From Haloimpatiens lingqiaonensis (GTDB taxonomy: Bacteria > Bacillota > Clostridia > Clostridiales > Clostridiaceae), in assembly GCF_901447495.1 (NCBI RefSeq), contig NZ_CABDWS010000023.1, positions 1 to 41,128 on the forward strand: DNA of 41,128 bases, in the 5' to 3' direction. Below, in pieces: positions 1 to 41,128 of the stretch. The notes beneath the pieces are model-generated. The model saw only the letters and a program-made list of their open reading frames with translations. It searched no databases and had not been told where the DNA came from. The position numbers were made by a program, and so were the translations under genes. Each line of letters begins with the position of its first letter. Position 1 is the stretch's first letter.

Positions 1-1
1 T

Positions 2-118
2 AAAAAAGATTTAAAACTATCTGATAGAGTTTATAAATGCAGTTGTGGACTTTCTATTGATAGAGATTTAAATGCTTCAATAAATTTAGCTAATGCAAAA
101 GAATATAAGATAGCTTAA
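2..118 (+). CDS. tnpB: TnpB (IS200/IS605 OrfB), C-terminal fragment, cut by window edge
   Basis: Only the last 38 codons are in the window, in the frame starting at base 2 and ending with TAA at 116-118. The peptide contains YKCSCG, half of the C-terminal zinc ribbon, followed by DRDLNASINLANA, which matches the third RuvC motif (DRDxNAxxNI) of TnpB/Fanzor/Cas12-like nucleases; the first Asp of DRD would be the catalytic residue. TnpB is an RNA-guided DNA endonuclease carried by IS605-type elements. Whether this copy is intact cannot be seen. The sequence after the stop looks like the element's structured right end, so the element lies mostly to the left of the window. The family call is firm from the motif; the activity is not testable here. 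Confidence 0.88.
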   Translation, partial: KKDLKLSDRVYKCSCGLSIDRDLNASINLANAKEYKIA

Positions 119-282
119 TTAAACAAGCACTTATATGTGTACCCAAGGCTATTTGGGGAATTAACGACTGTGGAGTGCTATACAAACTGTAGTAGCTTCG
201 GCAAGGCAGAGTACATTGAAGCAGTAATAATCTCAATATGGATACATTTGACCATATTTTGAGTAGCAGCATAGATAATCAA
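119..282 (+). ncRNA. Putative omega-RNA scaffold and right end of the IS605 element
   Basis: After the tnpB stop come about 160 bases with little coding character. They contain a short hairpin (CCCAA/TTGGG around 142-157) followed by GGGGAATTAACGACTGTGG, which resembles the 3'-UTR of clostridial TnpB genes from which the guide (omega/re) RNA is processed. In IS605-type elements the right cleavage site is often TCAA-like; a TCAA lies at 279-282, so the element could end on the first base of the recQ start codon. The exact boundary is inferred, because no empty site is available for comparison. Confidence 0.5.
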
Positions 283-2456
283 TGTATAATTTGGAAGCGG
301 TTCTTAAAAAATATTTTGGATATGACAATTTTAGAAAAGGTCAGAAGGAAATTATTGATAGCGTGGTAAATGGGAGAGATGTAGTAGGTATAATGCCTAC
401 TGGAGCAGGAAAATCTCTTTGTTTTCAAATTCCTGCTATTATTTTTAGTGGAATTACTATAGTTGTGTCCCCACTGATTTCTCTTATGAAGGATCAAGTT
501 GACAGTTTAAGAGAACAGGGGATAGAAGCTACTTATATAAATAGTACACTTTCAGAAATGGAGTATATGGAGAGAATTCAAGGCATATCCGTAGGGGATT
601 ATAAGCTTGTTTATATAGCTCCTGAAAGATTGGAGTCAGAAGGGTTTTGTAGAATGTTAAACCAGGTGGAAGTATCTTTTGTAGCCATAGATGAAGCTCA
701 CTGTATATCCCAATGGGCTCATGACTTTAGACCTAGCTATAAAAAAATAGGAGATTTTATAAAAGGGTTTTCAAAAAGGCCTGTGGTAGGGGCATACACT
801 GCAACAGCTACAGAGAAAGTAAAGGAAGATATAGTAAAACTTTTAGAATTAAATTGTCCCAAGGTTTATGTAACTGGATTTGATAGAGAAAACTTGTTTT
901 TTTCAGTATTAAGGGGAGAAGATAATCAGAACTATATATTATCATATATAGAAGGGCACAAAGAAGACACTGGAATTATATATACAGCTACAAGAAGAGA
1001 AACTGAAAGCATATATAATTTTTTATTAAAGCATGGAATAAAAGCAGGATTGTACCATGCAGGATTAAGCGATAGGGAAAGGGAAGAATGGCAAAATAGA
1101 TTTGCTTATGATGATATAGATGTAATGGTGGCAACTAATGCCTTCGGTATGGGTATTGACAAACATAATATTAAATTTGTAATTCACAACAACATGCCTA
1201 AAAATTTGGAAGCGTATTATCAAGAAGCAGGACGTGCAGGCAGAGATGGCGGAAAAAGTGAATGCATACTTTTATTTAATGCAAGGGATGTTCAGCTTCA
1301 AAGCTTTTTTATAGAACAAAGTGATTTACCTCAATATAGAAAAGAATATGAGTATGAAAAATTGAGAGAGATGGTAGATTATTGCTATACATCAAAATGC
1401 CTTAGAAAATACATATTAGAGTATTTTGGAGATACAGTGGATTATGAGGAATGTGAAAATTGCGGTAACTGTTTAGATGAAGGAGAATTTAGGGATATAA
1501 CATTAGAAGCTCAAAAAATATTTTCTTGCATTTATAGAATGAGGGAAAGATATGGCAGTGGTATGGTGGTTGATGTACTAAGAGGTTCACAGAATAAAAA
1601 GCTTTTATCTGCAGGACTAAACAAATTATCCACCTATGGAATAATGCCGGAGTATAGTAAAAGGGATTTGATGAATGTAATTAATAAATTAGTAGCAGAC
1701 GGTTATTTGAAACTTACCAATGATGGATATCCAGTAGTTAAATTAACAGCAAAGGCAGTGCAGGTTTTAAAAAGCAAAGCTAGGGTAACAATGAAAGTTG
1801 CAAAGGTTAAAAAGGCTATTAAGGCGGATAATCAATTGTTTAACTTATTAAGAACCATTAGAAAGCAGATATCAGAAGAAGAAAAAGTTCCACCATATAT
1901 AGTGTTTGGAGATAGCTCTTTAAAAGAGATGAGTGAGTATATGCCTATTAATAAAGAAGAGTTTTTAAGTATAAGTGGAGTAGGAGAAATAAAGTATGAA
2001 AGATATGGAGAGAGATTTTTAAAGGGCATACAGGATTATGTGGAGGAAAATAACATCCAAAGAGGAAACTTTTTAAAACCTATAAGAAGTGTAGATGATA
2101 ATTTAAAAATCAAAAATGAAGAAAATAAAAATGCTAAAACTCCAAGTCATTATATAACTTATGATATGTATTGTCAGGGAAAAAGTTTAGAGGATATTGC
2201 AAAGGAAAGAAATATTATATTGAGAACGGTAGAAGATCACATAGTTAAATGCTATATGGAAGGAAAGGAATTAGATATTAATGAATTTGTGCCAAAAGAA
2301 TACATGGAGATAATTAAAAAAGCCATATATAAAGTAGGCACAGAGAAGTTAAAACCTATAAAAGATGAATTGCCAGAAGAAGTAAAGTATTTTTGGATAA
2401 AATTAGTTATGTATCAGGATAAGTTGGAAACTAATGAAAATGAAAGAGTTGTATAG
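282..2456 (+). CDS. recQ: ATP-dependent DNA helicase RecQ
   Basis: This is a 724-residue superfamily 2 3'-5' helicase for recombination and fork repair. Walker A GAGKS lies at residues 41-45 and the DEAH box at 137-140, followed by the family signature CISQWAHDFR. Helicase motif VI appears as QEAGRAGRDG. The RecQ zinc-binding module shows as CYTSKC...CENCGNC around residues 365-400. An HRDC-like segment spans about 515-595, and a C-terminal helix-turn-helix (about 625-660) is typical of the longer Firmicute RecQ form. The start ATG at 282 has no recognisable Shine-Dalgarno sequence, and the IS605 right end reaches up to it, so the native leader appears to have been replaced. Function is certain; expression level is not. 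Confidence 0.95.
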   Translation: MYNLEAVLKKYFGYDNFRKGQKEIIDSVVNGRDVVGIMPTGAGKSLCFQIPAIIFSGITIVVSPLISLMKDQVDSLREQGIEATYINSTLSEMEYMERIQGISVGDYKLVYIAPERLESEGFCRMLNQVEVSFVAIDEAHCISQWAHDFRPSYKKIGDFIKGFSKRPVVGAYTATATEKVKEDIVKLLELNCPKVYVTGFDRENLFFSVLRGEDNQNYILSYIEGHKEDTGIIYTATRRETESIYNFLLKHGIKAGLYHAGLSDREREEWQNRFAYDDIDVMVATNAFGMGIDKHNIKFVIHNNMPKNLEAYYQEAGRAGRDGGKSECILLFNARDVQLQSFFIEQSDLPQYRKEYEYEKLREMVDYCYTSKCLRKYILEYFGDTVDYEECENCGNCLDEGEFRDITLEAQKIFSCIYRMRERYGSGMVVDVLRGSQNKKLLSAGLNKLSTYGIMPEYSKRDLMNVINKLVADGYLKLTNDGYPVVKLTAKAVQVLKSKARVTMKVAKVKKAIKADNQLFNLLRTIRKQISEEEKVPPYIVFGDSSLKEMSEYMPINKEEFLSISGVGEIKYERYGERFLKGIQDYVEENNIQRGNFLKPIRSVDDNLKIKNEENKNAKTPSHYITYDMYCQGKSLEDIAKERNIILRTVEDHIVKCYMEGKELDINEFVPKEYMEIIKKAIYKVGTEKLKPIKDELPEEVKYFWIKLVMYQDKLETNENERVV

Positions 2457-2526
2457 CTGTCATATAAAATTTCTATGAGATATAAAATAGTGCAAGTATA
2501 CACCAAAAATATTTTATTAATAGTTA

Positions 2527-2554
2527 TTGAATTTTTGGGGCATTGTGGTAAAAT
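2527..2554 (+). promoter_or_regulatory. Candidate promoter for cysS
   Basis: TTGAAT (2527-2532) and TAAAAT (2549-2554) are separated by 16 bp, a reasonable sigma-A promoter 74 bp upstream of cysS. The terminator at 2571-2600 would lie just after the start site, so the promoter may instead serve an attenuated leader, or the true cysS promoter may be elsewhere. Confidence 0.35.
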
Positions 2555-2570
2555 TTTATTAGAGATTTCA

Positions 2571-2600
2571 CCGCAGGAATGTATCCTGCGGTTTTGTTTT
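2571..2600 (+). terminator. Rho-independent terminator between recQ and cysS
   Basis: A stem CCGCAGGA/TCCTGCGG with a short loop is followed by TTTTGTTTT. It most simply ends recQ transcription. It lies 28 bp upstream of cysS and there is no room for a T-box in front of it. Confidence 0.85.
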
Positions 2601-2627
2601 ATTTAATCAATTTATAGGAGGGACATT

Positions 2628-4037
2628 ATGGATTTCTATGTTTACAACACCTTAACCAGAAAAAAAGAAGAATTTATACCTGTAAAAGAAGGAAAAGTTG
2701 GTATGTATACTTGTGGACCAACAGTTTATAACTATGCACATATTGGAAATCTAAGGACATATATTTTTGAGGATGTTTTGAAAAAGTCTTTAGAGTATAT
2801 AGGATATAAAGTAAAACACGTAATGAATATAACAGATGTAGGTCATCTCCAATCTGATGCAGATGAAGGTGAAGATAAAATGGCATTAGGAGCAAAACGT
2901 GAAAATAAAAGCCCTTGGGAAATAGCTAGATTTTACGAGGATGCATTTTTTGATGATTGTAAAAAGCTTAATATAAAAAGACCAAATGTTACTTGCAGAG
3001 CTACAGAACATATAGATGATATGGTAAATCTTATAAAAAAATTAGAAGAAAAAGAATATATTTATATAGCTAATGGCAATGTTTATTATCAAATAGATAA
3101 ATTTAAAGATTATACTAAATTAGCAAACTTAAGTATAGATGAACTAGAGGCTGGTAGTAGAGTAGATGTAGATGTACACAAAAAGAATCCTTTGGACTTC
3201 GTACTTTGGTTTACTAATTCTAAATTTACTAATCAAATAATGCAATGGGACTCTCCATGGGGTAAGGGCTTTCCAGGGTGGCATTTAGAGTGTTCTGCTA
3301 TGTCTATAAAATACCTAGGAGAAAGAGTGGATATACACTGTGGCGGAATAGATCATATACCAGTACATCATACTAATGAAATAGCACAGTCAGAAGGTGC
3401 TTTAGGACATAAATGGGTAAATTACTGGATGCACGGTGAATTTTTAGTTTTGGATAGTGGAAAGATGTCAAAATCTAGTGGGGATTTCTTAACTTTATCA
3501 AGACTTATAGAAGAAGGTTTTGATGCTTTAGATTATAGATATTTCTGTCTTCAATCTAGATATAGAAAACAGCTTTTATTTAGTTTCCAAAGCTTAGAGG
3601 AGGCTAGCAAGGGACTAAAAAAATTAAAAGAAAGAATATTTAACATAGGTAAGTCAGTGAATGAAGAGGAAGAAGTAAATGAGGAAAATATACAAGAATA
3701 CAATAATAAATTTAAAGCATGCATATGCGATGATTTAAATATACCTAATGCTTTTACAACTCTTCATGAAGTTTTAAAACATCAAGATTTAACTAATAGG
3801 GAAAAGATTATATTAGTTAAGGATTTTGATAAGGTACTTGCATTAGATTTATTAAATTATAAAGAAGAAAAAAATCTAGATATAGATGAGGAACATATAA
3901 ACCATCTAATAGTTGAGAGAAATGAAGCTAGGAAAAATAAAGACTGGGCTAAAGCAGATGAAATTAGAAACAAGCTTTCAGAGATGAACATAGAACTTAT
4001 AGATACCAAAGAAGGAACAACATGGAAGGCAAGATAG
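2628..4037 (+). CDS. cysS: Cysteinyl-tRNA synthetase
   Basis: This 469-residue class I aminoacyl-tRNA synthetase charges tRNA-Cys in the cytoplasm. The zinc ligand Cys29 sits in TCGPTVYNYAHIGN, with the HIGH-type motif HIGN at 38-41. Further zinc-site residues are in WHLECSAMS and the HCGGIDHIPVHH segment. The KMSKS loop is at 279-283. The C-terminal DALR-like and anticodon-binding region ends in the usual KAxEIRNKL segment. Length is normal for the family. An AGGAGGG sequence ends about 5 bp before the ATG. In many clostridia cysS is followed by a mini-RNase III gene; here it is followed by a hairpin and an unrelated convergent regulator, suggesting a rearranged neighbourhood. Confidence 0.98.
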   Translation: MDFYVYNTLTRKKEEFIPVKEGKVGMYTCGPTVYNYAHIGNLRTYIFEDVLKKSLEYIGYKVKHVMNITDVGHLQSDADEGEDKMALGAKRENKSPWEIARFYEDAFFDDCKKLNIKRPNVTCRATEHIDDMVNLIKKLEEKEYIYIANGNVYYQIDKFKDYTKLANLSIDELEAGSRVDVDVHKKNPLDFVLWFTNSKFTNQIMQWDSPWGKGFPGWHLECSAMSIKYLGERVDIHCGGIDHIPVHHTNEIAQSEGALGHKWVNYWMHGEFLVLDSGKMSKSSGDFLTLSRLIEEGFDALDYRYFCLQSRYRKQLLFSFQSLEEASKGLKKLKERIFNIGKSVNEEEEVNEENIQEYNNKFKACICDDLNIPNAFTTLHEVLKHQDLTNREKIILVKDFDKVLALDLLNYKEEKNLDIDEEHINHLIVERNEARKNKDWAKADEIRNKLSEMNIELIDTKEGTTWKAR

Positions 4038-4233
4038 AAACTAAAATAACAAATAACAAATATCAAATAATTCAACCTTCGCAGTTATAAAATAAAAAAT
4101 TAAAATAAAGAATAAATAGATTAACTATAATTTGAAGATAAATAATAGCTAAGAAGTAAAATGATAATAATAGCAAATTCACAATAAGGTAGTAGTAAAA
4201 ATGAATTTATAGAAAAGCAAAATTACAATGAAA

Positions 4234-4339
4234 TGGGGTTGCTGCACTAAGAGTAAATACTATAATATATTGTGCTAATTTTAAATTTGCAAAACAATAT
4301 ATTGTATATAAATTTCTTAATGCAACAGCTCCATTTTTT
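4234..4339 (+). repeat. Long two-tier hairpin between convergent cysS and gntR genes
   Basis: Outer arms (about 4234-4252 and 4315-4333) pair over about 19 positions with a few G-U pairs or mismatches. Inner arms AATATATTGT and ACAATATATT are perfect complements. The 3' arm is followed by six T residues, so on the plus strand it can act as a terminator for cysS. Its 100-bp length and two-tier structure are unusual for a plain terminator and suggest a dispersed repeat. The rest of 4038-4379 is AT-rich with nothing recognisable. Confidence 0.65.
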
Positions 4340-4379
4340 ACAAATGTAAATATGAATGTGATTTTGAAAATAAAGTTTA

Positions 4380-5009
4380 CTATATTATGCTATTATGAAT
4401 TCTTTCTCTTGCATTGGTTAAATGAGTTTCCATTATTGTTTTGGCTTTTTTGCCATCTTTATTTTTTAATGCTTCAATTAGTGCAATGTGATCTTCTACA
4501 GCAGTATCCTTAAGCAAATGCATATAAGGGTCTATCATTACTATACGTCTGCCTTCATCTAGAAGCTTGTCAATTAACTCAATTAGTTTTTTATTTCCAG
4601 AGGCCTCTGCTATTATTGTATGAAATTTTTTATTGTATTCCCATATGCAATCGCAATCAGGATATTTAACTAGATTTTCTAACTTTTTTATTTGTTCTTT
4701 GGTGATTTTAACTGCAGCTAGTTCTGCGGCAGCGCCTTCTAGAAGTATTCTAATAAAATACATTTCTAAAATATCCACATGAGTTATGGTTTTTATCATA
4801 TATCCATTTTTAGGAATGGCTTCTAGCAGATTATCTTGGCATAACATAGTCATAGCTTCTCTTACGGGAGTTCTGCTCACTTCGAATTCCTTGGCTATAG
4901 TTGTTTCCAATAATATTTCAGATGGTTTATAGAAACCAGACAATATTCTGTCTCGTATATTTTCATAAACTTTTTCTCTTAAATTTTGTTTTAAATTAGA
5001 ATTTTTCAT
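4380..5009 (-). CDS. GntR-family (FadR/FCD) transcriptional regulator
   Basis: This is a cytoplasmic repressor of about 209 residues from the chosen start. The N-terminal winged helix contains LLETTIAKEFEVSRTPVREA, the hallmark GntR recognition helix. The C-terminal all-helical FCD ligand domain keeps the His positions used for metal binding (FHTIIAEASGN, EDHIALIEAL, METHL). The ATG at 5009 is preferred over an upstream ATG at 5045 because GGAGG (5015-5019) lies 5 bp ahead of it. The gene diverges from lytS. FCD regulators often sense small carboxylates such as lactate or pyruvate, which would fit the neighbouring LytSR/CstA set, but the ligand is not readable from sequence. Three TATACATT repeats in the divergent spacer may be its operator. 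Confidence 0.9.
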   Translation of the reverse strand: MKNSNLKQNLREKVYENIRDRILSGFYKPSEILLETTIAKEFEVSRTPVREAMTMLCQDNLLEAIPKNGYMIKTITHVDILEMYFIRILLEGAAAELAAVKITKEQIKKLENLVKYPDCDCIWEYNKKFHTIIAEASGNKKLIELIDKLLDEGRRIVMIDPYMHLLKDTAVEDHIALIEALKNKDGKKAKTIMETHLTNARERIHNSII

Positions 5010-5038
5010 ATTAGCCTCCATTCTACAAATACGTAAGG

Positions 5039-5102
5039 TATACATTATATATTATACATTTAGGTTTAAAAATCCTTCTATAGGAAAAATAAAATATACA
5101 TT
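5039..5102. promoter_or_regulatory. Three TATACATT direct repeats in the gntR-lytS divergent spacer
   Basis: TATACATT occurs at 5039-5046, 5053-5060 and 5095-5102. The first two are 14 bp apart. The arrangement suits an operator for the divergent GntR regulator or for the LytR-type regulator, but the region is AT-rich and chance is possible. Confidence 0.35.
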
Positions 5103-5197
5103 ATATATGAAATAATATAGATGGAACTTTTCAAATATAAAACAATAAACTATAATTGTTCTAAGAACATATAAAATTTTAAAGGAATGAATTTATT

Positions 5198-6871
5198 ATG
5201 ATTGAACTGTTAAAAACTTTAGTAAACAACTTGGGATATATTATAGTAATAGCTTTTATTGTTTCTAAACTAAATAGCTTTAAAAAAATAATGCAAAAGG
5301 ATTCCTTTACAAAGCTTGATTTATTAATATTATCTTTAATATTTGGAGGCTTTGGAATACTAGGTACATATGTAGGAAAAGAAATAAATGGTGCCGTGGC
5401 AAATACCAGAATTATTGGGGTAATGACTGGAGGGATTATGTGCGGGCCTGTGGTTGGAGTAGTAGGGGCTTTGATAGCAGGTATTCATAGGCTTGCTCTA
5501 TATCCTGTGGGTATAACTGCAATACCATGTTCTATTGCAACTATAATTTCTGGTATAGTAGGAGGGATTATATATAATAACGTAGAGGAAGGGGAAAAAA
5601 AGTGGGTTTATGGATTTTTTTCTGCTATGGCCATGGAGAGCTTAGAGATGATTTTGATTTTGATTATATCAAAGCCCTTTACACAGGCTTTTTCCATAGT
5701 TCAAAAGATATATATACCTATGTTATTTGCCAACGCTATAGGTATTGCTATGGTAATATTGTTGATTCAAAATATATATAATGAGAAAGAAAAAATAGCT
5801 GCTAGCCAATCAAAGCTAGCACTGCAAATAGCAAATAAAACCTTGCCCTATTTTAGAGATACTGGAGAGGACTCTTATGATAGAATATGTAATATTATTA
5901 AGAACTCCATAGGAGCAGATGCAGTATCCATAACGGATAGGGAATGCATTTTGTCTCATGTAGGCATGGGTTCAGATCATCATGTTAAAGGAGCATGTAT
6001 ACTTACAGAGGCAACTAAAAATGTAATTGATGAGGGAAAAATGATGGTTTTAAATAAGGCATATGAGATAAATTGTGAGCATAATAATTGCCCATTAAAA
6101 TCAGCGGTTATAGCACCTTTGAAGGAAGGGGATAAAATAATAGGTACTTTAAAAATATATTATGCTAAGGAAAACAGCGTATCCTATAGAAATATAAATT
6201 TAGCGGAAGGGTTATCTCAAATAATTTCTACTCAAATTGAAATAAGTAAGGTTGGAAAACTTAAAGAAATGGCTAATAAGGCTGAAATTAAGGCATTGCA
6301 GGCTCAAATTAACCCACATTTTTTATTTAATGCATTGAATACCATATCATCTTTTGTTAGGATTAATCCTGATAAAGCAAGAGAACTAATTATAAGTCTT
6401 TCTACTTATTTAAGGTATAATTTGGAAGTAGGAGATGAACTAGTGGATATGCATAAGGAATTAGAGCAAGTAAAAGCATATGTAGAAATAGAAAAGGCTA
6501 GGTTTGGTGATAAATTAAATGTTATTTATAATGTAGATGATAATATAAATATTAAAATTCCAAGCCTAATAATACAGCCCATAGTAGAAAATTCTATAAA
6601 GCATGGAATTCTTCCTACAGGTAAAAGAGGTAATGTAAAGATAAATATTAAAAGTTTAACACAAGAAGAATGTGAAATTTGTATTGAGGATGATGGAGTT
6701 GGTATTTCCGAAGAAATAATAAATAATGTTTATGAGGGAAAATGTAGTGGAAATAAGATAGGTATTTCTAATGTAAACAATAGGCTAAAAATACTTTATG
6801 GACAGGGACTTAAAATAAAAAGAAAAGATAAAGGTACTAGTACTAGTTTTATAGTTAGGAATAAGAGGTGA
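5198..6871 (+). CDS. LytS/BtsS-family sensor histidine kinase
   Basis: The 557-residue protein starts with about 190 residues of transmembrane segments of the 5TM-5TMR_LYT type (GGFGILGTYVG, GGIMCGPVVGVVGAL). It is followed by a GAF-like domain (about 215-345) with several Cys residues, then a dimerisation/phospho-acceptor segment LQAQINPHFLFNALN and a HATPase domain with N-box PIVENSIKHGI and GVGI. This is the LytS/YpdA/BtsS architecture. E. coli BtsS is a high-affinity pyruvate sensor. The response-regulator gene overlaps or abuts its stop, and a CstA-family transporter follows, as in BtsSR-BtsT. Pyruvate as ligand is inferred from synteny and family; murein-hydrolase control, the older LytS role, is the alternative. 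Confidence 0.88.
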   Translation: MIELLKTLVNNLGYIIVIAFIVSKLNSFKKIMQKDSFTKLDLLILSLIFGGFGILGTYVGKEINGAVANTRIIGVMTGGIMCGPVVGVVGALIAGIHRLALYPVGITAIPCSIATIISGIVGGIIYNNVEEGEKKWVYGFFSAMAMESLEMILILIISKPFTQAFSIVQKIYIPMLFANAIGIAMVILLIQNIYNEKEKIAASQSKLALQIANKTLPYFRDTGEDSYDRICNIIKNSIGADAVSITDRECILSHVGMGSDHHVKGACILTEATKNVIDEGKMMVLNKAYEINCEHNNCPLKSAVIAPLKEGDKIIGTLKIYYAKENSVSYRNINLAEGLSQIISTQIEISKVGKLKEMANKAEIKALQAQINPHFLFNALNTISSFVRINPDKARELIISLSTYLRYNLEVGDELVDMHKELEQVKAYVEIEKARFGDKLNVIYNVDDNINIKIPSLIIQPIVENSIKHGILPTGKRGNVKINIKSLTQEECEICIEDDGVGISEEIINNVYEGKCSGNKIGISNVNNRLKILYGQGLKIKRKDKGTSTSFIVRNKR

Positions 6872-6876
6872 TAATT

Positions 6877-7587
6877 TTGAATTGTGTAATAATAGACGAT
6901 GAATATCCTGCACGTGAGGAATTGAAATATTTTATAAATAATTATAGCAAGATAAACATATTAGGAGAATTTGATGATGGAGTAGAGGCATTGATGTTTA
7001 TAGAAAAAAATATGCCGGACATTATATTTTTAGATATAAACATGCCTAAAATTTCTGGTATAGAAATGGCAAGGTTATTAAACAATTTTAGCAAAAGGGT
7101 TGATATAGTGTTTATAACAGCTTATAAAGAGCATGCGGTGGAAGCTTTTGAAATACAAGCCTTTGATTACATATTAAAACCCTATTCGAAGGAAAGAATA
7201 ATAAATACTTTGAAAAGATTAGAACGGGACTTTTTAAGCGAAAGTTTGCCATATGTAAATAATAAGATAACTCTTTGGAAAGAAAATAAAATGGTGGTTA
7301 TAAATGTAAAAGATATTTGTTATTGTGAAGCAAAAGAAAGAGAAACTATAATTTATACTAAAGATAATGAATATATAATGAATCAAAGTATTTCACATGC
7401 AGCAGAGAAGCTTCCAGATAATATGTTTTTTAGAACCCATAGATCTTTTCTTATAAATATTGATAAGGTAGTGGAGATAAATCCTTGGTTTAATAATACA
7501 TATATGCTTAAGTTGGAAGGTGTAAACAAAGAAATTCCAGTTAGTAGAAATAATATAAATAGCTTTAAGCACATTATGGGCATATAA
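6877..7587 (+). CDS. LytTR-family response regulator (LytR/BtsR type)
   Basis: An N-terminal receiver domain carries the acidic pair D7-D8, phospho-acceptor D53 in FLDINMP and the conserved Lys in YILKPYS. The C-terminal LytTR DNA-binding domain (about 130-235) includes the FFRTHRSFLIN and PVSRNN motifs. The TTG at 6877 is preferred because AGAGGTGAT lies just upstream; a GTG at 6868 overlapping the lytS stop is the alternative but has the SD sequence over it. It should be phosphorylated by the upstream LytS-type kinase and activate the cstA-like gene downstream. I did not find a convincing pair of LytTR direct repeats before that gene. Confidence 0.88.
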   Translation: MNCVIIDDEYPAREELKYFINNYSKINILGEFDDGVEALMFIEKNMPDIIFLDINMPKISGIEMARLLNNFSKRVDIVFITAYKEHAVEAFEIQAFDYILKPYSKERIINTLKRLERDFLSESLPYVNNKITLWKENKMVVINVKDICYCEAKERETIIYTKDNEYIMNQSISHAAEKLPDNMFFRTHRSFLINIDKVVEINPWFNNTYMLKLEGVNKEIPVSRNNINSFKHIMGI

Positions 7588-7589
7588 AT

Positions 7590-7610
7590 GCACTTTATGT
7601 GCTTTTTTTT
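7590..7610 (+). terminator. Short terminator after the response regulator
   Basis: A GCAC/GTGC stem with a 5-base loop is followed by eight T residues. The stem is short, so termination is probably partial, but it separates the two-component genes from the transporter. Confidence 0.6.
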
Positions 7611-7715
7611 ACATTTCATGCGAAAAGGTTTAAATGAATTCTGATAATTTTGTATACTTAAGTTGTAAACGATATTAAAAATTTATTAAAAAAATATTAA
7701 TAAGGAGGACTAATT

Positions 7716-9140
7716 ATGATTTCATTCTTATTATCTATTGTGGCTTTAGTAGTAGGATATTTTATCTATAGTAAGGTAGTTGAAAAAGCTTTTGGAGCTG
7801 ACGAAAATATACAAACTCCAGCTGTAAGACTAGAAGATGGTGTGGATTTTGTTCCAATGCCTTCATGGAAAATTTTTCTTATACAATTTCTTAATATAGC
7901 AGGACTTGGACCTATATTTGGTGCTATATCTGGTGCATTATGGGGACCAGCAGCATTTTTATGGATAGTTCTTGGTTCAATTTTTGCTGGAGGAGTTCAT
8001 GATTATTTTTCAGGAATGTTGTCAGTAAGACATGATGGTGCAAGTATACCAGAAGTAGTAGGACACTATCTAGGTGGCGGATTTAAGAATTTCATGAGAG
8101 TTTTTTCAGTAATAGTGCTTGTACTTGTAGGTGTAGTATTTATAACAGGTCCAGCAGGATTACTTGCAGGATTGACACCAAAGTCTCTTGATAAAACTTT
8201 TTGGATATATGTTATTTTTGCATATTACATAATTGCTACATTAGTTCCAATTGATAAGGTTATAGGAAAAGTATATCCTATATTTGGTATAGTTCTTTTG
8301 ATAATGGCTATTGGAGTTAGTGCAGGTATAATATTTAAAGGATATCATATTCCAGAGATTGCTCTTACTAATATGCATCCAAAGGGACTTCCTATTTGGC
8401 CATTAATGTTTATAACCATAGCTTGTGGAGCTATTTCAGGATTCCACTCCACTCAGTCACCACTTATGGCTAGATGTATAACTAGTGAAAAACAAGGAAG
8501 ACAAATATTTTACGGTGCTATGATAGCAGAAGGAATTGTAGCTTTAATATGGGCTGCAGCAGCGATGGCTTTCTTTGGCGGCACAGCTGAATTAGGAAAA
8601 GCTATGGCAGAAAATGGTGGAGCACCTTATGTAGTTAACATAATATCTAATACTTTACTTGGAAAAGTAGGTGGAGTTCTTGCCATACTAGGAGTTGTTG
8701 CTTGTCCAGTTACTTCTGGAGATACAGCTTTCAGAAGTGCTAGATTGACAATAGCTGATGTAATTGGATATAAACAAGGACCTATAAAAAACAGATTAGC
8801 TATAAGTTTACCATTATTCATCATAGGATTTATATTAACAAAAATAAACTTCGATATAATATGGAGATATTTTGCATGGTCAAATCAAACTCTAGCCATG
8901 ATAGTGCTTTGGGCTTCAGCAATGTATCTTGCAATTAAAAACAAATTCCACTGGATAGCAACAGTTCCTGCTACATTTATGACAGCAGTTTCTATAACTT
9001 ATATATTAGTTGCACCAGAAGGATTCAAAATGGCTGCAAGTATTGCTTATCCAGTAGGAATAGCAGTAGCAGTAGCAGCACTAGCTATATTTTTAGTAGC
9101 TGCAAATAAAAAAGTTAAGAATAATAATGTACAAGCTTAA
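7716..9140 (+). CDS. cstA: CstA-family carbon-starvation/pyruvate transporter
   Basis: This 474-residue, strongly hydrophobic protein has about twelve membrane segments. CstA signatures include QFLNIAGLGPIFGAISGALWG near residues 50-70, GGVHDYFSGMLSVRHDGASIPE, and GFHSTQSPLMARCITSE followed by the segment with CPVTSGDTAFRSARL. CstA/BtsT proteins of E. coli are inducible H+-coupled pyruvate (and peptide) transporters of about 700 residues; this clostridial form is shorter and lacks most of the C-terminal extension. AAGGAGGAC precedes the ATG at good spacing. Position directly after a LytSR pair matches BtsSR-BtsT logic, so regulation by that system and transport of pyruvate are likely inferences. 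It follows its own spacer of about 100 bp. Confidence 0.87.
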   Translation: MISFLLSIVALVVGYFIYSKVVEKAFGADENIQTPAVRLEDGVDFVPMPSWKIFLIQFLNIAGLGPIFGAISGALWGPAAFLWIVLGSIFAGGVHDYFSGMLSVRHDGASIPEVVGHYLGGGFKNFMRVFSVIVLVLVGVVFITGPAGLLAGLTPKSLDKTFWIYVIFAYYIIATLVPIDKVIGKVYPIFGIVLLIMAIGVSAGIIFKGYHIPEIALTNMHPKGLPIWPLMFITIACGAISGFHSTQSPLMARCITSEKQGRQIFYGAMIAEGIVALIWAAAAMAFFGGTAELGKAMAENGGAPYVVNIISNTLLGKVGGVLAILGVVACPVTSGDTAFRSARLTIADVIGYKQGPIKNRLAISLPLFIIGFILTKINFDIIWRYFAWSNQTLAMIVLWASAMYLAIKNKFHWIATVPATFMTAVSITYILVAPEGFKMAASIAYPVGIAVAVAALAIFLVAANKKVKNNNVQA

Positions 9141-9230
9141 ATAAGTAAAAAGTAAAGAGTAAGAAGTAAGAGTTAAGGATAAAACTCAAGGAGTTTTTTA
9201 TAATTAACTTGTGGATAAGTAAGAAGTAAT
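9141..9230. repeat. AAGTAAGAAGTAAG / AAAACTCAAGGAGTTTT dispersed repeat, copy A
   Basis: A purine-rich AGTAAGAAGTAAGAG run is followed by GGATAAAACTCAAGGAGTTTTTTATAATTAA-type sequence containing a small hairpin (AAACTC/GAGTTT plus T tract). The same block occurs inverted at about 28711-28790, and a diverged piece lies near 15709-15740. It carries no ORF. Confidence 0.6.
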
Positions 9231-9277
9231 AGTTGTTGAATAATTAATTATTCGTATAAGTTGTATATAAAAAATAA

Positions 9278-9320
9278 AGGCTTTGGAAAGATATATACTT
9301 TTCAAAGCCTTCATTTTTTT
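9278..9320. terminator. Bidirectional terminator between cstA and deoD
   Basis: AAGGCTTTG and CAAAGCCTT form a 9-bp stem, extended by GAAAG/CTTTT. A T-run follows on the plus strand and a T-rich stretch follows on the minus strand, so it can end both convergent transcripts. Confidence 0.8.
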
Positions 9321-9322
9321 TA

Positions 9323-10024
9323 TTATTCAGCTAGTTCTAGCGCTATTTCCATCATTTTTGTGAAAGTTTTTTGACGTTCCTCTGCATTAGTCTCTTCACC
9401 TGTAATTATGTTATCGCTTACAGTTAATATAGAAAGAGTGTCTACTCCGTATTTAGCTCCAAGAGTGTAAAGTGCCGTACTTTCCATTTCTATAGCTAGT
9501 ACTCCATAATCAGACCACATTTTAAAGGAATTTGGAATATCATCGTAAAATAAATCACTAGTTAATATGTTTCCTACTGTAACTGGTATGCCCTTTTGTT
9601 CAGCTACGTCATAGGCTTTTTTTAGCAGTTTAAAGCTGGCAGCAGGTGCGAAATCCATTCCATTAAAACGTCTTCTATTTATACCTGAAGTTGTGCAGGA
9701 TGTCATAGCAAGGATAACGTCTCTAACTTTAATATTTTCTTGAATTGCACCGCAAGTGCCTACTCTTATTAATCTCTTAACTCCATAATCTTTGATAAGT
9801 TCATTTGCATATATAGATATGGATGGGACTCCCATTCCAGTTCCCTGAACAGATATTCTTTTGCCTTTATATGTACCAGTATATCCGTACATACCACGAA
9901 CCTCATTGTAGCAAATAACATCTTCTAAATAGGTATCTGCTATGTATTTAGCTCTTAGTGGATCTCCTGGTAGTAATATAGTTTCAGCAATTTGACCTTC
10001 TTTTGCACCTATATGTGTACTCAA
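9323..10024 (-). CDS. deoD: Purine-nucleoside phosphorylase, DeoD type
   Basis: This 233-residue hexameric-type PNP splits purine (deoxy)ribonucleosides with phosphate to base and (deoxy)ribose-1-phosphate in purine salvage. Motifs include the phosphate-site segment [20 protein letters not shown], the ribose-binding EMESTALY, and TVSDNI containing the catalytic Asp. Length is standard. The start is a TTG at 10022-10024, preceded by GGAGGAG; no nearer ATG gives the conserved [13 protein letters not shown]-terminus. It is monocistronic and convergent with cstA. Confidence 0.96.
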
Positions 10025-10197
10025 ATTATCTCCTCCAATGTATATAGATATTTTTTATGATAATGATAACATATTTTTAGACTATATAGGGATATTTTAT
10101 ATAATTTTTTAAAATAATTATTACATATATATCTATGAAATGGTAAAATTAAATATATAAATTCATATTTGATATAATAAGATCGAAGGGAGGGAAG

Positions 10198-10245
10198 CCG
10201 TTACGATAATTATATTTAAACTTTAAACCAAATATGTAACGGTGA
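10198..10245 (+). promoter_or_regulatory. Hairpin covering the edge of the hutD ribosome-binding site
   Basis: CCGTTAC (10198-10204) pairs perfectly with GTAACGG (10236-10242), with an inner ATATTT/AAATAT stem. The only SD-like sequence before the ATG (GGTGA, 10241-10245) overlaps the 3' arm. This could limit translation initiation. No known riboswitch core is visible. Confidence 0.45.
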
Positions 10246-10249
10246 ATTT

Positions 10250-10897
10250 ATGGATTATAAGCTGAAATTGGTAAAAAAGGAGCACCAAAAGACTTCTACT
10301 TGGTCGGGAGGTACTACGACAGAACTTTTTATATATCCAAAAGATGCTTCCTATGAAGATAGAAATTTTAAATGGAGATTAAGTTCTGCTACAGTGGAAC
10401 AGGAAGAATCAAATTTTACATATTTAGAAGGTGTAAATAGGTGGATCATGACTTTAGAGGGAGATATTAAACTTCAACATAAAGGTCATGGGGAAAGGGA
10501 ACTAAAAGCTTTTGAACCGTATAATTTTAGTGGGCAATGGGAAACTAAAAGTTTTGGCAAGGTAAGAGATTTCAATCTTATGTTAAAGGAAGATTGTAGT
10601 GGCGAAATTAGTAGTATTAATATTGCAATAGATATGTCTAGAGAACTGTACATGCATAAAGAAGAAATTAGAAAAGAAAATTTTTCTAAAGTAAGCTATG
10701 CACTATATTGTGTAAAGGGCAAAATTTTAGTTAGGACTTTTCATGATGAGGTTAGTTTAAATGAAGGGGATTTACTTCTTATAGATTGTGATTTAGTAAC
10801 AGAAGAACAGGAACAAAGTTCTAACCTTTATATAGATGTTCATAATAACGGTGATGAAGAGGTTATAGCAGTTACTTCAATAGTTTATCAACCTTGA
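10250..10897 (+). CDS. HutD/Ves-family cupin protein
   Basis: The 215-residue protein begins with a segment (KTSTWSGGTTTELFIYP) and RWRLSSATVE-like text (KWRLSSATVEQEESNF) that define the HutD/Ves family, followed by a beta-rich bicupin-type fold (GVNRWIMTLEGDI; KAFEPYNFSGQWET). HutD is associated with histidine utilisation and Ves with cold or stress responses, but neither biochemical role is settled. No hut genes are nearby. It stands alone, between deoD on the opposite strand and the first copy of the two-hairpin repeat. The ATG at 10250 follows a weak GGTGA SD that lies in a hairpin arm. Confidence 0.78.
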   Translation: MDYKLKLVKKEHQKTSTWSGGTTTELFIYPKDASYEDRNFKWRLSSATVEQEESNFTYLEGVNRWIMTLEGDIKLQHKGHGERELKAFEPYNFSGQWETKSFGKVRDFNLMLKEDCSGEISSINIAIDMSRELYMHKEEIRKENFSKVSYALYCVKGKILVRTFHDEVSLNEGDLLLIDCDLVTEEQEQSSNLYIDVHNNGDEEVIAVTSIVYQP

Positions 10898-10950
10898 TAA
10901 TTATAGTTTTATCTAGAATTTTCACTTAAACATGAGCAATTAGAGCAATT

Positions 10951-11087
10951 TTATCCGATGACTACCTGCCGTAACACTGCCACTTCTAACAAAGTGGGAG
11001 ATAACGGCAGCTACGTCCCTGGATAACGATCTCTAACCTTCAGTTGGAGTAAAAACTCCATCTGAAGCTAAGAGCTCTGTTTATAGA
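10951..11087 (+). repeat. Two-hairpin dispersed repeat, copy 1
   Basis: About 135 bp with two strong inverted repeats. Hairpin I has nested arms TGCCGT/ACGGCA and CCACTT/AAGTGG, and is framed by TTATCC...GGATAA. Hairpin II pairs TCTAACCTTCAGTTGGAGT with the downstream ACTCCATCTGAAGCTAAGA around a four-base loop. It is near-identical to copies at 15507-15643, 28369-28504 (inverted) and 34236-34372. This copy has one G for C change in the inner stem of hairpin I compared with copy 4. It lies upstream of rubrerythrin; the remaining spacer to 11210 is AT-rich with a TATAAT at 11160-11165. Confidence 0.9.
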
Positions 11088-11210
11088 TGTTTTTTAATAA
11101 AATATATAATAATTGTTTATTCATAATGATTATTTGTTACGAAAATTTAGTTTTTATGTTATAATATATAATCATATGTAATAAAAAATAATTTATAGGA
11201 GGGTTTAAAT

Positions 11211-11798
11211 ATGAAATCATTAAAAGGAACTAAAACAGCAGAAAATTTACTTAAGGCATTTGCAGGGGAATCACAAGCTAGAAACAGATATACTTATTAT
11301 TCAAGTACAGCTAAGAAACAAGGATATGTGCAAATAGCTAATATATTTTTGGAAACTGCAGAAAATGAAAAAGAGCACGCAAAGAGATTTTACAAATTCT
11401 TACTTAATGATTTGCAAGGAGAAGGTATTGAAATTAATGCTACTTATCCTGTATCTTTATATGGGGATACTAAAGATAATTTAAAGGCAGCAGCTTCTGG
11501 AGAAAATGAGGAATGGTCAGAATTGTATCCTGAATTTGCTAAAGTAGCAAGAGAAGAAGGATTTGAAGAAATAGCAGTAGCTTTTGAAAGAATTGCTGAA
11601 GTAGAGAAGCATCATGAAGCTAGATATAATAAATTAGTAGAAAACATAGAAAAAGACATGGTATTTAAGAAAGATAAGGTACAACTTTGGAAATGCAATA
11701 ACTGTGGATACATATTTGAAGGAGAAGAAGCTCCAGAGGTATGTCCTGCATGTATTCATCCAAAGGCTTATTTCGAAGTACTTTGTGAAAACTACTAG
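11211..11798 (+). CDS. rbr: Rubrerythrin
   Basis: This 195-residue non-haem iron peroxidase protects anaerobes by reducing hydrogen peroxide. The N-terminal four-helix ferritin-like domain carries the di-iron ligands E20, E53 and H56 ([10 protein letters not shown]) and the second ExxH-type segment [10 protein letters not shown]. The C-terminal rubredoxin-like domain carries two Cys pairs, CNNC and CPAC, for a single Fe. Length and domain order are typical. GGAGGG precedes the ATG. It is monocistronic, with its own terminator. PerR control is common for this gene in clostridia, but I could not identify a clear PerR box. Confidence 0.96.
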
Positions 11799-11810
11799 GA
11801 TATTAAAATA

Positions 11811-11850
11811 AAAACCTCTCTGGTTCATTATTTGGACTGGAGAGGTTTTG
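11811..11850 (+). terminator. Terminator after rubrerythrin
   Basis: AAAACCTCTC and GAGAGGTTTT flank a 20-base loop that itself can pair slightly; the 3' arm ends in a short T-run. Confidence 0.8.
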
Positions 11851-12021
11851 TAATAATTAATTCATTGTTTTAAAATAATAAAATATTACTTGCAAAAGTA
11901 TTTTCATAATAGTACAATAATATTGTAAGTTAAATAAAAAATGGATGTAAACTTAATATTATAAATTCATGTATAAATTAGTAAATGTATTTATAATATT
12001 TTAAATTAAAATTGAATAGAT

Positions 12022-12186
12022 ACTTTTAAGGTGTTTCTTTAAAAGAAATGAAAAGGGAAAGTGGTGAAAGTCCACTACAGCCCCCGCTACTGTAAGGAGG
12101 ATGAAACCTTGTAACTCACTGAAGCAAGTGCTTTGGGAAGAGAAGGGAGTAAAATGATTCTAAGTCAGGATACCTGCCTTTAAAGT
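12022..12186 (+). ncRNA. Cobalamin (B12) riboswitch aptamer
   Basis: P1 arms ACTTTTAAGG (12022-12031) and CCTTTAAAGT (12177-12186) close the domain. Inside are the conserved core GCCCCCGCTACTGTAA and the B12 box AAGTCAGGATACCTGCC. It lies upstream of the ABC importer operon, so corrinoid binding is expected to reduce expression of the importer. The stretch from 11851 to the aptamer is AT-rich with no gene. Confidence 0.95.
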
Positions 12187-12250
12187 TATGTTTTAATCTT
12201 TCGGAGGGAGAGATTTCTTAGAGTTTATTGTATGAATAATATTGTTTTTT

Positions 12251-12276
12251 ACGCCTTCCATAAAGGCGTTTTTTTA
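12251..12276 (+). terminator. First terminator downstream of the B12 riboswitch
   Basis: CGCCTT/AAGGCG stem with a CCAT-type loop and seven T residues. It is the likely expression platform of the riboswitch. Confidence 0.8.
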
Positions 12277-12299
12277 TGCCCATACATTAACCACATCTT

Positions 12300-12336
12300 T
12301 GAAACAAGCCTCTCTTATGAGGCTTGTTTCTATTTT
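12300..12336 (+). terminator. Second terminator downstream of the B12 riboswitch
   Basis: AAACAAGCCTC and GAGGCTTGTTT form an 11-bp stem followed by CTATTTTT. Two terminators in series before the first gene suggest tight shut-off. The remaining 230 bp to the next ATG holds only a 43-codon frame without SD. Confidence 0.8.
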
Positions 12337-12567
12337 TCAAAAAATATCTTATAAAAACAAAATCAATATATTTAGAAGATTATTTAGTAAATGTTGTGCA
12401 ATATTAAACGTCAGGTATCTGTAATTAGGTTGCCTTAGGTATTTATATGCAATTTTTACAATTCATGAAGATAGCATTAAATGAAGTAAAACAATTATTA
12501 GAATACAATTTGTTTATTAGGGTAGAGAATTTATATAAGGGGAATTCAAAAAAAGGGGAGATTAATA

Positions 12568-13659
12568 ATGAAGAGTAAACAAATATTTGCACTAGCAATG
12601 GTCATATCTATGGCATTAACTGGATGTGGAGCAAAGTCAAAAGGAAAAATGGATACTAAAAACAAATCCGCTATGTTTCAAGGCATGAAGAGTGAAATGA
12701 AGGGAAAAGACTCGGGTTCCATGGGAGATATGAAGGATAAAGGTATGGGTTCCATGGGTAAATTAACCATGTCAGAAGGTAAGGGTTATCCAGTTACCAT
12801 AAAGGATGTAATGGGAAATGAAGTTACTCTAAAAGAAAAACCAAAAAAAATAGCAGCAACCTCAGGAACATTTTTAGGACTTTTATATGCAGTAGGAGGA
12901 GAGTCTATTTGTACTGCTGATTTATCTGGAGGAAGTCCAGCGCCAAAGGGCACAGAAAAACTTCCTAAAATAGGACAAGTTTATAATCCAGATGTGGAAA
13001 AATTAATATCTCTTAAGCCGGATTTAGTAATTGCTCAATTTGGTCTTCAAAACAAATTAGTACCTGCCTTAAAACAGAGTAATATACCAGTTTTAGCTTT
13101 AAATATGAGAACCTATGATGATGTAATAGAAAATTTAAAAGTTGTAGGAAGAATAGCTGGTCATGAAGATAAAGCTGAAGATATTATAGCTAAAATGACT
13201 AAAGATAGAAAGGATATAGAAGATAAACTTCCAGAAAAATCAAAAAAAGTAGTTATTTTATATGCTACTTCTAAAGATATATCAGTAAAGCTTGAAAATA
13301 GTATAGCTGGTAATGTGGCAAAAATATTGAAATTAAACAATATAGCTGCAGGGAAAAAAGGAGAAGGAATGGGAGGAGAATCTATTCCATTTAGTATAGA
13401 AGAAATTGTAAAAGAAGATCCAGATGTTATATTGGTAACTAGTATGGTGAAATCTGATAAAAATGCAAAAGAAGTAATAGAAAAGCAGCTTGGAAAGGAT
13501 CCTGTATGGAAGAATTTAAAAGCAGTTAAAAATAATAAAATAGTATATCTACCACAAAGATACTTTTTATACAATGCAGGAGATAAATTTGTAGATGCAA
13601 TAGAATTTATGGCTAAAGGCGTATATCCAGAAATATACGGTGAGTTAAATGATAAATAA
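12568..13659 (+). CDS. btuF: ABC-importer substrate-binding lipoprotein, probably for corrinoids (BtuF-like)
   Basis: The 363-residue protein has a lipoprotein signal with LTGC (Cys20), so it is anchored on the outer face of the membrane. A Met/Lys/Gly/Ser-rich linker (about residues 28-75, about nine Met) precedes the type III periplasmic-binding domain, recognisable by KKIAATSGTFLGLLYAVGG, YNPDVEKLISLKPDLVIAQ and EEIVKEDPDVILVTS. This fold binds siderophores, haem or cobalamin. The upstream B12 riboswitch makes a corrinoid or its cobalt-containing precursor the likely ligand. AAAGGGGAG precedes the ATG. The permease ATG overlaps its last codons, so the two are translationally coupled. Confidence 0.78.
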   Translation: MKSKQIFALAMVISMALTGCGAKSKGKMDTKNKSAMFQGMKSEMKGKDSGSMGDMKDKGMGSMGKLTMSEGKGYPVTIKDVMGNEVTLKEKPKKIAATSGTFLGLLYAVGGESICTADLSGGSPAPKGTEKLPKIGQVYNPDVEKLISLKPDLVIAQFGLQNKLVPALKQSNIPVLALNMRTYDDVIENLKVVGRIAGHEDKAEDIIAKMTKDRKDIEDKLPEKSKKVVILYATSKDISVKLENSIAGNVAKILKLNNIAAGKKGEGMGGESIPFSIEEIVKEDPDVILVTSMVKSDKNAKEVIEKQLGKDPVWKNLKAVKNNKIVYLPQRYFLYNAGDKFVDAIEFMAKGVYPEIYGELNDK

Positions 13660-14662
13660 TATAAAAAACTGTAAAAAAAGTAATAGGAATTTTTACAAAA
13701 TAACTGTGATAATAGTATTTATTATATTAGCTATAAGTGCATTTTTTATAAGTAATGTGTATGGTAGTATGGAAATATCTATAAAAGATATATTTACCAT
13801 ATTAAAACACCCCAATAATTTAACTCCACAAGGCCTTGTTATATGGAATGTTAGAATTCCGAGAACTATTGTAGGAGTGTTGGTTGGAATTAACTTGGCC
13901 CTTTCTGGGGCAATGCTGCAGGGGGTAATGAGGAATCCCCTAGCAGACCCTGGAATAATAGGCATATCCTCAGGAGCTGGTCTTGCAGGCATGATTATAC
14001 TAATAATTTTTCCTCAATATCAATATTTAGTACCACCAGTTGCATTTGTAGGTGCCATGGGTGCAGCTATGATGATATATATACTTGCCTGGAAAGGTGG
14101 AATACAACCTATGAGAGTTGTATTGGCTGGAGTAGCAGTTTCAGCCATATTAGGTGCAGGCATATCTGCGCTTATGGTGTTTTTTAGCGACAGAGTGCAT
14201 GGAGCTATAATGTTCATGAATGGAGGATTATCTGCAAGAAGTTGGCCTCAAGTATATACTATTTTGCCTTATACTATGGTAGGCTTAGTGCTTGCTATTA
14301 TTATGTCCGAAAGGCTAAACATATTGGTATTAGGCGATGATACTGCAAGAGGATTGGGCCTAAATGTAGAATTAGTCAGATTAGAAATAACGGCTATAGC
14401 AGCTATGTTAGCAGCTAGTGCAGTGTCTGTAGTTGGACTTTTAGGATTTGTAGGGCTTATAATACCTCATACCACTAGGCTTATAATAGGTAGTGATTAC
14501 AAATATTTGCTTCCAGGTTCAGCGTTTTTAGGTGCAGCTGTAGTTGTGTTTTGTGATACTTTTGGAAGAACTATTTTTGCACCGGTGGAAATACCTGTAG
14601 GTATAATAATGGCACTTTTAGGAGCACCATTCTTTTTATATTTACTTAGAAAACAGTCGTAG
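13649..14662 (+). CDS. btuC: FecCD/BtuC-family ABC permease
   Basis: This 337-residue integral membrane protein has about ten helices. FecCD signatures include NVRIPRTIVGVLVGINLALSG, GVMRNPLADPGIIGISSGAG and GLLGFVGLIIPHTTRLIIG. The last motif forms the coupling helix to the ATPase. Its ATG overlaps the end of the binding-protein gene by 11 bp. With the upstream riboswitch and downstream ATPase it makes a complete type II importer; the FecD/BtuC distinction cannot be made from sequence alone. Confidence 0.85.
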   Translation: MINNIKNCKKSNRNFYKITVIIVFIILAISAFFISNVYGSMEISIKDIFTILKHPNNLTPQGLVIWNVRIPRTIVGVLVGINLALSGAMLQGVMRNPLADPGIIGISSGAGLAGMIILIIFPQYQYLVPPVAFVGAMGAAMMIYILAWKGGIQPMRVVLAGVAVSAILGAGISALMVFFSDRVHGAIMFMNGGLSARSWPQVYTILPYTMVGLVLAIIMSERLNILVLGDDTARGLGLNVELVRLEITAIAAMLAASAVSVVGLLGFVGLIIPHTTRLIIGSDYKYLLPGSAFLGAAVVVFCDTFGRTIFAPVEIPVGIIMALLGAPFFLYLLRKQS

Positions 14663-14690
14663 AAATATAAAATATTATTATGGGTGATAA

Positions 14691-15488
14691 ATGGGTGATA
14701 AAATGGATATTTTAACTGTAGAAAACATAAGGGTTAATTATGGTGAAAAGGAAGTATTAAAAGGAATAAATTTAAACATAGAACAGGGGAAAATAGTATC
14801 CATAATAGGACCTAATGGGTGTGGAAAGACTACGCTGCTTAGGGTTATGAGTAGAAATTTAAAGCCAAAGGCGGGAAATGTTTTATTAAATGGTGAGAAT
14901 ATATATAAATTAAAATCTAAGACCTTGGCAAAGAATATGGCTATTTTATCTCAGAATAATGGATGTCCTGAGGATATTTGTATAAGAGATTTAGTTGCCT
15001 ATGGAAGACATGCTCATAAAAAGATTTTTTCAGGATTTACAGATGAAGATGAAGGAATAATAGATTGGGCTATAAAAAGAACAGGACTTGATAATATAAA
15101 AGATAGAAAAGTAGCTACACTGTCAGGGGGAGAAAGGCAAAGAGCATGGATAGCTATGGCTATAGCTCAAAAACCAAAGATTCTTCTTTTAGATGAGCCC
15201 ACTACTTATTTAGACATAAGTCACCAATTAGAACTTTTAGATCTTATTAAAAGTTTAAATGAAGAGGAAAAAATAACAATAGTCATGGTACTTCATGATA
15301 TAAATGAGGCAGCTAAATACTCTCACGAACTTATTGTTATTAAAAATGGAGAGTTGCATTGTAAGGGAACTCCTTATGATATTATAAATGATGAAATGCT
15401 TAAACAGGTATTTAGAGTAGAAGCTGAGATAAATGAAGATATTAACACTAAAAAGCCAGTTATATATCCAATAAGGGTTTTTAGTTAA
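14691..15488 (+). CDS. btuD: ABC importer ATPase, FecE/BtuD type
   Basis: A 265-residue ATPase with Walker A GPNGCGKTT (about 40-48), Q-loop LSQNNG, signature LSGGERQRAWIAMA and Walker B ILLLDEPTTYLD, then the H-loop LHDINEA. The start is ambiguous: GGGTGATAAATGGGTGATAAAATGG contains two tandem SD-ATG units, giving starts at 14691 or 14703; the second has slightly better spacing and yields MDILTVENI, the usual N-terminus. It powers the permease encoded just upstream (28-bp gap). Confidence 0.88.
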   Translation: MGDKMDILTVENIRVNYGEKEVLKGINLNIEQGKIVSIIGPNGCGKTTLLRVMSRNLKPKAGNVLLNGENIYKLKSKTLAKNMAILSQNNGCPEDICIRDLVAYGRHAHKKIFSGFTDEDEGIIDWAIKRTGLDNIKDRKVATLSGGERQRAWIAMAIAQKPKILLLDEPTTYLDISHQLELLDLIKSLNEEEKITIVMVLHDINEAAKYSHELIVIKNGELHCKGTPYDIINDEMLKQVFRVEAEINEDINTKKPVIYPIRVFS

Positions 15489-15506
15489 ATAATTTAATTT
15501 TCGCAT

Positions 15507-15643
15507 TTATCCAGAGACTTACCTGCCGTAACACTCCCACTTCTAACAAAGTAGGAGATAACGGCAGCTACGTCCCTGGATAACGATCTCTAACCTTCAG
15601 TTGGAGTAAAAAACTCCATCTGAAGCTAAGAGCTCTGTTTATA
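15507..15643 (+). repeat. Two-hairpin dispersed repeat, copy 2
   Basis: Same element as at 10951, same orientation, with a few differences: TTATCCAGAGACTTACC at the left end, AAAGTAGGAG in the inner stem of hairpin I (one stem change) and one extra A in the loop of hairpin II. It starts 18 bp after the btuD-like stop. Confidence 0.9.
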
Positions 15644-15767
15644 AAGTAAAAATTTAAAAATTAGAATTAATGACTATCTGGAGTTGAAATTTGAGAATTG
15701 ATAATGAATGATAAAACTCCTTTAAAGAAGTTTTTGAAAATATGAATTTTAGCTTGACGTAATTATT

Positions 15768-15811
15768 AAAAAATCAGCTACAGGAAATCATATATCTGTA
15801 GCTGATTTTTA
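15768..15811 (+). terminator. Terminator between the importer genes and cobN
   Basis: AAATCAGCTACAG and CTGTAGCTGATTT make a 13-bp perfect stem around about 12 bases, followed by T residues. It lies about 60 bp before cobN, so cobN needs read-through or its own promoter. No second B12 riboswitch is visible in this spacer. Confidence 0.8.
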
Positions 15812-15870
15812 CTTTAATCAAGAAGTAATTAGTGTTATTTTATAAATTTGTATAGAAAGAGGGGATGAAT

Positions 15871-18800
15871 TTGAAGATTACAGTGGTATCAGTTTCTACC
15901 AGTGTTTTTGGGGAAATTATAAAGGCCTGTGAATATATTAATAAAAGTTATGATAATATATTGGATTTGAATTTATATTATGTATCAAGGGGCTTGAAAG
16001 ATGATAGATTAGAAAGTATGATGTGCCATATACAAGAAGCGGATATGTGTATAATAGACTTGATGGGTGCACCAGATAAAATTGTTAAGACAACTTATGA
16101 TTCTCTAGAAAATTCAAAAGCACAAGTAGTTATTATAGGCAGACAAGGTAGGGAATATTTGAAGCTGGGAAGTTTAACTTCAAAGGATATGAGTATGAAT
16201 AAAAAGAAGGGTGAAAGCAAAAATCCCGATGCAAAAGCTATGGATAAAATGATAAACATGGCAGAAAAAATGGGAAAAATCATGCCCGTTGGAAAACTAA
16301 ATCATATGAAGAATTATATACACATAGGAAGATATTGGAATAATGCCGGGTTTGAAGATATGAAGAATTTATTATATTTAATACTTAGGGATTATGGAAA
16401 TTATAAAGGAATTCCTAAGCCTTTAGAACCAGTAAAAAGAGAAGACATAAGTATATGTAATCCAGAAACTATGGAGTTTTTCAATAGTTATAAGGAATAT
16501 ATGAAAAAATATGGTTTTGATAAAGAAAGACCTACTGTTGCTTTAATATTTTATGGTCACAGTTACCCTAGTAAAACATCTGACTGCGTTGGAGAAATAT
16601 GCCGTAGAATAAAAGAGTTTGCAAATGTGGTACCAATAGCTTTTTCTAGTGTTTTAAAAATGGATGGGAATAAACTTAGAAATATGCTGGAGGATGCCTG
16701 TGGTAAAAAGGTGGATTTAATATTAAATTTTATGTCCTTCAGATTAGGAGCAGGTCCTATGGGAGGAGATGCCAAGAAGGCCGTAGAAACTCTTGAAAAA
16801 ATAGAAGCTCCTATGATTCATCCATTTTTTATGACTAAAAAAACAGAGGAAGAATGGATGGAAAGTGCTCAGGGAGTAAGTTCTTCAGAATTTTTAATTT
16901 CTGTAATGTTGCCTGAATTAGACGGAGCTATAGAAACTTATCCCATAGGGGCAATGAAATCTAATGGATTAGATGAGGAATTTAAAATAGAATTAAATGA
17001 ACTGAATATTATAGAAGAAAGAGTTGAAAAACTTATAGGTAAAATAAAGGGATGGCTTAAGCTTAGAGAAAAGCCTAATAAAGATAAAAGAGTAGCTATA
17101 GTATGCTACAATTATCCACCGGGAGAAGATAATTTATTTGGAGGGGCTTTTTTAGATACATTTAAGTCTATAGAAAAGATATTAGAGGCCTTAAAAAATG
17201 AAGGATATAATACTGAAAGCTTAAACAGTGAAGAATTGATGAATAAATTTTGTGGTAAGATAGTTAACTCTGGAAGATGGGTTTCGGAAGAAAATATTCA
17301 CAACATGATAAAATATAGCTGTGAAAAATATAAGAAAAATATTAAGGGCAGGAATTTTTATTTAGATATGATTAAGCAGTGGGGAAAGATACCTGGTAAT
17401 GTGATGACTTTGGATAATAATTTTTTGATACCAGGAATAGTAAATGACAATGTTTTTATAGGATTACAGCCTTCTAGGGGAATCCATGAAAATACAGATA
17501 AAGTATATCACGATAAATCCATGCTTCCGCACCATCAATATATAGGATTTTATAAATGGATTAAAGAAGAATTTAAGGCAGATGTAGTTATACATGTGGG
17601 AACTCATGGCACAATAGAATTTTTAAAGGGAAAAGAATGTGGCATGTCTGGGGAGTGTTTCCCTGATATGCTACTTTATGATATTCCCCATTTGTATCTA
17701 TATTTCATAGGAAATCCAGCAGAGGCTGTGATAGCTAAAAGAAGAAGCCATGCAGTAATGGTAAGTTATAGTCCGCCAGCTTTTATGGAAGGAGAACTTT
17801 ATGAGGAATATTTATGGCTTCAAAAATCCATTGAGGAATACCACCAATGTGAAAGATTAGATCCAAAAAGATGTAGCCAAGTGTTAGAAAATATTAGAGA
17901 AAAAGCTAAAGAGGTGAATATGAATTTTGAAGACTTAGAGGAGTTGGAGAGGGAACTTTATAGGATGAATCGTTCCCTAATACCAAAGGGCTTACATGTA
18001 TTTGGTGAAGGATATAATGAAGACGAGGCTTTTAATTATATTAAGTTTATTCTTAGATATGATAGAGGTGATATAAAGTGTATAAGGAGAATTGTATGTG
18101 AGAATAGATACTTGGATTATGATAAATTAATAGAAGAAAATTCTGCAGAAATTTTAGCTTCACTGGATAGTGAGGTGCAGTGGATTATGGAGAATTTCAA
18201 GAAATATGGTGACTTAAGTTTTATAAATAGTGGTGAAAAACATTATGAAAAAACTTGTATAGAGGATATGAAAAAATCTATAGAATATGGAAAAGAGCTT
18301 AGTTTAAATATAGTTAAAAACTTTGAGATAGAAGGTTTAATTAAGGCTATGCAAGGAAAATATTTAAAAGCATCACTGGCAGGAGATATAATTAGAAATC
18401 CTGATATATTGCCTTCAGGTTATAATTTATATCAATTTGATCCAACATTAGTACCTACAGAAACAGCTTATAAAAGGGGAGCTAGCATAGCTAAAAATAC
18501 CATAGAATTATACTACAAGCAAAATGGAAAGTATCCATCTAGTACTGCAGTAATATTATGGGGACTTGAAACCTCTAGAACCGGAGGGGAAACTATAGGG
18601 CAAATACTGTATTATTTAGGAGTTAAGCCTGTTAAAACTGCAAGTTCCTTTGAAAGTGACTATGAAATAATACCTATTGAAGAATTGGGAAGGCCTAGAA
18701 TAGATGTGGTAATAAACATGTGTGGATTCTTTAGGGATATGTTCCCTAATTTACTGAAGGATTTGAATGATATATTTGCCCATATATATAATTTAGATGA

Positions 18801-19623
18801 AACTTTTGAAGAAAATTATTTTAAAAAGAATTCTCAAATTATATATGATAAAATTATAAAAAATGGAACCAGTGAGGAAATTGCAAAAGAACTTTCTATA
18901 TCTAGAATATTTGGACCTAAAGAAGCGGAGTATGGTACAGGAGTCACTAAGCTATTAGAAACAAAGGCTTGGGAGGAAGAAGAGGATATAGGTAAAAACT
19001 TTATAGATAGTTTGAAATATGTATATAGCAATAATTTTAGAGGTAAGGAAATAGATGGACTGTATAGAAGTAACTTAAAAACTGTGGATGTGGTATCGCA
19101 AGTAAGAAGTAATCATGAATATGAAGTTACTGATTTAGACCACTATTATGAATTTTTCGGTGGACTTTCTAAATCTGTTGAAATGGTTAAGGGGAAAAAA
19201 CCTGCTATGTATATAAGTGATACTACGGGAGAAAGGTTAGAAACTGAAACAGTAGATAAATCCATAAATAGGGGTATAAGAACTAGAGTTTTAAATCCTA
19301 AATGGATTGATGGTATGTTAGAGCATAAATACCATGGAGTTCAAAAAATAGCTGAGAGGTTTGAAAATATATTAGGGCTAGCAGCCACTACTAATGGTGT
19401 GGAACAGTGGATATACAATGATTTATATGAAAAGTATATTGAAGATGAAAAATTAAGGAAAAGATTGAAGGAAAACAATTCATATGCATATATGACCATA
19501 GTGGAGTGGATGCTAGAGTATAATAAAAGAGAATATTGGCAGGCAAGCAAAGAGCAGCTTGAAAAGCTTAGAAATGTATATTTGGATATAGAAGGAAATA
19601 TAGAGAGCTTTCAAGAGGAATAA
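15871..19623 (+). CDS. cobN: CobN-like large subunit of cobalt/magnesium chelatase
   Basis: The protein is about 1,250 residues, the normal CobN/ChlH size. Family segments include VIHVGTHGTIEFLKGKECG, LPSGYNLYQFDPTLVPT, ILWGLETSRTGGETIGQILY and LGRPRIDVVINMCGFFRDMFPN, and the end with NPKWIDGMLEHKYHG. CobN binds the corrin or porphyrin and inserts the metal with two AAA+ partners (CobS/CobT or ChlI/ChlD). Neither partner is present here. The TTG at 15871 is preferred, because AGAGGGG ends directly against the ATG at 15865. Residues about 108-145 form a Met/Lys-rich insertion. Position after a B12-regulated importer argues for corrinoid metabolism, but its real substrate is not proven by sequence. 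Confidence 0.9.
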   Translation: MKITVVSVSTSVFGEIIKACEYINKSYDNILDLNLYYVSRGLKDDRLESMMCHIQEADMCIIDLMGAPDKIVKTTYDSLENSKAQVVIIGRQGREYLKLGSLTSKDMSMNKKKGESKNPDAKAMDKMINMAEKMGKIMPVGKLNHMKNYIHIGRYWNNAGFEDMKNLLYLILRDYGNYKGIPKPLEPVKREDISICNPETMEFFNSYKEYMKKYGFDKERPTVALIFYGHSYPSKTSDCVGEICRRIKEFANVVPIAFSSVLKMDGNKLRNMLEDACGKKVDLILNFMSFRLGAGPMGGDAKKAVETLEKIEAPMIHPFFMTKKTEEEWMESAQGVSSSEFLISVMLPELDGAIETYPIGAMKSNGLDEEFKIELNELNIIEERVEKLIGKIKGWLKLREKPNKDKRVAIVCYNYPPGEDNLFGGAFLDTFKSIEKILEALKNEGYNTESLNSEELMNKFCGKIVNSGRWVSEENIHNMIKYSCEKYKKNIKGRNFYLDMIKQWGKIPGNVMTLDNNFLIPGIVNDNVFIGLQPSRGIHENTDKVYHDKSMLPHHQYIGFYKWIKEEFKADVVIHVGTHGTIEFLKGKECGMSGECFPDMLLYDIPHLYLYFIGNPAEAVIAKRRSHAVMVSYSPPAFMEGELYEEYLWLQKSIEEYHQCERLDPKRCSQVLENIREKAKEVNMNFEDLEELERELYRMNRSLIPKGLHVFGEGYNEDEAFNYIKFILRYDRGDIKCIRRIVCENRYLDYDKLIEENSAEILASLDSEVQWIMENFKKYGDLSFINSGEKHYEKTCIEDMKKSIEYGKELSLNIVKNFEIEGLIKAMQGKYLKASLAGDIIRNPDILPSGYNLYQFDPTLVPTETAYKRGASIAKNTIELYYKQNGKYPSSTAVILWGLETSRTGGETIGQILYYLGVKPVKTASSFESDYEIIPIEELGRPRIDVVINMCGFFRDMFPNLLKDLNDIFAHIYNLDETFEENYFKKNSQIIYDKIIKNGTSEEIAKELSISRIFGPKEAEYGTGVTKLLETKAWEEEEDIGKNFIDSLKYVYSNNFRGKEIDGLYRSNLKTVDVVSQVRSNHEYEVTDLDHYYEFFGGLSKSVEMVKGKKPAMYISDTTGERLETETVDKSINRGIRTRVLNPKWIDGMLEHKYHGVQKIAERFENILGLAATTNGVEQWIYNDLYEKYIEDEKLRKRLKENNSYAYMTIVEWMLEYNKREYWQASKEQLEKLRNVYLDIEGNIESFQEE

Positions 19624-19632
19624 ATAAAATAG

Positions 19633-19692
19633 GAGCTTCTGTAAATTAACATTTCATTACAAATGTAATTTAATTTGCAGAAGCTATTTTAG
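19633..19692 (+). terminator. Terminator after cobN
   Basis: AGCTTCTG and CAGAAGCT enclose a second perfect-looking stem (AAATT.ACATTT / AAATGTAATTT), followed by ATTTTAG. It is a two-tier hairpin ending the cobN transcript. Confidence 0.75.
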
Positions 19693-19719
19693 TGGAAGGG
19701 ATAAACTAAATTAGGTTGT

Positions 19720-19749
19720 TTGACACTGAAGTTTTTAACATGCTATAAT
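19720..19749 (+). promoter_or_regulatory. Promoter of the LacI regulator gene
   Basis: TTGACA (19720-19725) and TATAAT (19744-19749) with an 18-bp spacer and a TGC extended -10 element: a near-consensus sigma-A promoter. No copy of the 14-bp nan operator is seen here, so autoregulation is not evident. Confidence 0.8.
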
Positions 19750-19798
19750 TTGCTTAAAATTAAAGAAATTTAAAAATAATACAATGGTGGTAGTTAAT

Positions 19799-20797
19799 AT
19801 GATAAAACAAGAAGATATAGCCAAAATTTTAAATGTTTCAAGAACTACTGTGGCTAGGGCTTTAAATGGCAGTGAAAATATAAAACCTGAAACAAAAGAA
19901 AAGATTATAGAACTTGCTAAAGAATTGGGATATAAAAAGAATCCAATAAGTAGTTCCTTAGCCAGTAAGAAGAAAAAAAATGTATATGCTTTTATAATAA
20001 AATCAAAAAATAAATATTATACAGAAGAAATAGAAAGAGGACTTAAGAGCGCTGAAAAGGAATTTAAATTTTATGGGTTTAATATAAATATAATAAAAAC
20101 AGATATTGAAACCCCAGAAAAGCAGCTAGAGCAGTTAAAAGCTGCAGTAAATGAAGATGTACAGGGGATAATAATAATTCCTTTGCTAAAAGAAAAGGTG
20201 AAAGAAGTAAGAAATCAAAATCCTAATATAGTTTTTACAACACTGGATATTAATATAGATCAATCTATATTTCATGTAGGACCTAATTATTTTAAATCCG
20301 GTAGAATTGCAGCGGAAATACTTATAAATACCCTAGAAGAGAAGTCTAAGGTTTTGGTTTTAGATACGGTAGATGATAGGATTTCCTCTAAGCTATACAT
20401 GGATGGTTTTTTAAGTAGAATGTCAGAAGAAAAAAATAATCCTATGATAGGTCCTGTGTATTCAGAGCACTTAATGAATGATTTAGATGATATATTGGAA
20501 AAACACATGACAAAAGAAGTAAAATCAATATATGCTACTAGATTTTTAACAGATATAGTGAAATATATAGGATATAGATACAACATTCCCATGAAAATTG
20601 TAGGTAATGGTATGTCAGATGATATGAAAATTTTAATACTAGAAAAAAAAGTGCTGGCTACAGTGGTGGAACAACCTTACGAAGAGGGATATTTGGCAGG
20701 GAAGTTTATGTTTGAGAAATTATATAAGGATATGAATTTTAAAGAAGCTTCTCATATTATGGAAAGTAAAATAATAGTTAGAGAAAGTCTTTTTTAA
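19799..20797 (+). CDS. LacI-family transcriptional regulator
   Basis: This 332-residue repressor has an N-terminal helix-turn-helix (EDIAKILNVSRTTVARALNG) and hinge, then a periplasmic-binding-like sensor domain with the VGPNYFKSGRIAAEIL and QPYEEGYLAGKFM segments common in sugar-responsive LacI regulators. The ATG at 19799 is chosen because GGTGGTAG lies ahead of it; an ATG at 19784 has no SD. It is followed after 31 bp by the FAD oxidoreductase gene and then, after a 365-bp control region, by the nan genes. The two TGTTCACGAGAACA palindromes there have the central CG typical of LacI operators, so it is the probable repressor of sialic-acid uptake; its inducer is unknown. Confidence 0.9.
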   Translation: MIKQEDIAKILNVSRTTVARALNGSENIKPETKEKIIELAKELGYKKNPISSSLASKKKKNVYAFIIKSKNKYYTEEIERGLKSAEKEFKFYGFNINIIKTDIETPEKQLEQLKAAVNEDVQGIIIIPLLKEKVKEVRNQNPNIVFTTLDINIDQSIFHVGPNYFKSGRIAAEILINTLEEKSKVLVLDTVDDRISSKLYMDGFLSRMSEEKNNPMIGPVYSEHLMNDLDDILEKHMTKEVKSIYATRFLTDIVKYIGYRYNIPMKIVGNGMSDDMKILILEKKVLATVVEQPYEEGYLAGKFMFEKLYKDMNFKEASHIMESKIIVRESLF

Positions 20798-20828
20798 AAA
20801 TATAAAATAAACTAAAGAGGAGGAAAAC

Positions 20829-22394
20829 ATGAAAATAAAAGAACATATGAAAACCGATGTATTAGTTGTTGGAGCTGGAATTGCAGGTATAAGTTCAGCT
20901 ATACAAGTGGCTAAAGCAGGAAAAAGTGTTACAGTAGTGAGCAGTGGTAGGTTTTGCTCTGGAGCCAGTTTTTATCCAGGAACCTGGGGGCTTGGAATGG
21001 TAGTGGCAGAGGATGAAAAAGATAAAGAGGACTTTGTCAATGCCATAATGGAAGTGGGATGCCACATTCCCAATAAAAAAATGGTAAAAACCTTAATAGA
21101 TAATGCTGAAAAAGACATAAAAGAATTTATGGATTTAGGGATTCAATTTAGAAGACCTATAAGTGGAGAAACTGTAACACCTTGTTTTGATAAAAAGCCA
21201 AGAAAATGGTATGGATTTGATTTTAAGACAGCTATTAAAGCCTTTGATAAATTAAAATCATTAGAAAATGTAAGTATTGTTGAGAATACTAGTTTAATTA
21301 AAATATTGAAGGATGAAGAGGAGGCTTTTTCTTCAGCAATATTTATAAGTGATTCAGAAGAATATGTACAAATTTCTGCTAAAGCACTTATAATAGCCAG
21401 TGGAGGGTTTACGAATATATATAAATACAACCTTAGCACAGAAGATATGGCGTTGAATGCACATATCCAAGCATTAGAGGTGGGATGTAAACTCACTAAT
21501 ATGGAATTTATTCAATTCATTCCAGCACATATAGAACCAAATTATAAAACTATATTTAATGAAAGAGTTTTTAGTTATATAAAATTAGAAAATTCAAAGG
21601 GAGAAGATATTTTCCAGGATAATTTAGATGAAAATTTAAATGAAAAGGCTATATTAAAAGAAAGATCCACTCATGGCCCATTTACATGCAAATTAAATTC
21701 CAAATATGTGGATATAACTATGTTTAAGGAATATCTAAAAAGCTGCCAAGGTGTGGGTTTTTATTATCCAAAGGATATACTTAATATAAAAGATACTCTT
21801 ATATATAATTATTTTATGTGGCTAAAGGATAAAAATGCTTTAAATGAAAATAAGATAATAATACTTCCTTTTGCCCATGCAGCCAACGGTGGTATAGAAA
21901 TAAATGAAAAGGCCCAAACGGCTATAAAAGGCATATATGCTGCAGGTGAAGTAACTGGAGGGGTACACGGTGCAGATAGAATTGGAGGCTTGTCTACGGT
22001 TAATGCTATGGTATTTGGTAAAATAGCAGGAAAAGAGGCTATAAAATATATAGAGGAAAAAACTGTTGATGAAAAAGTCTATAATGATATTAATGAAGTA
22101 TTCCATTTTAGTAATAAACAAGAATCAACCATAGAGCCAGATTGGGTTATAAATGAAATAAGAGAGATTATGTATAGAAATGCTAGCATAATAAGGAATA
22201 GGAAGTCCTTAGAAAATGCAGTAGGAACTATTAATAATATAGAGGATAAATTTAACTTGTACACATATGTATCACAAAATAAGCATTGTAAAAAAGCATT
22301 TATAGCTAATAATTATATTAATACTGCAATAGTGGTGCTAAAGGCCATGATAGATAGAAATGAAAGTGTAGGATCGCATTATAGGGAAGACTAA
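20829..22394 (+). CDS. FAD-dependent oxidoreductase of the fumarate reductase/aspartate oxidase type
   Basis: The 521-residue protein has an N-terminal dinucleotide-binding GAGIAGISSAIQVAKAG and the flavin-site segment GVHGADRIGGLSTVNAMVFG near residues 380-400, which defines the SdhA/FrdA/NadB superfamily. The strict catalytic Arg/His motifs of fumarate reductase (for example RDVVSR) are not evident; the region reads STHGPFT instead. A C-terminal helical domain follows. No signal peptide, haem or flavin-transfer motif is seen, so it is cytosolic. It shares an operon with the LacI gene (AGGAGG before the ATG), not with nanA. The substrate is unknown; L-aspartate oxidase is unlikely because nadA/nadC are absent nearby. 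Confidence 0.78.
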   Translation: MKIKEHMKTDVLVVGAGIAGISSAIQVAKAGKSVTVVSSGRFCSGASFYPGTWGLGMVVAEDEKDKEDFVNAIMEVGCHIPNKKMVKTLIDNAEKDIKEFMDLGIQFRRPISGETVTPCFDKKPRKWYGFDFKTAIKAFDKLKSLENVSIVENTSLIKILKDEEEAFSSAIFISDSEEYVQISAKALIIASGGFTNIYKYNLSTEDMALNAHIQALEVGCKLTNMEFIQFIPAHIEPNYKTIFNERVFSYIKLENSKGEDIFQDNLDENLNEKAILKERSTHGPFTCKLNSKYVDITMFKEYLKSCQGVGFYYPKDILNIKDTLIYNYFMWLKDKNALNENKIIILPFAHAANGGIEINEKAQTAIKGIYAAGEVTGGVHGADRIGGLSTVNAMVFGKIAGKEAIKYIEEKTVDEKVYNDINEVFHFSNKQESTIEPDWVINEIREIMYRNASIIRNRKSLENAVGTINNIEDKFNLYTYVSQNKHCKKAFIANNYINTAIVVLKAMIDRNESVGSHYRED

Positions 22395-22523
22395 AAACTT
22401 AATAAATTTATGATTTAGTCTATAGTTACAAGAATAAAGGGTGTTGTGGAAGGGAGCTATAAAAGTATATAATTTTTATAAAATAAAAGTATATAAAAAA
22501 ATTTAAAAAATTAATATTTACAC

Positions 22524-22552
22524 TTGAAAATGTTCACGAGAACATATATAAT
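22524..22552 (+). promoter_or_regulatory. nan promoter with operator O1 in the spacer
   Basis: TTGAAA (22524-22529) and TATAAT (22547-22552) with a 17-bp spacer. The palindrome TGTTCACGAGAACA occupies 22531-22544, inside the spacer, where bound repressor would block polymerase. The leader to nanA is then about 200 nt and carries a second operator. Confidence 0.8.
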
Positions 22553-22692
22553 ATTCTTAGAAAATAAAAATATTAAGAATTTTCAAAGGCTTGATGTAAA
22601 GGATAACAAAACTTCAATGCTTTAGAAAATTTAGTCTATGAGCAAAAAAATGTATCTATTTTAAAAAAGTTATAATTTTTTTTAACAAATAA

Positions 22693-22706
22693 TGTTCACG
22701 AGAACA
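22693..22706. promoter_or_regulatory. nan operator O2
   Basis: Exact second copy of TGTTCACGAGAACA, 162 bp downstream of O1 (centre to centre). It could serve as an auxiliary operator for looping or as a roadblock. A weak CcpA-like site (CGAAAGCGCATTAT, 22714-22727) follows directly. Confidence 0.75.
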
Positions 22707-22759
22707 AAACACACGAAAGCGCATTATACAATAATTTTAAATTTAGAGGAGGACTTGAG

Positions 22760-23626
22760 ATGAAAGGAATTTTTTCAGCACTATTAGTACCATATGATGA
22801 AAACGGAAACATTAAAGAAGAGGGACTTAGACAGCTAGTTCGTCACAATATTGATGTATGTGGAATAGATGGTCTTTACGTTGGAGGAAGTACAGGAGAA
22901 AACTTCATGCTTTCTACTGAAGAAAAGAAAAGAATATTCGAAATTGTCAAGGATGAGGCCAAAGATCAGGTTAAATTAATTGCACAAGTAGGATCTATAA
23001 ACTTAAAAGAAGCAGTTGAACTTGGAAAGTTTGCTACAGCTCTAGGATATGATTCACTATCAGCAGTAACACCTTTTTACTATAAATTTGACTTTAGCGA
23101 AATAAAAAATTATTATGATACAATCATAAGAGAAACTGGAAACAATATGATAATATACTCAATACCATTCTTAACAGGAGTTAACATAACACTAAATCAA
23201 TTTGCTGAGTTATTTGAAAATGAAAAAGTAATAGGAGTTAAGTTTACAGCAGCAGACTTCTATTTATTAGAAAGATTAAGAAAGGCTTTCCCAAATAAAT
23301 TAATATTCTCTGGATTTGATGAAATGCTTTTACCAGCAGTAGTTTCAGGTGTAGATGGAGCTATAGGAAGTACATTTAATGTAAACGGTAAAAGAGCAAA
23401 AGAAATCTTTGAATTAGGTAGAAAAGGTGAAATAGAAAAAGCTTACCAGGTACAACACGTTACTAATGACTTAATTGAAGGAATATTAAGCAATGGTTTA
23501 TATCAAACTATTAAGGAAATATTAAAGGATAAGGGTGTGGATGCAGGATATTGTAGACAACCTATGAAGAAATTAAATGAAGAAGGAATTAAGTTTGCAA
23601 AAGAATTATCTGCAAAGTACCTATAA
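22760..23626 (+). CDS. nanA: N-acetylneuraminate lyase
   Basis: This 288-residue class I aldolase of the DapA/NanA superfamily cleaves N-acetylneuraminate to N-acetylmannosamine and pyruvate. The carboxylate-binding motif GGSTGENF is at 42-49, the conserved Tyr at 133 ([10 protein letters not shown]), and the Schiff-base Lys161 in GVKFTAAD. These specific sequences separate NanA from DapA. Length is typical. AGAGGAGG precedes the ATG. It is the first gene of the sialic-acid operon and lies about 210 bp after the operator-containing promoter. Confidence 0.94.
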
Positions 23627-23714
23627 TTAAAATTTGTAATATATAGATAAAAAAATAAAAATTTAAGTTTTGCATTAAATCTAAATTTATTAATCATCAG
23701 ATATTTACAGTTTT

Positions 23715-23756
23715 GAGAGGATTATATAATAGCTTATGAAGTTATATAATCTTCTC
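23715..23756 (+). repeat. Perfect 15-bp inverted repeat between nanA and the symporter gene
   Basis: GAGAGGATTATATAA and TTATATAATCTTCTC (the second with one inner mismatch position at most) form a strong stem with a 12-base loop. No T-run follows on either strand, so it is probably an mRNA processing or stabilising hairpin and not a terminator. Confidence 0.65.
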
Positions 23757-23790
23757 TAATAAAATAATTAAATATAATGGAGGGTTATTC

Positions 23791-25278
23791 ATGAAGGCAT
23801 CATTTCAAATGTTGGATTATATAGTTTTAGTTGTATATCTTTTATTTGTACTGTATGTAGGTGTTAGAGTAGCTAAAAAAGAAATGAAAGGCAAAGAATA
23901 TTTTAAAGGTGATGGAACAATTCCATGGTGGGTTGCAGCCGTTAGTTTATTTGCAACAATGCTAAGTCCCATTTCTTATTTAGCTTTAGCTGGACGTTCA
24001 TTTAAAACAGACTGGTCAGCTTGGGTGGCTCAGCTTGGTATATTTATAGCTGTTCCATTAACTATAAAATATTTCTTACCAGTTTATAAGAAACTTGATT
24101 TAGATACAGCATATGAATACTTAGAAAGAAGATTTAATAAAAGTTTAAGATTAGTAGGAAGTATAATGTTTATAATTTACCAAGTAGGTAGAATGTCTAT
24201 AATCATGTATTTACCAGCATTGGCATTATCAATAGTTACAAAAATAAACATAAATTTATTAATAGTTCTTATGGGTGTTATAGCAATTGTATATTCATAC
24301 GTAGGCGGAATTAAATCAGTATTATGGACAGATTTTATACAAGGTGTAGTGTTATCATTAGGTGCCGTATTTGTAGTAGTTTATATGGCATTTACAATTA
24401 AAGGTGGATTAGGTGAAGTAGTTAGAGTAGGGGTGGCGGATGCTAAGTTCTTACATTTATCACAAATGCTTAACTTAAATATATTTAAAGAGGGCTTCTT
24501 TATAGTACTTATAGGAGCAGGTTTGTCAACGCTTTCATCTTATGTATCAAGCCAAGATATGGTTCAAAGATATACAACAACTACTGATCTTGGAGAAATG
24601 AAAAAGATGACATATTTAAATGGTGCTTTATCTATAGGTATAGCAACTGTATTTTTCTTCATAGGAACAGGACTATATGTATTTTATCAACAAAACCCAG
24701 CATTATTAATATCAAAAGCGGAGGACCAAGTTTTTGCAAGTTATATAGTTAGTCAATTACCAGCAGGTATATCAGGACTATTATTAGCTGGAGTATTTGC
24801 AGCAGGCCAATCAACTTTATCTACAGGTTTAAATAGTGTGGCTACAAGCTGGACTTTAGATATACATAAGTTAATAAAAGGTGATGTTAACAATGATGAA
24901 GCAACTAAGCTTGCTAAAATTCTTTCTTTAGTAGTTGGAATAGTATCTATAGTAGTTTCTATAGTTTTAGCTCACTCTGATTTGAAATCTGCATATAGCT
25001 GGTTCAATGGATTTATGGGACTAGTTCTTGGAGTTGTAGGAGGTCTTTTTGGACTTGGAATATTTACAAAGAAGGCTAACTCTAAGGGAGCTGTGGCAGG
25101 ATTTATAGTGGCTGCAGTATTAACTGTAGCGGCAAAATACTTTACAACAGTTACATTCTGGATGTATTCAGTTATAAGCATAGTTTCATGCATGTTATTT
25201 GGATATATATTTAGTTTAATATTTAAAGATGATGAAAAGAAAAACTTAGATAACTTAACTATATATGGGGATAAGTAG
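23791..25278 (+). CDS. nanT: Sodium:solute symporter, probable sialic-acid transporter
   Basis: The 495-residue, about 13-helix protein belongs to the SSS family: WWVAAVSLFATMLSPISYLALAGRSF near the N-terminus, GGIKSVLWTDFIQG, and GLSTLSSYVSSQDMVQRY with AGVFAAGQSTLSTGLNSVATSW carrying the Ser/Thr residues near the sodium site. SSS transporters import sialic acid in several clostridia (C. difficile NanT). The position between nanA and nanE supports the same substrate here; the sequence alone does not fix it. GGAGGG precedes the ATG. Confidence 0.85.
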   Translation: MKASFQMLDYIVLVVYLLFVLYVGVRVAKKEMKGKEYFKGDGTIPWWVAAVSLFATMLSPISYLALAGRSFKTDWSAWVAQLGIFIAVPLTIKYFLPVYKKLDLDTAYEYLERRFNKSLRLVGSIMFIIYQVGRMSIIMYLPALALSIVTKININLLIVLMGVIAIVYSYVGGIKSVLWTDFIQGVVLSLGAVFVVVYMAFTIKGGLGEVVRVGVADAKFLHLSQMLNLNIFKEGFFIVLIGAGLSTLSSYVSSQDMVQRYTTTTDLGEMKKMTYLNGALSIGIATVFFFIGTGLYVFYQQNPALLISKAEDQVFASYIVSQLPAGISGLLLAGVFAAGQSTLSTGLNSVATSWTLDIHKLIKGDVNNDEATKLAKILSLVVGIVSIVVSIVLAHSDLKSAYSWFNGFMGLVLGVVGGLFGLGIFTKKANSKGAVAGFIVAAVLTVAAKYFTTVTFWMYSVISIVSCMLFGYIFSLIFKDDEKKNLDNLTIYGDK

Positions 25279-25314
25279 TAAAGTAGAGTTAATATAAATA
25301 TTTTAGATTAAATT

Positions 25315-25354
25315 GCCAGTAAAGCATAGTACTTAAGTGTATATGCTTTCTGGC
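25315..25354 (+). repeat. Intercistronic hairpin after the symporter gene
   Basis: GCCAGTAAAGCATA pairs with TATGCTTTCTGGC (one mismatch) around about 12 bases. The following TAATTTC is a poor U-tract, so termination is at best partial; like the hairpin after nanA it may shape mRNA stability. The rest of the spacer to 25487 is AT-rich. Confidence 0.5.
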
Positions 25355-25487
25355 TAATTTCAAATGTAACATAAGTTTGTATTTTGGCTTAATACAAAAG
25401 TATTTTATTAAAATATGCTTTATTATTTTAATTATGAAAAGCAATAATAGTGCGTATATTAAAGATTATAGAGGGAGAGGCTATGCT

Positions 25488-25940
25488 ATGATAATTGATA
25501 GAATTAATAATATGGAACTTTATGGTGAGGCTGAAAGCAATATAAGTAAGGCATTGAAATTTATGAAAGAACACGATTTTTCTAAGGATGAAAAAGGTGT
25601 TCATAAAGTGGATGGAGATAATCTTTATTATGTAGTTGCAGAATATCAAACTAAAGATTTAGAAAAAGGTTTTTGGGAATCTCATAAGAAATATATTGAT
25701 GTACACTATATGTTAAATGGACAAGAAAAATTATTATATTCTAATTTTAAAAATATGGAAATAGAAAAAGATTATAATGAAAATGACGATGCTTATATTT
25801 TAAAAGGTGATAGTGAAGGGGAAGTGACTATAAAAGAGGGAACTTTTGTATTGTGCTATCCAGAGGATGTACATATGACAGGTATAAAAGTAAAAGATTC
25901 TGAGGATATAAGAAAAATTATATTCAAGATAGCTATTTAG
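25488..25940 (+). CDS. YhcH/YjgK/YiaL (NanQ-like) beta-barrel protein
   Basis: The 150-residue protein matches the cupin-like YhcH family: MIIDRINNMELYGEAE at the N-terminus, the FWESHKKYIDVHYMLNGQEKL segment with metal-binding His residues and Glu, and CYPEDVHMTGI near the C-terminus. E. coli NanQ (YhcH) accelerates interconversion of sialic-acid anomers. The ATG at 25488 is chosen because GAGGGAGAGG lies 7 bp ahead; an upstream in-frame ATG at 25377 would add a 37-residue extension foreign to the family. It lies in the sialic-acid operon, which supports a NanQ-like role. Confidence 0.88.
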   Translation: MIIDRINNMELYGEAESNISKALKFMKEHDFSKDEKGVHKVDGDNLYYVVAEYQTKDLEKGFWESHKKYIDVHYMLNGQEKLLYSNFKNMEIEKDYNENDDAYILKGDSEGEVTIKEGTFVLCYPEDVHMTGIKVKDSEDIRKIIFKIAI

Positions 25941-25988
25941 TGAGATAATTTTATGACTTTGTATAAGTGTTATATTTAGGAGATGATT

Positions 25989-26687
25989 ATGATGAAAGAA
26001 GATTTAATGGATAAAATAAAAGGCGGTTTGATAGTATCTTGCCAAGCATTAGAAGATGAGCCACTTCATAGTTCTTTTATAATGTCCAAAATGGCTCTTG
26101 CAGCTAAAATTGGAGGCGCAGTGGGCATAAGGGCAAATACTGTAGAGGACATAAAAGCTATAAAGGGCCAAGTGGATTTACCTATAATAGGAATAATTAA
26201 GAGAAATTATGGAGAATGTTCTGTTTATATAACGCCTACCATGAAAGAAGTGGATGAATTGTGTGAAGAAGGAGTTCACATAATTGCAATAGATGCTACT
26301 AAAAGGGAAAGACCAGATGGAAAGAAGCTTTGTGAATTTGTAAAAGAAATAAAAAGTAAATATCCAAATCAATTATTAATGGCGGACATATCTGATCTAG
26401 AAGAAGCAAAATTAGCAGAAGCATATGGCTTTGATTTTGTGGGGACTACTATGCATGGATATACTGAATATACTGAGGGAATGGATATACAAGATAATGA
26501 TTTTGAATTTCTAAGACAGGTTTTAGATAATGTAAAAATACCTGTAATTTCAGAAGGAAAAGTAGACACACCAGAAAAAGCAAAAAAATGTTTGGAGCTA
26601 GGAGCTTTAGCAGTGGTTACAGGAGGAGCTATTACTCGTCCACAATTGATAACTAAAAAGTTTGTTGATGAAATAAACAATAAATAG
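25989..26687 (+). CDS. nanE: N-acetylmannosamine-6-phosphate 2-epimerase
   Basis: This TIM-barrel epimerase of about 232 residues converts ManNAc-6-P to GlcNAc-6-P. Family motifs are [25 protein letters not shown] with the catalytic Lys, [19 protein letters not shown], and [16 protein letters not shown] carrying the catalytic Glu, ending with [13 protein letters not shown]. Of three possible ATGs, the one at 25983 directly abuts AGGAG; the one at 25989 has proper spacing and was chosen. NanK follows after 12 bp. Confidence 0.96.
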
Positions 26688-26699
26688 GAGGAACAAAGG

Positions 26700-27614
26700 G
26701 TGAAATATTTAGCTGTGGATATAGGTGGAACAGGAATAAAATACGGGATAGTAGAAGATAATGGCAATGTGCTAGCTCTTTATAATATGGATACAGAGGC
26801 ATCCAAAGGAGCAAATTGCTTAATAGAAAAGGTAAAGGATATAATAAGATTTCTACTAAAGGAACACGGCGAAGATATAGATGGTATAGGCATAAGTACT
26901 GCAGGACAAGTGGATAGGGTAGCAGGGGAAATTATATTTGCAACAGATGCAATACCTGGTTGGACAGGTGTAAAGCTAAAAGAAATTATAGAAAAGGAAT
27001 TTTCATATCCTTGCTATGTGGATAATGATGTAAACTGCGCAGCCTTAGGAGAAATGTGGGCAGGAGCCGCAAAAGGTGAGAAAAACTTCTTATGTCTTAC
27101 ATTAGGTACAGGCATAGGTGGAGCCATAGTATTAAATGGAGATGTGTTTACAGGAAGTAGTTATTCAGCAGGAGAATTTGGACATATGAATTTGTATCCT
27201 AATGGTATGGAATGCAATTGCGGACATAGGGGTTGCTATGAAAGATATGCATCTACATCAGCTTTAGTAAAATTTGCACAAGAAAAGGCAGGAACAATAG
27301 AAAAATTAAATGGAAAAATAATATTTGAAAGAGCTAATAATGGAGAAAAGATATATAAAGACATAGTTAATCAATGGACTTATAATGTTGCATTAGGACT
27401 AAAAAGTCTCGTACACATATTTAATCCTTCCCTTATTATAATAGGTGGAGGGGTATCGGCTCAGGGAAATTTAATTACAGATCTAATTAAAGAACATCTG
27501 AATAATATGATAATGCCTTCCTTTAATAAAAACTTAATGTTAAAGGTTGCTAGCTGCGGTAACAAGGCTGGAATGTTAGGGGCAGTATATGGATTGAAAA
27601 ACAATAAAAAATAA
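26700..27614 (+). CDS. nanK: ROK-family N-acetylmannosamine kinase
   Basis: The 304-residue ROK sugar kinase phosphorylates ManNAc at C6 with ATP. Motifs: phosphate loop DIGGTGIKYG (residues 6-15), GIGIST-type segment and catalytic Asp in DNDVNCAALGE, GTGIGGAIV, the ROK EFGHM motif, and the zinc site CNCGHRGCYE. Start is GTG, preceded by AGGAGG at correct distance. General glucokinase activity is the alternative, but operon position with nanA and nanE makes NanK the best call. It is the last gene before a strong terminator at 27991. Confidence 0.92.
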   Translation: MKYLAVDIGGTGIKYGIVEDNGNVLALYNMDTEASKGANCLIEKVKDIIRFLLKEHGEDIDGIGISTAGQVDRVAGEIIFATDAIPGWTGVKLKEIIEKEFSYPCYVDNDVNCAALGEMWAGAAKGEKNFLCLTLGTGIGGAIVLNGDVFTGSSYSAGEFGHMNLYPNGMECNCGHRGCYERYASTSALVKFAQEKAGTIEKLNGKIIFERANNGEKIYKDIVNQWTYNVALGLKSLVHIFNPSLIIIGGGVSAQGNLITDLIKEHLNNMIMPSFNKNLMLKVASCGNKAGMLGAVYGLKNNKK

Positions 27615-27631
27615 CTATTAAATATATATTG

Positions 27632-27903
27632 TGAAGTAAGTGCCGTAGGAAAAAGCTGCCTTTAATTCCGTGATAAAATTGAAATTTTGGACTGTGAACA
27701 GTACGCTAAGAACTTCTAAATGTTTTGAAATTTAAATCCCCTAAAGCCTTCAAACTCGCTCGTACCTCACTCAAGCAATGAAGGCTTCTTAACGGGGCTT
27801 TAAATTTCAAAACAAAGAAGTTCTAAAGCTAGTTCAATAGTCCAAAATTTCAATTTTATCACTCCATTAAAGGCAGCTTTTTCAGTTACAGAATGCTTGC
27901 TTC
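27632..27903. repeat. Giant imperfect palindrome (about 270 bp)
   Basis: The arms, roughly 27632-27753 and 27776-27903, are reverse complements with scattered mismatches and small indels. Matching blocks include AAAAAGCTGCCTTTAAT, GTGATAAAATTGAAATTTT, AGAACTTCT, GTTTTGAAATTTAAA and AAGCCTTCA. The loop is about 22 bases. No ORF crosses it. As RNA it would make a rod of over 110 bp. It follows nanK and precedes the operon terminator, so it would be in the 3' part of the nan mRNA. Confidence 0.88.
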
Positions 27904-27928
27904 GTGGGTAAGAGATAGCCTACTAAAG

Positions 27929-28260
27929 GATGATTTTCCTCCACTTCGTTACGGAAAATCTTTAATTGAATATAAGCAATAGTATAGTGGGAAAAGGTAT
28001 AACTGATTCATTAAATGAAGTGGTTATACCTTTTCTTTTAAGTGCTTAAAAAATCTTTTATTGGCGGTAGCCAGGGAAAATATAGAAATATCAAATATTA
28101 AATATTAAATATCAAATAATGTTGAAATTTCTATGGAATTTCTTAAATTATAATTTGTGGAGGAAGTACGAAGTGACAATTGAGAATTAAGTAAGAGGTG
28201 AAAAGTAAGAAGTAAGAGTGAGTGAGGATTTTCCTCCACTATGTTCTGGAAAATTTTTAA
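27929..28260. repeat. Two copies of a GATTTTCCTCCACT...GGAAAAT repeat and AT-rich filler
   Basis: ATTTTCCTCCACT..GTT.CGGAAAAT occurs at about 27931-27960 and again, diverged, at about 28227-28255; each can form a short hairpin ATTTTCC/GGAAAAT. In between are the nan terminator, ATCAAATATTAAATATTAAAT short tandem repeats (about 28089-28120) and an AGTAAGAAGTAAGAG purine-rich run (about 28203-28219). No gene is visible. Confidence 0.5.
27991..28040 (+). terminator. Terminator of the nan operon
   Basis: GAAAAGGTATAAC and GTTATACCTTTTC form a 13-bp stem, with TTCAT/ATGAA pairing inside the loop, followed by TTTT. It is the first strong terminator after nanK. Confidence 0.8.
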
Positions 28261-28304
28261 TTAAATAAAATGTAATAGTAAAACAAGCTATACGGCAAAA
28301 AGTA

Positions 28305-28355
28305 AGAAGTTGAGCACTTAAAAAGTTCTTTTGGCGTAGCCTGCTGATTTATAAT
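28305..28355. repeat. GCACTTAAAAA...GCTGATTTATAAT repeat, copy A
   Basis: AGAAGTTGAGCACTTAAAAA, then TTTTGGCGTAGCC and GCTGATTTATAAT. It matches 40568-40618 with few differences, where it borders a truncated recombinase gene. A shorter relative is at about 28041-28078 (AGTGCTTAAAAAATC...GGCGGTAGCC). Confidence 0.65.
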
Positions 28356-28368
28356 AAAAGACTTATTA

Positions 28369-28504
28369 TATAAACAGATCTCTAACCTTCAGATGGAGTT
28401 TTTACTCCAACTGAAGGTTAGAGATCTTTATCCAGGGACGTAGCTGCCGTTATCTCCCACTTTGTTAGAAGTGGGAGTGTTACGGCAGGTAGTCATCGGA
28501 TAAA
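28369..28504 (-). repeat. Two-hairpin dispersed repeat, copy 3 (inverted)
   Basis: Reverse complement of the element at 10951. In this copy hairpin II is fully paired at its base (AGATCTCTAACCTTCAG with CTGAAGGTTAGAGATCT), unlike the other three, which have mismatches there. It may therefore be closest to the ancestral sequence. It lies in gene-free DNA. Confidence 0.9.
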
Positions 28505-28651
28505 GTGGTTGGAATAATCTATTTTTAGTTAAAACTTAAAATAAAAATGCAATTTGAAATTATTTATTAAGGTTATTACGGTTTTATGGGTTAAGTCAAA
28601 GCATAGCTATTTTTGCCCCTATCGGTCTGATGACTTAGTAGCCCTTTAAGC

Positions 28652-28698
28652 AATAGTTCTTTAAAAATTCAGCAAAGCTGAATTTTTAAAGAACTATT
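28652..28698. repeat. Perfect 22-bp inverted repeat with 3-base loop
   Basis: Two exact 22-base arms (starting AATAGTTCTTTAAAAATT and its complement) separated by AAA. It is too long and lacks the T-tract layout of a plain terminator. It sits beside further repeats in the gene-free region; no ORF is nearby. Confidence 0.8.
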
Positions 28699-28710
28699 AA
28701 CTTTTATTTA

Positions 28711-28793
28711 TTCACAAATTAATTATAAAAAACTCCTTGAGTTTTATCCTTAACTATTATCCTTAACTATTACTTCTTACCTTTTCCCCTCTA
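28711..28793 (-). repeat. AACTCCTTGAGTTTTATCC dispersed repeat, copy B
   Basis: Inverted relative of the block at 9141-9230: CACAAATTAATTATAAAA, AACTCCTTGAGTTTTATCC, then CTTAACTATTA twice in tandem and ACTTCTTAC. The remaining DNA to 28945 is AT-rich with small hairpins (TGCC/GGCA at about 28820) and no gene. Confidence 0.6.
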
Positions 28794-28945
28794 CAAATAA
28801 GATTTATACAAACAATTGCCTTACGGCAAAATAAATTGAATTTTAGTTACTGCTTTATTTTAACAAGTATACTATAACTTTTCGAAAGGCTCCGCCTAAA
28901 AAATATTATGAGCCCCTTATTTAATATTTGATATTTATTATTTTA

Positions 28946-29539
28946 TTATTTTATTATAGTATAGGGTACTAAAGTTTCAGTGTTTATATGTGTAAGTTTT
29001 GAGTTATAATTCATTAAATTTCCACTATAAATTAGTTTTAAGTGTTTACAAGTCCTAAAGTCACTAGGAGTTACTAGTTCGCATTTCTTATTAAATATTT
29101 TTATATTACTTCCTTCTAGCACAGTTGCTGCAAATTGGGAGCAAAAATAGGCATTTTCTCTCTTAAAGGGTATATTGCAAGCCACTGCAAATAGGCCTAG
29201 AAAATTATATTTATATTTATGTTTGTCATTATGAAATTTGTTTATAATTTCCTTCATTTTTTCATATTGAAGCCTGTCCACTTCTAAAGTATAAACTGCA
29301 CAATTTACATTGGTAAATATAGAATATAATCCTTTGTATCTATCTTCAACTATAAAACCTCCTATTAAGGGGTTATGAGGAAATATCCTGCCAAAACTAT
29401 ATATTTCGTTTAATTCAATATCAAAGCCTATGGAAACATGAGTATAAGGTTCATTAGTATATTGCTTTATAACCTTGGATAGAAATGTGCCTGTATTAGT
29501 TAAAAGTATTACTACTTCATATTTTTTAGTTTTGCACAT
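28946..29539 (-). CDS. Hypothetical protein, probable permuted papain-like (YiiX/NlpC-P60-like) fold
   Basis: The 197-residue protein has YTHVSIGFD near residues 32-40, which places a His in the first strand block, and ENAYFCSQFAATVLE around residues 127-141, with a Cys at the start of a helix. This His-before-Cys order, with YFCSQF, is characteristic of circularly permuted NlpC/P60 proteins (YiiX/YaeF/LRAT group). These act as lipid- or peptide-processing enzymes; the substrate here is unknown. No signal peptide or membrane helix is seen. GGGAGA precedes the ATG. It is a single gene, divergent from the small gene at 29720. Confidence 0.65.
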   Translation of the reverse strand: MCKTKKYEVVILLTNTGTFLSKVIKQYTNEPYTHVSIGFDIELNEIYSFGRIFPHNPLIGGFIVEDRYKGLYSIFTNVNCAVYTLEVDRLQYEKMKEIINKFHNDKHKYKYNFLGLFAVACNIPFKRENAYFCSQFAATVLEGSNIKIFNKKCELVTPSDFRTCKHLKLIYSGNLMNYNSKLTHINTETLVPYTIIK

Positions 29540-29719
29540 GTTTTTTCTCCCTTTTTATATTATGGAATAATGAAAACTTTATTTAAATTATATTTTACTT
29601 TCTAAAAAGTTAATACTATTTTAACATATTAAAGGGGTGTTGTATGTATGATTTTTATGTATAAAAATTTTAATATTTGGAAGTATAAATATGAAATATA
29701 TAGAATAGGAGTGGAAGAT

Positions 29720-29845
29720 ATGAGTAAAATAAAAAATACTAACAAACAACTTGCAGCCATGGGTATAGAAAGAATGGATAATGACAAAGAAACGCGAAAG
29801 AAAAAGGGGAGAAATAAAAATGAATCTATTGAGGATGATGTATAA
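29720..29845 (+). CDS. Small charged protein of unknown function
   Basis: A 41-residue frame, MSKIKNTNKQLAAMGIERMD then a Lys/Arg/Asn/Asp-rich tail. The ATG has AGGAGTGG 5-6 bp ahead, whereas the longer frame beginning at 29648 has none. It is hydrophilic with no Cys and no membrane segment. Its composition recalls small spore or nucleic-acid-binding proteins but I do not recognise a family. A promoter-like region lies in the divergent spacer with the 28946 gene. Confidence 0.5.
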   Translation: MSKIKNTNKQLAAMGIERMDNDKETRKKKGRNKNESIEDDV

Positions 29846-29950
29846 CCTATATATTGGAGAATATATATACAAATAATATGATATTGGATATACAAATAGC
29901 TGTATAAAAAAATTAAGTTAGCATTTTTTTAGGTTTTTTGAAAATATTAC

Positions 29951-29979
29951 TTGAAAATAATATATAATTGGTTTATACT
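29951..29979 (+). promoter_or_regulatory. Promoter of the ABC-exporter leader
   Basis: TTGAAA (29951-29956), 17-bp spacer, TATACT (29974-29979). The expected start near 29986 gives a leader of about 385 nt before the first exporter gene. Confidence 0.75.
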
Positions 29980-30030
29980 AAATATTATGAAAATTAATAA
30001 AAAAGAAATTTTGAAAAGGAGGTCGTGGAA

Positions 30031-30117
30031 TTGATTAATAAAATAAATATAAGTTTTAATGGCAATGCATATGTAATTAAATTTAATACTGTACGCGGCC
30101 TTTGGAATATAGTGTGA
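30031..30117 (+). CDS. Putative leader peptide 1 (28 residues)
   Basis: TTG start with AAAGGAGG eight to ten bases ahead, one of the best SD sequences in the window. The peptide MINKINISFNGNAYVIKFNT continues RGLWNIV-type residues (VRGLWNIV) to a TGA at 30115. It is too short for an ordinary enzyme and lies within the leader of an exporter operon, ahead of two terminators. In B. subtilis the bmrB leader peptide controls bmrCD by ribosome-mediated attenuation; this frame occupies the same place, though sequence similarity to BmrB was not tested. Codons 10-12 contain ATGGCA, able to pair with TGCCAT in the first terminator, which ribosome movement would disrupt. Confidence 0.6.
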   Translation: MINKINISFNGNAYVIKFNTVRGLWNIV

Positions 30118-30170
30118 TTTTATGTTTATTACTATTATTAGTTTGTAGTAAGTTTTCTTGAAATTATACT

Positions 30171-30205
30171 GCCATGGGTTAATTGCGACCTATGGCTTTT
30201 ATATT
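30171..30205 (+). terminator. Leader terminator T1
   Basis: GCCATGGGT (30171-30179) pairs over 9 bp (one G-U) with ACCTATGGC (30188-30196), followed by TTTTATATTCT. Its 3' arm can alternatively pair with the 5' arm of T2. Confidence 0.75.
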
Positions 30206-30237
30206 CTATATTAATATTTTTATTTAAGATATTAAAG

Positions 30238-30261
30238 CCGTAGAAATCTCTACGGTTTTTT
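30238..30261 (+). terminator. Leader terminator T2
   Basis: CCGTAG and CTACGG form a 6-bp stem around AAATCT, extended on the left by AAAG and followed by TTTTTT. Formation excludes pairing of its 5' arm with T1. Confidence 0.8.
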
Positions 30262-30284
30262 ATATATTATGGAGGTGTACAGTT

Positions 30285-30335
30285 ATGAAAAAGTTGCTTA
30301 GTAAATGTTTTAGGAAGCCATTAGTTTTTACGTGA
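30285..30335 (+). CDS. Putative leader peptide 2 (16 residues)
   Basis: ATG with GGAGGTG seven bases ahead; the peptide reads MKKLLSKCFRKPLVFT and stops at TGA. It lies between terminator T2 and the first exporter gene, ending 37 bases before that ATG. It may couple translation or act as a second sensor. Coding is inferred only from the SD sequence and position. Confidence 0.5.
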   Translation: MKKLLSKCFRKPLVFT

Positions 30336-30372
30336 GTTATTTTAGAAAATGTAATAGAGAGGGGGACTTTAT

Positions 30373-32181
30373 ATGAAAAATTCTAAACTTTTGTGGAATT
30401 TTATGAAAGGTAATAGACTTAAATATATTGGGGCAATAGTAAGTGTTGGATTTGCAATATTCTTTTCTACCTTAGCACCTTTGGTTATAAGAACTACCAT
30501 AGACTCTATATTAGGGGGAAACCCTATGGAACTTCCAGCTTTGGGTGTAAAGGTTGTAAATTTTTTAGGTGGTAAGTCTATATTAGTTCAAAATATTTGG
30601 ATTTGCTCATTATTATTAATAATTATAACTTTAATAAAAGGAATATTTTTATTTTTAAAGGGTAAATGGTCAGCTTCTGCAGCAGAAAATATAGCTAAGA
30701 ATATGAGGGAAACTTTATATGATCACATTCAACATTTACCTTATGATTATCATGTGAAATGCAAAACAGGAGACTTAATTCAAAGATGTACTTCAGATAT
30801 AGATACTGTAAGAAGATTTTTGGCTATGCAATTAGTTGACATTGGAAGAGCTATTTTTGTATTAATTTTTTCTATAACAATGATGCTTTCCTTAAATGTG
30901 AAAATGACTCTTATAGCCATGGCAGCAGTGCCTATAATATTTGCATATTCCTTTGTTTTCTTTAATGGCATAAAAAAATTATTCCAAGATGCTGATGAAT
31001 CTGAGGCTAAAATGACCACAGCACTTCAAGAGAATTTATCTGGAGTTAGGGTTGTAAGGGCCTTTGGAAGGCAAAAGTACGAGGTGGATAAATTTAATGC
31101 TAAAAGTGAAGAATTTAAAGATTTAAGCTACAAAATGTATGCATTAAGAGGAAACTATTGGGCTATTTCGGACTTTTTATGTATGCTTCAAACAGGAGCA
31201 GTATTAATAGCTGGTGTTTATCTAACAGCAAGAGGTGACATGACATTAGGTACATTATTTGTGTTTACAACTTACGAGGGAATGTTATTATGGCCAGTTA
31301 GACAGCTTGGCAGAATACTGTCTGATGCAGGTAAGATGACTGTATCTATAAAGCGTATAAACGAAGTTTTATCTGAAAAAGAGGAAGAAACCCCATTAGA
31401 TGCTGCAAAACCTGAAATAAAAGGAAATATATCATTTGAAGATGTATATTTTGAGTATGAAAAAGGTGTGCCAGTATTAGATGGTGTGTCATTTAATATA
31501 AAGACTGGAGAAACTATAGGTATAATGGGTAAAACTGGTTCAGGAAAATCATCTTTGGTTCATTTATTAGCTAGGTTGTATGATTATAATAAAGGTTCCA
31601 TAAGGATTGATGGAGTGGAGCTTAAAGATATTAACAGAAAATGGATAAGAAAAAATATAGGTATAGTTCTTCAAGAACCATTTTTGTTTTCTAAAACTAT
31701 AAAAGATAATATAAGCCTTGCTAAAAGGGAAGCAGTGGATAAGGAAATATTCGAGGCAGCTAATATTGCAGCTATACATGATGTAATATTGGGTTTTGAT
31801 AGAGGATATGAAACTTTAGTAGGAGAAAAGGGCGTAACCTTATCTGGAGGGCAAAGACAAAGAGTTGCCATTGCTAGAACAGTTATAAACAAAAGTCCTA
31901 TATTGATATTTGATGATTCACTAAGTGCAGTGGATACAGAAACAGATAGGGCTATAAGAAAAGCCTTGTCAAAAAGAAGTAGAGGAGTTACTACATTGAT
32001 AATTTCTCACCGTGTATCTACACTAAAGGAAGCAGATAAAATAATAGTATTGGATAAAGGTAAAATAGCAAGTATAGGTAGTCATGAAGAGCTTATTAAA
32101 CAAGAAGGATTATATAAGCGTGTTTGGGAAATACAAAGTTCATCAAAGGCTGACTATCATAATGACAGTAAGGTTAGCTAA
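30373..32181 (+). CDS. Heterodimeric ABC multidrug exporter subunit, BmrC-like (degenerate catalytic Asp)
   Basis: The 602-residue half-transporter has an N-terminal six-helix exporter domain (about 1-310) and C-terminal ATPase. Walker A GKTGSGKSS lies near residue 386, the canonical signature LSGGQRQRVAIAR near 490 and the H-loop ISHRVSTL. Walker B reads LIFDDSLSAVD: the catalytic Glu is Asp, typical of the non-hydrolysing site of heterodimeric exporters. The partner starts 14 bp after its stop and carries the opposite defect, so the two form one transporter. GAGAGGGGG precedes the ATG. Regulation is probably by the leader described at 29951-30335. Substrates (drugs, lipids or peptides) are not predictable. 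Confidence 0.93.
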   Translation: MKNSKLLWNFMKGNRLKYIGAIVSVGFAIFFSTLAPLVIRTTIDSILGGNPMELPALGVKVVNFLGGKSILVQNIWICSLLLIIITLIKGIFLFLKGKWSASAAENIAKNMRETLYDHIQHLPYDYHVKCKTGDLIQRCTSDIDTVRRFLAMQLVDIGRAIFVLIFSITMMLSLNVKMTLIAMAAVPIIFAYSFVFFNGIKKLFQDADESEAKMTTALQENLSGVRVVRAFGRQKYEVDKFNAKSEEFKDLSYKMYALRGNYWAISDFLCMLQTGAVLIAGVYLTARGDMTLGTLFVFTTYEGMLLWPVRQLGRILSDAGKMTVSIKRINEVLSEKEEETPLDAAKPEIKGNISFEDVYFEYEKGVPVLDGVSFNIKTGETIGIMGKTGSGKSSLVHLLARLYDYNKGSIRIDGVELKDINRKWIRKNIGIVLQEPFLFSKTIKDNISLAKREAVDKEIFEAANIAAIHDVILGFDRGYETLVGEKGVTLSGGQRQRVAIARTVINKSPILIFDDSLSAVDTETDRAIRKALSKRSRGVTTLIISHRVSTLKEADKIIVLDKGKIASIGSHEELIKQEGLYKRVWEIQSSSKADYHNDSKVS

Positions 32182-32195
32182 GGAGGTGCATAGTT

Positions 32196-34031
32196 TTGAG
32201 CGCATATGTAGAAGAAAATTTTAATAATAAAAATGAAAAAATTGATTTTGGACTTTGGAAAAAACTTTTAAAGTACGCAGCAGACTTTAAAAAACAACTT
32301 ATAATTTTAGGATTTGTAATGTTAGCTGTAGCGGGTATTGATGTTTTAATTCCCTATCTTACAAAATATGCTATAGATAATTTTGTAGTAACAGGAAATA
32401 TAAAAGGTCTTTTGAATTTTTCAATGGTTTATGTATTAGTTATAGGAGTGCAAGCTATAAATGTAAAACTTTTAATAACTTTATCTGGGTCAGTGGAAAC
32501 TAAACTTGCTCATCACATAAGAAAGCTCGGCTTTAAGCGATTGCAGGAATTATCTTTTTCCTATTATGACAAAACTCCTGTAGGATGGATAATGTCTAGA
32601 ATGACATCAGATATATATAGATTAAGTGAAATAGTTTCATGGGGACTTACAGATATGGTATGGGCCATAGTTATGATGATGGGCTTTGCAGGAGTTATGT
32701 TTTATCATAATTGGAAGCTTACGCTAATAACTTTATCAGTGGTTCCACCGCTATTTTTAATAGGAATGTATTTTGAAAAAAAGATATTAGATGCCTATAG
32801 AAAGGTTAGAAAAATAAATTCTTGTATAACCGGAGATTTTAATGAATGTATAACGGGAGCTCAAACCACTAAAACATTGGTAAGAGAAGAAGACAATTTA
32901 ACAGAATTTAAATTGGATACAAGAAATATGAGAGACTCAGCAGTTAGAGCTGCAGTATTCTCAGCCCTTTTCTTACCTATTGTTTTGACATTAGGCAGTA
33001 TTGGAACAGGGTTATCCCTTTGGTTTGGTGGTAAGGAAGTTCTTCTAAAAACTATGAGTTATGGAACTTTAATGATGTTTATATCTTATAGTATAGAATT
33101 TTTTGAACCAGTAAGCCAATTGGCATCTACTATAGCAGAACTTCAGCATGCTCAAGCTTCTGCAGAAAGAATTTTATCTATGATAGAAACAGAATCAGAT
33201 ATATATGATTCTGAAAAAGTTAAAGAAATTTATGGAGACGAATATAATCCAAAAAGAGAAAATTGGCCAAAAGTTCATGGAGATATAACCTTTAAGAATG
33301 TATCCTTTGCTTATAAGGATGGACAAAAGGTTTTGGACAACTTCACCTTAGATATAAAAGCAGGAGAAACCATAGCTTTAGTTGGTGAAACAGGTTCAGG
33401 AAAGAGTACTATAGTGAATCTTGCTTGTAGATTTTATGAGCCTACAGAAGGAGAAATTTTAATAGATGGAGTTAATTATAAGGAAAGATCTATTGGATGG
33501 CTTCAAGCTAATTTAGGCTATGTTTTACAAAGTCCTCATCTTTTCAGTGGTACCATAAAGGATAATATAAGATATGGTAGATTAGAGGCTACAGATGAAG
33601 AAATAGTAGAAGCAGCTAAACTAGTGGATGCTCATGATTTTATAATGAAAATGGATAAGGCATATGATACAGAAGTTGGAGAAGGTGGAGGAATGTTGTC
33701 CACTGGAGAAAAACAACTTATATCCTTTGCTAGAGCTATAGTTGCAAATCCATCTATATTTGTTTTAGATGAAGCTACTTCATCTATAGATACGCAAACA
33801 GAAAGAATAATACAAAAGGCTATAGATAAAGTGTTACAAGGAAGAACCAGCTTTGTAATAGCTCATAGATTGTCTACTATAGTATCTGCAGATAGAATAC
33901 TAGTTATAAAAAACGGAAAAGTATTAGAACAGGGCAATCATGAAAGCCTTATGAGAAGAAAAGGATATTATTATAACTTGTACACTAATCAATTTGTACA
34001 GGAACAAGAAAGTGAAATTTTAAATGAATAG
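32196..34031 (+). CDS. Heterodimeric ABC multidrug exporter subunit, BmrD-like (degenerate signature)
   Basis: A 611-residue half-transporter: cytosolic N-terminus of about 35 residues, six helices to about 325, then the ATPase. Walker A GETGSGKST is near 395, Walker B IFVLDEATSSID near 521-532 with the normal catalytic Glu, and H-loop IAHRLSTI. Its signature is LSTGEKQLISFARA where LSGGQ is expected, so it cannot complete the partner's degenerate site. Together the two genes give one consensus and one degenerate ATP site. Start is TTG with AAGGAGGTG ahead. It is the last gene before a terminator region at 34204. Confidence 0.93.
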   Translation: MSAYVEENFNNKNEKIDFGLWKKLLKYAADFKKQLIILGFVMLAVAGIDVLIPYLTKYAIDNFVVTGNIKGLLNFSMVYVLVIGVQAINVKLLITLSGSVETKLAHHIRKLGFKRLQELSFSYYDKTPVGWIMSRMTSDIYRLSEIVSWGLTDMVWAIVMMMGFAGVMFYHNWKLTLITLSVVPPLFLIGMYFEKKILDAYRKVRKINSCITGDFNECITGAQTTKTLVREEDNLTEFKLDTRNMRDSAVRAAVFSALFLPIVLTLGSIGTGLSLWFGGKEVLLKTMSYGTLMMFISYSIEFFEPVSQLASTIAELQHAQASAERILSMIETESDIYDSEKVKEIYGDEYNPKRENWPKVHGDITFKNVSFAYKDGQKVLDNFTLDIKAGETIALVGETGSGKSTIVNLACRFYEPTEGEILIDGVNYKERSIGWLQANLGYVLQSPHLFSGTIKDNIRYGRLEATDEEIVEAAKLVDAHDFIMKMDKAYDTEVGEGGGMLSTGEKQLISFARAIVANPSIFVLDEATSSIDTQTERIIQKAIDKVLQGRTSFVIAHRLSTIVSADRILVIKNGKVLEQGNHESLMRRKGYYYNLYTNQFVQEQESEILNE

Positions 34032-34075
34032 AAATTTTAGTAGATAATTCAGAATATATATGCTATAATTTATAT

Positions 34076-34096
34076 TGTTTGAGGCAAACATATAAT
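34076..34096 (+). promoter_or_regulatory. Palindrome plus -10 element upstream of the ECF gene
   Basis: TGTTTG-AGG-CAAACA (34076-34090) is a perfect palindrome directly joined to TATAAT (34091-34096). A repressor there would block the -10 region. The -35 hexamer is weak (TTTATA at about 34068). A stem GTTATA/TATAAC lies just downstream (about 34101-34127). Confidence 0.5.
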
Positions 34097-34203
34097 AGAG
34101 TTATAGGTGAACGAATCATTTATAACATTACTTATATAAAGCCCAAGCATTAAATAAAATTTAATAATTAAATGAAATTATGCGAATATATTATGTTACC
34201 ACG

Positions 34204-34238
34204 AAGGTAGAGATTTTTCTCTACCTTTTTATTTTTTT
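34204..34238 (+). terminator. Terminator in the leader of the ECF S-component gene
   Basis: AAGGTAGAGA and TCTCTACCTT form a stem around TTTT-type loop bases, followed by a long T-tract. It lies about 110 nt after the palindrome/-10 element and before repeat copy 4, so it either ends a short RNA or attenuates the downstream gene. Confidence 0.8.
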
Positions 34239-34372
34239 ATCCGATGACTACCTGCCGTAACACTCCCACTTCTAACAAAGTGGGAGATAACGGCAGCTAC
34301 GTCCCTGGATAACGATCTCTAACCTTCAGTTGGAGTAAAAACTCCATCTGAAGCTAAGAGCTCTGTTTATAG
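34236..34372 (+). repeat. Two-hairpin dispersed repeat, copy 4
   Basis: Same element and orientation as copies 1 and 2, and identical to copy 1 apart from one base in hairpin I. It begins inside the T-tract of the terminator and ends only about 13 bp before the SD of the ECF gene, so it would lie in that gene's 5' untranslated RNA if transcription reads through. Confidence 0.9.
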
Positions 34373-34401
34373 AAATTATATTATTAGGGGGTATTAATAA
34401 A

Positions 34402-34920
34402 ATGAACAGTAAAACTAATAACATGATTAAGGCAGCTATTTTTATAGCAATAGGGTTAATTTTACCTTACTTTTTTCACATGGTAGGCATGGCAGGACCA
34501 GTATTTTTGCCTATGCATATACCAGTTTTATTATGTGGAATGATACTTGGGTGGAAGTATGGAATTGTAGTAGGATTTATAACACCACTTTTAAATTCAT
34601 TTTTAACAGGAATGCCACCATTATTTCCAACAGGTATTTCTATGGCATGTGAACTTGCAGCTTATGGATTTTTATCAGGATATTTATATAAGGAAAAAAG
34701 ATTAAATATAATGTTTGCATTGGTATTATCTATGTTGGGTGGACGCTTCATATCTGGTATAATGAATTATATACTACTTATTGCTAAGGGAAATAATTTT
34801 GTATTTAAAGCATTTTTAATGGGAACTTTTGTAAAAGGATTTATAGGCATAATTATACAATTAATATTAATTCCTGTAGTGGTAAAGGCACTAGAGAAAG
34901 GGGAAAAAGTAACTGCATGA
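34402..34920 (+). CDS. ECF transporter S component (substrate unknown)
   Basis: A 172-residue membrane protein with about five or six helices. The FLPMHIPVLLCGMILGWKYG segment and GFITPLLNSFLTGMPPLFP are typical of vitamin-binding S components, which work with a shared energy-coupling module (EcfA1A2T) encoded elsewhere. The substrate-specific motifs of RibU, ThiT or BioY are not recognised. GGGGG lies ahead of the ATG. A SAM-dependent methyltransferase overlaps its stop codon, suggesting the pair handles the same molecule. Confidence 0.82.
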   Translation: MNSKTNNMIKAAIFIAIGLILPYFFHMVGMAGPVFLPMHIPVLLCGMILGWKYGIVVGFITPLLNSFLTGMPPLFPTGISMACELAAYGFLSGYLYKEKRLNIMFALVLSMLGGRFISGIMNYILLIAKGNNFVFKAFLMGTFVKGFIGIIIQLILIPVVVKALEKGEKVTA

Positions 34921-35492
34921 TGAATGATAGGGAGTTTTTTAACCAAGTGGCATTTAAATGGGATGATATGTGTCACCATGATAAAAATAAAATAAACTAT
35001 ATAATAGATATAAGTGAAGTTAAAAAAGATTCTAAAATTCTTGATGTGGGAACAGGTACAGGTGTGCTTATAAAATATTTAATGGACACAAAGCCTAAGG
35101 AAATTCATGGTGTAGATTTGTCAGAAAATATGATACAGGTTGCCAAAAGTAAATATAAGGATGATAGAGTAAAATTTTATGCAGAAGATATAGTAGAATT
35201 TAATGAAGAAAAAGATTTTGATTATGTATTCATTTATTCTGCATATCCACATTTTAAAGATAAGAAAAAGCTTTTTAGTCATTTAAGAAAGCTTATGAAG
35301 GAAAATGGTAAGATAATAATTTGTCATTCTCAAAGCAAGGAAGACATAAACAGGGTGCATGCTTCAAAGGAAGCTGTAAAAGAACATATACTTCCTAAGG
35401 CAGAGATTACCTGTGAAATTATGAAAGATTATTTTAAAATAAACAAGTGCATTGACAATGATGAGATGTATTATATATCTGCCGTGAAATAA
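34917..35492 (+). CDS. Class I SAM-dependent methyltransferase
   Basis: The 191-residue Rossmann-fold protein has motif I ILDVGTGTGVLIKYL near residues 41-55, an acidic residue ending strand 2 in IHGVDLSENMIQVAKSK, and FDYVFIYSAYPHF as motif IV. It is short, with little room for a substrate domain, like small-molecule methylases. Its ATG overlaps the S-component stop (ATGATGA), so the two are coupled. The substrate is probably the imported compound or a derivative, but this is inference. Confidence 0.86.
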   Translation: MMNDREFFNQVAFKWDDMCHHDKNKINYIIDISEVKKDSKILDVGTGTGVLIKYLMDTKPKEIHGVDLSENMIQVAKSKYKDDRVKFYAEDIVEFNEEKDFDYVFIYSAYPHFKDKKKLFSHLRKLMKENGKIIICHSQSKEDINRVHASKEAVKEHILPKAEITCEIMKDYFKINKCIDNDEMYYISAVK

Positions 35493-35550
35493 TTGTATAT
35501 TGAAGTAATTTAGAGCTAAATATAGATTTATTTTATCTATATTTATTATG

Positions 35551-35592
35551 AGCTGCTATACTGAGTGATTAGTATAGCAGCCCTATTTTTAT
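35551..35592 (+). terminator. Terminator after the ECF/methyltransferase pair
   Basis: GCTGCTATACT and AGTATAGCAGC form an 11-bp perfect stem with an 8-base loop, followed by CCTATTTTTAT. The remaining 35593-35857 is AT-rich leader DNA for the next gene with only a small TCTAGT/ACTAGA hairpin (about 35737-35760). Confidence 0.85.
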
Positions 35593-35857
35593 AATATGGG
35601 ATTATTTTTTACTGAATTTACAGTTTAAATAAGATATAATGTATTATGTATGTAAAAAAATATAGTGGACTAAATAAGAAAGTTTCTCTTATAATTTTGC
35701 GAATTTTAGGCAGTTATATAAATGGATATACTAAATCTAGTCTTATTAATAAAACTAGAATATAGAATCTAAATAAAATCTATAATTAAAATAATAAAAT
35801 TATTTGGAAATTAAGTATTAGAAATTGTGGATTCGTATATATAGAAAGGAAGATAAA

Positions 35858-37825
35858 ATGAATTTAATAACATTAGAAAATATAAGTAAGAGCTATGGTG
35901 AGAAGGTACTTTTAAAGGATGTGCCTCTTGGCATAAATGAGGGAGAAAAAATAGGACTAATAGGGATAAATGGTACAGGAAAGTCTACTCTCCTTAAGAT
36001 TATAGGAGGGGTAGAAAATTTTGATGAGGGAAACTTAATAAAGAAAAATAAGCTTATTATAGAATATTTAAATCAAAGCATGGAATTTCAGGAGGATTTA
36101 ACGGTTATACAGCAAATATTTAAGGGCGATTCTCCAGTGATGAAAGTCTTAAGGGAATATGAAGAAATAATGGACAGTATAGAGAAGAGTCCTGAAAATT
36201 TAAATCTTCAAAGTAAACTTATGGATATTACAAGTAAGATAGATGCACTTGATGCATGGAGCCTTGAAAGTAATGCTAAGATAATTCTTACAAAGCTTGG
36301 AATAAACGATTTTAATGCAAAGGTAGGAGAGCTTTCTGGTGGACAGAGAAAAAGAATAGCTCTGGCAGGAGCACTTATTAGGCCCTGCGACCTTTTGATA
36401 TTAGATGAGCCTACCAACCATTTGGATAATGAAACTATAAAATGGCTTGAAGAATACTTAAATGGTAGAAAGGGCTCCCTTATTATGATAACCCACGATA
36501 GATATTTTCTGGACAGGGTAACTAATAGAATATTAGAATTAAATAGAGGGAATTTGTATAGCTATGAAGGAAATTATAGCTTATATTTAAATGCCAAGGT
36601 AGAAAGACAAGAACTAGAAAAGTCTCTAGAGCAAAAGAGACAAAACTTATATAGAAGAGAACTGGCATGGATAAGAAGGGGAGTTAAAGCTAGAGGCACT
36701 AAACAAAAGGCTAGGGTAGATAGATTTAAAGAACTAGTAGCAGAAGAGGGCTATGTAGATGATGAAAACATGGACATATGTGTTGGCAGCACTAGACTTG
36801 GGAAGAAAGTAATAATTGCAGAGGAAATAAATAAGAGTTTTGGAGATAAAAAAATTATAAAAGACTTTAGTTTTATATTGAGTGGAGAAGATAGAGTAGG
36901 TATAATAGGAAACAATGGACTTGGTAAGTCTACTCTTTTAAATATTTTATCAGGAAATATAAAAGCTGATAATGGACTAGTAGATGTGGGGGAAACAGTG
37001 CAAATAGGATATTTTTCTCAAGAATATACTCACATGGATGAAAATATTAGGGCCATAGAATATATAAGAGAAGCAGGAGAATTTATAAAAACGGCAGATG
37101 GACATTCTATAAGTGTCTCTCAAATGATGGAAAGATTTTTGTTTCCAGGAGATATACAATATGCTCCTATAGGCAAGTTATCTGGTGGGGAAAAGAGAAG
37201 GCTTCAACTTTTAAGGGTTTTAATGTATGCACCTAATGTGCTATTTTTAGATGAGCCTACCAATGATTTGGACATTGATACATTAAATGTACTAGAAAAT
37301 TATATTGAAAATTTTGAAGGGGCAGTGGTTACAGTTTCCCACGATAGATACTTTTTAGATAAAATTGCAAATAAAATACTTGCTTTTAGGGGAAATGGTG
37401 ATGTTTTAGAGCATACAGGAAATTATTCAGACTATGTGGATTTTCTAGAAAAAACACAGCAAAGTTCATGTGTAGAAGATGATATACAACAGAAACTACC
37501 TAAAGATAATCAAAATGCAGGAAAATATAAGAAAAGTGAAGATGAAAAAAGTGAAAATAGTAATTTGAAAAATAGCAATAAGCCCTCTAAAATAAAATTC
37601 TCTTATAAGGAGCAAAGAGAATATGAAAAAATAGATGAGGTTATAGAGGGAGTAGAAAAAAATCTTTCAGAAATTGAAGAAAAAATAAATTCAACTGCTA
37701 CTGATTATACATTACTTCAAGAGTTATTAGCTAAAAAGGAAGAGCTTGAAAGTGAAATTTTAGAGCTAATGGAAAGATGGGAGTATTTAAATGAAATAGC
37801 AGAGAAGATTAAAAATCAGAGCTAG
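35858..37825 (+). CDS. ABC-F ATPase, Uup-like
   Basis: The 655-residue soluble protein has two ABC domains and no membrane segments. Domain 1: GINGTGKST, LSGGQRKRIALA, ILDEPTNHLD. Domain 2: GNNGLGKST, LSGGEKRRLQLL, FLDEPTNDLD. The inter-domain linker contains LAWIRRGVKARGTKQKARVD, the P-site tRNA interaction segment typical of Uup. The C-terminus (about 560-655) is a predicted coiled coil, also as in Uup. ABC-F proteins of this type bind ribosomes and rescue stalled or slow peptide bond formation. The ATG at 35858 is preferred because AAAGGAAG lies ahead; an in-frame ATG at 35825 has none. The second ABC-F gene follows after 30 bp. Confidence 0.92.
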   Translation: MNLITLENISKSYGEKVLLKDVPLGINEGEKIGLIGINGTGKSTLLKIIGGVENFDEGNLIKKNKLIIEYLNQSMEFQEDLTVIQQIFKGDSPVMKVLREYEEIMDSIEKSPENLNLQSKLMDITSKIDALDAWSLESNAKIILTKLGINDFNAKVGELSGGQRKRIALAGALIRPCDLLILDEPTNHLDNETIKWLEEYLNGRKGSLIMITHDRYFLDRVTNRILELNRGNLYSYEGNYSLYLNAKVERQELEKSLEQKRQNLYRRELAWIRRGVKARGTKQKARVDRFKELVAEEGYVDDENMDICVGSTRLGKKVIIAEEINKSFGDKKIIKDFSFILSGEDRVGIIGNNGLGKSTLLNILSGNIKADNGLVDVGETVQIGYFSQEYTHMDENIRAIEYIREAGEFIKTADGHSISVSQMMERFLFPGDIQYAPIGKLSGGEKRRLQLLRVLMYAPNVLFLDEPTNDLDIDTLNVLENYIENFEGAVVTVSHDRYFLDKIANKILAFRGNGDVLEHTGNYSDYVDFLEKTQQSSCVEDDIQQKLPKDNQNAGKYKKSEDEKSENSNLKNSNKPSKIKFSYKEQREYEKIDEVIEGVEKNLSEIEEKINSTATDYTLLQELLAKKEELESEILELMERWEYLNEIAEKIKNQS

Positions 37826-37855
37826 AAAAACAAAATACAGAAGAGGAGAAAAGAG

Positions 37856-39412
37856 ATGAGTATTTTAACAGTAAAAAACGTAAATCACGGCTTTGGAGCT
37901 AGAGCCATATTTGAAGATGTATCTTTTAGACTTTTAAAGGGAGAACATGTAGGTTTAATCGGAGCTAACGGCGAAGGAAAATCTACCTTTATGAATATAA
38001 TAACTGGAAAGATAGCACCGGATGAGGGGACTGTAGAGTGGGCAAATAGAGTTAGAGTTGGCTACATGGATCAGCATGTAGTGCTTCAAAAGGGAAATAC
38101 CATAAGAGACATACTTAGACAAAGCTTTCAATATCTTTTTGATCTAGAGAAGGAAATGATGGATATAACAGAAAAGATGGCTGATGCCTCAGAGGATGAA
38201 CTTACCAGACTTTTAGAGGATATGGGGACTATTCAAGATCTTTTGGATAACAATGGATTCTATGTTATAGATGCTAAAATAGAGGAAGTAGCAGGTGGTC
38301 TTGGACTTAGAGATGTAGGACTGGATAAAGACGTAGCTGAGCTGAGTGGCGGACAGAGAACAAAGGTGCTTTTAGCAAAGCTACTTTTAGAAAATCCAGA
38401 TATACTTCTTTTGGACGAGCCTACTAACTATTTGGATGAGCAACATATAGAATGGCTTAAGAGATATCTTCAAAATTATGAAAATGCATTTATACTTATA
38501 TCCCATGATATTCCGTTTTTAAACAGTGTTATAAATTTAATTTATCATGTGGATAATAGAAAGCTAGAAAGATATGTAGGAGACTACAACACCTTTATGG
38601 AACAAAGAGAAGCAAAGATAAAGCAAATGGAAGCAGCATATGAAAGACAGCAACAGGAAATAAAAGGCCTTAAGGACTTTATAGCTAGAAATAAGGCTAG
38701 AGTTGCTACCACAAATATGGCAAAATCAAGACAGAAGAAGCTTGACAAAATGGATATTATAGAACTTCCAAAGGAAAAGGTAAAGCCAGAATTTAACTTT
38801 AAACAAGGAAGAACTTCAGGAAAAATGATTTTTGAAACTAAAGATTTGGTGATAGGATATGGAGAACCTCTTTCAAAACCTTTAAATATAAGCATGGAGA
38901 GAGGTCAGAAAATAGCCCTTGTGGGAGCTAATGGTATCGGTAAAACCACTCTTCTTAGAAGTTTAATGGGAGAAATTAAACCACTTTCAGGGGAAATTGA
39001 ACTAGGAGATTATCAGTTAATAGGTTACTTCCAGCAAGAAGAAAAAGAAGGGAATTATAATACCTGCATAGAAGAGGTTTGGCATGAGTTCCCTGGATTT
39101 ACTCAATATGAGGTAAGAGCAGCTTTAGCAAAATGCGGACTTACTACAGAGCATATAGAAAGTCAAATAGTGGTTTTATCTGGAGGAGAAAAAGCTAAGG
39201 TAAGACTATGTAAGCTTATAAATAAGGAAACAAATATATTGATACTGGATGAGCCTACCAACCATTTAGACGTGGAAGCTAAAGACGAGCTTAAAAGGGC
39301 TTTAAAAGAATACAAAGGCACAATACTTATGGTTTGCCACGAACCAGAATTTTATAGGGATGTGGTTACAGAGGTTTGGAATTGTGAGGAATGGACAACG
39401 AAGATACCATAG
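37856..39412 (+). CDS. ABC-F ATPase, YkpA/YbiT-like
   Basis: The 518-residue protein has two ABC domains: GANGEGKSTF, LSGGQRTKVLLAKLL, LLLDEPTNYLDEQH, then GANGIGKTT, LSGGEKAKVRLCKL, ILDEPTNHLDVEAKDEL. The linker FIARNKARVATTNMAKSRQKKLDKM is the YbiT/YkpA form and there is no C-terminal coiled coil. These ribosome-associated ATPases ease translation in E. coli and B. subtilis. AGAGGAG precedes the ATG. It is co-oriented with the Uup-like gene and probably co-transcribed. The substrate specificity, if any against antibiotics, is unknown. Confidence 0.92.
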   Translation: MSILTVKNVNHGFGARAIFEDVSFRLLKGEHVGLIGANGEGKSTFMNIITGKIAPDEGTVEWANRVRVGYMDQHVVLQKGNTIRDILRQSFQYLFDLEKEMMDITEKMADASEDELTRLLEDMGTIQDLLDNNGFYVIDAKIEEVAGGLGLRDVGLDKDVAELSGGQRTKVLLAKLLLENPDILLLDEPTNYLDEQHIEWLKRYLQNYENAFILISHDIPFLNSVINLIYHVDNRKLERYVGDYNTFMEQREAKIKQMEAAYERQQQEIKGLKDFIARNKARVATTNMAKSRQKKLDKMDIIELPKEKVKPEFNFKQGRTSGKMIFETKDLVIGYGEPLSKPLNISMERGQKIALVGANGIGKTTLLRSLMGEIKPLSGEIELGDYQLIGYFQQEEKEGNYNTCIEEVWHEFPGFTQYEVRAALAKCGLTTEHIESQIVVLSGGEKAKVRLCKLINKETNILILDEPTNHLDVEAKDELKRALKEYKGTILMVCHEPEFYRDVVTEVWNCEEWTTKIP

Positions 39413-39459
39413 GATGTGTGCTTTAAACGTAGATATAGAGCCATTTTTTAAAGCAAATA

Positions 39460-39504
39460 AAAAACTGTTATGATGTTATTAGCACCATAACAGTTTATTT
39501 TTAT
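39460..39504. terminator. Bidirectional terminator between the ABC-F and recombinase genes
   Basis: AAACTGTTATG and CATAACAGTTT form an 11-bp stem with a 12-base loop, followed by ATTTTTATTT on the plus strand and by TTTTTTATTT on the minus strand. It overlaps the last codon of the convergent recombinase remnant. Confidence 0.8.
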
Positions 39505-40565
39505 TTAAGGACAACTTGGATGTCCTCCTTACTATTTATTAAAAAATAATCTACCTTTTTTAGATACTCTTCCCTTGAAAGCTCTTTTCGTGTAGTTTCT
39601 TTTTGTTTTTCTAATTCCTTGATTTTACTATTTAATTGTCTTACATATCTTTCCTTATCCAATAGTATATTCTGATTATTTTCTATTTCCTTTTCTTTTT
39701 CTTTAATCTTATTTTCAATTTCTTCCATTTTGCTTTTAAAAATCTTTTGAGTAGTTTCTGTCATATTTGTAAGCATATTATTTATTAAAAATTCTGCTTG
39801 TTTTTGCAAATCTTTTAATTCTTCTTCGCAAGTTTTCAGCGTTTTATAAATATTAGTCTCGTCTATATTATTTATTTGTGACTTTAGCTGTTTAATCTGT
39901 AGATTAATACTTAACTCACCTGTTTGCGGATATATAATAGTCCTTTGTTTTTCAATAAAATCATCAAAACTAGATTTTTTTATGTTCTCGGCATTACAAT
40001 ACTCTTTTCCTCTCGATTTTTTATGCGCACAAATATAGTAGCTGTGAAATTTTGGATTTGTAAGCCTTTTGTCTGCCGCCAGAATAAAAGATGCTCCGCA
40101 TCGACCACATTTTAATTTACCGGCTAGATCTGTTTTACTTATGTTTTTTCCACGATTGCCATGCAGACATCTTAATTCTATTGACTCCTGTACTTTATTA
40201 TATAGTTCTTCAGATATAATTGCCTCTATACGTTCATTTGGCACCTCTATCCATTCATCACGCTTTTTCATGACATATCGCTGGTTGCCAAAAAGATTTA
40301 TACTATCATATCTCCCTCTTACATTATATCCAGCATATTTTCTATTTCGCAGCATATTAACAAGTGTGTGTTGAGAAAAATACTTACCTTTTCTATTTTT
40401 AATCTCCAACTCTTTCAACTTATTAGCTATAACTCTAAAGCCGTGCTCTAAAGCTAAATTAAATATTAGTCTTACAACTTCTGCTTCTTCTTCGATAATA
40501 ATTAGTGCGTTTTTATCTCTATCAAAATTATATCCATAGAGTTCATTATTGCGGATTTTATTTTG
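39501..40565 (-). pseudogene. Large serine recombinase remnant lacking the catalytic domain
   Basis: The open frame runs from just after a TGA (complement of 40566-40568) to the stop at 39501, about 354 codons. It contains the Recombinase domain (IRNNELYGYNFDRDKN ... LIIIEEEAEVVRLIF ... KYFSQHTLVNMLRNRKYAG) and the zinc ribbon (KCGRCGASFI ... HYYIC-type CAHKKSRG..YC), followed by a Lys/Glu-rich coiled coil. The N-terminal resolvase domain with the catalytic Ser is missing. An internal ATG at 40418 gives a 305-codon frame but has no clear SD. The truncation coincides with the edge of the repeat at 40568, so the 5' part was probably lost through recombination there. It is likely inactive. Confidence 0.82.
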
Positions 40566-40567
40566 TC

Positions 40568-40618
40568 AGAAGTTTAGCACTTAAAAATTTTTGGGGCGTG
40601 AGCCCGCTGATTTATAAT
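40568..40618. repeat. GCACTTAAAAA...GCTGATTTATAAT repeat, copy B
   Basis: Matches 28305-28355 over about 50 bp with a few changes. It directly borders the truncated recombinase frame. Confidence 0.65.
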
Positions 40619-40696
40619 GAATGATTGAGGGTTAGGTTAAAAACCATAAATTCTGATTTTTGCTGGAAATTTTAGAGAAAAAATTTGCATAATAAA

Positions 40697-40747
40697 AGCA
40701 TCCTTTTTATAATAGTTTTTACTAGAAACCAACTTAAAAAGGATGCT
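40697..40747 (+). promoter_or_regulatory. Hairpin overlapping the transposase ribosome-binding site
   Basis: AGCATCCTTTTT (40697-40708) is the exact complement of AAAAAGGATGCT (40736-40747). The 3' arm contains the AAGGA SD-like sequence just before the transposase ATG at 40754. In RNA read in from outside the element, the hairpin would hide the SD, a known way for insertion sequences to limit transposase. Confidence 0.65.
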
Positions 40748-40753
40748 GATAAA

Positions 40754-41128
40754 ATGAGTAAAAGTTATTTAAAACAATTACTTACTTATATTAATAAGGT
40801 ATACGATATAGGTGAAAAAATCAATAACTTAAAAGATAAAAGAATAAAATCTGATGTAAAAATTTCAACAATTACCTTCGTGGTGTTATTTGGATTTATG
40901 CTTCAGATAAGAAGTTTCAATAGATTAGAACATTGGCTTAAAAAAGGCAAGTTTAAAAAAGTAATACCTAAAAAAACTAAAATGCCACGCATTGATGCCG
41001 TTAGGCGCTCCTTAAGTGATTTTGATTTAGATGGATTAAAAGAAATTCATAAACATATAATAAAAACCATTGTAAAAAATAAAGTATTTAGAAATGGTAC
41101 TATAGATAAATTAAAAGTAGTTGCCATA
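40754..41128 (+). CDS. DDE-type transposase, N-terminal part, cut by window edge
   Basis: The frame starts at ATG 40754 and continues to the window end (125 codons). The sequence LPxIDAVRRSLSDFDLDGL-like text (RIDAVRRSLSDFDLDGLKEI) and NGTIDKLKVVAI matches the N-terminal region of clostridial DDE transposases that continue with an Asp-rich catalytic core (DG..) outside the window. The hydrophobic stretch FVVLFGFMLQIRSFNRLEHW is also characteristic. The family cannot be fixed because the catalytic residues are not visible. The terminal inverted repeat was not identified. Confidence 0.72.
   Translation, partial: MSKSYLKQLLTYINKVYDIGEKINNLKDKRIKSDVKISTITFVVLFGFMLQIRSFNRLEHWLKKGKFKKVIPKKTKMPRIDAVRRSLSDFDLDGLKEIHKHIIKTIVKNKVFRNGTIDKLKVVAI

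Follow-up and report, generated by a model that had tools for sequence, protein, structure and literature searches.

The promoter region of the sialic-acid (nan) operon of Haloimpatiens lingqiaonensis contains two identical 14-mers, TGTTCACGAGAACA, which are predicted to be the operators of a LacI-family protein encoded 1.7 kb upstream. From comparison of this locus with loci of related and distant bacteria, the protein would be the repressor of the nan genes, and we give this reading a probability of about 0.88. The two sites are confined to one promoter region, the first of them lies within the promoter itself, and they are inherited together with one clade of LacI proteins.

Predicted operators and genes of the nan locus

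The window, which is the whole stretch of DNA analysed (41,128 nucleotides), is a single contig (C23) of a 3.29-Mb genome that is 99.76% complete. The features relevant to the control of the nan genes are as follows.

19799..20797, plus strand: LacI-family regulator, 332 aa, HTH helix SRTTVARAL, Peripla_BP_4 effector domain, proposed nan repressor (PF00356, PF13407, tree, structural model)
20829..22394, plus strand: FAD-dependent oxidoreductase of the fumarate reductase/aspartate oxidase superfamily, 31 bp downstream of lacI
22524..22529, plus strand: -35 element TTGAAA (11/12 consensus letters together with the -10 element)
22531..22544, no strand assigned: predicted operator O1, TGTTCACGAGAACA, in the 17-bp spacer; same position in genome G174 and locus L090
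22547..22552, plus strand: -10 element TATAAT (promoter scan)
22693..22706, no strand assigned: predicted operator O2, TGTTCACGAGAACA, in the nan leader, the ATG of nanA following after 53 bp
22760..23626, plus strand: nanA, N-acetylneuraminate lyase (NF003164, 465 bits, cut-off 281; TIGR00683, 443.4 bits, cut-off 382)
23791..25278, plus strand: sodium/solute symporter, SSS (TIGR00813, 202.7 bits, cut-off 184)
25482..25940, plus strand: YhcH family protein (TIGR00022, 122.8 bits, cut-off 45.5; NF040884, 92.6 bits, under the cut-off of 160)
25986..26687, plus strand: nanE, N-acetylmannosamine-6-phosphate 2-epimerase (NF002231, 330.8 bits, cut-off 189)
26700..27614, plus strand: ROK-family kinase (PF00480, 228.7 bits; no NCBIfam cut-off reached)

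A first-pass annotation of the window had placed a LacI gene upstream of the nan promoter. This gene is indeed present (19784 or 19799 to 20797, the alternative ATG at 19784 giving a protein of 337 aa), and the flavoprotein gene, which is probably co-transcribed with lacI, sits between it and the promoter. Judged by context, the SSS symporter is a probable sialic-acid transporter and the ROK-family kinase a probable NanK, and the YhcH protein is a possible sialic-acid anomerase.

The two identical 14-mers of the first-pass annotation, the first of them between TTGAAA and TATAAT, were both found exactly, before nanA and at a start-to-start distance of 162 bp. O1 is located wholly inside the 17-bp spacer ATGTTCACGAGAACATA and is extendable to the 16-mer ATGTTCACGAGAACAT (22530–22545); the O2 copy is not longer than 14 letters. 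LacI-family operators are defined in section 9 of PMC4052901 as even palindromes with a central CG. The 14-mer has this form with one unmatched pair beside the centre: the central CG described earlier is present and the TGTTC and GAACA arms pair, but the palindrome is imperfect, the A/A pair beside the CG being unmatched. The promoter pair has 11 of the 12 consensus letters and is the best among four promoter-like sites of the region, a count that is not above that of shuffled sequences (mean 2.8, sd 1.6). The TATAAT at 22671–22676 was considered as part of a second promoter immediately before O2; this was rejected, because the hexamer is not conserved in G174 and the scan gave no plus-strand promoter there. 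No riboswitch or other known RNA was found in the nan leader with Rfam at the gathering threshold.

With up to 2 mismatches allowed, the 14-mer has four matches in the window, which are the two sites on both strands, compared with a mean of 0.11 and a maximum of 2 in dinucleotide shuffles (n = 100). In the whole genome, the degenerate pattern TGTTCNCGNGAACA occurs exactly at just these two places, the search for further copies proposed in the first-pass annotation having returned no other, and the reversed control does not occur at all. These results indicate that the two sites are real and not a product of chance. When 1 mismatch was allowed, four further places were found, compared with two for the reversed control. 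The central CG is lost at three of these four places, and the three examined in context (all but C53:18947) lie within long stop-to-stop frames on other contigs, with no nan-like neighbours by eye. No wider regulon was seen in this whole-genome scan for exact and 1-mismatch sites.

Several other features of the window were observed. Two cre-like strings with 2 mismatches are present in the nan leader and at the start of nanA (22595–22608 and 22798–22811), through which CcpA could possibly exert an additional catabolite control. Past the nan operon, about 1.3 kb (27615–28945) contain no separate reading frame above 44 aa. A cobalamin riboswitch (12012–12195, 128 bits) precedes a gene stretch (12568–19623) that encodes a Peripla_BP_2-type ABC transporter and a 1252-aa chelatase subunit resembling CobN. 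A RAGATH-18 RNA match (167–227, 59 bits, cut-off 44.9) is located right before a gene at 282–2456 that is helicase-like by eye. In Clostridium sp. KNHs214 (G174), additional genes lie between the CobN-like gene and lacI, and the flavoprotein gene is reduced to a 134-aa frame, with lacI and both operators kept (L062:869–7024). The flavoprotein of the window is 40% identical to that of an operon in genome G015 (L061:16188–17807), the two LacI-linked lyase operons being otherwise different; a role of these flavoproteins in sugar-acid metabolism is possible.

The LacI protein and its orthologues

The linked regulator has a LacI/GalR-family HTH (PF00356, 43.0 bits, cut-off 27) and a periplasmic-binding-like effector domain (PF13407, 66.4 bits, cut-off 35.1), and not the RpiR-type HTH (PF01418). 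The structural model of the protein (mean pLDDT 89.9) aligned with sugar-binding proteins and a putative LacI regulator; for the best six matches, Z was 27.0–27.5 over 260–271 residues, with an rmsd of 2.4–2.8. In the model, the chain ends at 332 aa with the core domain and has no extension past it, so that there is no obvious room for a C-terminal tetramerisation helix, which E. coli LacI carries. The genome encodes five LacI-type proteins; RTTVARAL is the recognition helix of the linked one only, and no site with 0–1 mismatch was found at the loci of the other four.

Arg248, in the loop after strand 241–246, is present in all ten members of the clade described below and in none of eight sister proteins with the same helix in the alignment. 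This residue occupies the place of the Asn-Asp of other LacI and ribose-binding proteins, which is presumably a ligand contact; MAFFT aligns it with the Asn of this pair, and the register shifts by up to two residues in phmmer alignments with ribose-binding proteins. Arg248 suggests an acidic inducer, either Neu5Ac or a phosphorylated intermediate, without discriminating between the two. E. coli NanR is a Neu5Ac-binding protein that has arginines close to the carboxylate of this ligand (PMC11364026).

Close orthologues of this LacI were found in four other genomes among the 206 of the family: G174 (96% identity), G029 (50%), G020 (50%, with a partial second lacI copy) and G015 (48%). The next best match in these 206 genomes has only 28% identity. 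In the wider class, an orthologue at E <= 1e-60 was present in one of 391 sampled genomes, the window's own, which indicates a patchy distribution. The exact 14-mer occurs in three of the 206 family genomes, namely that of the window (G000), G174 and G029, and each of these has the nan LacI. It precedes the linked operon in G029 and does so twice in G174. For G020, TGTTCACGAGAACT and a 2-mismatch copy are located ahead of the linked operon, and for G015, TGTTCGCGAGAATA is found twice in this position.

Further orthologues came from a scan of one genome per species, in which the helix pattern was part of the search and which yielded 27 loci; three of these, L089, L091 and L099, coincide with the G174, G015 and G020 loci. 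Five loci come from other bacteria: L090, a metagenome-assembled genome (MAG) named Candidatus Epulonipiscium (LacI 56% identical); L092, Cysteiniphilum halobium; L094, C. marinum; L093, a MAG contig labelled Caedibacter that is nearly identical to C. marinum; and L095, Vibrio sinensis (LacI 36% identical). An exact TGTTCNCGNGAACA is found next to lacI or nanA at each of the five. L090 repeats the promoter architecture of the window, TTGAAA-ATGTTCGCGAGAACATA-TATACT with a 17-bp spacer, and has a second site before nanA. In Cysteiniphilum and Vibrio, unlike in the window, the site precedes lacI itself, and the repressor may thus control its own gene as well. Eleven other loci of the scan (L104–L114) match in the N-terminal region only and have no site with 0–1 mismatch.

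The ten LacI orthologues (G000, G174, G029, G020, G015, L090 and L092–L095) form one clade with a support of 95/93, and a branch separated them from all other sequences in 92% of 200 bootstrap trees; locus L098 was left out of the tree because of a stop in its translated stretch. Because two pairs are nearly identical (L093 with L094, and G174 with G000), the ten represent about 8 independent cases. At every one of the ten loci, the palindrome (0–1 mismatch) either lies next to lacI or belongs to the promoter region of the linked nan/transport operon. It lies within 400 bp of lacI in eight of the ten, compared with 0 of 100 shuffled flanks for each. In G000 and G174, it lies beyond the flavoprotein gene, and lacI has no operator of its own. 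The clade loci include four transporter types, and their hosts range from Clostridium to Cysteiniphilum and Vibrio. These results support the proposal of the first-pass annotation that the 14-mers are operators of the linked LacI, as the site follows this protein into unrelated bacteria.

A NanA-type or NanA-like lyase is encoded near lacI at nine of the ten clade loci. Five of them (G000, G020, L090, L092 and L095) encode, in the same gene run, a NanA that exceeds the NF003164 cut-off; in G174, L093 and L094, the lyase was recognised by its similarity to the NanA of the window. G015 has a lyase-like gene just under the NanA cut-off (279.4 vs 281), and the sensed sugar acid could differ there. 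For G029, no nanA was found at E <= 1e-60, and the locus consists of LacI, operator and ABC transporter only. For G020, the 1-mismatch site precedes the ABC transporter genes and nanA is the last gene in the cluster; within 1.5 kb of this nanA there is no site with up to 2 mismatches, only a 3-mismatch string.

After its ABC transporter genes, G029 keeps AGTTCGCGAGAACT (2 mismatches), close before an inverted repeat (L059:8734–8747), and G020 has the 3-mismatch string and nanA at the corresponding place (L060:14982–14995). AGTTCGCGAGAACT is possibly the relic operator of a lost nanA. G020 also contains a tandem repeat of the lacI-operator-ABC segment (L060:7613–14048), both copies of which keep both sites; the first permease copy is broken at an undetermined base, and an assembly effect is possible.

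Control loci, distant relatives and alternative explanations

The nanA survey covered 26 loci in 23 family genomes, with three loci from genomes that have this LacI (G000, G174 and G020), and sites were sought up to 1.5 kb on either side, or less at contig ends (L066, L070 and L081 are short). G000 and G174 have a site at nanA. None of the 23 nanA loci of the 20 genomes that lack this LacI has a site with 2 mismatches or fewer, and the palindrome conserved in genomes that lack the LacI, which the first-pass annotation had named as evidence against a LacI operator, was thus not seen there. In addition, at least 13 of these 20 genomes have an RpiR-type HTH no more than 5 kb from nanA, compared with none of the three with both this LacI and nanA; the figure is a lower bound because a number of nanA contigs from the remaining genomes are short. 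This comparison is in line with the earlier suggestion that a LacI-type repressor would be a solution distinct from the RpiR and GntR types. Loci of other LacI proteins were also free of sites with 0–1 mismatch (0 of 25, all of them included in the DNA count; the six that were translated whole entered the alignment and tree, the other 19 being on the minus strand).

The degenerate TGTTCNCGNGAACA is not exclusive to this LacI, as it occurs in 27 of the 206 family genomes. Three of the 27 are those with the exact 14-mer and the nan LacI (G000, G174 and G029), 14 have the copy TGTTCACGTGAACA before uxaC-like genes, whose product reads by eye as glucuronate isomerase (UxaC), and in the other 10 the copy examined lies near other genes. 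TGTTCACGTGAACA is a perfect palindrome (L003, L004, L005, L010, L013 and others). In five of the 14 genomes (G003, G004, G014, G032 and G050), it is found beside a different LacI with the helix SHTTVSRAL; at the other nine loci, the 3-kb stretch showed no recognisable LacI gene. The LacI linked to uxaC-like genes would thus be a case of a similar helix and a similar site serving another pathway.

Eight distant proteins from Spirochaetales, Caloramator, Lachnospiraceae and Clostridia (26–34% identity) have the helix (S/T)RTTV(A/S)RAL. The palindrome (0–1 mismatch) is present at seven of these eight loci, and within 400 bp of lacI at six; no such site was found at L102. Because the helix pattern was part of the search, these loci show that the site goes with the helix and not that the helix is unusually conserved. 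Their neighbours encode other ABC transporters, an amidohydrolase and a URO-D-like protein. At L096, L097, L098, L101, L103 and L115 (Spirochaetales, Lachnospiraceae, Caloramator and a clostridial MAG), the same helix type and the palindrome stand beside unrelated-looking gene sets. On this sequence evidence, the DNA-reading part of the protein would be older than its target.

It is very improbable that an RpiR- or GntR-type nan regulator binds the palindrome and that the LacI is a bystander controlling the flavoprotein gene. An RpiR-type NanR does control the nan genes of C. perfringens (PMC4509764), and a survey of the genome for regulators of the RpiR type gave one RpiR-type HTH, on another contig (C65). 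However, nanA loci that have an RpiR gene nearby do not carry the palindrome, which accompanies the LacI into other phyla, and the 13-letter C. perfringens NanR consensus given in PMC4509764 is not matched anywhere in 22395–22760, even when 2 mismatches are allowed. The truncation of the flavoprotein gene in G174, where the LacI and both sites are retained, argues against a LacI dedicated to this gene. An assignment of the sites as cre elements of the global regulator CcpA is extremely improbable. Although cre sites are also palindromes with a central CG and four other LacI-type proteins are present in the genome, neither site lies within 2 mismatches of TGWAARCGYTWNCA, which we take to be the cre consensus, and the genome has only two exact copies of the palindrome instead of the many expected for a global regulator.

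The first-pass annotation had also considered that the 162-bp spacing would allow looping. The distance itself is exact, two sites occur in one promoter region at five of the ten clade loci (G000, G174, G020 with the second site at 2 mismatches, G015 and L090), and three of the five spacings are near whole 10.5-bp turns (14.95, 6.95 and 4.95). However, the spacings vary (162, 157, 73, 52 and 14 bp). The window is out of phase (15.43 turns), differing from its close relative G174 by 5 bp, which is half a helical turn; G015 has 1.33 turns; and G029 and L095 have a single site with 0–1 mismatch. Because the spacings do not share one phase and the protein ends at its core domain, a repression loop of O1 and O2 held by a LacI tetramer is unlikely, and looping as the main mechanism was rejected on the basis of the variable, half-turn-shifted spacing and the missing C-terminal extension. 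It is also quite unlikely that the ligand of the LacI is another sugar acid and that its control of nan genes is incidental, as might be read from G029, which has no nanA, and from the G015 operon, which combines a family-5 ABC transporter with the lyase just under the NanA cut-off and the flavoprotein. Against this stand the five loci with NanA above the cut-off in the same gene run, the NanE of L090 and the sialic-acid anomerase above its cut-off in L095, and G029 has AGTTCGCGAGAACT where G020 has nanA, as if nanA had been lost.

Proposed control and comparison with known systems

Control of the nan operon by the linked LacI through the two 14-mers would take the form of repression rather than activation. 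Repressors bound within a promoter spacer classically act by sterically excluding RNA polymerase. When sialic acid is absent, a LacI dimer on O1, between the -35 and -10 elements, would block RNA polymerase, and a second dimer on O2 might act as a roadblock or raise the local occupancy; assuming a transcription start about 7 bp past the -10 element, O2 would be some 130 bp inside the leader. Sialic acid entering via the symporter would provide an acidic inducer, most likely Neu5Ac and next ManNAc-6-phosphate. Its binding to the sugar cleft, with a contact predicted via Arg248, would release the LacI and permit transcription of nanA-SSS-yhcH-nanE-kinase.

We see an even chance that the protein is a natural one-component sensor of sialic acid of the LacI type, and that it was passed laterally together with its operator, as one cassette, between clostridia and gammaproteobacteria, taking the place of an RpiR regulator and joining four transporter types. 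The helix and palindrome would then be older than the ligand, since the spirochaete, Lachnospiraceae and Caloramator relatives keep both beside other genes. A LacI-type regulator would be another independent solution for the control of sialic-acid genes, and a clean case of a DNA-binding module that is retained through changes in both the sensed sugar and the pathway under control. It would also offer a ready repressor/operator pair for Neu5Ac biosensors, which are currently built artificially (PMC13188862).

GntR and RpiR proteins are named as regulators of sialic-acid genes in PMC4509764, PMC13188862 and PMC4746261, and they are the only natural ones named in the available text of PMC13188862. 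Sialic-acid clusters also contain an AraC gene in R. gnavus (PMC4988440) and fadR- or glpR-type genes in Actinobacteria (PMC8754123). Among the matches listed from the open-access PMC literature (main texts without supplementary tables), none was recognised as describing LacI-type control of sialic-acid genes, and the terms 'sialic', 'neuramin' and 'nan' are absent from the main text of a LacI regulon survey (PMC4052901).

The window LacI resembles the LacI/GalR local repressors of sugar operons described in that survey in its HTH, its periplasmic-binding-type domain and its even, central-CG palindrome over a neighbouring catabolic promoter. It differs in clade and target pathway from the LacI linked to uxaC-like genes in family genomes. 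The RpiR-type NanR of C. perfringens and S. pneumoniae likewise controls nan genes but belongs to an unrelated protein family with a different DNA motif; SpNanR binds ManNAc-6-P (PMC12713135). The GntR-type NanR of E. coli and Bifidobacterium breve is likewise a nan repressor of an unrelated family, the operator of the E. coli protein being a GGTATA repeat (PMC8012715). The synthetic Neu5Ac sensor strain MG-Sphnx (PMC13188862) also pairs a LacI DNA-binding domain with a binding-protein-type Neu5Ac domain. Whereas that sensor is a man-made fusion of the LacI DNA-binding domain to a Neu5Ac-binding protein, the LacI of the window would be its natural counterpart.
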